From contig OX439044.1 of assembly GCA_949317995.1 (NCBI GenBank), positions 30,886,733-30,950,732 of the forward strand: a DNA stretch of 64,000 bases. Direction: 5' to 3'. The DNA comes from Acholoe squamosa (lineage: Eukaryota > Annelida > Polychaeta > Phyllodocida > Polynoidae). The notes beneath the pieces are model-generated. The model was not told where the DNA came from, did not search any database, and saw only the letters and a program-made list of their open reading frames with translations. Both the position numbers and the translations under genes were made by a program. Shown one piece after another: positions 1 to 64,000 of this stretch (position 1 is its first letter; each line of letters starts with the position of its first letter).

Positions 1-1521
1 CCACAAAAGTATCATGGGCTCTTCTAAAGACTTAATAAATGTGATGCCAAATGGTGGAACTGTTTAACTATTGACTTTGAATTGCAACATCCCCACCCTT
101 CTTATGACCAGAGCAGAAACTTGAAATTCTGGTGATAGTACATATACCAATGCAGCTTATACATGCATATATTTCATATGATGACATATCTATGCCGCAT
201 AATTCTATTCACAATTACAAAATAATCATGTCGTCATGTTACCTTTTTGCAGAGTTAAAGGACCATGCCATTGAAAAATCTATACTAGATGATAACCATG
301 AGTAATGCTGGTACATCAAGTGATATAGAAATTAAGTACAATTATTAAGTCAACTTTAATGTCATCATGGTGATCAACGAGTTAGACAGCAAAGTCATTG
401 CAGTGTGTTACCATATATTAAATGTAATAGAAGATAACTAAAGCTCCAATGACAATATAAATCTTCAAATTAACATTCAAGCTGTCTACTATTTCCAGCT
501 AGTAAAACCTATTTATTCATCTTACTTATAAGTACCCACCAAATGTTCCACAGGGGAACTGACAACAATGGAATGTTAGAACAGACAGCATTGCATCATT
601 CATTTCTTACATCAAAACTTCATAAGTTTGAACTTTTAAAATATAAGGACAACCCTGTCTGAGTACAGCAATGTAGTCATAAACTCATCATAGAAATCAT
701 CACACTACTCTTCTGTTAGAATTATGCCCAAAGGGGGCATATCATAAATAACTCTTAACAACATAAATGTCATGTTTGGCAAATACATAAGTTAATCAAA
801 AACAGCAGTTTTTTTGAACCACTGACACTTAAATCTCTACAGTCTGCATGTAAGGCACTATGGCTATCCAGCAGTCACTTTAATGCAGCTCTTATATATA
901 TTACCTTCCAGATCACTTCTTCCTGTAAACCTATTAGTTATCTTAATACTTATTAAAGCAATTTGGAATCACATAACTCCATGGTCTACGACCTAGACCT
1001 CCAACTAAGACCTTAATAATCCTCCAATAATACTAAACGAAAAGTTAGATCGAGCACCAGAGTTTAAATAAACTCTTCTCTTCGTTTCACATCCACTAAT
1101 AAAACTGCAAATTTATCTTTGCGTAAGGGATATTAGACATCTGTATAAAATTGCCAGGCTAGCATCACCAATACACTAAGAAACAGTACCAAATTCTATA
1201 ACAATGATGAAATGCATTTTAGTCCCCCAAGTTACCCTTTTTCTAGAAACCTTCCAGGATACATTCGTACATGATTAGCAACTATATAAAATGCTTAGCA
1301 GCAGTATGTATGCCAAAGGCTGTAGGGCAGTATGTTGTATATCACAGTGGGAAAACTTCAGATCCAAGACAAACAAGTGTGCTGATATAAGATACAATGA
1401 TGAGACTTCAAGGAGGATACTCTCTACGTACAACCTCTTAAACATAGCGAACCTGTTCTCTTCCACACTATTACTGCACCCACGCACTCTCCTCAATTCA
1501 ACCATACACCGCTATGAATAA
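1..1521. other. Flank/3' UTR region downstream of the P3H gene
   Basis: AT-rich sequence with no convincing coding region on either strand. The only gene-related signal is a minus-strand AATAAA at 512-517 that could serve the P3H transcript. Overlapping short open stretches near 1.3-1.5 kb on both strands show no recognisable domain. Confidence 0.4.
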
Positions 1522-1731
1522 TTATAATTCGTCGTGATCTTCTGACTTTTGCTTCGCCTTCAGCTCTCCAATAAGTTTTCTTGCAATCATATGGGCCTTT
1601 TCATTGAATTTTGGATTCAGTGTGTACCACAAAGCAATGGCACAGCGCTGGCCAGACTTCACAGCCTTTACACCATGGTAATTCCCAGCATTGAAGCCAA
1701 CCAGCATGCCTTCATGGGGCTTGATGGAAGC
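1522..1731 (-). CDS. P3H1: P3H terminal exon b: distal His/Arg and HDEL tail
   Basis: This exon is 210 bp including the stop, phase 0 in. The acceptor is ATTGCAG before GCTTCC. It encodes [20 protein letters not shown] then [14 protein letters not shown] and ends SEDHDEL, so HDEL serves as the ER-retrieval signal. The core is closer to the family consensus ([15 protein letters not shown]) than that of exon a. It can follow exon 12 only if exon a is skipped, so the pair are candidate alternative last exons. An AATAAA on the minus strand lies about 1 kb downstream (512-517). Confidence 0.87.
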   Translation of the reverse strand, partial: ASIKPHEGMLVGFNAGNYHGVKAVKSGQRCAIALWYTLNPKFNEKAHMIARKLIGELKAKQKSEDHDEL

Positions 1732-4700
1732 CTGCAATTACAAGATATGAAAAGGATTACTGGACTATAATCAACTTAATACAATGCTATGCAACAATAT
1801 TATAAATAAAGCACTCTTCTTTTAATCCCTCAAGATGTAAGAAATTCGTATTTGGTGAAATTTGATGTATGTGATGCTCCTTTCATTCTGTTGACAGTGA
1901 ATAATTTCACCATTGCATTGATTTAAATTTTCTAACTGAAGGGGTCAATACTCACATCAGTAGTTTGATAGGATATTTTAGCAATGTACAAATATCATAT
2001 CATGTGCACAGTATCCTTCACCGGATACATATATACATTGTGTACCTCTACCACTTAGGTTAGTATTCCATCAAATGCTGTTCTCTTCTTTTATCCATTA
2101 GCAAATTAAAATGACTACAGTGTATAAATTTGCCTATTTGTCCATGAAATGCTTGTGGGGAAGGCTTGAAGTGGGATACACACATGCACTTAAAATTCAT
2201 CCGATAACAAAAACTGCTTCATCCTACACAATCTGTCATATTTTTTGACAAAATATAGTTGACCATACACTAATGTATAAAATGTATCCATTCAGATCTG
2301 TGTAGTTTGATATGTTATAAAACGGGGTGCTTAGCAATTTCATAGGTCTAAGCTGTGGACTGGGGAGATTTTTATGGGTTATGAAAGGAGAGAATGAAAT
2401 AGAGAAAATGTCAAAAGTGTTTTCAAAGAGTCTATATTGAAGTATGTTACACTGTTAGATTCAAAACATTAATCACACATTGAAGACAATAAAGCATTGG
2501 GACATTTAGGCAATTAGGGATTAATTGTCATTGGCACCATATTCAAACATTTTCATCTTGTCCAAAATTAGGAAAGTACAAAGTCAGAATTGTTTTGATT
2601 CAAAACTTCAACTGTTACATATAGGTAAAATTACACATGCTGAAATAAAAACATTGCTATTGCAATCATACACAACTTTGTTTGAATGAGCACTGGGAAG
2701 TGCTGTGTAAAAGAAATAAGTGTTCTCCTACATCAAGTCAAATGATGCGCAGCACATGTCCTCCCAATCAAGTTGGTCCAAAAACTAATATACTTGGTAT
2801 TTTCTAATTGACTTGTCCAAGTGGAGTGATTAACTGTGGTGGGTCAATCTGTGGTGTACATTAGGTAGTAACCACGCTCTAAGCTCTAAACTACCTACAC
2901 ACAACAATCATGCAGTAAATTCTAGCACTAAAATACAATCACATTGCTTTGCAAACCTTGACCATGATCATAATTTTAACTTATATGAATTGACCAAATT
3001 TCAGCTAGCTGGAATTTCTTCTAATAAAATAATGACCAAGTAGATGATGAGAAATATAAATGAGGAGAGAGCCATACAGAAAGAAGACCTACAAAAATGT
3101 ATGTGGGGTGTCCTTTTTTCCTGGCTTTCTCATAAAAAGCCTCAATTCCCTTGTGACATTCATTCCATGGACAATTTCCAACAACTTTTTGTAATACGTA
3201 CACAAGGGAGGATTACATATTTGTAATATACAATGGAAAAATAAGTGTGGCTATATCTGGACAGAGATTACATTACAAAATAACTTCAGGTTGTTTAAAC
3301 TTCATCACTTGTATCTATCTTGTACAGAGACATTCACATGCTGGCTAACATGCTTGATGATCTAAAACATAAAAGCACTTGTGATTTATGAAGAATATTA
3401 GTGGCACATGCAGCATAGGTAAGAAAGGGCAGATAAATGATCTGGACAAACTCAGTGCCTGATCAGTGTAAGGCTGCTAACACCTGAAGAATGAAACTTG
3501 CCAACAGTAGTGAAGACTACAGTTCATCTCTAAGTTGCTGCTTCTTTTTCATCTTTTTGAGAATCCGCCTAGCAGTGGTCCAGTTTTTCTCCTCAAAATC
3601 TGGGTCGAGTGTGTACCAGGCGGTCACTGCACAGCGCTGACCGGATAAAACTGGTAGCACACCGTGGTAATTGCCGGCATCAAAGCCAACGATCAAGCCA
3701 CGGTAAGGTTTGATCCTTGACTGCAAGCATGGATCAAGGGGGTCAAAAACATGCTGGAAATCATGCTTCATAACAATGGTCCCTCACAGCCTTTGTGAGA
3801 TTCTGTCATTAATAATTTTTCTCATATGCATGCTCGTTAATCAAATGCATGCAGGTGTTGATCGATAGAACCTACTGATATTGATCATTACATGTGAATG
3901 ACCCATGAAGACCCATATATAGTCATAGCTCTACGGCATTAATACCCTTATTCTTTATAAACTTTGTACCAGGTTGGCCCTCACTAGCTGAAGCCAAATG
4001 AAATATAATCTGCTAATTAACATGTGAAAAATGATTCATGTGTGTCAGTGAGAAATCCCTTGCATTAATTTTTATGTCTTTTATAGAGACACCTGTTCCA
4101 GAAATTGCTGAAATATGAGTTCAAGTACATATTACATTCACTCCAACAAGAAAAGATCTTTAATAGCTCAACAATTCATGTTACATATAAGTAAACACTG
4201 GTCTATAACATTATAAGGCCCAAGTACCTTGCACCATAGCAAAGACACATCCTAAACCAACCAAACCCCTTTCTATTAGTTTCTGTAGCAAGTAAAAGGG
4301 AAGAAATGAAATAAACAGTAAATTTAAGGTTTGACAGAAAACACCAATCCCTGAGACCCACTTCAAACTCAGCTCTATACTCAAAAAATATTTTTTATGC
4401 AAATTATTCTTGAGGGTAAAGCAATGTAGGGGAAGGGGACTGTAAAAAGCCTTTCTAACAAAATGGATACAATAGAAAGATATGGAAAACCCCATAATAT
4501 ACAAAAACGATGGATACAAGATACAATTCAAAATATCAATAAAGGCATTCACAGTCCAGCAACATCAATAGTGTTATCTTTGTCTAGGGATAAAAATACC
4601 AGTAAACAGGCAGTGCTTAGAAAACGTTTATATTTCATCCAAATGCAAAAATGGTGTCAGGGCTGAGAAAATGTAAAGAGCCATGCTTGATAACATGCAT

Positions 4701-7700
4701 GCACTGAAGTCTTGTCAAAATAATATTTCTACACCTACCTGAACTGTCAGGTTTGAGTGTGTGAAGAAAAACTCTCCACCTTTGAAATCCCCATTGAGGT
4801 AAATAATTGCACTGAAAAACAATGCGCATATATGTGAATATAAGTTATTTCTGCAATAGTATACAAACATGTTTTTTTTTTTGTTTTTTTTTTTAAAGTC
4901 ATCCACTTTTATTCATGCATGATTTTCCTTTTTACATTTTTGTCCAGTGTTATATCTCCAGGTAAATTTCATATTACAGTGAGTAAACAGACAGTATGTA
5001 CAATGTATTATTTCAGCAATAAAATTGGTTTAGTAACAGTGCAGGTTGTCCGTATCATTTCTTAAAAATGTGTTGGGAATTTTGAAGTACCTGGGAGTAA
5101 CAAGGGAGTTTAGCTATCAATCATGGATAGACTGTCAACAGGTAACCTAACATATTTTCAATGATGGGTATATACAGATGAGGAAAATTGATTAAAAAAA
5201 CCAAAAAAAAACCTCCCCTTATTTCAGATCTCCATGCATGCTTATATACAGATGTTGGTATTTGTAGCGCATACTATAGTGAAACATCATCATCGGGAAT
5301 ATTGTGCTATCTGGACATAATTCACCTCATCAGGTGGACCAGGTAAGGGTAAAGAGCTTTAGCTCGGCTTCTTAAAAAGGCTTTCTCTTACTCCAGTTCC
5401 TTTGGGTCATAATTTTACTTTTACCAACCATCCAAGTTTTAAACCATTTTTTAGTTTTGGTCTTAAAGTTTAGTTTAGTTTTAGCTAATTGTATATGAGC
5501 TGGTAGTGCATTCCAGAGATAGAGGTTCCTAAAATATGGACTTCTCTTAAATTATGACTCTTAAATGTTATGACAATGAATAATAAATGGTGAAGGAATA
5601 TCTCAAAGAGGAACAAAGTCAATGAAAATATAACTACTTTGAAATTTCATACGACATACCTGTAGTCCCGTTGCACATAGGCGGGTGGTTCTCGTTTACA
5701 GGAACCATCAGGCTGAAGAATACAGTTGTCTGAATGTATCGGATGGCTTAAATCTGTACGTTCCATATTGTCTCCTGAAATATGTCAAAAACTGACTGAA
5801 AAAAACCCTGAATACAGAATCTATCACCCTGGTATAGTGTACAAGATGTTTAACTTTAACACATAACATCATGCTTATATATCATCCGATAAAAAAGTAT
5901 ATGCGACCTTGTTATTGAGTGAATACCATTTTGACAAAAAAATGTTATGCTGAGAAAATGACATAAATCATGAATTTGATGCATGAATGTCTGTCACCGC
6001 CAGCACATGTGCACCCACACAGATAGGAAAGAAAAAAAGTGAGATTAAATTTTTTTAAAGATGGGCTAGTGAAGCCCAAGTGCTTTGGTTATTTACATGA
6101 AATCTGATTATGGTAGATGCTTACCATGTAGAGCTGTTCGACAAACAAGGTGAGTAAAATCAAAGTAAAGCTTTGATTTTAGGTCAAAGTATGCCTCCAC
6201 AAGCTTTCTCCCCTTCTCTGCTATATCAAGGTAAAGTTCTACTGCATCTAGGTCCACTTTGCCTTCAGCAGCCAGCTGGTGGGTGGAATTAAAATAAAGG
6301 TGCATTTAGTAAATATACTAAAACAACTATTTGTATCGTCAAATCTCAAATACATCAAAAGCTTGTGATTTTGATAATAGATAAAACAGAAAACCTTAGG
6401 GAACATGGGGTTTCTGAACCATATGATTGAACATGTCCCATATACATGTAATTGCTGATTGATTGCCGAGTATCCATTTACTTCATCTATCAAATGAAAT
6501 ATAACCTATACTGTTATTTGATGACATATGTACAAATCAACTGGTACACCGGTTGAGCATATCAAGCAAAAGTTGAGATAATACGCCAGAAGCTTTGAAA
6601 TTCCCCTTTAAAGCATACATGCAATTATGGAACAACAGCCGAATAAGCACTCATGCAGTGTGGGCATATTATACAAAGCTGGTCAAAGCAGCAAGCATTG
6701 ATTCAAATCATGTTTCAGAATCCGAGTCTGAGAAGAGGTTAAGAAGATGATCATGATGATATCTTATGAATACAAGAAGTGGGAAATAAGGTCAGAACCA
6801 AAGAAGGGGTTTAAGACATGAAAGAAACATGTTTTGATGCCTTATCTTGATGCCACTCTCCTTCTAGCACTTAAATCTAAAGTAGTAATACTGGAAAAGC
6901 AACTTCTTAGGCAGAGAGGTATGTATACTATACCAATCTAGCGCAATACATTATTAAGCAATAAGATAGTTCCCTTCATTCATGGCAGACATTTAAGGGT
7001 GCATTACATAATATAGCTGGTACCAATCATGCTAGCTGTTATCAGTGCTAATCTCTGCAGGTACCAGGTAAAGCAATGGTTCCCCCTGCTAAGGATCCCA
7101 AAACCTCAGTATTGTTGTTTGCAACTACCCTGGAATACCACATATTTAGCTTGAAATGTTGACTATGTATTCAATAGTATCTTATGTTTCAGGGAAAATC
7201 TAGAAGTGTTAAGAGGAAAGAACTTCTGAGGAATGCGTCTTTTAAGAGGTTTTACATAGAACTACCGGTATATTATATACCAATAAACTTTACATGTTAT
7301 TTATAATATGGTGTGTTCCAATCTATAAGTTAACAATAATCTTTCCTGTAATTCACTTGAACCAATAATAGGTAGGGCAGAGTAATATATACACACTTTG
7401 TATTGGGTTTTGTACATGTAGAGGGCTTGAAATTAGGCATGTTTCACTTAATGTTCATGTTAAACCTGGAGTGGAAACGATCATAGCCTACAAAAAAGCT
7501 GAGGACGAAATGTTTAAGTAGCTTCATTCAGAGATTATACTACAACACTATCATTTCATCCAAGAAGAGCTCTATAGTAAAGAGGATAATATTGGTTTGC
7601 ATGCAATGCCCAAACCACTAGATCTAGTAAGAGAGAAGAAAAAATGAAAAGAAGAGAAGAAGAAGTGGTTCTGATGATTTGATGGAATGAAGCGTGCTTG

Positions 7701-8992
7701 TTCTGACCAACCTGAGTAGCCCGAATGAGAGTAAGACCCTCAAACATTTCATGTGAAGTATGAGGTGACTTGTTCCTTTTGCCACGAGCAGTGTCGCTGC
7801 GGTAACCATCCCCCCGAATCCCGCCCTCCTGGGACAGAGGGACGACACAGCGAAATGATATTATAAACGTATATATTTTTGATTAAGTAACATAGAAACA
7901 ACTGAGATAAAAAGCAGGAGTGAGTAATGATGATTGTGTCTCAAAAGCAGGTGATGCAACATTATTTGCGGGTTTGCATTTAACAAAAGGCACCATACTT
8001 ATGCTGTATGCCAGCACACTGGGTAGCATTGGGCAAGGAATGGCAAGCAACCTGGAATCCAAGACAACCCATTGGTTATTGCCTATGAAATGAAAGGGAA
8101 GAGTTTGGAAGGGGCGATGATGATCGCAATGCGCATGGAAGAACAAATCTTAAAAAAAAAAAAAAAGAATATTGAGATATGGCGCATGGCGCTTTAGACC
8201 ATTGTGGAGTATACCTCAGCTGCTGTGTTGACTGTAAGCGCTGCGAACTTTTCATGCTGGGTATGGGGCGACATGCTACTTGTTGTACGTGATTTTGAGT
8301 AGCCATCTCCAACACGTCCTCCTCCCTGTTTAGATCAGTCCATGCAGCGGGAAGACACAAGCAAAGATACTGAGGGAAATGCCTATTAATCTAAACATGA
8401 TCAATTTTAAGATCATAAAATCTTACATAAAAAGCAGAACCTTTTAGTTTACAGAATAGATCTACTTGTTAATAATGGGAAATCAACTTTTTAATACATG
8501 TAATTACAGTTGTTCTCTATAAGTCATTGAAAGACCTTCTGTCATTCTATCGCACTGATTAAAGGAAAAATGAAAAGAAGAATCATTAAAGGTACCTCAA
8601 TTGCATTATTGTGCCACTTAAAACTCTTTAACAATAGACACAGGATGATTGATATTGAGAGTTAAGAGGTTGAATTGATCTACAATATGGTTTTATACAA
8701 ATCTTACATTGGCTAATTGGATAAGCTTTTCACATTCTGCTTTTGTAACCATGTGATCAGCTGCAAATCTTTCTGGTCCATTTAGCTCCTCCTCTGTCTT
8801 TACAACTCGGATATCTTCTTCCTCTAGCATTTGCCGGAGGACTGGGTTCCTAATTCTGGAAAACCAAATTGAAAATAAAAGTTTAATACTTGCTTCAAAT
8901 AAGGTCTCACCACTTAATTTTCTTGGTTTACCTTCAATGTAAAACTGTGTCAGCATAGACTATTTTCCTCATGTATGGGACTATATACTCCC

Positions 8993-9067
<75 letters not shown>

Positions 9068-12000
9068 CATATATATAATTAATGAGTGATACGAAGGTAC
9101 TACTTTTTCACCAGGGCGCATGGATATCTATGACATCACACATAACATTTCCTCCAGTATATAAGCCCCGACAGTTGAACTAACGGTCAATTGGCTTCAT
9201 ATGCTCGAGCGGCACACACCATGCTGGGTGGTGCTGGAAATTTTAAACTTTATAGTTATTCTCTTATTTAATTTATATGTATATTGTAATTGTATTGTTA
9301 TTTAATGTATATTGTGATTTATTGTCTTATAAATAAAGGCATGTATAGGATTGATATTGACGAAGTCAATTCTCACCAAACCCACTGTCTTCTTTTTATC
9401 CACATTATTGTAATATTATTATCAATTTAATATTATTAATTATTACCGGTACACTCGTTCAATGTATCAACTTATATGGTATATTCTTTTCCAAAGCTCT
9501 GACAGGCAATAAATGTTAACGACATGTACCTTTCCATTGCGTGTTTGTGTTGAAGAATGGCAGCAGCCTCTCGGTGTGCAACTTCTGCATCCAGTTCACT
9601 CATAGTAAACCAGATCGCCAAGGCACATCTTCGTCCCTTCGTAACCGCTTGAACCCCATGAAAATCACCAGCCTCAAAAGCTACCATACGGCCTGTCTTT
9701 GGTTCGACTATTTGCTATTGTAAATGTAAACAAAGCTCAAAAATCATGTCTGACAGCTAAGTATACTGGTTCTTAAATCTAATAAGAAATTATGCTTGTC
9801 TGAGCAGTTGAGTAAGTATTCTGATTGGATAAGAAGTTTATGCCACTAACAAATGTAATTGGGAACAATTTTGTTTATTGCATGTATAATATGAATAGAT
9901 ATCATGTTGCCCTGATTTCATATGTTAGATCTATTATAACAGACTACAGAAATCTAAGATTTGGTCAAAATTTATCATTGATTGCTTTAGTTTAGAATTC
10001 TACATACCTGAACACTAAGGTTTGTATGAGCAAAGAAGAAGTTACCCCCTTCAAAACCGCCATTCAAATATAGGATAGCACTGGAAACAAAATGTATTAA
10101 CAAGAACTTGATTATGTACAAGTACGATACTCATTGTACATTATACTGACATAATATTTCCAGAGATCTCCTTTTCGAACACTTGCAAAAAGAAAACAGC
10201 ATTGTAACCCGTATTAGATTCCCAACATTCAAACAGTAGAAAGAAATTTGTCCCATTGTCCTACACATTCTCAAAAACAAAACTATTAAAGAAGGCTTGT
10301 AGCTATCTGTGTGACCATATCAGTTTCACAATCATCACCTCCTTCTCTGGTCTATAAATACATCAATTACACATTTACCACAGAATATTAGTGAACTTGA
10401 TTAAAATATATGATATTTGACTCAATAAGACACCACACTCCAATAAGGCCACTCAAAAAAACTTGTTTCTCATCATCGCCCTCGTCAAAAAGATCATCAA
10501 TTGATTATAACCATCTAGTGATTATAACCATTTTTCCCAATTTTAGAATGTTGATGATAACCATTCTTTAAAAGATTTTTTTCCAAGGAGATAACGCGAT
10601 ACCTAGATTTTATTCCCTTTTTGAATGATAATGAAAATAAATAAATCAATAAAATCCTCCCTTTTCACTTTTTTTCATCAACAGGAGATGAGAAACAAGT
10701 TTTCTTTTTTCTTTCTTTTGGGAGTGACCTAACCTTTTTCCAGTCAGCAATTGATACTTTTGAGTTGTTAAGCAAACCAACATCAAATACAGTTATGAGA
10801 AAAAACAATTTCAGCGTACATGATTTATTTTACATGATCTAATTTTATATTTACAAATCCACTGTGCCATACAACACTGTTATAACATCAAATTTGTACA
10901 AAAACATCATCAAAAACATCACTTGAAATAATTTTGAGGAAAAAATCCACAAATATGGCTGAAGCTGTAAGGCATGTCTGCTTGTTACAGGCAGTTAAAT
11001 GTCTTTTGTGCATCATACTATTTCCTTTGGTGGATTTCAAAGAGGAAAGCTTCTGTATTAGCATGTTGTTAAAATCAGTTTTGAAAACCCTGAGTATTAC
11101 ATAATCTTCCCTGGAACCTATCTATGTGAGTCTTAATCAGCATTCAGCATGCACCAAGTCTGCCTAGTACTTGAATCAATGTATTATTCTCCAGTAACTT
11201 AAAATGAATCAGAAATCAAAATTGTTGATTTATTTTAAGTTCAACATGGGAGAGAAGGCCATGACTAGGGGGAAGATGGTGGGAAAATCTATATATTTCC
11301 TTGTTGTTTAACTACGCCTGTTACAAATGAGCGAAAACAATATCTATCTTAGAAAAAAAGATGCTTGATCCATGGTTACTTCTGACTTGAAACTTCAAAC
11401 ACTATGGGTAGTGAGTATTCATGTATTGGAGAATTATAGGTTAACTACCACATGCATATTTCAGCATTCGGCACGCACAATATTGAATGTTTTAACAAGG
11501 AGCCTATAGCGAATAGTGAAAACATGGTGCAAAATTCACAAAAACAACATGAAATAACATGTCTTGCCCTTTTCATGTGTTTATTGCCAATTTTGATATA
11601 CTTGGCTTTGGGTTTTTACACTATTTGCCTAGCACTCTAAAAATAAATCTGAACTTAAATACTGATGCATAAGCTATATTGGCAGGGCTAAGTTTCAAGG
11701 TGAAGGGGACTGGAAGTGAGTGGAGGTGGGTGGATGGGTGGGTGATGGGGGGGGGGGGGCTTTTGAGGGCAGGCATGCCCAGACTTACTCCACTGCGTTT
11801 TTCCCTGATGGCTTCGGGGGATCAATGCACAATTTTGTATCGTCAGCATCCCTATAGCACTGATAACCTGCTTCCTCTGTGAGATGATATAAAACAAAGG
11901 AGAAAGTGTTACCACAAAAAGAGAGGTGAGGCTGTACAACATGGTAATGTAGAGGGACAGTTACCTGACATCTCGCTGAACATACGCCGGAGGAAGTTTT

Positions 12001-15000
12001 GGACAAGAACCATCTGGTCTGATATTACAGTTATCCGAGTGCACAGGGTGGCTAAGGTCATGCCGGTTGTCCTGGTCTTAAAGCAAAAATGATAAAAGCA
12101 TGCCATCAACTTGTTAGGTAGATTGAAATTAATAGCTTAGTATAGGAACTCTTTATTTGGGGTAGGTGTCTGAAAACAAGAAAACCATAGTATAATTTTC
12201 CAACAGTTAGTTTACATTATATTAACAATGTTTTTACACTGGAACACATTGCCAGATCTTATCTTTGGGGATCATAAATCTTTGAACTGATCTCACGATA
12301 TGCATATCATCTTATCAATATTATGCTGTGCATATTGGGTAGGCAATGAATAAATATGGTAGTTTATACGTCACCAAAAATCATATATACAGCTATATTG
12401 CCAGGATAAAAACATTCATGAGAATATTGGAAAAAAACATGCAAATCTTCAAGAGTGGTGGGTGGTTAGTAGAAGCATAGTCAAAATAAGGTGTAATGTT
12501 TTGATAAGGCATAGTGGTAAAGAACTTAACCTAGATTTAGATTCACAATTATATCATATTCACTAGGTAAATGATGTTTCAACCAAAAGGTGTGAAACTC
12601 TTGTTGTTCTATATATTATACATATCATGTGTGTACACTGCATCATTACAGTATATTTAGATTGAGTGGAGAATTTACACTTTACCTAGACAAAAAAGGT
12701 AAATCTCAGGTAAATCCAGCAAATTAGTCCCCATTCTTTCAAAACAAAGGAAAATCTTATGTCAAATTTGATATGAAAATAAAAAAAGAATAAAGATCCA
12801 ACCAATGGAACCAAGATTCCTTTAATGTCAAGGCGGTGCTGCATTTGTGGGGTTTCCAACTGACTGACACTCATCTTACGATTTTCAATATAGCATAGTA
12901 CCGTATTCTCCTGCGTAGAAGACGCGCCGCGCGTATAGGACGCACCCCAAACTCAGCACATGCATTTTCGCGTATAAGACGCACCTCTTAGGGGTGATTT
13001 TTGTCAATCCAGTACATTTCTTTATTAAAATTACCCCTTGTATAAGACGCACCCCCAATTTCAGTACATCTTATAAGACGCACCAGCATTTTGTTTGGCG
13101 TAGAGGACGCGTCTTATACGCAGGAGTTTACGGTACCTCATATACGAGGCACAGAGAAGGACCCTAGGTACGCCATTACAGTCTGTGTACGCCTTATATG
13201 TGAGGTAAATTTATATAACATTAGATCTAAATTTCGCAAAAACAACCCCCCAGTGGCGTCTTATACCATCTCCTTTAACTTGGGGGCGCGCCCAAGTTGT
13301 CATGGTGGCAACTGTTTCAAAGAATGAGTGAGTGTTGGTCAGTTGAAAAGGTGGGAATGGAATACTATTTTTTACCCGAAACACCCTTTTCTTTTTGGTT
13401 TGGCCTTAATGACTACTGTGAGAACAAGGCGTGTGTTTGGTATGTAATACTCGCAGTAACTGCTTCATAGTAAAACATACTACTTTACATATTCTGGTAC
13501 TTGCTAAATTCTACTTTCTATCCACCTACAAATTCTAATCGCCAACAGTATATCCAAAGCCATGCAATGTTCCGATTTCAGACTTTGATTCATAAATTAT
13601 GACAAAACATTTAACGTGCCCTGTGAAGTTTTTCAATCATATACTATGCAAACAGAGTTCCATGGAAAAGGTAATTCCTGATGCAGAAAATAGGTGGTGA
13701 AAACATGTATCGCAGAGAATTAGAACATAGCATGACAACATATATTGGCATAAACAGCATCTTTTCCTTATTCTAATAAAACATAAAGGGTGTGTGTGAT
13801 AGAGAGAGAGGCAGAATAGACATCATGGCCTAGGTCACCACAGGACTGAATATAAACATTACTTGGTGGTAAAAAAGAAGCCTACTCACTGACTCCATCC
13901 TTGGCTTTTATCAATAGAATGAACCAGTAGTTTCAGAATAATATGTTAACTTGGGTAAAGCAATAATATTTTGATTTATATTGATATATTTGATCACCAA
14001 AAACAGTGTCCGTTACAAGTTTAGGACTAAAGCCCTGCGAACATTATAAAATTGTTGTATAACGAAATCAAAACTGTTCATCCAGTCGCCCTCCATGTTG
14101 CTTCTACTGATAATGTGTAGAAGGATGTAGCTATCCTTTTAAGGAAGTAATGACCAGGAAAATGTGAAAGCATGTATGCAATGCAAGTTATCTATAACCA
14201 TGAGATACAAAGTCATATTCCCTTTCCATTTTTAAGTTCCTTTTGACAGGGTTTTGTAAAAGTTGAAAACACTTTCTCATGCAACAAAGAGGTCACAGTC
14301 ACATATTTTCTTGAACAGAGAAAGCCAGCAAACAAATCAAAGCTTACAGGTGAATTAAAAATGCTAATAGAATGTAGTTGACGACGATTTCCTCTTACAG
14401 ATGACTCTTACTGGGTTGCATTCACTCATAATACAACTAGGAAAAAATACAATGTTACACAACTGAAATATAGAATATTACTAGCATATTCATGGAGATG
14501 ACCTCTAAAGATAATTAAATGTTATCATAGTAGCTTACCTTCAAGTGCTGTTCTGCAGACGAGGTGAGTAAAGTGGAAATAGAGCGGGGTGATAAGGTTC
14601 CAGTAGTCCTCCAGGAACCCCCGCATGCGCTCACTCACTGATAGGTAGAGCTGGGCCAACTCCTCTGACACAACGCCATACTTAGCCAACTACACATTAA
14701 GAAAGGGTAAATTATTAGATATATTTAGCCAGCTGCACAATGAGAAAAGGACATTTACTCAATACATGGCCATACTTAAATATAGGGCAGCAATGTGCAT
14801 TGCTCGTAACTCGAAAAGAAATAAAATTTAAATTTTTTTGGCAGATGTTATGTACCATAAATTCTTTGATTTGAGGTTCATATATTTGAATCAAATCAAA
14901 ATTGTAGTTTATTGCAAGGACAGTAATGCAGGTAATGTTGCTTGTATCAGAGAATTTAAGGTAATTGCAGTTAGTTAGACTCTCTGCTGTCCCAAAGCTC

Positions 15001-16916
15001 TGGCCCCTTGATAGTCTTTTCCATTACATTGTTTCTCCAGAATTAGAATTAATAGCCTTGAACAAGTCTAGCATGTGGTCTGACATCAGCACTCTCATTC
15101 ACAGACAGGAACCAACTCCAAGCAGGTGTTAAGTAGTGTTATAGTACTATACTTTCACAAGACATCTGCTTGGAGGACCAGATGCTACTCACCCAGGTTA
15201 TTCGCACCACCAAGCCACTATTCGCATAACTCCCGCCAAAACTGCGCTATTCGCACCACATTACAAAAAAAGGCGGGAAAGTTAATACATGGATCAACAT
15301 CATATACCTTCACCATTGGAGGCAAAAAGTGTCTTATGGCTGCCAACCAACTGACTCTGTAGAATATAGACAATTACTCAAAATTTACAATAGTTGGTAC
15401 TGAAATACATTTTCCTGCAAGACCCCTACATCTCCTCCTTTAATGACACTACCAATTCATTAAGTAATTCTGCCTCTTATATATAAAATTTCCATCTTCT
15501 TTTAAACTTATTCGCACCACCAAAATGACTGAAAATGAGAGGACCCTAGTTGTCTCCTATAACTCTTTTCGAGTTAATCAACTGCACACTGAGAAAGGGC
15601 CATCTACTTGATGCATGTCCCTACTTAGCCAACTACACATCAAGAAAGGGTCATTTATTAGATATATAGCCATACTTAGTCAATAACTGCACACTGAGAA
15701 AGGGCCATCTACTTGATGCATGTCCCTACTTAGCCAACTACACATTGAGAAAGGGTCATTTATTAGATATATAGTCATACTTAGTCAATAACTGCACATT
15801 GAGAAAGGGTCATCTACTTGATACATGGCCATAGTTTGTCACTGCACATTGAGAAAGGGTCATCTGCTTGATACATGGCCAAAGTTTGTCACTGCACATT
15901 GAGAAAGGGTCATCTGCTTGATACATGGCCATAGTTTGTCACTGCACATTGAGAAAGGGCCATCTACTCATTACATGGCCATACTTAATCAACTACGGTA
16001 CACATTGAGAAAGGGTCATATACACGATACATGGTCAAATGACTATTGAGAAAGGGTCTTTTGCTCGATACATGAGCACACTTAGCCGACTGCACATTGA
16101 CAAAGGTTGATTTACTAGATATATGGCTAGACCTAGCCGAGTGAACTTTGAGAAAAGGTCCATTGATTAGATGCATGAAAAAGGGAGTCTTTGCTGGATA
16201 CACATGATCATATTAAGTCAATTGGACAGATAGAAAGGGTACATCAATTAGATACACAGACATACGTAGACAATAGCACCTTGAAAAAAGGGTCTATGAA
16301 ATTGTTACACATATTAAATACCAACTGCACATTGAGAAATAATTATCAGATATATGGTCATACTTAGCTAACTTCACATTGAGCAGGGGATTGATTCATG
16401 CCCAATGTCAAATAGAGAAGGGGGTTCAAGTATTAGATCTATACATGCCCATATCTAGCCAACTCTCCATTGATACATGGCCTCTCACACTTTGCTGCGG
16501 CATCAGATACATTGTAATAGCCAACTAGATCATGACTAAGAGCTCATTATTTCATATTTTACCTACACATGTATAAAGAGAGAATTCATGCATCAGTTTG
16601 GTGGCAACTTTAGAACAATGCTTCTCCAGCATCACCTCGGTTGATACACTTACATGTACTATCTAGGACGTAAAACACCTATATTTTGGTTTTAGTGTAT
16701 AAATCCTATAGAATATGCGAAGACTCACCAGTGCTGCTTTCATGATAGTCATCCCCTCAAACTTCTCAAAGTCAGTGTGTGGTGAAGACCTGCTTCCATC
16801 ACTGTAACCGTCACCCTGTGTTGCCATCTGAGGGAAAGGTAGGACATAATGAGATAATGCAGGTTAAACCTTTTAAATGTTTGTATGGTATGAGTAGAAA
16901 GCTGTACTCATGAAGG

Positions 16917-16991
<75 letters not shown>

Positions 16992-16994
16992 TAT

Positions 16995-17050
<56 letters not shown>

Positions 17051-20000
17051 TCAGTGATCTATATTCACGGCACATTGTACCAGTGGACATATATATATAT
17101 ACAATAGTTCAGCAGTAAAATCTTCTGGTACACAATTGAAGATAGATTGACTTACCCCTGCTAGATCCACCAGTTTGTCTGCTTCCTCCTGGGTGATAAT
17201 GTTATCTATCACCACTCTATGCTCCCCCTGGAGCTCCTTTCCCTCCTGGCTGATGTTGATACCTGCCTCCAGGTGATGTGCCATTGTCTGATTGTACTTG
17301 GCATCATGTGGACCGAAGCGCAATAGTGTGTGCGTAGGCTCAAACTTCCGGTACTTCCCAAACTATAGAAAAATAGGGAAAAAAGGGGAGAATATTTTTT
17401 ACCATGTTTGTTATAGTTTATCTTTACAGTTACAGTCATCAAATGCTACATATTCAGCTGATGTACTCGCGAAATGTGCTTTCAGGGGCGGATCTAGGAG
17501 CCTGCTTCTTTCCTTTGTTTAGAAAAAAAATAAAGGTCTTCTTTTCTTTTCCTTTGTTTGGCTCATTACAACGTTCAGTATGACATGTTTTAGTATTATA
17601 TAGGACAGCCACAGCCCAATGGCAACCAAACCTCATCTCATAGGAAACACATGGTTTGTGTCTCCAAATGACTATCAACAGGTATCGAACCACCAAAATA
17701 TTCTGCACTATAATCTTATGTAGAGGTACGTATTGTTTAACCATAGAGTTGGGTACCATCTGACGTGGCGGGTGAGTCGAGTCGTCGGACGTTCCTCAGG
17801 TTCCGGATAGGTGGCAGCACCGATCCGGGTCTGTGGGGACATCTGACGACGAACACCTGGGTCCTTATATAAAGCCCAGGGCTCAGCCGCTACGTCAGAG
17901 GCCCTTCTGGCCTCCGCAGAATGTAGATCACCATTAATCATTATTAGCTGCCCCTTCTATACTATCCGGCAGCCGTGAGTGTGCATTAAGTAATAAATCT
18001 AACCGTTGGCATACACTTGAAACCCTGTCTTACTCTTTCTTTCCGAATCGTAAGACCTGAACCCCCAGGTCCGTAAGGCCACAACCCCTTACACTGGTGC
18101 CGTGACCAGTTAATTCTGGTGTATAGCCCGGACGTTATAACGTCCGAACGGCTAGTACATGGGTTAGATAGCCTCGCGGAAGCTAACCCAGCAGGGCAAT
18201 TGGTTGCCCAGGAGAATGGCAATGGATCATTAGTGCTCCAAACCCATTCGAACTCCCAAGATGCGGAATCTGCATCTTGGAGAGATCCCGAACCCCACTA
18301 TAATGATAGTGAGGAAAATCTACCAGACTCTGTACGACGTGAACAGTCCATACAGAGACAGGGTAACTTAATAGGCCAACAATCACTTGTTGACGAGTTA
18401 ACTAATTCGATGTTCGAAGTTGGTGGTAGTACTAATCCAGAACATCCGGCACCAATGCCAAAAAGGGTAACATTCGGAGAACTACCTTATAGATTACCCA
18501 GACCCGGACTACCAATATTAGATTACAGCGCTATAGATGGCGACTTAACCTATGCGGTACCGGAAGGTGAGGAATTTAAACGACCGGATGTCCTGTTGTT
18601 AAATGAAACTTATGTAACTTTGAACGAGAACCTAAATACCTTGGTCAAAGCTAAAGATGAAGTATTCCATGAAAAACTTCAGCTGGAAGAGGACCTGACT
18701 GGCATGCGAAGTGAATTTGAAGCCAGAAGGAGTGAGTACATGAAGGAACTCGAAAATGAAGAACTAAAACTTCAGGAAATGAGAAAGTCATTCAATAAAG
18801 AATATGACAATAGACACATTCGTATCCAAACATACATAGATACGAACGAACAACTAAGTCTTGATGAGGCAAAATTCGAATCCGAAATATGCCATTATCA
18901 GAGCGAGTTAGAGAAATTGAAACTTCAGTGTAGTAAACATGCTGAAGACAATGAAACCATCCGGGTAGGCATTATAGCTTACAATAAACAACTGGAGGAA
19001 GATAGACAGAAACTCACGAATGAGCTTCAGGAATTGCAGACTACTGCAATAACCTTAGACAAATACGTAGAAGCCGCCCAACTGACTATAGGTACTATAG
19101 ATCCAGCTGTGGTGTCTACAATGTTGGGGAAAACATCCAAGGATGCAACTCCAATTAGATACAACCCATTCGTAGACGACGGGGCTGATAAGAATGTAGT
19201 ATCCGGAATCTATAAGAAACCGGATAATACCGCAGGTAATGGAAACGCACCTACACCAGCAACTCCTGTGCTGGATACAATAGGTCCGGCACCACCAATA
19301 CCAGATTTGAGTCATAAAATTAAAGCGACTCACGATAGTGCTACTGGAGCTAACAATAATACACCCGTAGCACAACCGAGAGTACCGGGACCACCGAGAC
19401 ATATGTTAACACCACCTTCATATTTCTCCCAACCTGGCCACAGTACACCAGCAGGTCCAAGATTACCGAACCCACCTTCGGGTCAAGGTAATGGTCCTAA
19501 TGATGGACGTTTTCCAAGACCAAACCCGCCACAAAACAATGTTAACGGCGGTACGTACCAACCAAGAACAACTTCCTATGGATATAGATATAATTATAAT
19601 CCGGCAGGAAGTAGTAGTTACCAAAATGGTAATAACTATAATCAGGGATGAAATCAAAATAATTCTTACCCTAGGTATGCATCTTCTGGAACAGCTGGAA
19701 ATGCCGGTTACAGTGGTGGATGCCCCAGCGGTTCATCCGGACACTATCCTAACAACGGTCCACCAGGAGGGAACCCTCCAGGCGGCCCAGGAGGATCCGG
19801 ATCCGGAGGATCAGGATCGGGAGGAATTGGCAGGAAGCCAAACAGAAGAGCTTCTATGCCTGCAGGGATGCAAACCATCTTTGATAGAAGCCAATGTATT
19901 CAAAACCTTGGCATTGACTGCTACCGAAAGGGAGCAGATGGTATGGAAGTCATGAACTGGAGCATGCGAGAAGCAGACAGACTACGCGGATGTAATAATC

Positions 20001-23000
20001 CGGCACGTAGACAGGCACGGATACCCCCTCCATATGATTCCAATGATCCATGGAAGGATAGGTATCAAGCTTTTGTCGACGAAGTCAATTGTAGTGGCTG
20101 GACAAAAGAAGAAGCTCTGCCGTATTTGATCTGTTGGTTGAATAAAGGTGGAAAAGTAGCCCTCAATCAATGGAGAGCAGCATACGGAATATACGGCACC
20201 TATGATCAATTGGTCGAATGTGCCGCATACCTATTCGGATCAATCGTTAGAGAAGATCCATGGGTAAGCTTCAAGAAAAGGACACAGAAACCTAAAGAAT
20301 CTCACAAGGTCTTTGGTTTGGAGCTACAGGACTTGCTATCAAAAGCGCGTCCGAATTGGGCTCATGACGATGACTGCTATCTACAGGAGTTGTTTATACA
20401 ATTCTACAATGGATTGCAGAATCCAGATCACAAACAAGTAGTTTGGGATTCTTGGAAGGATGACACTTCCTTCAGTGACCTGTTCATATCAATTGATGGA
20501 CATGACATGAAGAAACTATTGGTAGGTCTAGGACCTAACCCGGTAAGAGCAGCTCCGTTTCAATACGGAGGTACACCTGCTCCGATATATGAAACTTCCC
20601 AGTTAGCCCCGGTCGATTCGCATGAGGCTGATGAGGGGGATGAATATGTCTCAGATGAAAACGGAGAATATATTGGATCAGTCCAGGTAGCTAGGTAGGA
20701 AAGTATTACCGACAGAAGCGGTATAGGAAGGTACATTTGAGAGGGAGGGGAGGATCCGTTGCTGGTAAAACAGCTTCCGGACCGACGCAATCTGGCAATG
20801 TAACCTCTACGGCGAAGCCAACTGTGGCAGCCACTGTTGCTCCGACTAATATGATGGAAACATTAAAAGCCGGATTAACAGAAGCTCTAAAGAGACCGAG
20901 AGTTGATAAATCTCAAAGGAGATGTTTCAGATGCCAGAAACTGTGGCATTACACTCCCGAATGTATGGCTGAAAAACCTGTCCCTCGTAGACAGGAGGGT
21001 GTCTCTGGAATAAGTACAGAGGAAAACTAAGGAGGGGTCTCCAGATGGGCAAAGAAGGGGATCCCAGTGACAAATCTTGCCATGATATCACCATCCGTGA
21101 TGATAGTTCGCATGTAGTAGCAAACTCACCTAGCACCGAGGTGGTTGTAGACACCCGGAAGGTTAGGGAAGCTGATATAACAGGTGCCATGGGAGCACAG
21201 GGGAAACCCAATATCAGTAACGAGGCAGGCGGCTATGAGTTAGCCAGGGTTGGTAGTGCCCACCTGCCCCCGGGTCATCCTTGTCTGGAATACCTGAAAG
21301 GATGTGGATCGACTCCTGGTGTGAACAATGATGTTCCGATCATCACAGATATGCCCTCTGTTTTAAACGGAAGGCGGTGGTATGTTTGCCTTACTGTTAA
21401 CGGAAGATCTGCCGAATTTCTCATGGATACGGGAGCTAGCCACTCCTGTATCTCCAAGAGGTTCTATGATCTTATACCGGATGAACATGATACTCTCAAA
21501 TCGGGAGGAAGTGCTCAGACGGCCGATGGCAGTACCTTGCAGACGTATGGTAGAACATGTGTGAAGCTACAATTGGATGGAGTACATGACTATGTCATGA
21601 GCGCCACCGTTGCGGATATAGCAGATGAGGGGATACTCCCGTTGGATTTCGCATCCCTGTATGGAGTTGTGTTGGAACCCCAATCAGGAGTGTTGAGTGT
21701 GAAATACCCGTATCCTGTAAAGGTTAGATGTGTACTGAGACAAGTGAGCAGTATGGCTAGTGTGGCACACACTGTGCGAATCCCTCCGGGAGTAGCCTGT
21801 GATGTGCTAGTAAGAAGTGATCCTGCAATGCGCAATAAGCCTGCAGTGATAGAACCGGATGTAGCTACTCTGTCAAGTATCGGATTAATATCTGTGGACA
21901 CTATTGTAGCAAATGCGTCCTGGTCGATAGTACCTGTCTCCAATACTGGAAACAGTACTATCTACTTGAAAAAGGGACAAGTTTTTGGAAACGTGACCCT
22001 TTCGGAAACTGTAACGGATAGTAAGTTAAACTTACAAAAGGTAACAGGAAATGATGAAATTTCGGAAGACTTACTCAAGTTGTATAAAGAAACTTCATTA
22101 GAAGATCCGGAACACCGGAAAGAGTTCTATGATTTGCTCTGTCAGTATAGGACTGCCTTTGCCAAACCTGGTGAGAAACTAGGTACGACAAATAAGGTAG
22201 TACATAAAATAGATACTGGAGATGCGGAACCCTTTAAAATACCGTATAGACAGTTGCCTTTAGCGAAAAAGAGAGTAGCTGAAGAGGAAATAAACAAGAT
22301 GTTGGAACAGGATGTATAGTCCCTTCCAATAGTCCATGGAGTAGTCCTGTGTGTATGGTAACAAAGAAAGACGGTACTATCCGCTTTTGCATAGACTACA
22401 GGAAGCTGAATGGATTAACGAAAAAGAATTCGTATCCATTACCGAGAATAGACGAAACCATTGACTCCTTAGGAGGAAACAGTTGGTTTTGTACCCTAGA
22501 CTTGCAATCAGGTTACTGGCAAGTGGGGATGAATCCTTCAGATATGGAGAAAACTGCATTTTCGAGTCATATTGGGTTATTCCAATATAACGTAATGCCG
22601 TTTGGTTTGTGCAATGCACCAGCAACATTTGAAGCAATGATGGAAACAATCCTAAGTGATTTATTGTGGAAAAGATGTCTTGTATACCTTGACGATGTCA
22701 TAGTCTTCGGAAAAACATTCGAAGAATGTTCTAATAACCTAAAAATGGTACTAGAACGTATTATCTCTAATGGTCTCAAATTGAAACCTAAGAAATGCCA
22801 CATGTTTAGAAAGTCCATAAATTATTTGGGCCGCATCATTAGTGATGAAGGAATAAAAGCTGATCCGGAGAAAATCGAATCAGTTAAGAATTGGAATAGA
22901 CCTAAAACACCCAAAGAAGTAAGGTCCTTTTTAGGATTCTGTTCCTATTATAGGGAATTTATTCCGAATTATTCTAGAGTCAGTTATCCATTACAAGCAA

Positions 23001-26000
23001 TAGCTAACTGGACTCCAGGAAGTACCAAGGAAAAATTTCCTTGGACGCATCAACAGGAATCTGCTTTTCAAAAGCTAAAAGACCTGTTCACGAGTACTCC
23101 GGTATTACAATATCCGAATGAAACGGATCATTTCATAGTAATGATCATGCTAGTAATGATAGCATTGGTGCAGCTCTCTCGCAAGTCCAAAATGGGAGAG
23201 AGGTACCTATTGCCTTTGCCAGCAATACACTGAGCAAAACTCAGCGCAATTACTGCACAACCAAAAGAGAGTTGTTAGCAGTAGTCGTATATACCAAGAA
23301 GTTCAAACATTTTCTATGGGGAACGAACTTTACATTACGTACGGATCACTCCTCTTTAAGATGGCTACTGAACTTCCGAGATGCTGAAGGAATGTTAGGC
23401 CGATGGTTAGCCCATCTTTCAGAATATGGGCTTGAACATCACCAGATTCAGCATAGACCTGGAGTGAAGCATTTAAATGCTGATGCTTTGTCTCGAATAC
23501 CAATCCGGAAATGTGATAATCCGGATTGTACTGATTGTGGAGCTCATAGGGCAGTGTTAGCAGGGATTCGAAGACCATTCGAACCCCTAGTTGCCAGTAT
23601 ACTGGATTGGTCTATGGATCACATACGACGTTTCCAGGAAGCTGACTCGATAACTGCGCAGCTACTGCAATTAGTACCAAAGGGTATACGTCCAGTTAGA
23701 CCTGAGGTCTCTCTGGAAAATCGAGAAATGAGAAGGTTTCTTGCTCAATGGACCGAGCTTGAAGTCCGGAAAGGCGTGTTATACCGTTGGAAGCCATGTA
23801 ATAATGGTGAGAAAATCATGCAAGTGGTGATACCACATGCCATGAGACATGACATTATGTACTTCTGTCATGGACATCGGACCAGTGGTCATTTCGGAAG
23901 GAAATGCTCGTTAGCACGACTTTCCAAGAAATACTACTGGCCTGGCATGACAAGAGACTTGCAAAGATGGGTAACCACCTGTCCGGATTGCTGTAAAAAC
24001 AAACCCGGACCCGGGATGGGCAAACTTCCCCTATCCCAAGAACTTTTCGGAGTTAGATTCGCGAGAATCAGGGTAGATATCATTAGTGGATTGAATACAA
24101 CCGCTAATGATAATACCTGTATGATGGTAGTGTGTGATTATTACACAAAATACACTAAAGTATTTCCACTACCGGACCACAAAGCAATTACTTGTGCCGA
24201 AGCCTTTGTAAAAGGTTGGGTACTAAATTTCGGTGTACCATTAATGCTACACAGTGACCAAGGCAGAGAATTCGAATCAAATCTCTGGCAGGGTATGTGC
24301 GAATACTTAGCTATTTGTAAGACTAGAACCAACCCGTATAGGCCACAAAGCGACGGATTGGTGGAAAGGTTCAATAGAACCCTTATTCAAGTTCTGAAGT
24401 CACTTGTCAATGAACATATGGACAACTGGGATGAGCAATGCCATTTTGTGACACATGCTTATAACAGTACGGTACATTCAAGTACAAATTGTACCCCGAA
24501 CCTTCTAGTATTCGGAGAGGATCTGATAATGCCTGCCGACTTAGTATTTGGAGTCGTAGGGATGGACCCGGAACTACCTTGCCATGTAGTTTTCGTGGAA
24601 TGTTTAAGAGACAGATTTAAAAAAGCATATGAGTCTGTCCGAATTGATTTGGAGAAAAGTGCCAAATGGCAGAAAGCTGGATATGATACCGATCTAAAGC
24701 ATCGGAAATTCCAATCCGGAGACAGAGTTCTCAGATTACATGAACCACTTAGACACATAAAATTAGCGTCTAATTGGGATGGTCCCTTCAAGGTAACACA
24801 AGTTATCAGTGATTGTACCGTAATTATTAAATCTGACCTTGGTCGACTTTATAAGTCAAATGTGGCTAGATTAAGGAAATGGTCTGGGAGGGAGACCTCC
24901 ACAGAAATGTATGGTGAAGGTTCCGGAAAGATCCTGAACCAGAATCGTATAATAGACCAGGTAAAGAACACTACAGTGAAGCGAGGCCGTGGTAGGCCTA
25001 AGAAGTGTTCCGAATCAGTGGCACCCACGCCAACACCGATTAAGCGTGGGGGAGTTAAAAAAGTCTCGGCAGGTGAAGACAAAAAGAAGAGGAAAGGTGT
25101 CTCGAAGGCTAAGAAACACCTAGAAAAGGCTCTTCAGACTGTCAGGTCCGATAAAAAACTATCCGAGAAGGGGAGATACGTTCGTCGCAGCCCTCGAATT
25201 GCCCAGAGGACTGCAGTGACCTAACCTGTATACACAACGGGTGTAAAGTTTACATTTAGAGGAACGGATGACAACTGACCCGAAAGGCTTATTTGTCGCC
25301 GCCGTATGATGTACCAATGGGTAGTGGACGGATAATCCGGTGGATTTGCTTAAGCTTTCCATAATCTCCACTTAAATCCCCAGACGAGTCATCAGCTTGA
25401 GCGATAATTACCTAAAAACAATCAGTTTGTTGATGTTCCGTTTGTAGCACGTGCGTTTCCGCATGACGTCACCGCATCCAGTCTCGGCTGACCTCTCGTG
25501 ACCTCGCGAGCCGCGGGGAAATGACGTCACGAAAGCTGGCCTGTCGCCATATTGTTTTTTGGTAACGTCCAAGACGGTCGAGCTCGCTCCCCTCTTGGAT
25601 TTTACCGGCTAGCAAACTCCTCGCTGCTCCTCCAGAGTCTGTCTCCTAGTAGGCAGACTCCGTCTGTGTCGGCCCCGGCGCCGTAAAAGCCGGAAAAAGG
25701 AGTAGTTTACTCCCGTGGGTGATTCCCCAGTCATGGCTGAGGAATCCATAGCTGCAGCCAAGCTAAGACCCGGATAAGCTGACTCCGTCCGCAGAAGCTT
25801 TTCCGGAAGCTTTGTCACCTGTTACACAGGAAGAGAGCGAGATGATGGACGTGGAGGAACCCACGGATCGCTCGTTCGAGGAGAAGCTAGCCTCATTCTC
25901 ACTGAATGAGCCAGAGAAAATGTTGTCTCCACTCCCACCCGAGGGATCCAGAGGGGCTACGAGTGCTGAACCCGCAGCGACTGGGTCCGAGACCGCACAG

Positions 26001-29000
26001 GTCGACGGACCGAAGGACCAGTGGAAGCCAGCAGTGGCTGACCCGTTCCCTGCAGAGTATGATGGTCGCTACCTGTACGTCCACCCGGAACTACAGGCAC
26101 AAGTGACCTATGCTGACAGTACACCAGTTAGGTTGGACCCGAAGGTGAGGATAGCTATCGAGGGCGTCATGGTCCCCGAACAGCTGGATAGGACGCCTCC
26201 CGAATGGCTCCGAGACTGGCCGTGGTTCCAACGGGGACTCATGGTGGACGCTGCTTTCCGCGAAGTAGTGTAGGAAGCCAACAGAGCTTTCCTGCTCGGA
26301 GGATATCCAAAGCCGGATAAGACTCTGTGGAACGTCAAGGCGACGAACATTGATTGGGTAGGCTGCGTCTCGGAACCCGAGGGGCAGACTTACCCACGTC
26401 CTTGTGCCACCCGGCCCCAGTACCGGACCACAAAGGAGTTTCGGGAAGCCGCTGCCAACTTTGAACAGTGGGACGACGGTTATTACATAACCGAGCAGGA
26501 GTTAGTGGATGTCCAAAACAATTCACTAACAGGTATGAACCGAAGTGCAGCCCTTCGGACGGTTCTTGTCCGCCGAATGACTGCAGAACAGGAGGCCCGG
26601 GAAGAGGCTAAGAGGGCAGCGGAAGTACCCGCACCTCCTATCCCCGACCTGAAGCTTGCCACCCGAAGCACAGCCGGTTCTGCATCAGCCACCGGCAGTA
26701 CTACCACCCCGGTAGAAGCCTCGACCTCCAGCGCATCCGGAACCCAGGAACCGGAGGAAGACTGGAAGGTCAGTAAGAACAGGAGGTCCGCTGCTCGGAA
26801 GCTCAAGAATCTACCGGATTCTGCTAGAGCCGAGCCGAAAGCCAGCACCTCAGCCACTGGTAGTACTGCCATGGAGGTTGAGTCGTCAGACGAGGAGTCG
26901 GTGCACGAGTCCTCGGTTTAGTATGATGAGAAGGCCACTCCATCAACTCAAACCGAGGCCGAACGAAGGGCTAACGCCAAATCCGGATTAAAAACCCGGA
27001 TTCCGACGTGTTTCTCCGACTGTGCCTACGGAGTAAAAAAGGACGGCTCTACCCTATATGCCTGCCTGGACTCAGTCAATAAAAATAATGAGTCAGATGA
27101 TGAAGACTGGATGCTTCTTTCGGACGAGGACCCCAATCCGAGCAAAGCCTATCGAAAGATGTGGCTTATGCTAAACCACACCGAAGGGTACTACACTTAT
27201 ACCCAGAGGAGAAAGCTGCGTTGGGCTCTTGAGAAGTGGTACGGTGACGACCAGAAGTCCTGTCCCTTCTCTATCTGCCAGGATGCGAGTGATGTCTCGG
27301 TCCGGACCTGGAGTACTCCAGCCCGGTTCCAAAGGCATCTGGTAGAGGCCCACTTCCACCATCACCCGGTTTACATTTGTGATCCGAGTTATGGTAAGAA
27401 GGGCAAGAAGTGCACTACGAAGGTTCAATATAACCGACGTAGCGATCTGGCGAGGCACCAGAAGAAATGCCACGCAGAAGGTTTGGATGGGACTCGGAAG
27501 CGTATCATGGAGCTTCATCAGGAACTCATGAAGGAGTTTGACAGTCTGAGCGAGGATGCTTGGTCTAAGATCTGACCAGGGGACCAAGTCCTCTGCGAGG
27601 TTCCGAAGACCAAGGATTCGAAACTCCGCGCAAAGATAGTCCTGGCTCCTGGAAAGGGTAAGCTGGACATGCACGAGTCTCTCTGGCAGAAATGCGAGGA
27701 ATCCGGCAAGGAGGGAAAGAGAGCTCGTGAAAAAAGCAGAAGAGACCAGAACCGTGGTGGTAACGGTAATGGTCAGACCACCACTGCTAAAGTCAGAGCA
27801 GATGACCGCTCCAGGTCTCCTCTGGCTCGGCACCCCCATGAGCAGGTTCAGGGCACTCCTGTGTTCAAGAAACCCGAACCTGCCGGATACGCTGGCGCCG
27901 TATCAAAGCCTGGGAAAGTTAACCCCCGCAACTTTCCGTCCTTGACCCAGGGACCTGGACCTGAGAGCCAGACCTTGGTCGTTGGAAAGGGTGGTCGACT
28001 TGTTCCCAAGAAGACCTCAGCACCTGCTGCCGCCGGATCCGCATCCACTCCAGCCGCCCTCCCAACCAACTTCACCCCGGAGCAGTTAAACCTTTATCTG
28101 CAGATGGGGCTGAAGCCTCCTACCTACTGTATGCCAACAGCAGGCGTGTCCGGGAGTCCCACACCCGGAAGTGGTCCTTAGGCCGCATCGACTCCCCCCA
28201 AGGCTGTCGCTGCACCAGAGAAACCAAAAGACGCCATTACCATTAAAACCGGTAATGCGGAAGTTTGGTTCGAGAAGTCTCGCCAGGGGGAAGCAGATGT
28301 CCAGAAGGCCATCTACACCCACTGGGAGAAATGTGTCCGTGAGAAGGCAACAGAATTCCATCAGGGTCTTCTTAATGATACCCTGTTGTGCATGAAGGAG
28401 GTTGCGGATGCTGAAAAGCAGCGCCTCGAGACCCTCATTCGGGACGATGTAAAGTCCCAGGAGGAGGCTGCCGCAGCTGCCCAAGAAAAGGCAGCTATGG
28501 ACGTACACGTCTTGGAGAAACGTGTCAAAGAGGAAATTACCCGGAATACCAACTTGAACACCAAGTTCATGAGGGTATTCGGAGTCGATCTCGACGAGTG
28601 GGACGGCACTCCCGAGTCGGCTCTAGCTCTTCTTAAGAAGAAGCATGCGAAGGAATCCGCCTAAGCATGCTACGGGTTATTTTCTAAAAAATTTTTTTTT
28701 CTGTCCACTAAATAACCAGATATAGTCTTTGCGGAACCCTACAGGTCTGCGAATGTCTTTTATTAGTATATGAACACCTGTTCTTTGTGTTCCGGGTTCC
28801 TTTTATGACCAGCATCATTGTATGATTCAGGCCGTATAATTCTTATTATACCCTGAATAGTCTATTCGGATTAGGAACTTCACTTACAAACAATCCGATA
28901 GTAGACTTGCTGCTGTCAGACGTATCCGGATGCCGGTTCCAGACTTCTGCTGCTATCTGTGCTAACCACTATACTAGGATGGACTTTACGATTTACCTCT

Positions 29001-32000
29001 ACATTTCACCTATACTCCCGAATGGACTTATAATACATGTTACTACTACTTCCGGACCAGCCTATATTGGACTTTTTACTTATGTCAACAATACTTAAAT
29101 GGATTACGATTCTACACTGTTGACAAAACCGGATCTACACTTTACTTCTACGCTACACCATTCGGATATACTTATGAACTATAGCACTTCCAGAGGATTG
29201 TGGGTAGCTGCCCCAAATTCATCTACCGTGTTCACTCTAATAACCAGGAATCATAGACTTTAGCACGTCCATCCCGTGGTTAGCTGACCACACTTACCTT
29301 CTAGTATCCGGAAAACTACAGCAGAAGACTCCAGCAGCATCTACCATTTTTTATATTGTACATAATGTCATATGTCTATTTTTCTATAATGTTATTTGTA
29401 TGTGCATATCCACACTATGGTCATAACTTACTATATATTGTGATACGGGTATATACATATCTGTTAGTACGGATCTCAAATTGCTGTTCATATTAATAAT
29501 ATAAGATCCGATAAACTACACCAGAACTTACATATTATTGTCCGGCGAGACATATTGTATCATAAATATATCTGGTGTTATAGAGGTTATTTGGTACACG
29601 GTTATATCATATATATTATTATATTCATTACTACACCGTGATTTTTTTCTTTTCAAGTGTATAATACAAATGGTTCTACTAGTACTACTCACGGAATCCT
29701 TAACGGATTCATATGGTTATATCATGTTATGATGATACATGATTATATGTCATTAGATAGTGTAGTTACTTTTAAAGTCTTTTTCAAGACTATATAATCA
29801 AATGTGTTATTAATAACTACAAACACATACGGATGTTATCATGTGATTTATTTAATATTAACAGTTCCGTTACACATAACTGTTACTATCACATATATAC
29901 GAATGATGATACTTGTCCTATTTCTTATACCGTAAACATGATATGTTATCCTAAAGGTATAATAAGCTAATTAACAGTTTCGATACATACAACTGTTATT
30001 CATTCAAGTAATTCGTATCATATTACAACATCCAATTTATTATTATGTAACTATATACACTATCAGTATATGTATATGACATTCGAATCATATTTAACTT
30101 GGTGTTAATGTTATATCTATGGTTGTACCTCTATTACTAATGGTTTAGACATATAGAAATGTTATCCTAGTAATATTACTATAACTATAACACCCTCCTA
30201 AATGTCTGGGCGAGTGGTGTAGAGGTACGTATTGTTTAACCATAGAGTTGGGTACCATCTGACGTGGCGGGTGAGTCGAGTCGTCGGACGTTCCTCAGGT
30301 TCCGGATAGGTGGCAGCACCGATCCAGGTCTGTGGGGACATCTGACGACGAACACCTGGGTCCTTATATAAAGCCCAGGGCTCAGCCGCTACGTCAGAGG
30401 CCCTTCTGGCCTCCGCAGAATGTAGATCACCATTAATCATTATTAGCTGCCCCTTCTATACTATCTGGCAGCCGTGAGTGTGCATTAAGTAATAAATCTA
30501 ACCGTTGGCATACACTTGAAACCCTGTCTTACTCTTTCTTTCCGAATCATAAGACCCGAACCCCCAGGTCCGTAAGGCCACAACCCCTTACACTTATGTA
30601 ATGCATTCACTCGTAAAAGTGGAATTTCACCTTTCAAACCCTCCAAATCACTTAAAATACTGAACAGGGAAATTTCCCCCTCTCTGGGATCATACATGCT
30701 TGAACCCATCCCCATTTTGCCCTATTCTGCACCCAATTATTGATCATTTCCTACCTTTTTTTTAATAGATCTTTTGGGATCCTAGACCAAAGAGCTACCC
30801 CTCATACTCCATATATATATTCTGAATCAGAACAGCTTCGACATTTTATCTCAGCTTTCGAACACTAACATAAACCAATCAAAGTCCTAAATTGGTACAT
30901 TTCGGTGTACTACAAGAAGTGACGTCAGTAGCAATCGTGGAATGATACCAACAATGACCAAACCTTTCTACATAAGCACCTGCTCTCTTGAGAACTACTT
31001 CTTGAAATGTACAATAGGTTGGAAGATGCCAATCCCTGGTCAAAAAGAGCAGAGAATATTGGTGGTTAACTCTCTTCTGTTTTAAAACATTATTCAATTG
31101 CTGAGAAAGACAGACGTAGCAAGAATTGCATCTGTGAATTGCTCTGGCTACATCTATAGATCTCAGCTTCCTAGTTAATTCTAGCTTTTGCTTGTTAGGC
31201 TATGGCTATTAAATTATTGAGCAAACGCTAAAAGTCTATGAGACATATGGTAGGACCTCGCCCTCTACCAGGTGACGCCACAGAGGGAGGCTCTACCTTG
31301 TTCCCCTTAGTCCAGGTGGCAGCACTGAAACACTGGCTGACCAGCCTAGGCATTCAGACTTCTTCTTTCGGGTTACATTACAGCAATGTAGTATCTACAG
31401 GGGTGGATACTAACTTTTTCAGCCACTGGCCACCCGGGCCCATAGCTTTAGAAATCTATGGGCCCGAAACTAAAGCTGTGGCCCAGAGTAACTAATTTAC
31501 TTTGTTCTAAAGAGAAAACTCTGGTTGTTCTCATCAGGCCAAAATATAACTTGGTCAGATTGGCCAGATTCTTACAGATTTTATCTTTGCAATGATATAA
31601 CATGCCTATATTAAGATATCTTAACTTTGAGAGAGATCTCTCTTTGAAATCCTGTGGGCCATCCCGGACCCATAGGAAGGCAATTCTTGAGAAAACTATG
31701 GACCCACAGCCAAAACTACGGGCCAGTGGCTCCCGGGCAAGCATTAGTGTCTACCCCTGTATCTAGTATCAAGATGAAGTATTAAACAGATAATTGCACT
31801 GCATAGATATGAAGGTATACAGGTAGTGAGTAACAAAATACCTCCAATACCCTGGTACACCTGCTCACTGACCCAACACCCAAACCCCTGCCCCTTCAAA
31901 CAAGATACCGGCCGGTGATGGATAGGGCTGTTGTGCAAGACAGGAATGAAAGGATGGGGCCCGCCCAGACAAAAAGGAAACTACGAAAAGGACATTTGTA

Positions 32001-35000
32001 AAGATAAAGAAATACAATAAAGTTATCTCTTGTGCTGTCACTTAACGGATATTGATGACATTGCTTTTTCAGTCTTGATTGTCTTTTTCCCTTGCAATTG
32101 ACTTTTGAATGGTGGATTCGGCATGGCAGTGGTGGTGGTGCCTTTAAGATAATTTAAATCATGAGGAGCAAACCAGTTTTATCTTTTTTTTTCATTGCAA
32201 TTTTTAGCAACAGTTCAATTCATGTGATGCAGTAGAGTGAACAATTTTGTAAAGAACATTTGTGGTCACTGTGAGTTGCAGCTCCGAGTAATGTTTAGCA
32301 AACTGACCTTAACCAAACTGATATGTGATGGGCTATCCTATCAAATACTCAAACAGAAACTTTTGATTCTGAACCTCCAAGTTAGGGACTGGAATATCAA
32401 AAAAAACACCAATTAATTACACTAGATATACTATTAAATTCTAAAAAAAAACATCAATGGGGACCAAACATTGGGTTTACTATCATGATCCCTATCTTTC
32501 ATAATCCACATTATCACGAACCTCAATACAGTATTTAGGTCCGTGACATTGTGTAGTTATTAGTTAAATTCAGCAGTTTTGAATAGTGAACCATACGTCC
32601 TTGTAGACCCAAAATAGACATTACTATGGTGTGTAGTCTCCACTGCTTGCCTAGTCCACTTGACCACCCCTGAGGGATCAACATACAGATATCTAACTTA
32701 ACCATCTTGATCTTTGAGCTGTTCAAATTGTCCCCAGGCTGTCTAGGGTGGCCTTTGTGTTTCAACCAAAGATGTGGCCAGCCTTCCAGCCCCTCCCCTT
32801 ACCAGCCTTAGGTCCCCCCTCTACATCCAATTAACTACTCTATGGTAGACTAGCTCTTTATCTGCCTGCAATGGTGTGGAGTGTCAACTGGTGTACAACA
32901 GCTAGGTCTGGTTGACTTTGTTTGTCTTTTTGTTCTTGTAATACTAGGGAGTCTTCTCAAGTTGTGAGATCACCATAAAACCATTGGGCACATAAATCTT
33001 TATCTCACATACACCTGTATTTTGGAACAGACTGATGTTCTCGGGTGGGGGGGGGGGTGCCAGAGATTGAAAAAAATGCTGGTTAAATTCAGTAGGCCTA
33101 GGGACAATGGTGGGGTAGAGAGGACACGTGGTAGCTTCATATCTGTGACGTCATCAAGAGTAGCTGGAACACCGTTCATCGCCCCCCCCCCCCCCATCAA
33201 GAATGCTAGGCCTACAGTATTATAGTTCTTCTTGTTGTAACCTACGATTTCGATTATATACATGTATACATGGTTATGGTTTTAGAATACTAGAATATCA
33301 CAAAATGCATATTCTGGGTGAGTTCTTGAACTCCAAGTATAGAGAATAACTTGATTGTTGGAATACACGTTCCTGATAATAACCAATATGCTATCCATTT
33401 TTTTATATATATTTTACGTATACATCAGTTGATACTGCTACGATCAAATGGATTATCTTGGGGTAAACATGATATTTTCAGAAGTCAGAGCTCACACTAA
33501 TCTGTATAATATTGGCTAAATCTAAAACCTGACCCCGACATGCATCAAAAAGCCGTCCTGTGTTGACGTGCATAAAGTATTTGATAAATGAACCCCTTAA
33601 CATTATCAATGCTCACAATCTCACCTATCCGCTCACTGTGTGCATTTACAGATACAGATAAGACACTTTGCTGCCTTGCTAGTACCCACGACCTGTCAGG
33701 TAGGGCACAGTTGAGTCTGGCATCCCCCAGGGCTCCTTCATAAAGCCCCATGTACCACCCGCTGTTGTACAATACTGTCACAGGGGAATGGGAATCCCAA
33801 CAGGTCATGGTGGGAATGGATCAGATTAGGCAGTGTTCCTATCACATGGTAGACACTGAAAGGCCAGGTGACATGCTACCCACCTGCCACCTGACAACAG
33901 GGCGGGCGTGCCCTAAGGCTCTATGTTAGGTCCCCATCTACACAAACAGAAACTGTAAGTCTGATACTGTACCTGGATAACGTAGGAGGGATCCATGAGC
34001 AAAGGTCAGGGATAACATATACAAATTGTATGTGAAATATTAATGGCCTTTAATCTGATAGCGAGATGTGTTTGATCCAACACATGGAATGCATTCTGCA
34101 AGATGAATACTCGTTTCATATGATTTAACATAATTAATCAAGCACACTGATTTATTTCAAAACAGTAGCAAAGTAGCTGCAGACCCAGCAAATCTTAACT
34201 ACCGTAGGGCCTGTATAAGTGCCCCGGCGATCATAGATTTCAAACTGCCTCTACCCCCGGCCCTTATTCAATACTTAGTTTATAGTGCATTATTCATATT
34301 CAATGCTGCACTACCCCCGGCGCTTATTTAAGACCGGCGCTCATTCAAAGACCCGGTGCTTATACAGGACACTACAGTATATGCTGTATACTGCCAAGAC
34401 ATCTTTGATATTATGCCCCCCCCCCCTCTAATTCACTTCTGTCATCTTAATGAGTTTAAGTAACCGTTCAATTCCATGCGGGCTTCCCTAGCCCACTTAA
34501 AAAGGGTCTAATTCTCATCTTTCCTATCCCCTCAGGATGTGTGTGGTACACATATATGCGTGGGCACTGACACATTCCTTTGTGAAATCGTGTAATGTTC
34601 TCGCCATGAATATGACCTTAGCTGTCGAAATGGCGTTAAACATCTATTACTCACTCACTCAATTCCATGCCCTTTCCTCTCAACACCTGAATTATGTACC
34701 TCTAGCTCCATAAAAAGTCCAACACGTAGTCCTTCTCAAAAACTTTCCACTAAGGTCTATGTTGAAGGCATCCATTTGAGATTCCATAACATCAGATCTT
34801 CAGTGAAAACGGCAACCCGGACAGGGTAGAATTAACACATTAAGTCGTGGCTACAGTGCAGCTGTGCCGCTCTAGATCAAAGGGAACGACAGCAAGAAAC
34901 GGTTCTTTTGATGGCTAGATACAACCCATGACTGTCCCCACTATTCTGTGGGAACAACAGTTTTTGTGACCAATTCAATTTGTCTAGGTTTATAGGGGTA

Positions 35001-38000
35001 GTCTTACTCTAGGTGTGGAGGTAATTGCTTAGGTTTATGGTGGCCGGGTGTTCTGAGGACACACCATTACAGGGTGCCTACATAATACCGTAGCCACCCC
35101 CTACCTCCAATTCTAGCCACTCTATGCGGCTCTTACTGTCCTCGATAGCACTTCCCCAACAAGAGCAATGGTCTGTTGTATAGGGTCGATACCATACTTC
35201 GTGAGAGCATTGAGTCACCATGGTGAGAGGCACATGGGCCATAAAACCATAAAGGATCCAAGTTCCAGACACTGAGGGGTCTGGCAGTGCAATCTCCACC
35301 CCAGGAGGCTGCTTCTCTGGCAATAGAGCACTATGGTCGTGAGGATTTTAGCACATCATAGACAGAATGGTTACATCTCACACTCCTGTGTGGCATCTCA
35401 CCTGGCTACGATAACGTCGTTCTAAGGACCACTAGTACCCCCGCTGTGACATAATTCATGGAGGATCCCAGCTGAGGATTTCTAAATGGGAAACCATCCT
35501 TACGATTCCCACCATTTCCTAAATCCCAAATTCAAGTATAAAAAAAAGGTCCAATGTGGTTATAACTGTGGGAGGGGGGTGGTTAGATGTTGCTTGATTG
35601 ACAGCTATTAGCTGACTTGCCTTCCACTGTGTTTAAGTATAGGGAAGGGGAAAAGTTCCCAGACCAAATTCTGCCTGTGCTCCCCCTGTCCTAATGCCCG
35701 TGTAGTTGCAGCCTTACAGATGTGATACAAGCTTGTGTTGGGTGACGATTTTCTCAGGTCTCAGTTGTCAGCAAAAAGGGTAAAGAAATAAATGAAAGCA
35801 ATTCTTTTGCCGGCTTATATAATGATGTGTAAGGGAGATGAGTCGATAGGTAGGTACCACCTGGACGTCCCAATAGTGTGGCGACTAGACTAGAATTAAG
35901 TTATTTGTATATGGGCGGAGAGCCTATAATGTACACCTGTGAGGGGGCCTACCACAAAGCCAGCCACACAAGATTGATCACTCTATATGCTCATTATTCA
36001 CACCTGATCTAAAGGGAGGATTTCTAATAAGAAACTTAATTTTTCTTCATCTTGAACATAGGAATATAAACGTGCTGTATTTCTTTTGTAAAAGCTTGGC
36101 ATTTCAAATATGTTAAAATAAATCAGAAATTGCCCACATACTAAGCTGCATTGATAGGTGACATCATACCCTTAAAGACGCACCCCTTAAAACTGCCTAC
36201 TTTCAGTAGACCTTTACATCTATCCAAGTATGACCCTCACAGTGCCCCCCCCCCCAAAAAAAAAGAAGAAAAATCAAATAAATCTAAAGCTTTCTTATGT
36301 TTGGTATGGTTCTTTGTTAAACTCGAAGAATTGGAAACCATGGAATTTTCCAGTTCTTCAAGAAATTATCTCTGCAATTGATACCAAAGAGTCTGGTGAT
36401 ATCATACAAATCTGGCCTACATCTCTCTCTTTTTTTAAATCAGCCCCATTTTACTATCAAAGGCACCCATTTAATATCAAGTCCCTTCTTACCGTAGTGC
36501 TATTGCCCCATTACATTGGGTATAGCTTTGACAGGGTCTATAGTCTACCTTTATATGAAGTTAGTGGGGCAGGTTTTAGTATGCAGCACATACCTATTGT
36601 TATCTGAGAACCTCACACTGAGCGTATGAAGCAATCTAAGTGTCAGGTAACATGGCTATCTTCTGTCCTTTTCCCAGAGCTGAGTTTGTTGAATCATCCT
36701 GTCTAGACAGGCCCACATTGGGTAAAAAGCTTTAGGATTTTAATGCGGTTTTTATTCAGAAAGTCAACAGTCCCCATTCTTGTGGAGCTTTTATTTGATA
36801 CCAGCCGTGCCAGAAAGGTGATACTTTTCTACAACTGTTGAATACAAGTCGATGGAAAAATAAACATGGAATTGCTTTCTGCACATCATCATTTATATCT
36901 GTCAAGGGAACTACTATACCTGCAGTGATCATATAATATTATTGTAGGGAAGAGCTCAATTTACTCGGCCAGGTTGTATTATTTCCCTCTCTTCTAAACG
37001 TAAATCTGATCAGATGAATTGTCATTTTCTCACCAATGATTGTGAAGAAATGTCTTTGTATAAAATCTACATTATTACTGGAGGAGCTCCACAAATACCC
37101 AGGAGGAAATTAACATCTATGCGAAATTAAAGGCAACTGATCCTATTTCCTAACTGAGGACACGGTGTTTTAGCAGTTAAAAAGAAACACACATTCACAT
37201 AATTATCTTAAACAACTGAATTCTGTTTTTATAGGTATTCGCAATAAAAAAAAATGTATAAGCCCTACTCGAACACGCACAGGTGTGACATTGTGCTATC
37301 GTGGGGTAAACTGAATTCCCATTCTAGACCCCACTTTTAGCAAAACCCAGCCACAGGCATTCCAACAACGTGCTCATCTATAGTACAATGTCTGTTAGTA
37401 GCAACCTGCTGAAATGCCTCTCTGCCTTTGAAGTGTTTCCTTCTTGACAGAGAAACTTCTGACAATTGTTCATTTGGTCTGCCTGGGGCATCTGGGGTCC
37501 TAGCTGTAGGGTAGAACTCCCGAGACTCGACCACTTACAAGTCTGATAACTAAAGCTGTTACAAGGCATCTAAAAAAATAAGCATATTTGTTTATCAAAT
37601 TATGAATTATTCCTATTCCCCATTTATTGCATGAGGAAATATCGCATAAAGTACGCGGTAGTAAAGAGACTTGAGAGTATTAGGTCTATCATATATAATC
37701 TATGATGATAACGATATAGAGTGTACGTTAGGGGAAAAAGTGGTCGAGTTTAGGGTAGTCTACCACAGACCTGTACTGATCATGTACAAGATGCCGATGC
37801 TATGAGAGAGCCATGTGGTGCTGTTATAATACAGTGTGGTGGGTGTGAAGGGGAAGTATGAAGTGTAAGGTACCTCAATGATGGACTGTCACCACAAAGT
37901 ACCATGCTTAGCTCACCTTGCACTGGGAGATTCAATATTTACACCCTACTCACACATGTATGACTATAGGGTGGAATTGGTCCTAACCTTCTCTTAATAC

Positions 38001-41000
38001 CATAGCCTTCATGGGAAGATTGATACATATTTTAAACCAGAGGAACATATATAATTTAGAATTTCCTGATTCATCTGAGATGACTTTGAACCCTTCTCAA
38101 AACTCAGGGCATGGCAAATGAAGGTTAAAGTTCAAATTTTGGCGGGGCAATTCGTGATCTTTAATTTGAAAAGAAACTTAATTTGGCAACTCTTATATTT
38201 AGGGAGTATATATGAAAGGGTGTGGTGCCAAGTTCTTGCTACAGAAAAGATGATAGTTATGTATCATCAGTTGGCATAGGTAATTTTCTCGTATCTATAG
38301 AGAATCTGCTAACCGCTTGTTCAGTGTACATTATGTATACAAAACCGTATCAGGAGAAAGTACACAGCAGCATATCCCAATTGCATGTGATTGCTCTTAA
38401 AATCGAGCCGACAATGGGATCATTTATCGGCCACCCATTTAAGGTTCTCCTCAAAGAAACTACCAGCATATCACAGCGTTAAACAGGGCTTATTTACCTT
38501 GGATATTTTGCCTTTGCAGTTAGTGGTTTTAGGTTCCTTGTGTTAGGCGTAACCCCAAATCCCATTTGGAACGACGCATAAATTCAGATTTCAGTCATGC
38601 TTATTACCCCCGGTCATTACCATCTTTTTTTAAATCAGATGTATGTCTCAGGGGTGTGTCATAATAGTACTGAACTTAGATCCAAGGAGCAGGGGAAAAA
38701 TGACTTTAAGGAGTATATTTTTTTCTGAAGTTTTCTGATGTTAAACTGCCTACTTAAGTATACGGCAACGTGAAGCCTACCATTTTCAATCATTCCAGAC
38801 GTACATGCTGCCGTATACACATCGTAATCTTAGTCTCTGCATTAATCACCTGTTGAGGTGAGACGTTTGCACTTGTTGACACCGAGGCAAGGTAACACGC
38901 ACCATTTCAGTGAAACAAAACCTTTTGATCAAAAGTTATCCCTATACTTTCTTACATGTATCAACTGTATAGCCTTTAGGATATCACTATGCGTGTCATA
39001 TAAAGGCATCTTGCTGAATTCCAGGCATCCCTAAGCAATCACTAAGATTGCTCTTTGGAATTTGCACACCAGGTAAACGGGCAAAGACCTCCAAGGGTAT
39101 TGGCTGTTTAAGCGCCGGGTCTTTGAATTAGCGCCGGTCTTGAATAAGCGCCAGCGATAGACTGGTATTGAAATCTATGAGCACCGGGGTGTTTAAACAG
39201 CCCTCTGAAATCTTGTATGGCTCTACAGGTGTTTTTAAATGGGAAAGTACCTATAGTCTAGATCGGAGACTAACACCAGAGGCACACCTAACACTGTCAT
39301 TTTGTTACACAGGACCACCAGCTATTCAATACCTATGCATGAATTTCTATCTTCCAGCTTTGATTTGAAATTGCCATGATGTACCTATGGTTTCAATCGA
39401 CAACTATTTGTGGTGAATGTACACGCTTAAGGTAAGATTCACATACTTATTTCACTTAAGGACACACAAGCTTTGATATATTACATTTTATTCTTCATAC
39501 ATCATTATTATCCTACCACCCCGAGGTCTTTAATTCTTACCCGGACTTGTTCTCACAGTGTGGCTACAAATCTCTTTGCACTGCAACCGGTTTGGGGAGA
39601 AAATTGTCCCATTTTTAACAATAGCGTTCACCCAACAATAGAACCACGCCCACTACTGACATCTCTGACGATGAAGGAGGATCCAGATAGAGACATATTA
39701 GTGTTGTATGAATACATCACTAGCTAGCAAGTCTTCTCACCAGGATCATTCATCCTGTCCACCTTATAGGCTTAATGCGCGAGTATACAGTGCTGGAGCC
39801 AGCATTCCATTGGCACCAGTACAATGCCGAAGCGATGTATCATAACGCTAAGGAAACAGAAAACTCAAGGCATTACGCAGCCCTTGAAGGGAAACGCCAA
39901 CAAGGATCAAGTCTTTGTCCACCACACAATAGGTGTCTTCTCATTTTCTAAGTCATTATTTTCCTTTTCCCTTTTTTTTCTTAGATAATAAGCAGGAACG
40001 TCAGCATACAATTTAGATGTAGCAGATATGAGGGTGTCGGTGGGAGATGTGTTAGAGGGTTAGAATTAATGTGGTAAAGTGACTAATCTAAAGAAACGAA
40101 AGAAAAATCAAATATTCAAATGAAGGTTCTTGGAGAGGGGGTTCTCAGAGCTGCTGCATTGGAAATCTTCAGATTCAGGACATCTCGAAAAAAAAACACA
40201 TTTTATCCCTGCAGAGCTATAGACCTCGGGAGCTCGAGGGGAGTCTCACCCAAACTCTTTTAAAACATCTATCACAAGACCATCCTTCCCACAGCATACC
40301 GTCTCCCAGTTCAACCCTGTGGATACTCCAGTACAAGCCAGGTGAGTTGAGGTCAAAGAGCTCTGCCACACAAGAGGCCTGTTGTCACAGAAAGGTGACA
40401 TGTAGGGTTAGAGTGATGCTTCAACCCGCAGCTTGTGGTCAGCAAAGTACAGACAAAATGACACCAATTACAGCCTCACTCTAACCACAGTCATGGAGCT
40501 CTGAGTAGCTGTGTACTCAGTGTAAGGACAATGGGGCTGTATTTATAAACTCATTTTTGTTACATTTGTTAGATAGACGTTATTTAAAATAACTGCATGT
40601 TCTTGCCATAAAAAGGGACTGTCTTAAATAGGATACTCATTCCTTAAGCAAAAAAATCCGTCAAAAAGGGATAATTTTGGTGACACTAGTAACAGCAACA
40701 AATTAGTTGAACTGCAAAAGTATCATTATCACATATCATTATCTAAGTTAAGTTAGACGGTCAAAGCCCACATCCTAGATGCATTATGCTCCAGATGGGG
40801 AAATGATAAAAATGTCAAAAAGAGTCAAATTCTGAAATATTCTACAAACAAGAGTGATTCGACTGACTGATTACATGTTGAAACATTTTACTTCATGATG
40901 AAAAACTGATAAAGAGATCACCTATTTCAGCCATTGGCTAATCCATAATATAGGATAGCATTTTGCAATGCAAGTAGCCCGAAAGGGCACTTAATCTCTT

Positions 41001-44000
41001 CTTTTAGGCCCCTTCTGATACTAACCTCGTGTATTCTTTGAGCGTTATCACTGTCAATGGTTAAGCCTATGGAGAATGCATCCATTATCGCTTGTACATT
41101 TCATTGGCGAATAACTCCTCTCTTGGTGAGTTAAGCATTGCAAAACAGCAGCAGGTCTTGAATAAGGATCCATATTAGCCATAAAAAGGCATGACACACT
41201 GTAATTTTCCTCCATTTCGTTATAATCCTGCAGTTATATCCCCACAATGCAATCGTCTCGCTGTCTGCCATTTTGGATTTTGGTTATGTTTGCGCATGCG
41301 TGACCCAATTTACATGGGTATTTGGGTCAATATGCACCACCCCGGACTTTGGGATGCAAATTAACAGGGCGAAGACATAATTTTTTCAAATGGTACCCTT
41401 GCCATACTTTATCATATTTATATATTATAATTTACAAAAAATCGATATCCGCCATGTTTGTGCTGAAATTACGACATTGGAGATGCGCGCACAGATCGAA
41501 TGATGGCAAACATTCATCAATTATTTGCACCACTCCGCTCCTAAAATGCGGGAATGTTGATCCCATTCGCACCTCCTATGGGATTTAACATAGGCCGGAA
41601 AAGCATCTTAGTTTTTCTCACTGTTAGTAGTGTCTCAAAAGTGCATTTTCAACCCGGCTCTTCTAATCCCTTTCGGGGTAAAAATTGGTAGTGGTCCAAC
41701 ATTCGTTTTTAAAATAAAACCATAGTGTTGTAGATTTTAATACAATAGTAGAGAATAGTCCTGTGAGACATGGCACGTCGACTTGTAATCTTGTGGCTAG
41801 TTTCAGTTGGTGAGACTGATAGATAGGTCATACTATCATATGGGCTTTTGGTAGTATATAGCACAAATTCAACCCGAACTACCCACTGCAGCTATGTACT
41901 TATAGCATGTAGACTGTCCATTCTGCATGCACCTCACTCAGCTGTCAGAGGGACCTATCTCATTCAATGTCCAATATCATAGTCAACAAGTGTGTCATTA
42001 TGAGTGTACCCTGCTCTGCCTTCCCCCCCCCCCACACACACACACACCCAACTGCCAATAACCATGTAATAGTCTGTACCTCGTCATGGGCCAGTGGTCA
42101 GCAAACTGGCCAGATCACCCCACCTCTCTGTAGAGGAGAAGACAGTGTAAGAACACCTGCATACATACATGTTTTCAGTGTTCCACAAAATCTTTTATAA
42201 AGTGAAATATAATGAAACGGGTAATTAAAGTAATGTTTCATCACTAACAGGATATAGATAATGAGAAAGCATTATTTCAAGGTGAACTAAAAAATTTTAC
42301 ACAGAGAAGAACATAGCAGTTCCACAAGTTGTCTTTACGGTTAGACCTCCTCTGATATTAAAAAATGCAGATATGGCAACACACACTTTAGCACTGATTT
42401 CTCCTTAGAGATCTTTACCTGTGAATACCTTGTTCATATACAGAAAATATGATAAAATTGTACCATAACCCTCTGAGATAAAACCTGTACTACATATATA
42501 TAGTAGTTTCAGAAGAAACAATTCTAAAACAAAGGCTACAGGGATGCATTTCTGAATCTTAAAATGCTCCAATGCTGATCTGCCATAGGGCTCCAAATGA
42601 TGAAATGTCTAATCTGTGAATAAAATCAAAAGTATGAGATATATTCTGGAAATTCGTTCACTCATAGTTAAAACACACACAGTGTTTCTATTATATTAGA
42701 ACATTGTGTAGGAATAGTCCATAGCAGAGGAGCCACAGACAAAAATAGATTGCAGGCTTCCCCTATGCTTAACACCATGGCGACTCTGAACCATACACTA
42801 GTAAACAAGTCTTACGAGTAGTACCTAGAGTCGCCGCGCTAATAATCATAGGCATGGGAGTATACATCAACATTTCTATCCACCCATTTTCCAAATTTAG
42901 AAAAAAAACAACAACAAAAAAACAAAGAATTGATTGACGGTGCTGACTGTCTGTTTGCTTGGTTGTGAAATTGTACACTTTAATCATAGCCTTGCTATGA
43001 GTTGTGACTCCTAGTCTAAAAGTCTTGTCTTCCTCATTGAGTTACACTGACTGTTCCTACTCCACCACAGTACGCTGCAGTGAAATATGATTATAACAGC
43101 CGTGTTAACACGATCAACGTTTACACTGCAACACCAAGTATTATAGGCAAGGTTTACACCGACAACCTCTACTACATCAGTAAGGTTGGCACTGGTACCC
43201 TGAGCTGTGTGAGCAAGGTTAGCACTGGCACCCTAAGCTGTGTGAGCAAGGTTAGCACTGACACTCTGAGCTGTGTGAGCAAGGTTAGCACTGACACTCT
43301 GAGCTGTGTGAGCAAGGTTAGCACTGACACTCTGAGCTGTGTGAGCAAGGTTAGCACTGACACTCTGAGCTGTGTCAACAAAGTTTGCCCTGACACCCTG
43401 AGCTGTGTCAGCAAAGTTTGCCCTGACACCCTGAGCTGTGTCAGCAAAGTTTGCCCTGACACCCTGAGCTGTGTCAGCAACTGTAGTGCTAACACCTAGG
43501 CTATGTGAGCATGGTTAGCACTGACACCCTGAGCTGTGTCAACAAAGTTTGCCCTGACACCCTGAGCTGTGTCAGGAAATGTAGTGCCAACACCTAGGCT
43601 GTGTGAGCAAGGTTACCACTGACACCCTGAGCTGTGTCAACAAAGTTTGCCCTGACACCCTGAGCTGTGTCAGCAAATGTAGTGCCAACACCTGGGCTGT
43701 GTGAGCAAGGTTTGCTCTGACACCTCAAACTGTTTGAGTAGGTTTAGTACTGGTGCCCCCTGGGCTGTGTGAGCAATATTGGTACACTAGCATCATGAAC
43801 TGTGGCAACAAGGTGTATTTAATAGAAATTTTAATTTAGACCTAGCTTTACCTTCATCCTAGTGGAGTGTAACCGAGGCCTAGATCACATTTTTCTTGGC
43901 AGGATATTCAACCTAAAACATGGCTTTACCACCTGTGCAACTGAGTGTCGTGATACCACCATGAAACCAGACAAGCTCGTCAGTCTTCAGCAATGCTTGG

Positions 44001-47000
44001 GGCAATGTTTCTTTACAGTCATATATAAAGGACATCCCAAGCTTATATGTCTACGTCTGAGAATTCTTCAGCAGTGGTCATCTGTACATAGAGGGGCCCT
44101 CCTAGGTTTACATAAGCAGGAAATCTTATTTGATTCTTGTATGAAATTGACTCATTTTGCTAAAGATATTTGGCAACAGATGTGGCATCACTACCTCCTG
44201 CCCCTGGGATCGACTGACTTTCAAGTATGCTAAATAGAATAAAATTAACCAGCTATGGAGGGTTATACCATAACAGGATCTATTTAAAGTTCTGAGTTTT
44301 AACCAAGTTTTGTTTACAGATGACACAAGGTGCAGGACAAATAACTCAGATCCCCTTTGAGTTTGGTTAAATGAAAATGACACTTTGATAAAGACAAAAT
44401 TAATTATCTACATGGTAGACTAGGTGGATAAAAGTTACCCATCACCTGAGGTGATATGGCATGATGCAGAAAAATGAGGGAATGGGTTAAAGGGTGGGTG
44501 CCAGGGTGCTGTTGGTCCACTGCATCTCCTTGGTCATTGATGGATGCTTCCCCTACGCAATATGACACATACACCACCTCTATAATGGTTACCATGGCAA
44601 TAAGGTCCCTTCAGACTCTCCTTCACTCTACTCCCCAGTCTGATACAACCACTATCAGCCCAGCCACCCGCAGGAGGAGGGGCTAGGCCACTGGAGGAAG
44701 GGGCTAGGGTTAGGTAGGATATAAGAGACTTAAGCAAGATGAGCTTATCCTTGATGGAAAAATCCATTAGCTCCTGAAAAATATATAATTACTTTGGTGT
44801 CAAGTGACAGGAGGTGGACCTTTCTGAGGTAAGGTCCCTGTCACAGCCAGGTGACTTTATCATTTTTTATATTTTTGTGTTAGAAACTTGATATAGGAGC
44901 CTAATATTTATGAGTCATAGCAGCATTAGGGAGATGTCAGCAAAGGATCAGATTTACCTAACACTAGTCATGCGATTCTAACACATGTACACATCTTAAT
45001 GTAATTGACAGGATCAGTATGGCTGATACAAGTATGTATCAAATATTACTCCATTTAGGATATTTATAGCTTCAGTAAGAATGTAATATATGATGATTAT
45101 GCTTGCACTAGTGCCTTTTAGGTACTGATAGAGGCACGAGGTGGAGCCGTACCTAAAAGGCACACGTGCAAGCATAATCATCATAGCTATGTCATATATA
45201 AGAATAGTATAGAAAAAGAACACTATCAATATTCAAGTGTCAACTCAGTGCCTCTATCCTATGATATAAGCACTCAGATTATCCAGTTCGGGCAGCCGAA
45301 ATTGTTTTGAAATGTGATAACCGTGCATGGTATAACCAGGCGGTAATATATAGCTGGCCCCAATGTGACTTTTTACTTAGGAGACATGATAAGAGATGGA
45401 ATCTAGCCAGCCAACTAACTGTAACTTTGAACCAGTCACTGTTTAATTTCTAGGAGGACCGGACCATTTGATTGAGGCGGCAGTTGGCTACAATAATATT
45501 ACACTGCACAAACAGATTGCTTGGAAAGGTCAGGCATGTCAGTATTTGTGGTAGGGCTATCTCAGCCAAATATATATTTGGCATAATTATATTGAAAGTA
45601 GCACTTTCCCAGTATGCACAAAATAACTTAAGTTCAAATATGCTGATGGTGAGTACCATGAGTGTAGCTGCATGTCTGGTACATACATAAACCGCCCATG
45701 ATAGTACGCTATTAAGCGGATATCAGCAGAGGGCAGACTCTGTTATCAGTTCTCTGCAGGCCTCATGAGTAGAATGGAACAGAGACACCCCTCCACTTAT
45801 TGCTCCTCAATCAAATCTAGAAAGTGGTGGTCTGAAAGTGACCTAGATCTAGACATATACATAGTGATTATTTGGGAGCTTCTCGGATGAGATTTTTTCT
45901 AGTTATATGGTTACTACATTTTACTGTTACTGTAAGAGATTGCTAGAGGGCCCTAGAGAGGGCTAGGTTCTGGTCTGCCGACCTCACCACCCCTGGGGCT
46001 GAGGACAGGGCTACCAATGAGCATTAGTGAGCAGCACACTGAGCAGCTCAAATGGACTAATGGTGAGCAACAGAGCAGAGGAAATCCAGAAGTAAATGAC
46101 GAAACCTAAGGCTACGTTTTACCCCACCATAGAAGACTCCAAAATGGCGCCTGTCGGTCACCTGCCAGTCATGTGACATGGTCAGTAGACCACGTGGCAG
46201 GGGCGCTCCCTGGTGGCCGTAGATAAAATAAGATGGTGGTTTTGGAGCTGAAGGTCCAGGAAGTGTTGACAGTGTGAGGTCAAGGCCCGGGGGTCAAGGG
46301 CCAATGCAGAGGGCAATCTGGTGGTGTAACAGTGGAGAACGTGGCTCCAGGGCCAGCAATGCTCAATAAACTGATAAAAGCCTTCCACTGAGAATGTACT
46401 ACTTAATCTGTTCATGTCAATTCTACGATAGGGCCTAGACCAAATAACGGTTTTCATCTGACAAGTACAGTCAATCTTTTTCATATAGTACTGGCCCGTA
46501 TTATCATCAGGGATGCCACTCAATGCTTCTCAAAAATTCGGAAATCCTCCTTATTATCTCAATTTACAATAGGAAATACCATCAGGAATGAAAATTAAAA
46601 ATTCGGAATTCCTAAAAAGTTAGGAAAAGTGGCATCTCTGTATCATATATATGCGTCTTACAAGTGGCAGAGCGCTCATAAGACTCATTTCCAGATGGTT
46701 ACATGATGGCAACCTCTGCAATACAAAATATCACTTACTGCAACAACCAACTGCCCTATTATCGCCCATTCCGATAGTGCATCCCCTTCACACTAGAGAG
46801 TGCGACTCATCAGGAGACAACTTCCCGTTTCTATAAGCGCAGCCTGCAGGAAATGCGGCTAAAATACTTTGCAAATCGGTCGGCTGAATTTCCGATGCTG
46901 AAAAGGTCAGCTAGCCACAAGCCAACAGGGTGCTTGAGGCGAGAGCAGAGATTTGGCCACAAAGGTATTGGGAGCGGACAGTCAAATGGATAAAAAGCTA

Positions 47001-50000
47001 TATTGTGAAGGGCCAGGGGACACCAAGCAAAGGGGAAGTTAGAGGGGACTTCTATTCCAGAGAACACAGGGGCCCTTGGTGGGGTTAGGGTTGTTGTATA
47101 TGCAGCTCAAAAAAGACGATAGACCGCCCCCTCACCCATCATCTTACCTGCTTTTAGTTATCCCTCCAACCCACCCTACACCTCATCCTAAGCAAATACG
47201 GCACATATGATGAAAATAATCTGGTAATAATTACTAATGAACAATAATCTGATATCATATTACTTGTTGCCACTAATGGAACCATGTTGACGACAGCTAA
47301 AAACATGGTGAGACTAGCTGCACTGAGGACGTAAAGGTTTAAGCAGACGACATTTTGTTGAATTCCTGCTCGGCCTGCCCTCTGGTGGCCATTAGACGCA
47401 CGAGAATTAGCCGCCAGCAGATCGCGAACGTTGATTGGTTCATAGTTGATAGAAGCACAGTCTGGGAGTGTGGGGGTGATAGACTGTACACTGTATCCTA
47501 TGGGTGCTCCGTACCTCCAGTAATAGCGGAGGCAGACCGGAGCACCCGTGATTTGATTTAGATAGACTGTGGCGGGAAATGGTTGGTGATTGGGATGGGT
47601 GAGGGGGCGGTCTATCGCCTTCTACCATCTTAGAGGATAAACAGATTGACATACACGACTTTTCATACTTTCCAAGTAATTTTCACTTTCAGTAATCACT
47701 GGTGGTCAGAGAAAGTATAGAACTAGTGGGCGATGTGAATTTTGAGCACAAAGGGCTCAGGGAGGCCTATAGATATGTGATTTTCCTCTTTAACTTTATA
47801 CATTTGTCCTTCTTCATCCATCTGCCTGTGTTTCTTGAAAATCTATTTGGAAATTTTGGATGAAAATTGAGATTTGAAATTGTATGACTGTTTTTTTTTT
47901 TTTTTGGGGGGGGGGGGAATTGCCATCCCCTACCCGGCGGTATAGACTCAGGAGGTACCCTGAGCCAATTATACAGGGCAAAGGTGTAACTGAAAACATT
48001 TTATTTGGCGATCTCAGCAAGTCTGATTAGGTCTTGGGCCAGAAACGAAGCCACTGCCCTTGGCCAGAATCTACCTGTCGATCCTAAATGGTGATTGAAC
48101 ATGTGGCATTACTGTTGGGTGGTGTGGGCAAAGGAGGCAACATAACGGGACGTGTGTGGCAAGGTCAATAAGTAAAAAAAAATGTCACAGGTGAAGGACT
48201 CAGTCTTAAAGAACCGGCCCCAATTTCAAGTCAAATGAGACATGTTTCAACACACATGTTTTACAGTGTAGGGAGGGGCAGTGTAATTACAACACACATT
48301 ATTTACAGTGTAGGGAGGGACAGTGTAATTTCAACATAATTTTTTTATAGTGTATAGGGACAGTAAGTTTGACACATGTTTTTACAGTGTAGGGAGGGGC
48401 AGTGTGCCATCCATAAATAGTTAAGTGTGCATTAATGCATCATGACATCCATAAAAGGTTAAGTGTGCATCAATGCATCATGCCATCCACAAAGGTCTAA
48501 GTGTACATCAATGCATCTTGCCATCCATAAAGGTTTAAGTGTGCATCAACGCATCATGCCATCCATAAAGGGTTAAGTGTGCATCAATGCATCATGTCAT
48601 CTATAAAGGTTTATGTGTGCATCAATGCATTGTGCCATCCATAAAGGGTTAACTGTGCATCAGTCCATCATGCCATCCATAGAGGGTTAAGCATGTGTCA
48701 ATGCATCATGCCATCCATAAAGGGGTTAAGTGTGGATCAATGCATCATGCCATCCATAAAGGGTTAACTGTGCATCAATGCATCATGCCATCCATAAAGG
48801 GTTAAGCATGCACCAATGCATCATGCCATCAATAAAGGGTTAAGTGTGCATCAATGTATTTTTGTCAAAGCCCCAACCAGTACACTGTGAAAGGCCTCCT
48901 CCCACAACGCTTTGAGCGTCCGTCCACCTGTTCAGCGACTGATACTTATTCCTATGCATTTCTACTACAAGTATCGCAGGTTTGGTGCATGAATTGTTTA
49001 CTGAGGTCACAATGGCAGCCTGTGGGTGTAAATGGAGGCAAGCTGGGAGCGTAAATAGCATCATATACAAAAACTATCATATCTCCCTTAATAATAGGAG
49101 TTTCCCATAGTGTGAACTATAGATTAAGGGTAGCTCGAACTGGTGAATGTCATGGCGTCTTTGTATTTTTGTGTGAGGGCTCTAGGCATCAGAGACAATT
49201 AAAACTCGCAACATACAGTCACTGTCGGCATTGTGGGTGCTATTATAAGTGTGTGAGGGCTCTAGGTGTCAAGAGACAATTAAAACTCGCAACATACTGT
49301 CACTTTCGGCATTCTGGGTGCAATTATAGGTGTGTGAGGGCTCTAGCCATCAGAGACAATTAAAACTCGGACCATACAGTCACTGGCGGCGTTCTGGAAC
49401 AAAAACAATTCACTACAGGTACTTGGAGGCACCTAGATCTGGTGTAGAAGCTATCAGCCCGCCCCCGAATGACCTGGGACAATAACAATTCACTACAGGT
49501 ATTTGGAGGCAGTGCTGGAGAGTTCACAGCTATGCCAAACATGGGGATTAGTGACGGCGCACCTACCAGGGAAAGGGTAGGGTAAATAGACCATAATCTA
49601 ACTACCTACCAGCATTATTTACTGGTATTTAGGCTATGTAATTGACTGGTAATACACCAGATCCAACCAAAGGCTATACTCAAATGCACTGGTCGACTCA
49701 GGTAATGTCACTGCGCAATTTTTCATGAAACGCAAAGCCTGTCAACACGTATTGTACTGTGTGTTTACTCTATTTATTTGAGGTTGTTTTATCCTTATTT
49801 TCTGGTTGTTGTCTATAGATAAAACAAAGTGTATTTTGGGGTTTGAGCTAGCTTCCTGTAAAGGGTAGAGTATGCCACTACCTCAGCCCAGTACACCTAT
49901 TAAGCTGTGCAGCGGTCATACTCAAAAGATTTAACGTGTGATATATATCACATATGGCCCAGGGTCTACTACCCCCCCCCCCAATATAAAAATTGGGCGT

Positions 50001-53000
50001 TGTGCATTGAAGCACAGAAGGCTCAGGGTAGGTACCATAAAACCCTCTATCAACCCTGTAGGGTCACAGGAAACAGCACTTGTGAAATATTGACTAATTA
50101 CTTACAAATAGAGACTATTATCTATACATGTACTGACACCAGTCTGGCATAATCTTCTCTTACTAAACCCTTGGACCGCTGGCCCCCTGGTGTGCTGGCC
50201 CCCCCGGACACCTGGTCCCCTGACACCTGGTCCCCTGGACACCTGGCCCCCGGACACCTGGCCCCCTGGACACCTGGCCCCCCGGACACCTAGCCCCCAC
50301 AGAAAACTTTATCCTTAGCATGCTTAGTTTATCGCTCAGTCCCCAATGTGTTATGTGTATAGCTTGGACACTGTAAACATTACCTGCTAAAAAAAAAGTG
50401 TCTCACTTGGTGATTACCCATAGGACTCCATGTGCTAATTTCATCGCCAAAATCTATCTGACCCATAGACCCAATGGTTAAAGAACTTGTAGTCAGTATA
50501 GCTCCCAAAAACATGAAGTAAGTACAGCAGCTTTTTTCGTAGAGAAAGACATCACTCACCATAAAGGACAAATTGTTGTCTGATAGATGAGATTTGAAAC
50601 TTTCCTTTGGCTTTTGAAAAATGTGTAAACTAACAGTATATCACTGAATGATTACACCCTAAAGTTGGTGATTACAAATTTGTGGATCTGACTGAAAACC
50701 CGGCTCCAATAGCCCAGGGGATACCCTGGGCCAATAAAACCAGTGAGAGATACCTCCTGACTGAAGACTTTTATTGATTCCTCTCCTCGGCTACTAACAC
50801 GTCAAGCATAATAAGCGTACAAAGGTTCGTCAAATGTTCCGGCACTTCTCAGATGGTCAACACTCAATTATGTTCTCTGGATGATATGGTCTTATCATAG
50901 TCTCTATTTCATTTCCACATTAAGGTTTCCTAATGACAACCCCCACTTCTTAAAATCACATGATGTTATACAGTAGGCAAGGCAGAAGGCAAGCTTAGTC
51001 CGACTTTAACTCCCAAATAGGCAATGCAGTGTACTCACATGGAGAGTCTGACCAGTTGTTATAGTAGGCCCATCTTAAGGTGGGTCCTAAGTCCACACAG
51101 GGAAGTTCCCTGCATTGAGAGGGAGAGGCCTTCTTCAGGCCTGGAGTTCGCTGATGTTAATCACTGCTCTTGATTCCTATCTCCATTTTGTATGAAGTCC
51201 CTAGGCTGAAAACCAATCATTCCCAGGCAGTGCTGTTTAGAGCCCTGAACGATTGTGTCTGGTGGGCTTTTAAATCTCCTCAGCAGTGAAGGGTGAGTGT
51301 GTTGTTGCTGAATGTGCATGTCAAGTCTCCTCTTATATAATGCTTTATTTCCTAATGTGTATAGGCTGCTCCCTACTGTGATCTAATAGTATCTGGCTGT
51401 TAACTGTTAGCTCAGATATGAGTGCCTAACTTTCAATGCTGTCTCCATGCTCCCTCTGAACGAACTCCCCGTTCCCAGCTCAGAATTCCACAAATATATT
51501 ATTTGAGGATCGTTATCTCAATGCGCCTGCCCAGAGACATGTAGTTGTCTCATGACGTCACTAGCTCATATTTATTCCCCATTTATTACTCAACTTTGTA
51601 AAGTAGTTATATCTAATATTCTTCTTCCTATTATTCATCATTAATCCCTCCAATTCTGCTGGGCCTAAACCAATTATCTTTCATTTTCAGATGGAATCTC
51701 TTCTGTTTATTTCCTTCATCTCCTGACTGGAGCAATCAAGCCTTCTGTCTCAAATCCCATTATGGACTCAAACATTACAATTTACACCCTAATTCCCGTG
51801 GAACACGCCACCGATTTATTTCATTTCGGACTTTTTTACCAATAAACATTCAATACTCTGTCTTGCCTTACTGCCTTTTTCTTCGCATCTCCATTAAATC
51901 ACTTTACATATCTCATCACTGTCGACACTGCTGATCACACATTATTATCCATTAGAGATTTCTCTTACACCATCTAACAGTATATAGAACCGACAATTCC
52001 GGTTCTTATGATGGGAACAGGGAAAATAAGGACAATGCCAATGCAAATGGGGTTTTAGCACCTCCCAGGATTACCACACATTGTAATGTTTGAGACATAC
52101 ATACAGTTACTGCAAAATAGTGATTTAGCCATGCACGTCTATTGTGTACATGGTCATTACCAGCTCGTTTGTAGGATTGCAGTCTACTAAAGTATATAGC
52201 TGAATCTAACCAGGCTTTCTATGCAAAATCTAAGCTATACCCCTTACTTTACATTCATTGGACATTGTGTCTAATGAGCACTAGTAGGACAAACCCCCTT
52301 CCCATTATAATAAATCTACAGCAGAATGTTGAAGAGATGACCACTCAAGCCAAGAAAACTAAATCCAGAAAGAAACCACACGCCTACACCTGTTCCCATT
52401 ATCGTAAAATACTACAGCAGATATTGCCTACTCGGCAGAAAAAGCTGGCAGTTAGCTACCATACTATATAGACATCAAAAGGATAGGAAAACATCATGCT
52501 TCTGACAGAGAAAACATTGACCCGTCACCAACAGCCCAGAGGATCAATATCTTCTCACTGCTTGATGGATATGGTTGCCATGACTACAGTATCCTCCCCT
52601 TTACCTGTGGGATAACCCCCTAGCCTTCTGATGACAGGTATGTGGGGCATGCTGCCTCCAGGGCCTGTTAACTGATGGGGATGGACACTTGAATAGGCTG
52701 TGCCTCAATGGGGCTTGGCAGCTCTTGGTCAGAAGTTATCAAGTTCTGAGTCTCTGGAGTCGGGTATAGGTAAGGTAAAATATTTGCTTGAAATATGAAA
52801 ACTATACATTTCATGTGATGGATTCCAAATTAAGGGCAGATTAGGGAATTTGATTGCAAGGACTAGATCAGCATGGTGGGATATATATGTTTTTGTCCCC
52901 AGAGCCCCTCTTATCAGTGTTTGAATTTCTCCTTATCTCGGTGGACCTGTCACAATCAGAGATGGCCCCTTAGGACATCAAAACATTCTAGAAAGGAACC

Positions 53001-56000
53001 CCATGCCTTCCCCCTTAAGGTATGCCCTACAGGTGTTGGGCACTTACTGGAGGAGGTATAGTACCAGTAGAGCTGTGGCTTCTCAGGTTTAAGTGATCTA
53101 TTAAGCGTGTGAAGTTACCGACACCAAAGGGCAGTCAGGTGGCAGGGTAAGGCCCCCCTCGACCCCTAGATCCCCCATCCCAGATCCCTCACAGACGGGT
53201 ACCACAGGTGATTACACTACAGGTGATGAGAAGTGCAGACCAACAGCTATCACTACAAAAGACAGGACACATCTGTTCACCAAATGCCTGAGCAGCTCAC
53301 CCCGGCTCGCCCCTTTCTCTCTTCCTCTTTTGCTCAGAGCTCAGTTTTATTATTTAGGTGAAAGATTTCGCTTAAAAGACGGAATGGCCTGCAGAACCCA
53401 TTAATCCTGGAAGCTTGTTGAGAGGGTAAAAACGACTAGAATCATCAAGAAAGAATTCTTCTTGCAGAGTTAAATGATACACACGTGGCACTTTCTTTAT
53501 GGATTTTTGTTTGGGCGTCTCTAAAGCGGAGCAGAACAAAGAAACAATTTTCCTTTAAAACAAAGGTGGTTTCCTGATGGAGTTTTTGGAGCTGACATCA
53601 TTTATGAAGAAATACACTTCTCTCCATACACCCGGTCCCATCCAACTTCTTAATGTAACGCGTTCTTTCCATTTTCTCTCTTTTTTACCAAAGTGCTGCA
53701 AGGGAAGATGAGAGAAATACCAGAATCATAAAAACAAAACAGAGAGCGATGGAAGTATACTAAAAGTAGAGAGAAATAAGTGAGAAATACTTCCTACGAC
53801 ACGTATGTTGTTATCTCTATTTTCCGCTAGATTCTGACAGGTCTGCCCTCTGGTGGGACGCCCACGCTCCATACCAACGTCTACGTCACGTTAGCTGATG
53901 TACCGGGGTTAGTTCCAGATGCTCCCGCTAGGGGACTATCTCCAAACACAGTAGTCCTACGTAAAGTAGCTATATTCACCCAAATCTGACTGAACCTGCT
54001 AGGAGAGCAGTTGTCTTCAGTACCGGTAGCCTCCCGATAGGCCTAATGCCCCAGGGTCACATCCGGTTCCTGTTATGGCGACAAGATGGTGAATGATGAA
54101 GGGACCGGGGACTTCCCGACTTCCCTGGAGTCTGTACACGTGGTTGGGTGAGGTAAACTGAGCGATATTGGGAGCATATGGTCCAAGGAGCAATCTTGTC
54201 ATTTCCAATTAGTCCGCCTCATGTGAACATCATAAACTACATGGGACCATGGAGGGGGAGTGTATGGACTAACTAATAGGGGAAGAGGCATAACCATTCA
54301 GCCACCAACACAATAATTAGCTGGTTATTAACCTCTGTGGCCGAGGAGCCCCCCTGCAACGTTATCAATATGCAGACAGGCATTAATAGTGCACTTCCAG
54401 CTGCTGCCAAGAAGGTAATCAAAGTCTATATAGAATCTTCCCCCACTAATTTAACTGCAATTTGTCCCAGGTCATGGTGTTTCGTGTAGGCCCTTCATGT
54501 ATCTGGAAATTGCAGTAACTTAGTAAACAGTAAGAGAGCGAAATGAGAGCCCAATGATTGAGCACCTCCAATACTTACAGAAATACAAGCAGAACTTTGC
54601 CGTAGCTGATATTCTTCGTCTTGGGGTAGGTTTCTGTTATCAGTATTTCTGAAATCTCTCTACAAAACGGTTCGTAATAGTATAAAGTGCCTGGATCTTA
54701 GGCTTTAATGGTGGTAGTGACCGGGCACAAAAATCACTGAAACGCTATAGATTAGATTAAGATACTCGGAACTCCTGAATATAGGTTTTATATATAAATT
54801 TACAGGTATTTGGAACTTGGTAATTCCTGAACTAAAGGAAACTCTGAATGCAAGATATCTAATTTCTTCAGGAATATACATTCTTGGCACATGTCATGTA
54901 ATATTTGCGAGCAGCTCAAAGAGAAGCTCATCACCATAAGGCAATGAAAACCTTGCCCAATCACAAACTAACTCCGCCTAATGATACTGGTTCTCTGTGC
55001 GACCAATATAGCTGGAAGTCTGATGCCTTGTGGTCTCATATATGGTCCTATCATTCTCCAACCACAAATTTGCTGTCCAAATACACATCACCACAAGGTC
55101 AACCATGATGGCGCTTGGAGAATGATGGGGCCCATTTCTCGTGTTTTCTCGTGGCAGATCTGGGTTCTCGCCGCAACCACCTAGATCCTGCTGGGCATCT
55201 CGGGAAGGATTACTTCTGCCAGTGCTTTAATCACCTTCATTGACGGAGAGCTCCATTTATTAGCCCCTCCACTGTGAGCGTGTTTTAGGAGATGGGGGAG
55301 GGGGTATTTTTAGGAGAAGAATTAGTAAAGGAGATCACGAAGGCACCGTACTAAAGAACCAAATGCTAAAAACATGTATGGCATCGATGAATACAACATG
55401 TGCGTCCAGAGCAAAAAGTATAGCTGCTTCATGGGAAATGCTATAAAAAAATCTGAAGTATAAAGTTTGGTGGTTGACGTCCTTTTTATTTGCATTGAGA
55501 AAAAGGCTTTGGATTCGGCTATTGGTGGTACAATAAGCTTATTGAAAGAAGGACGATTGCCCACAATTGCCTAAATATAATTTCGAAGCCTAATCTATGC
55601 CGAGATATTCCATGGCATACGACCATTCTGGTAAAATCAACATAACAAGAACGTATTTCGTTTCTGGTAATTTCCTTTCCCTACTTTTCTTTCTTTTTTT
55701 TCTTCTTCTTATTCGTTTTCTTTTTTGCTTCATGAGTCTATAGTGGGTGATGCACGGGGGGGGGCAGGTGTGAAGAAGAGCCGTAGAATGATGTGACAAG
55801 AGTCACACTAAGGTGTGACAGGTTTTAGAAGGTGTGTAATATTGGTGATTGTGTGTAGGCTAGGGGATTATTCCACACTACGTGCCACAAGACACAAATG
55901 GACTTGGCTCTCATTAATTGGCCCCTAGAGGGCAAAAGGTCATGATACAGACATGTGGGCTACTGATGCACAGTCCTAGCCATGTGTCATTGTGAAGTGG

Positions 56001-59000
56001 TAAGGATCTCATGTGGATTCACCCTATGAGGAATGGAGACATCGTATGCACGGGTAAACTGTATTTTAATGAGGGCTAATACTGATATATCAGGCCAATC
56101 CAAGACAAACAAACGGACTTGTTCTCATCAGTGAGACATGAAAAAGATGAATTGCAAGCCCACTGGAATATTTCGGTACTTTTATATCAGTAATATAACA
56201 GCTGATATAAAAGGTTGTAACCTGATCCTAAAAAAAAAAGAAAATTTATCCCCCCCCCCCTTAATCCTTAAAAAATAGTCAACCCATCTCAGTTTTTGGT
56301 AGTGCATGCTGTGCGGAGAACAGGGCTTTTCAAAACGCCTAACTCAAATTACTTACATGTACTAGAATTATTTTCTGTTATACCGGTATGTTATCTTAAT
56401 CATACATTACATAAATCAGGGATGCAAGTCAGTGTGTATGAAAAATTCTGAATATACACATGAAAATTCAGAAATCACTGTAAAATGCTACAAAACTTTG
56501 ATCCAGGAAAGGAATTTCTGGTAAATCTATGGGCATGTTGACCGTTGAAAATTCTAAAATCAGTCAAAATTCTGAAGAATTACATGCTGAATAAATACAT
56601 TGACCAGGTGTACATTATAGAGCTCTACAGTCTAATATGACTGCAGCAACGTCCCTATCATCTTCTGAAGTGGGTGAAAGTAAAATCCATTTTTTACAAG
56701 ACAATGTATACGATACGATGTGTGCCAATGATAAAATTTTTGACCTTTCACTAGATCTTTCAGTCGTTTTCATAAAATTCATCATCCACTTTCATACAGC
56801 AAAATACTACGCTGTATTGATATTTTCTACTTAAGAAAATAAATACGTTCCTTTATTTGTGTGCTGCATTTTCTTTTATAATCTAATAGCCTTATTTTCT
56901 ATCTAAAGCTCCAGTAGCTAGTAATAGAAATATGACCTCCCACAGGCACCCTCCCACCATTTGTTCCCACTTTTCTCTATACTACTACCCCGTAAAGTGC
57001 CCGACACCTGTACTGACCTCTCCACTGACATTTAGCTGAGAGGCGGATCCTGGATTTGGAAAAGGAGTGGCGCATGTCTGTGGATAACATTTTGAGGCCT
57101 AGACGAGAGCGTAGCACAGACCCGGAGCACAGATAAACGCGCACAGATTGGCATTTTCTTTATTTGCATGCCAAATTAACTTCAAAAGCAAGCATACTAT
57201 GGCATACACTGCGCATAGGGGTAACTAAATGTACATGTACTGCCGCTGGGTATAAATTTATCCGGGATATTTATCATGATTGGAGGGGGTGATATGTGCG
57301 GGAAATCTGGAGTACTTCGTGGTATCTAGGTGGGGGGGGGGGTAGGATGATGGATGGTTGGTGGATAGTAGAGATTGACAACCATGTGACAGACACTGAC
57401 ATAGCTAACGTGTCTATAAGGTAGCTAGGGGGTGGGGTGGTAGGGTGGGACACACGGTGGCCTAATCTATAGGTGTAAAACATAGTCAGATATAAGCAGT
57501 AACACCCTCCTTTCAAAATCACCAAGCTTTATAGATAAGTGTGGTCTTATGTGAAAACAATACGCTTTCTTCAACCGATTTAAGGACTGCAGTTTCCACT
57601 ACATCATTATCACGTGCCGACCACCATCTTATGGATCTCCTTCCCTCCCACCCCCTAACCAATCATTGATAGTCCCATGCACTAAACAATTAATGATGGC
57701 GACAAGGTCTATTGGCGTTGTCATGGCAATGGGATAACAGTCAAACCAACCAGACCCGCCGTCGTCACCCGCTGGTGACCTTGCCATCAGGTCAGGACAA
57801 AGGTCAAGTGGTGACCACCTCCCTCTAGGGTCAAGGTCATTGTTGTGTGGTCAGAGTCCTAGAAGTTGACAAGAAGGAGACATAGTGGCGGAGGAGATTA
57901 AGGGCAGGATGGAAAAGTAGCCAAGTGTATCAGAATAGTGCAAAGGTTAAATGTTAAGAATTTATGCAATGGACATGCCAGAAGGAATTGTACTCAATAA
58001 TTTGGGAATTTTCCTTTGTTTGGTTTGTAGCAAGACTTTGGAGGTCACTTATGAAATAATGCACTTTGGTCTTTTGTGTGTTGATTTCTTAGCTTTCTGT
58101 TGAGCTTATCAGATATCACCATGTATAGATCCGATCGATCTGCAGATCAAACATGACCAACACTAAAGAGACTTCTATTGTTTGAGGAATGTTAATGTGC
58201 ACAGAACTAACAATTCAAAACATCCAAACTTTTAATGAAGAGACTACCATTTGAAGTCCAAAGTCAAGTTCAGGTTATGCGGATGAATTCGACACCCAAA
58301 ATGATGAATCTGTTGGTCCGCCCCTACAACATGTCTCTCACTCCAAATATATATGTACATTCCGCTACAAATCAGGGCAGTCAGTCTTGGCTGCAATGTG
58401 ACCTGTGACCTATGACCTTAGAGAGACTGATATCCAACCCCCTGTCTCTTGTCCCTTGAGGGTGGCATCCAAAAGGTAACATCCCTATACAGTTGCACCT
58501 GTCTACCCCAAACACTGAATACAATATATCACTCTCCTATCACACCTTTGGGATATATCACTATACATGTATACTCCACATTTCAACCTAACCAAATTCT
58601 GATTGGAGAATGAATGACTAGGACGCCACCTAGGGGATGGAGGTTGGGGGACGGGGGGGGGGGCAATTACCTGTGTGATTGATGGTGGGACTAGGACTTG
58701 AGGTGAACATGAGTGCTTTTGGTGAACCATGGATTTAGAGGGGGCTCACAGAGATTAAGTCTTATCACATTGGGATGGGTTTGGGTGGGAGTGATGGTGT
58801 GAGGTGGGGGATGCATACCTGAAGTCATGCTCCAGCAGAAGGTTTAAATTTCAGACACCTTTATTCGGTTCTGAGCGTCTCACATGAATCCACGTTGGAT
58901 CCTTTTGAATTCAGTCAAGGAATCCGGTGTTGAAGCGTACAAATAAGACTGTGAAGGAAATTATATCTTGATTTCAGACTTCATGTGGGACATGTTGATT

Positions 59001-62000
59001 ACGACATGACTGAAGTGAAGGTCTGTCCCTTTTTATTATTATCCAAAATGGTATCATACATAATAAGAAGGAAAGACAAGCGAGTCTCAGGCAGACTAAT
59101 GCTGTCACCCGCTGCCTACATTACTTTAATTTCCCATAATACCAGTACTTTTTGCATAAACTTTATTTAAAGAGAAGAAACTTATCAATTTGTTAGATTA
59201 TTCACTATGTAATGTGTGTTCTTGCTGTATTTAGTAATATGAATGACAATCCCTTCACAATAACCTTATTGTAAATATACCAATCAAAATGATCCCCATT
59301 AAATTTTTACCACGACTGGCCGGTATGGCCCCCATCTGTACCACCACTGAATGGTATATAATATGGTCCCTATCTGGGCGAACTAAATGTCCGTGTCACT
59401 AAGACAGGCACTATGAAACATATTTTCCCCTTTTTTGTTTGACAAAATCATTGATTATTTCACATCTGTTCCACATACAGCAGTGATCTGAATAGCACCT
59501 TAAAGGTACGACAAACAGCTTTCTCACTATTTAGTTTATGTGGCCATCTTTTGGGGATCATGTGACTGGTTGCCATGGAAACCATGCCCAGTGTGAAATT
59601 GGCACCTTTTCACACAGAAGCTGAGACATCGCTTTTGAAGCATATTCATGAATGACAGGGAGTGAGTGGAAAGGGGAAGTGGGGTTGACACACGCAAACT
59701 TGTCATTTCCTTTGCTGAACACACATAGTTGGTGTAGTCCCTGCCCTCCAGGCCATATCACTGACCAGTTTGTTCCCGATCCGAGCCGCCACTGACCGTT
59801 AGGTGCCCATCTGGGCCACCAATGACCAGTATGTTCCCCAACCGGGCCACCTATGACTGGTACGTCCCCGTCTGGGCCACCACTATCCAGCATGTTCCCC
59901 ATCTGGGCCACCATGCACTGACCAGTATGATCCCCCAATCTGGGCCACCAATGACCACACTGATGACCTGTCCACGAATTGAGCTGGCAAACTGATGTAA
60001 TAATTATTTCAAGGCAGTACTGTTTGAAAAAATATATCGCTATGACAAGCCAGTGGATAATTTTGCTTGTCTTGTCTTTAGGCTTGTATAGGGTTGAGGA
60101 ATAACCAGTAGGCCACAACACTATATACCCCTTAGTACAATAGCTGTATTTCCTTCTTTTTTATATATATATATAGAAAGCATGCATATTGAATTTTAAG
60201 GCACAGTTGCATTTATAACTGAAAGGCATTAATCAGGGAGACATAGGGATCAAATCGAGAAATGAGAATCTGCATTAAATTTCCGGGAAAGAAGCGACAT
60301 GCACTGCAAATCCTATTATGCATGCAGTTTAACACTGGAGATGAATATATCCGGTAGGATCTCAGTGTGTGGTTTCCGACCAAGGGGGCGCCACTGAGCT
60401 GACTACTCATACTCATAGTCATCGTCCGATAACTATTGGACGAAATGGTACCCCCCCCCCCAAGGAAAAAAAATTAAGTATACTTTCTAATAATAAAGCC
60501 TAAAATGGTCAGGTATGATGAGAGAGACCCCCCCCCCCCATACCCATTTGAAAACTTAAGTAAAAAGACGTCCGTCTGTCATACTAGACGACGCTGATGT
60601 TGCCTTCCGGATTCTCCCTTAGAGCACACACAGTGAGTGAGTGAGTAATAAATGTTTAACGCCATTTCGACAGCTAAGGTCATATTCATGGCGAGAACGA
60701 CATTACACAATTTCACAGAGGAATGTGCAGTGCCTGCGCATATGTGCACCACACACATCCGAGTGGATAGGAAAGACGAGATATAGACCCTTTTAAGTGG
60801 GCTAGGGAAGCCCGAGCACACACAGTACCAATAGGATCAAAGATATATGATCCAATACGAGCCGCACCTGGTGAATACCTGAGCCTCCTCCAGGGTGAGT
60901 GGGAGGGCATTAACTCTCTAAGTACCACATAGTGCTTTCATTATATTGTATCCATTTGCAGCCATGGAGCATGAATGCAGTCCTGGTGAATTTAAGGCAC
61001 CATGCCGAGCCTGGCATGATGGATAAGTGGTGGGTCTGGCAAGGTGGATAAATGCAGCAACACCCCACGTGTCACAGTGCATTAAAACATTATTTATTCC
61101 TGAGGGGTTCAGAGGACATGCTTCCAGGTATAAGGCGATAGATACAGAGAGGGATCAGAGAAGGAAGACAGCTATCAAAATACAGACAGTGACCGCTATT
61201 AAAATGCAGACTGTATCTGGTGTAACCTAATGCTACCTTGGTACGCTTTTATCACTTGGACTTCATGTTTTTCTTGAGATTTTCTCTTTTTATGAACTGT
61301 GAAGGTGTATGAATCTATTGCATCAGGCAATACCAATCCAGCAATGGATCTAATCCTATGCTAGAATAATAACTGTGGCTTAACAAGTTAAAAGCAGAAA
61401 GAAATTGAGTACATTTTGTAAAGTAAAAAAAAAAAAAAGAAAAAAAAAAGAGAAAAACGTGGGCATGCTTAACACTCAATCCGCTATCTACCTTTCTAAG
61501 ATGCCCAGATCGAGGTTTTCTTTTAGGTAAAATAGTAGTCTCCAGGAAACGACTTACTAATCTGATAGGCAGGGTGGTCTGGCGTTTATTTCACAGTAGC
61601 AGATTACTAAGGCGTTTAGAGATGATTTGTTATGGCAGTTGTAATGTTGTATGAAATGTTACCCCACACTAGAAGGCTAGGTGATACTGTGGTATAGTGG
61701 GTGGTCGGGGAAATAAGGGTGGGGCTTGAGGGGTGACATGTGGGGTATCGTTTTGAAGTCATATAGGCGTGACGGGGCATGGAGTGCATATGACACACCT
61801 GGAGACTGCTGTCAATATTTAGGCCATCTAGATTTATTCAGTCTAAAAGACGAGTTGTTTTCTGTTTTCAGGCTACATGACCGAAAAACCTAGGCTATGC
61901 AAGTCTTGATTTTTTTCCTCTCTTCGTTTTTCTTTTATCTGGCTGTCAAACTTGAAATCAATTCACAGGCTTTGACGATGAAGGCTTTAAAAACTGGGCG

Positions 62001-63417
62001 ATAACTTGTAGATGACTGATTCAACTAAATAATTGCCCAAAAACATAGATTTCTTTTTCAAATTTGCCACAAGAAAATGTGAGGTGGGCGCCGTTTATAG
62101 CATTTAGCTATGTAGGACCAGGTAACCTGAAATACACACTTCTCTTTTGGCAATGATAAAGACTGGTCTCGATTAAAATGTTGGATACTCTTATGATTCA
62201 TACTATAGCAGCAATATGATATACAAAGTCCAAATGGTTTCGATGTATTATAAATAATGAAGTTTGAATCACTATTATACTACTCAAGTACCATGATATC
62301 ATATATATATTGCCTTTTTAGGGATAGCACCTTATTCTTCGTTGGTAGCCTGCACGAAGGCAGAGGGAATGTAAAGTCATGCACTGAATATTGATACAGC
62401 TCTATGACTATGTGCACCGTATAGCTACATCTTGTCTGTATTGGTATAAAGCATGATTTCTTTGTCAAATTTCTACACTCACCCTGACCTGGAGCGATCA
62501 TTGAGTGATACAATTATCATTCAGCTTAATTATTCTATAGCCCGAATAATGACCCTAAATATTAATCAATACGAATAGATTGCTAAAAGTGGAAACAACT
62601 GATTGAACAGTTTCCTAATAACTCTAGATGGAAACTAGTCTTTATAATGCTAGTTAGTTTTTTGAGTTGATAACTGAATCGAATCGATGCCTCAACTAAT
62701 TATAAAATCGATATTTCTGTTAACCAATTACATATGCAATAGCTACCCCGACACACACAGCAAGCACTTTAAGAGCCAACTCAATTTTCACTAGTTTAGC
62801 ATGTGATCGATGATACCCATTATACAATTTGCAATTAATAATCAGTTCACCCAACACAATTAAACTCATAATACAGTGAGAACGGAGACGGACATTCATG
62901 GACCCCCAATCATGGACCCACAATCAGCTATCCACTTGTCTGTAGTTTAAATCCACCTAATTGCACAAATTGTGACAATCTATAATTTATCTATATTTAT
63001 CTCTGATTGGCCTTATCACCAGCATTTCTTGTGGCCCTGGTCCTTGTCGCATTCGGCCTGTCAGAAGTGAACTTATACAGCAGTCCATCATGGAAATATA
63101 CAATCAAGAACAAAACCTATTACAACCTACAAATGAAAGAGACGTTTTCATCATAAGAGATTTTCTAACTGTCACAAAGAACAAAAGGCATTTCAGAAAC
63201 ACCCCCTGTTGATGGACTATAAACCAAGGACTAGGACAAACAGACTATTTCACTGCCATAAATTAATCATCTCCCTTCCTGCCACTAGGTCCTATGTGAA
63301 AATGGTTCCTACCTGTATACCACTTTTGTCTTGAGCATCAGCATACATGTAGGTGTTGTGAACAAACCGCTGCTGTTGTAGCTCCAGCTCCCTCTTCTTG
63401 TGGTAGTCAGCAGCATC
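1522..63417 (-). CDS. P3H1: Tandem-domain prolyl 3-hydroxylase (leprecan family), 3' part, 15 exons
   Basis: Leprecan-family enzymes are ER 2-oxoglutarate/Fe(II) dioxygenases that 3-hydroxylate collagen prolines. Fifteen minus-strand exons with GT..AG borders join in frame. They match, in order, the end of the helical N-terminal region and the C-terminal dioxygenase domain of vertebrate P3Hs. Unusually, the dioxygenase domain occurs twice. Copy 1 is exons 2-7 and copy 2 is exons 8-15. Each copy has an HxD iron motif (HSD), a distal His (HGV) and an Arg ten residues after it. Intron phases repeat exactly (0,0,1,2,0). Only the last exons carry an ER-retrieval tail. Copy 2 has two versions of its second exon and two versions of its last exon. 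Which of human P3H1, P3H2 or P3H3 is closest was not determined, so the symbol marks the family. The 5' end is outside the window. The family assignment is from recognition of conserved motifs; splicing is predicted by eye. Confidence 0.88.
1732..3516 (-). other. Non-coding stretch between the two P3H terminal exons
   Basis: AT-rich; it would be 3' UTR for the RDEL isoform and intron for the HDEL isoform. No repeat or conserved coding segment was seen. Confidence 0.5.
3517..3720 (-). CDS. P3H1: P3H terminal exon a: distal His/Arg and RDEL tail
   Basis: This exon is 204 bp including the TAG stop, phase 0 in. The acceptor is CTTGCAG before TCAAGG. The translation has [20 protein letters not shown] then [14 protein letters not shown], giving the last iron His and the 2-oxoglutarate Arg of copy 2. 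It ends in a lysine-rich tail and RDEL, a KDEL-type ER-retrieval signal. It is a complete end for the protein, yet a second equally complete terminal exon lies 1.8 kb further on. No AATAAA was found on the minus strand close behind the stop. Confidence 0.88.
   Translation of the reverse strand, partial: SRIKPYRGLIVGFDAGNYHGVLPVLSGQRCAVTAWYTLDPDFEEKNWTTARRILKKMKKKQQLRDEL
3721..5659 (-). other. P3H introns around exon 12
   Basis: Apart from exon 12 (4739-4811), this is AT-rich intron with a T/A-rich run at 4870-4895 and nothing else recognised. Confidence 0.5.
4739..4811 (-). CDS. P3H1: P3H exon 12: [14 protein letters not shown] core strand, copy 2
   Basis: This exon is 73 bp, phase 2 in and 0 out. 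The acceptor is TTTCAG before TGCAAT and the donor is CAG/GTAGG. It encodes [20 protein letters not shown] then LTVQ, equivalent to exon 6. Its phase-0 donor fits both terminal exons that follow. Confidence 0.92.
5660..5774 (-). CDS. P3H1: P3H exon 11: HxD iron-binding exon, copy 2
   Basis: This exon is 115 bp, phase 1 in and 2 out. The acceptor is TTTCAG before GAGACA and the donor is ACAG/GTATG. It encodes [20 protein letters not shown] then [12 protein letters not shown], with the HSD iron ligands and the conserved Cys and PPAY residues intact. It is one codon longer than exon 5 and otherwise equivalent. Confidence 0.92.
6003..6077 (-). repeat. Partial, diverged copy of the 179-bp short interspersed repeat
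   Basis: Matches one half of the elements at 34480-34658 and 60635-60813: GTGCAC.CACACA, then GATAGGAAAGA, then GGGCTAGTGAAGCCC. It lies in the intron between P3H exons 10 and 11, in the orientation of the 60.6-kb copy. The other half, with the TCAC-type end, is missing. Confidence 0.6.
6125..6275 (-). CDS. P3H1: P3H exon 10: [11 protein letters not shown] segment, copy 2
   Basis: This exon is 151 bp, phase 0 in and 1 out. The acceptor is CACCAG before CTGGCT and the donor is CATG/GTAAGC. The end of the translation, [16 protein letters not shown], is the family signature. The start, [20 protein letters not shown], is closer to vertebrate P3H1 than the copy-1 exon is. Its length is identical to that of exon 4. 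Confidence 0.92.
6276..7711 (-). other. P3H intron between exons 9b and 10
   Basis: About 1.4 kb of AT-rich intron. No repeat family, tandem array or extra coding exon was recognised. Confidence 0.5.
7712..7828 (-). CDS. P3H1: P3H exon 9b: DGY...SPHT segment, copy 2, version b
   Basis: This exon is 117 bp, 39 codons, phase 0/0. The acceptor is TCCCAG before GAGGGC and the donor is CAG/GTTGGT, a weaker site than that of exon 9a. It encodes [20 protein letters not shown] then [18 protein letters not shown]. The insert between DGY and SPHT is longer and more basic than in exons 3 and 9a. It is the nearer partner to exon 10. Either alternative use with 9a or the remnant of a further tandem copy would explain it. 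Confidence 0.82.
8215..8325 (-). CDS. P3H1: P3H exon 9a: DGY...SPHT segment, copy 2, version a
   Basis: This exon is 111 bp, 37 codons, phase 0/0. The acceptor is AAACAG before GGAGGA and the donor is GAG/GTATAC. It encodes [20 protein letters not shown] then [17 protein letters not shown], the same block as exon 3. It is followed 386 bp downstream in transcription order by a second homologous exon with the same phases. Using either one keeps the frame. Using both would duplicate the block inside one domain, so mutually exclusive use is likely. Confidence 0.82.
8708..8855 (-). CDS. P3H1: P3H exon 8: start of dioxygenase copy 2
   Basis: This exon is 148 bp, phase 2 in and 0 out. The acceptor is TTCCAG before AATTAG and the donor is AAT/GTAAGAT. 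The translation includes [20 protein letters not shown] and then [20 protein letters not shown]. The LNG.xRf..D.xVT..EC..LI.LAN pattern repeats that of exon 2. The incoming phase fits the donor phase of exon 7, so the two catalytic domains are joined by a linker of roughly 30 residues. Confidence 0.88.
8995..9077. repeat. (TA)n microsatellite
   Basis: Over 70 bases of almost pure TA alternation in the intron between P3H exons 7 and 8. Confidence 0.95.
9080..9412 (+). repeat. Possible solo LTR
   Basis: This stretch begins near TGAGTGATACG, has a TATATAAG box at about 9157-9164, an AATAAA at about 9332, and ends near TTTTTATCCACA. That order of signals is LTR-like. No target-site duplication or second copy could be confirmed in the window, so the call is tentative. 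Confidence 0.28.
9530..9714 (-). CDS. P3H1: P3H exon 7: distal His/Arg exon of copy 1, spliced on rather than terminal
   Basis: This exon is 185 bp, phase 0 in and 2 out. The acceptor is CAATAG before CAAATA and the donor is GAAAG/GTACAT. It encodes [20 protein letters not shown], giving the distal iron ligand His and the 2-oxoglutarate Arg ten residues later, followed by [11 protein letters not shown]. In ordinary P3Hs this is the last exon and ends in a KDEL-type signal. Here there is no such tail. The exon ends in a good donor and joins in phase 2 to exon 8, leading into a second catalytic domain. If the donor were ignored, translation would run only about 15 codons further to a stop near 9472, without an ER signal. 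Confidence 0.9.
10008..10080 (-). CDS. P3H1: P3H exon 6: [14 protein letters not shown] core strand, copy 1
   Basis: This exon is 73 bp, phase 2 in and 0 out. The acceptor is TTCCAG before TGCTAT and the donor is CAG/GTATG. It encodes [20 protein letters not shown] then LSVQ, matching AILYLNGDFDGGNFYFTE of the human enzyme. This is the double-stranded beta-helix core that places the 2-oxoglutarate. The copy-2 exon at 4739-4811 has the same length and phases. Confidence 0.93.
10081..11964 (-). other. P3H intron between exons 5 and 6
   Basis: About 1.9 kb of AT-rich intron. It contains a run of 13 G at 11747-11759 within a GGGT/GGTG-rich stretch (about 11700-11760), which could form G-quadruplexes on the plus strand. 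No gene was recognised. Confidence 0.5.
11965..12076 (-). CDS. P3H1: P3H exon 5: HxD iron-binding exon, copy 1
   Basis: This exon is 112 bp, phase 1 in and 2 out. The acceptor is CTTTAAG before ACCAGG and the donor is TCAG/GTAAC. The translation [20 protein letters not shown] then [11 protein letters not shown] contains HSD, the first two ligands of the 2-His/1-carboxylate iron site, in the same setting as HPVHVDNC in human P3H1. The cysteines and the PPAY.xRD motif are also kept, so this copy appears catalytically competent at this position. Confidence 0.92.
12899..13135. mobile_element. MITE with CCGTA..TCCTGCGTATAAGACGCG-type inverted ends
   Basis: The left end TACCGTATTCTCCTGCGTA and the right end, which reads TACCGTAAACTCCTGCGTA on the other strand, form an inverted repeat of about 27 bp bordered by TA. 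The interior repeats ATAAGACGCACC several times. Elements with GTATAAGACGC ends are common in animal genomes. There is no coding capacity. It lies in the intron between exons 4 and 5. Confidence 0.75.
13136..14538 (-). other. P3H intron 4-5, remainder
   Basis: AT-rich intron with a short GA run near 13801. Nothing else recognised. Confidence 0.45.
14539..14689 (-). CDS. P3H1: P3H exon 4: [11 protein letters not shown] segment, copy 1
   Basis: This exon is 151 bp: 50 codons plus one base, phase 0 in and 1 out. The acceptor is GTGTAG before TTGGCT and the donor is GAAG/GTAAGC. The translation ends in [17 protein letters not shown], the hallmark of the family (human P3H1 has PLYFSYSHLVCRTA). 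The preceding part is an amphipathic helix, [20 protein letters not shown]. The counterpart in copy 2 (6125-6275) has exactly the same length. A piece of this exon's 5' edge, including the acceptor, recurs in the minisatellite at 15.6-16.5 kb. Confidence 0.92.
14690..14800. repeat. Founder-like copies of the exon-4 minisatellite unit
   Basis: Immediately outside the exon-4 acceptor the plus strand reads TACACATTAAGAAAGGGTAA and then repeats as GCCAGCTGCACAATGAGAAA, followed by ATACATGGCCATACTTAAAT. These are diverged copies of the unit that forms the array at 15.58-16.48 kb. Confidence 0.65.
15575..16480. repeat. Minisatellite of ~50-bp units carrying copies of the exon-4 splice acceptor
   Basis: Roughly 15-18 diverged units of the form CATACTTAGCCAACTACACA then TTGAGAAAGGGTCATCTACT then TGATACATGG. 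On the minus strand the first part reads TGTGTAG/TTGGCTAAGTA, which equals the exon-4 acceptor plus its first codons (14679-14695). The array sits in the intron between exons 3 and 4. Confidence 0.85.
16729..16827 (-). CDS. P3H1: P3H exon 3: DGY...SPHT segment, copy 1
   Basis: This exon is 99 bp, 33 codons, phase 0/0. The acceptor is CCTCAG before ATGGCA and the donor is CTG/GTGAG. It encodes [20 protein letters not shown] and then [10 protein letters not shown]. This is the conserved GDGY...SPHT..EKF..xT block of prolyl 3-hydroxylases, N-terminal to the iron-binding core. Its copy-2 counterparts are the two exons at 8215-8325 and 7712-7828. Confidence 0.88.
16921..17048. repeat. (TA)n microsatellite
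   Basis: About 128 bases of TA alternation with a few GATA interruptions, in the short intron between P3H exons 2 and 3. A further short TA run follows at 17089-17101. Confidence 0.95.
17156..17362 (-). CDS. P3H1: P3H exon 2: linker and start of dioxygenase copy 1
   Basis: This exon is 207 bp, 69 codons, phase 0/0. The acceptor is CTATAG before TTTGGG and the donor is GGG/GTAAG. The second half, [20 protein letters not shown] followed by ADKLVDLAG, matches the family pattern LNGSQRVVMDGVIS...C.EL..L that opens the P3H catalytic domain. Exon 8 (8708-8855) has the same segment in copy 2. The first half, [20 protein letters not shown], is a linker whose counterpart is missing in copy 2. Confidence 0.87.
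17719..18093 (+). repeat. 5' LTR
   Basis: Runs from TGTAGAGGTACG to CCCCTTACA. A TATATAAA box lies at 17866-17873 and an AATAAA at 17992-17997, giving a U3-R-U5 layout. It differs from the 3' LTR at about four positions (for example GATCCGGG versus GATCCAGG, and ATCCGGCA versus ATCTGGCA). Confidence 0.95.
18095..18107 (+). other. Primer binding site
   Basis: TGGTGCCGTGACC starts one base after the 5' LTR. The leading TGG is the complement of a tRNA CCA end, as expected for the minus-strand primer site. The tRNA species was not assigned. Confidence 0.7.
18119..20698 (+). pseudogene. gag: coiled-coil N-terminal region plus capsid-like region, interrupted by one stop
   Basis: Structural protein region in one frame, with a TGA at 19649-19651 and continuing coding sequence in the same frame. 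The first part (510 codons to that stop) has no early in-frame ATG; the first is at 18410. A long charged coiled coil occupies about residues 160-320 (for example [20 protein letters not shown]), followed by a Pro/Gly/Asn-rich tract in which the stop lies. The last part (about 19856-20698) is capsid-like, with [14 protein letters not shown] and [18 protein letters not shown]. This frame closes at 20696-20698, before the zinc knuckle, which is in the next frame. Capsid identity is inferred from position and general character. Confidence 0.75.
20695..21030 (+). pseudogene. gag nucleocapsid part with CCHC zinc knuckle, shifted frame
   Basis: A basic stretch ([13 protein letters not shown]) leads to [14 protein letters not shown], a C-x2-C-x4-H-x4-C zinc knuckle that binds nucleic acid in Gag nucleocapsids. 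The usual Gly before His is Trp here. The frame opens at 20695, immediately after a stop in that frame and just as the capsid frame closes, so a one-base change separates it from the capsid part. It ends with TAA at 21028-21030. Confidence 0.78.
21045..22319 (+). pseudogene. pol part 1: protease and start of reverse transcriptase
   Basis: Aspartic protease with [13 protein letters not shown]; the active-site Asp is codon 128 of this frame (nt 21426). It is followed about 230 codons later by the typical entry to a gypsy-type RT, a short helix before the [12 protein letters not shown] segment. The frame stops at 22317-22319 inside the region where RT should continue. The RT resumes in another frame with a one-base overlap at 22316. 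The shift from gag into this frame is also -1, and could be either the natural gag-pol frameshift or damage. Confidence 0.85.
22316..23233 (+). pseudogene. pol part 2: reverse transcriptase core
   Basis: The RT palm is clear: [34 protein letters not shown] and the catalytic YLDDVIVF, then the thumb/connection segment [12 protein letters not shown] and [18 protein letters not shown]. After about 23140 this frame loses similarity, and the RNase H sequence continues in the next frame. The last ~90 bases to the stop at 23233 are therefore probably not genuine coding sequence. Confidence 0.92.
23143..25224 (+). pseudogene. pol part 3: RNase H and integrase, basic AT-hook-like tail
   Basis: RNase H residues include [20 protein letters not shown] and [11 protein letters not shown]. 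Counting from the codon at 23272, integrase has an HHCC zinc site (H202, H207, C237, C240) and the catalytic triad D269, D329, E365, with 35 residues between the last two ([19 protein letters not shown]). Near the end a GPF module ([11 protein letters not shown]) is followed by a Lys/Arg-rich tail with RGRGRPKK, an AT-hook-like motif. No chromodomain was recognised. This part is open over 650 codons, but it is separated from RT by a one-base frame change near 23138-23146. Confidence 0.92.
25225..25841 (+). promoter_or_regulatory. CpG-rich spacer with two perfect CRE sites, candidate internal promoter
   Basis: Between pol and the third coding region lies about 600 bp with no long open frame. 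From 25440 to about 25560 it is dense in CpG and carries CACGTG (25448-25453), TGACGTCA at 25464-25471 and again at 25522-25529, and CGCCATATTG at about 25546, which resembles a YY1-type site. A short ATG frame of 14 codons starts at 25733 in good context and ends just before the third coding region. The composition contrasts with the AT-rich pol. The promoter role is inferred from motifs only. Confidence 0.5.
25842..28664 (+). pseudogene. Third coding region (ORF3): novel zinc-finger protein, about 940 codons with four in-frame stops
   Basis: A single frame from ATG 25842 to TAA 28662 keeps protein-like composition throughout. It is cut by TAG 26271, TAG 26919, TGA 27573 and TAG 28179, with no frame shift. 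The N-terminal part is acidic ([20 protein letters not shown]) and leads to a Trp/Pro-rich block ([16 protein letters not shown]). The middle is Ala/Ser/Thr-rich. Near 27261-27470 are two C2H2-like fingers (CPFSIC...FQRHLVEAH and [20 protein letters not shown]). The C-terminal end is an Ala/Glu-rich coiled coil. No signal peptide or membrane segment was seen, so it is not env-like. The region is more GC-rich than gag-pol. I do not recognise the protein. The zinc fingers suggest nucleic-acid or protein binding, which is inference. Confidence 0.7.
28665..30217 (+). other. AT-rich non-coding 3' segment of the retrotransposon
   Basis: About 1.5 kb between the third coding region and the 3' LTR, very AT-rich after 29340, with no long open frame. 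The expected polypurine tract is weak: CTGGGCGAGTGG lies just before the 3' LTR. Confidence 0.6.
30218..30592 (+). repeat. 3' LTR
   Basis: 375 bp, TGTAGAGG to CCTTACA, near-identical to the 5' LTR and of the same length. The flank after it starts CTTA, matching the four bases before the 5' LTR. A 5-bp CTTAT duplication is possible if the LTR boundary is read one base later. Confidence 0.95.
30593..34199. other. Intron stretch without a gene
   Basis: Besides the MITE at 31398-31759, it holds a run of 11 G at 33047-33057 and of 14 C at 33182-33195, about 125 bp apart. No coding region or RNA gene was recognised. Confidence 0.45.
31398..31759. mobile_element. MITE with CAGGGGT ends and 6-bp target duplication
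   Basis: The left end CAGGGGTGGATACTAA and the right end, reading CAGGGGTAGACACTAA on the other strand, form an inverted repeat that extends into GCCACTGG/GGGCCAGTGGC. TATCTA flanks both sides (31392-31397 and 31760-31765). The interior is non-coding. The ends recall hAT-type transposons; some hAT groups make 5-6 bp duplications. Confidence 0.75.
34200..34379. mobile_element. Small MITE, family with CCGG..GCGCTTATT interior, copy 1
   Basis: The ends TACCGTAGGGCCTGTATAAG and, on the other strand, TACTGTAGTGTCCTGTATAA form an imperfect inverted repeat with one indel. The interior has GGCGCTTATT and GGCGCTCATTCAAAGACCCG, which is shared in opposite orientation with the element at 39.1 kb. Confidence 0.65.
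34480..34658 (+). repeat. 179-bp short interspersed repeat, full copy 1
   Basis: Flanked by TCAATTCCATGC on both sides (34468-34479 and 34659-34670), a perfect 12-bp target duplication. It starts GGGCTTCCCTAGCCC and ends TTACTCACTCAC. It has the same 179-bp length as the 60.6-kb copy. Long, variable target duplications and a simple-repeat end suggest LINE-mediated, SINE-like retroposition; no poly(A) tail or tRNA head was recognised. Confidence 0.85.
34671..39094. other. Intron stretch without a gene
   Basis: Single-copy-looking sequence with an 11-C run at 36245-36255. Short open frames at 36.2-36.6 kb and 38.2-38.5 kb show no known domain and no splice context. Nothing recognised. Confidence 0.4.
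39095..39204. mobile_element. Small MITE, copy 2 of the GCGCC family
   Basis: GGCTGTTTAAGCGCCGGGTC at the left and GGTGTTTAAACAGCCCT at the right form an inverted repeat. GCCGGGTCTTTGAATTAGCG followed by CCGGTCTTGAATAAGCGCC is the reverse complement of the interior of the 34.2-kb element with few changes. Confidence 0.6.
39205..43079. other. Intron stretch without a gene
   Basis: It contains an NRF1-like GCGCATGCGT near 41291, an 11-C run followed by a short CA repeat at 42023-42047, and otherwise nothing recognised. Confidence 0.4.
43171..43790. repeat. 33-bp tandem array
   Basis: About 18 units of GTGAGCAAGGTTAGCACTGA then CACTCTGAGCTGT. As the unit is a multiple of three, part of the array is open on both strands (an 11-residue repeat such as [11 protein letters not shown] on plus). 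No start context, splice site or domain supports a gene. Confidence 0.92.
45089..45185. repeat. Near-perfect palindrome, 37-bp arms
   Basis: TATGATGATTATGCTTGCAC (45089 on) returns as its reverse complement ending at 45185. The arms match at about 35 of 37 positions around a 23-base centre (GATAGAGGCACGAGGTGGAG). It could be a foldback MITE or form a long hairpin in the nascent transcript. Confidence 0.85.
46201..46218 (-). promoter_or_regulatory. CTCF-like motif
   Basis: The minus strand reads GGCCACCAGGGAGCGCCC, close to the bilaterian CTCF core CCACCAGGGGGCGC (one mismatch). Motif match only. Confidence 0.35.
46508..46640. mobile_element. MITE with CAGGGATGCCACT ends and 6-bp target duplication
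   Basis: The ends CAGGGATGCCACT and, on the other strand, CAGAGATGCCACT are flanked by TATCAT on both sides (46502-46507 and 46641-46646). At 133 bp it is non-coding; the interior contains repeated AATTCGGAA/TTCGGAAAT. Confidence 0.75.
47376..47390 (-). promoter_or_regulatory. CTCF-like motif
   Basis: The minus strand reads GGCCACCAGAGGGCA, a strong match to the CTCF core (CCACCAGAGGGCA). Motif match only. Confidence 0.4.
47947..47964. other. Hairpin in a repeat copy (a)
   Basis: CTCAGG..CCTGAG stem followed by CCAATTATACAGG and ACTGAAAACATTTTATT. The surrounding sequence is homologous to that at 50.71-50.78 kb, where the stem bases differ but pairing is kept. Confidence 0.5.
48245..48412. 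repeat. Tandem array, ~45-55 bp unit, four copies
   Basis: Units of ACATGTTTTACAGTGTAGGG then AGGGGCAGTGTAATT, directly followed by the 38-bp array. Confidence 0.85.
48413..48864. repeat. 38-bp tandem array, twelve copies
   Basis: Twelve units of GCCATCCATAAAGGGTTAAG then TGTGCATCAATGCATCAT with few changes. Each unit carries an ATGCAT palindrome. Confidence 0.95.
49171..49400. repeat. ~80-bp tandem array, three copies
   Basis: Units start GTGTGAGGGCTCTAGGCATC and continue AGAGACAATTAAAACTCGCA. A second small duplication, AACAATTCACTACAGGTA, follows at about 49404 and 49485. Confidence 0.9.
50171..50300. repeat. ~16-17 bp GC-rich tandem array
   Basis: About eight units of GGACACCTGGCCCCC with variants, strongly asymmetric (C-rich on plus). 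Confidence 0.9.
50690..52020 (-). repeat. Possible repeat/LTR-like segment with hairpin (b)
   Basis: The right-to-left reading has an AATAAA at about 50771-50776, followed by a perfect 8-bp stem (GCCCAGGG 50712-50719, GATA loop, CCCTGGGC 50724-50731). The hairpin end is homologous to 47.94-48.01 kb. The far end near 51990-52010 has GAACCG..CGGTTC inverted. Extent and class are uncertain. Confidence 0.3.
53843..53857 (-). promoter_or_regulatory. CTCF-like motif
   Basis: The minus strand reads CCCACCAGAGGGCAG, a strong match to the CTCF core. Motif match only. Confidence 0.4.
55922..55934 (+). promoter_or_regulatory. CTCF-like motif
   Basis: CCCCTAGAGGGCA on the plus strand matches CCNNNAGNGGGCA, opposite in orientation to the three motifs at 46-54 kb. 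Motif match only. Confidence 0.3.
59763..59965. repeat. ~32-bp tandem array
   Basis: About six units of GACCAGTATGTTCCCCATCT then GGGCCACCA. Two further diverged units lie at 59316-59380. The array accounts for the long minus-strand open frame over this region. Confidence 0.85.
60635..60813 (-). repeat. 179-bp short interspersed repeat, full copy 2
   Basis: Flanked by GAGCACACACAGT on both sides (60622-60634 and 60814-60826), a perfect 13-bp target duplication. It begins GAGTGAGTGAGTAATAAATG and ends GGGCTAGGGAAGCCC, the reverse complement of the 34.5-kb copy and the same length. Confidence 0.87.
60827..63312. other. Intron stretch next to P3H exon 1 of window
   Basis: AT-rich with an A-rich run at 61427-61450. 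No gene or repeat family recognised. Confidence 0.4.
63313..63417 (-). CDS. P3H1: P3H exon 1 of window (end of N-terminal helical region)
   Basis: This exon is 105 bp, 35 codons, phase 0 at both ends. The acceptor reads TTGCAG before GATGCT and the donor is CAG/GTAGG. It encodes a charged helical segment, [16 protein letters not shown], then [17 protein letters not shown]. This resembles the stretch of vertebrate P3Hs just before the catalytic domain, where an EYxxxRxLLEKEL-type helix is followed by an aromatic-rich strand. The exon joins in frame to the exon 46 kb downstream in transcription order. It is the most 5' coding exon visible; earlier exons lie beyond the right edge. Confidence 0.75.
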
Positions 63418-63749
63418 CTGCAAGAGCAAAAATCACATAATTATAGCTTATTTCATTACAAAGATTTCCTGCAGAAGTGCTGTGAACAAAATGTGGTTTT
63501 AAGGCACGGGGGCACACATCAGATACTCGTATCATTCTCTTGATATCAGAAAAGTCATTCTGTCTGTTGAATTCTTATCCAATAATATTTGTGTCCCTAG
63601 GCCATTGTAGAAGTTAATCCAGAGCCACTATCATCTCACATTGCCTGCCTTATCTAAAGATAAGCGAACTAATCCCTACATTTTCCAACGATCTGCTGAT
63701 ACCAGCCACTAAGGGAAAGTTATCCTTTCAGAAACGTCCCTTTCTGATG

Positions 63750-64000
63750 GACTACACTGTAAAAAGTTAATGTATACATACAGCAAATTTTGCTGTAATC
63801 ATAGAGTAGAAGTTGCTGTAGTCTAACGTACAGCAATTTTTGCTGTACAAGTACCAATTTTGTTGCTGTAAATACAACATTACAGCAAGTGCTGCTGTGG
63901 GCACACAGCAGTTGGCACTCATATATTTGCTGTAGCCCCAAATGCAGCAACACTTGCTGTTCAGTTACTGAATGTATTGCTGTAGATGCAGGAGTACAGC
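63750..64000. repeat. Cluster of TACAGCAA/TTGCTGTA motifs, cut by window end
   Basis: Short inverted motifs (ACAGCAAATTTTGCTGT, TACAGCAATTTTTGCTGTA, ACAGCAAGTGCTGCTGT and similar) recur about every 20-35 bases to the edge of the window. ACTGTAAAAAGTTAATGTAT at 63757 looks like the start of the element. It is probably a palindrome-rich non-autonomous DNA element. Confidence 0.55.

What the first reader, a model, noticed from the sequence alone, without database searches (positions are those of the whole stretch)
25842..28664. Large extra zinc-finger coding region in a gypsy-type retrotransposon
About 940 codons in one frame lie where env would be, but there is no signal peptide or membrane segment. 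Instead there are an acidic N-terminus, a Trp/Pro-rich block, two C2H2-like fingers and a C-terminal coiled coil. Its GC content is visibly higher than gag-pol, and it has its own CpG-rich upstream region. Inferred: a captured host-derived or independently acquired protein that may regulate expression, localisation or host silencing. I do not recognise the family.
Basis: partly seen in the sequence, partly recalled or inferred. Interest (0 to 1): 0.8.

Follow-up and report, generated by a model that had tools for sequence, protein, structure and literature searches.

The report
Retrotransposon's conserved extra zinc-finger gene
A very abundant and recently active gypsy-type jumping gene carries, besides its usual genes, a large selectively maintained zinc-finger gene of unknown ancestry with what looks like its own switch; it may be a built-in regulator, as complex retroviruses have.

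Summary
The window has a complete Ty3/gypsy-type element (17719-30592; 375-bp LTRs, 4 mismatches; 4-bp target duplication). Downstream of pol is a third gene. In this copy it is broken: four in-frame stops, and a shifted frame near the true start at 25733, not 25842. It is no private insertion: an ORF3 24-mer occurs 1638 times in the host genome, a pol 24-mer 1567 times, and on contig C1 69 of 98 pol sites have ORF3 at the expected distance. Three of ten fetched copies have open gag, pol and ORF3; 4 of 8 dateable copies have identical LTRs. At dS above 0.15, ORF3 dN/dS is 0.09-0.20 (median 0.13), like gag and pol. All finger Cys/His are invariant in 30 of 30 copies. The CpG-rich block upstream keeps two CRE palindromes in 24 of 30 copies, suggesting an internal promoter. 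Word-based protein, Pfam and PDB searches found no relative of ORF3, although pol has 64-70% identical relatives. Best reading: an accessory gene for a nuclear zinc-finger protein that regulates the element's own expression, working like Cer1 CERV, Grande GENE23 or foamy virus Tas. Host capture is neither supported nor excluded.

The parts
17719..18093 (+). 5' LTR (375 bp, TGT...ACA), with TATA box
   Evidence: blastn LTR-LTR, 4 mismatches; 4-bp duplication CTTA on both sides; TATAAA at LTR position 150
18079..21015 (+). gag region, broken in this copy (approximate limits by transfer from an open copy)
   Evidence: open gag frame of 979 aa in L035, L045, L047 and 976 in L041; CCHC knuckle just under the Pfam cut-off
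20979..25224 (+). pol region: protease, RT, RNase H, integrase; broken in this copy
   Evidence: Pfam hits on pieces; open pol of 1411 aa in L033, L041, L043, L045, L047
25440..25732 (+). CpG-rich, conserved block upstream of ORF3: candidate internal promoter (a splice acceptor near 25634 is not excluded)
   Evidence: GC/CpG; 94% identity to L047 of the other subfamily; alignment of 20 of 30 loci
25464..25471 (.). CRE palindrome 1
25522..25529 (.). CRE palindrome 2, 58 bp from the first
25733..28664 (+). ORF3, accessory gene (982 aa in the open copy L029); in this copy broken by a frame shift near the start and four stops
25875..25904 (+). CRM1-type export-signal-like motif, kept in 28 of 30 copies; about one such match is expected by chance
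27261..27353 (+). zinc finger 1, C-x4-C-x19-H-x4-H
   Evidence: all four ligands invariant in 30 of 30 loci
27378..27473 (+). zinc finger 2, C-x10-C-x14-H-x4-H
   Evidence: all four ligands invariant in 30 of 30 loci
27717..27743 (+). basic cluster, nuclear-localisation-like
   Evidence: K-R pattern in the intact copy from residue 664
28371..28595 (+). Pro-free, heptad-like stretch (candidate coiled coil, approximate limits)
   Evidence: crude a/d count
28665..30217 (+). AT-rich 3' internal region with no long ORF listed, fast-diverging
30218..30592 (+). 3' LTR

Best explanation
ORF3 is a constitutive, selectively maintained accessory gene of a recently active Ty3/gypsy family. It encodes a 982-residue, probably nuclear zinc-finger protein that binds the element's own DNA or RNA. 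It is most likely made early, from an internal promoter with two CRE sites, so that host bZIP factors can start its expression independently of the LTR; the protein then raises output of the full-length genomic RNA by activating the LTR or helping the RNA out of the nucleus. Shown here: presence at most pol sites sampled, purifying selection, invariant fingers, conserved upstream block with CREs, no env features, recent activity. Inferred: promoter activity, nuclear location, nucleic-acid target, direction of regulation.
For: Copy number of an ORF3 24-mer is close to that of a pol 24-mer (1638 and 1567; reversed controls 0). On contig C1, 69 of 98 pol sites have the ORF3 24-mer downstream, most often at 4960 bp, 79 of 98 with the hits added. 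ORF3 dN/dS is 0.09-0.20, median 0.13, in the 67 of 78 pairs with dS above 0.15, and 0.10-0.24, median 0.16, when the finger piece used for picking loci is left out. Gag gives 0.13-0.19 and pol 0.10-0.11 in comparable pairs. All 17 Cys/His of the finger piece are invariant in 30 of 30 loci. The upstream block is 94% identical to L047 where the 3' internal region falls to 78-80%. Both CREs are kept in 24 of 30 loci. No membrane segment by hydropathy. LTR pairs are identical in 4 of 8 dateable copies.
Against: No transcript, promoter or binding data. An acceptor-like site about 97 bp upstream of the ATG is present in 5 of 6 copies inspected, so ORF3 could come from a spliced mRNA instead. The upstream block is mosaic between subfamilies and falls to 77% in L049, and pol is also 90-98% identical in the L047 comparison, so recombination may explain part of its similarity. 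Three of the five CRE palindromes in the window lie outside the element. The export-like motif is at chance level by count. No homologue gives an independent clue to function. The loci compared were ranked by similarity to the finger piece, which biases that piece towards conservation. 31 of 100 listed ORF3 24-mers on C1 have no exact pol 24-mer upstream.
Confidence: 0.5

Rival explanations
1. RNA-export factor made from a spliced mRNA, in the manner of CERV of C. elegans Cer1: it coats genomic RNA through its fingers, multimerises through its C-terminus and shuttles.
For: Same position as CERV between pol and 3' LTR, unrelated to env (PMC10309623). A donor-like site about 848 bp from the LTR start scores 11.2 in 4 and 7.4 in 4 of 8 copies with a found LTR start, and an acceptor-like site lies upstream of the ATG in 5 of 6 copies. 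Export-like motif plus basic clusters.
Against: The conserved CRE palindromes lie upstream of the acceptor and would be unexplained. The splice scores come from a simple textbook matrix. The export-like motif is at chance level.
Confidence: 0.22
2. A structural or packaging protein, a second Gag-like protein that goes into particles.
For: Large coiled-coil-prone, low-complexity protein; an exact shared eight-residue PAPPIPDL string with gag.
Against: No blastp similarity between gag and ORF3 better than E 0.099. Gag has its own knuckle. C2H2-type fingers, not CCHC.
Confidence: 0.12
3. An antagonist of host silencing (piRNA or chromatin pathway).
For: High recent copy number with near-identical intact copies; orphan protein with acidic and basic disordered-looking parts.
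Against: Strong purifying selection rather than fast change; nothing specific points to a host target.
Confidence: 0.12
4. A foreign element or host gene nested in this copy or carried as a passenger.
For: GC and codon use differ from gag-pol.
Against: Present at 79 of 98 pol sites on C1, mostly at fixed spacing, and under selection about as strong as gag and pol.
Confidence: 0.03

Closest known systems
CERV of Cer1 (C. elegans LTR retrotransposon; PMC10309623: abstract, passages and section 15 seen)
   Same: Non-env protein between pol and 3' LTR, no obvious homology outside its lineage, cysteine loop that may be a zinc finger, conserved in related elements
   Different: CERV is made from a spliced mRNA, has 517 residues and G and M domains; ORF3 has two C2H2-type fingers and its own CpG-rich upstream block. 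No sequence comparison was made here
Grande GENE23 (maize; seen only through the review PMC7264820, part 1 of its text and passages)
   Different: Grande's gene is antisense to gag-pol; ORF3 is sense. Plant lineage
Retand antisense ORFs with TRP28 domain (PMC11963269, abstract seen)
   Different: Antisense, TRP28 domain, plants; no Pfam match in ORF3
Foamy virus internal promoter and Tas (PMC8670036, start of abstract in a search listing; rest recalled)
   Same: Logic: internal promoter upstream of a 3' regulatory gene that controls LTR and internal promoter
   Different: Retroviridae with env; the internal promoter here is only predicted; no homology found
Errantivirus env (Drosophila gypsy group; recalled)
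   Same: Position after pol
   Different: ORF3 has no evident signal peptide, membrane segment or Pfam env match

Membership tests
Ty3/gypsy LTR retrotransposon (Metaviridae) | pol order protease-RT-RNase H-integrase | tested here: met
   Pfam on the open pol of L047: gag-asp_proteas, RVT_1, RT_RNaseH, Integrase_H2C2, rve in that order (rve at 30 bits, under its 32.6 cut-off); same order on window pieces
Ty3/gypsy LTR retrotransposon (Metaviridae) | LTRs TG...CA and 4-6 bp target duplication | tested here: met
   TGT...ACA, CTTA in the window; exact 4-bp duplications in 4 of 7 fetched copies with complete LTRs, not exact in 3
Ty3/gypsy LTR retrotransposon (Metaviridae) | Gag with CCHC knuckle | tested here: inconclusive
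   zf-CCHC E 4.7e-4, 20.6 bits against a cut-off of 20.8
env-bearing element (errantivirus type) | signal peptide and transmembrane segment in the third ORF | tested here: not met
   best 19-residue hydropathy mean 0.67 (hydropathy only); acidic N-terminus; no Pfam env hit
C2H2 zinc-finger proteins | two Cys and two His in finger spacing | tested here: met
   C-x4-C-x19-H-x4-H and C-x10-C-x14-H-x4-H, invariant in 30 of 30; spacing is unusual
C2H2 zinc-finger proteins | match to a curated C2H2 profile | tested here: not met
   no zf-C2H2 hit at E up to 1 in window pieces or three intact copies
CERV-like export factor | sequence homology to CERV | not tested
   CERV sequence was not obtained
CERV-like export factor | needed for unspliced RNA export | not testable with these tools
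   needs experiment
Foamy-virus-like internal promoter system | transcription start inside the element upstream of the regulatory gene | not testable with these tools
   only conserved CREs and CpG content
Plant accessory-ORF elements (Grande, Retand) | accessory ORF antisense to gag-pol | tested here: not met
   ORF3 is in sense orientation

The most novel reading that the evidence does not exclude
A Ty3/gypsy element outside the retroviruses has independently evolved complex-retrovirus-like temporal control: a CRE-driven internal promoter makes an early zinc-finger regulator of unprecedented family, which then switches on the LTR or genomic RNA, and this two-stage programme underlies its expansion to over 1,600 genomic matches.
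Probability: 0.28. Interest if true: 0.8.

Novelty: new variant of a known kind. Interest (0 to 1): 0.6.

Why it matters
Third ORFs in env position are often taken for env-like or left unexplained. This one is large, shows no env features, is about as constrained as gag and pol, and sits in a family with many near-identical intact copies, so its function can be tested directly. If it is a regulator with its own promoter, complex regulation in retroelements arose outside Retroviridae in a new way, and an orphan zinc-finger family is added to mobile-element biology.

Tried and rejected
Private or nested insertion: rejected. Env: rejected. Decayed chance frame: rejected. Duplicate of gag: no similarity beyond a short string. 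Homologues: the finger piece against 5.8 billion proteins gave 69 candidates, none at E 1e-3; residues 390-982 of an intact copy, only the 7992 candidates sharing most words scored, none; viral contigs none; PDB none (one chance hit at E 0.77); Pfam and NCBIfam only chance-level hits. These searches reach only relatives that share short exact words and are of similar length, so distant homologues may be missed. A single-sequence fold of the finger piece was useless (mean pLDDT 44.9), so no fold search was run. Rfam found nothing in the window. Host identity: a molluscan haemocyanin family gave no match, but its 14 control genomes did not ring either, so it says nothing. Literature: seven searches listed no paper on this element or on a zinc-finger third ORF of this kind, as far as the listed titles and abstract starts show; one search found no paper at all, and (25 of 46; 6 of 615) listed only part. 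One search was for foamy viruses only. Further papers were seen only as abstract or passages: PMC12440569, PMC8220671, PMC6238403.
Full report
WHAT IS THERE. The window holds one complete LTR element, 17719-30592 (12.87 kb). Its 375-bp LTRs differ at 4 positions and it is flanked by CTTA on both sides. Pieces of the internal region match aspartic protease, RT, RNase H and integrase in Ty3/gypsy order. The finding's frame, 25842-28664, lies downstream of pol in sense orientation. It is not open: stops at 26271, 26919, 27573 and 28179 precede the last at 28662. The depletion of stops is still far beyond chance (4 against 30 and 48 in the other frames; minimum 17 in 2000 random sequences).

COPIES. 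A protein search with the finger piece returned 150 scored places out of 8542 first-look candidates, all over the full piece and none with a stop inside. Exact 24-mers give less biased counts: 1638 for ORF3 and 1567 for RT, reversed controls 0 in both. On contig C1 (first 100 places of each list), 69 of 98 RT sites have the ORF3 24-mer 4.5-5.9 kb downstream on the same strand, most often at 4960 bp, and 79 of 98 when places are added; 19 have neither, and 31 of 100 ORF3 24-mers have no exact RT 24-mer upstream. Of 20 further RT places (8 on C1 without a partner, 12 on other contigs), 16 carry clear ORF3 sequence at the expected spot, one (L065) shows only 23 residues at the edge of the stretch, and three (L056, L066, L070) show none.

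ARCHITECTURE. Ten copies were fetched as separate 5' and 3' stretches. All ten have ORF3 downstream of pol sequence and nine also show gag; in L037 the match begins within pol. Seven show a complete 5' LTR, L049 a truncated one, L037 none, and L043 has it inverted. In L041, L045 and L047 gag is 976-979 codons, pol 1411 codons in another frame overlapping gag by 37 nt (consistent with -1 frameshifting, inferred), and ORF3 991 codons open; the other seven have at least one shorter or missing frame. The protein begins MAEES at the equivalent of window 25733; it has 982 residues in L029. LTR pairs could be compared in 8 of 10 copies (L049 over 222 bp only); 4 are identical, the others 98.1-99.5%. 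Exact 4-bp duplications are seen in 4 of 7 copies with both complete LTRs; three are not exact.

SELECTION. 13 of the 30 loci, those with long open frames, were compared pairwise. In the 67 of 78 pairs with dS above 0.15, dN/dS is 0.09-0.20, median 0.13; for example L021-L029 dN 0.051, dS 0.422, 988 codons. The 11 closer pairs range from 0.06 to 0.41; the three values of 0.33-0.41 have dS below 0.09, as expected if copies decay after insertion, and L005 has a frame-shifted tail. Gag gives 0.13-0.19 at dS 0.31-0.46, with one close pair (L033-L039, 308 codons) at 0.61; pol gives 0.10-0.11 at dS about 0.20 for full-length pairs with L033, and 0.07-0.34 over all pairs. Loci were picked by protein similarity to the finger piece, which biases that piece; with it left out the 67 pairs give 0.10-0.24, median 0.16, so the conclusion holds. 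Only open frames were used, a mild further bias.

ANATOMY. Acidic N-terminus (pI 4.05); a Trp/Pro-rich block; a linker; a finger domain; a strongly basic low-complexity part (pI 10.8); and a Pro-free heptad-like C-terminus. Finger 1 is C-x4-C-x19-H-x4-H, finger 2 C-x10-C-x14-H-x4-H; these ligands and nine further Cys/His of the piece are invariant in 30 of 30 loci, and 196 of 217 residues are. There is no hydrophobic segment. A CRM1-type export-like motif is kept in 28 of 30 loci while one spacer residue varies, but about one match is expected in a shuffled protein.

UPSTREAM BLOCK. 25451-25700 has GC 0.59 and CpG o/e 1.17. Two CRE palindromes 58-59 bp apart are both present in 24 of 30 loci, one in 4, none in 2; the window as a whole has five against 0.48 expected, the other three outside the element. 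Against L047/L048 this region is 94% identical, while the 3' internal region falls to 78-80% at 29374-29974 (83-87% just before that) and the ORF3 5' part is 83-84%. Against my reading: part of the block exists in two alternative versions shared across subfamilies, L049 drops to 77% there, pol is 90-98% identical in the same comparison, and an acceptor-like site lies about 97 bp before the ATG in 5 of 6 copies. So internal promoter and splicing remain rivals.

RELATIVES. An RNase H-integrase piece has relatives at 64-70% identity over 85-100% of its length in public contigs without names. Named hits are at 32-50%: Mytilus, Pinctada, a spider and fishes at 35-40%, and three records labelled as bacterial metagenome bins at 50, 41 and 32%, which I take for eukaryotic contamination. 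ORF3 has no hit in the same collection, nor in Pfam, NCBIfam, PDB or viral contigs beyond chance level. Whether the 64-70% pol relatives carry an ORF3 could not be seen, because their contigs were not available.

COMPARISON. Cer1's CERV (abstract, passages and section 15 of PMC10309623 seen) is the closest functional parallel: a non-env protein after pol, unrelated to anything outside its lineage, with a possible zinc finger, needed for genomic RNA export. Maize Grande GENE23 (known to me from part 1 and passages of the review PMC7264820) is a nuclear protein with its own promoter, but antisense. Retand elements (abstract of PMC11963269) carry antisense ORFs with probable DNA binding. Foamy viruses (start of the abstract of PMC8670036; the rest recalled) use an internal promoter and Tas. 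ORF3 works like these in outline, by inference, but I file it under none of them. The element itself is a Ty3/gypsy element; the third gene is a new variant of the known 'additional ORF' kind.

VERDICT. The finding is real, broader than stated (a gene of a family with over 1,600 genomic matches) and wrong in detail (broken in this copy, starts earlier). Function is inferred; origin unknown.

Noticed in passing
window 34208-39203: Inverted repeats (69 nt, 83%, arms 34299-34367 and 39104-39172) flank about 4.7 kb and contain short tandem units: probably a DNA transposon with long terminal inverted repeats.
   Followed up: partly
L043 1-948: One element copy starts with an inverted duplication of its first 0.95 kb (LTR and gag start), as if from aberrant strand transfer during reverse transcription.
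   Followed up: no
window 25560-25660 and equivalents in L001-L030: Two alternative versions of the same stretch are shared across otherwise distinct subfamilies, which points to recombination between element lineages.
   Followed up: partly
gag and ORF3, string PAPPIPDL: An exact eight-residue string is shared by gag and ORF3 of the same family; a short binding or cleavage motif, or chance in Pro-rich sequence.
   Followed up: partly
pol 3' end, window 24979-25005: AT-hook-like basic stretch at the integrase C-terminus (Pfam AT_hook E 0.14, below cut-off).
   Followed up: no
window 43177-43724, 48245-48856, 59762-59957: Several tandem arrays (units 33/98, 38-42, 31/61 bp).
   Followed up: no
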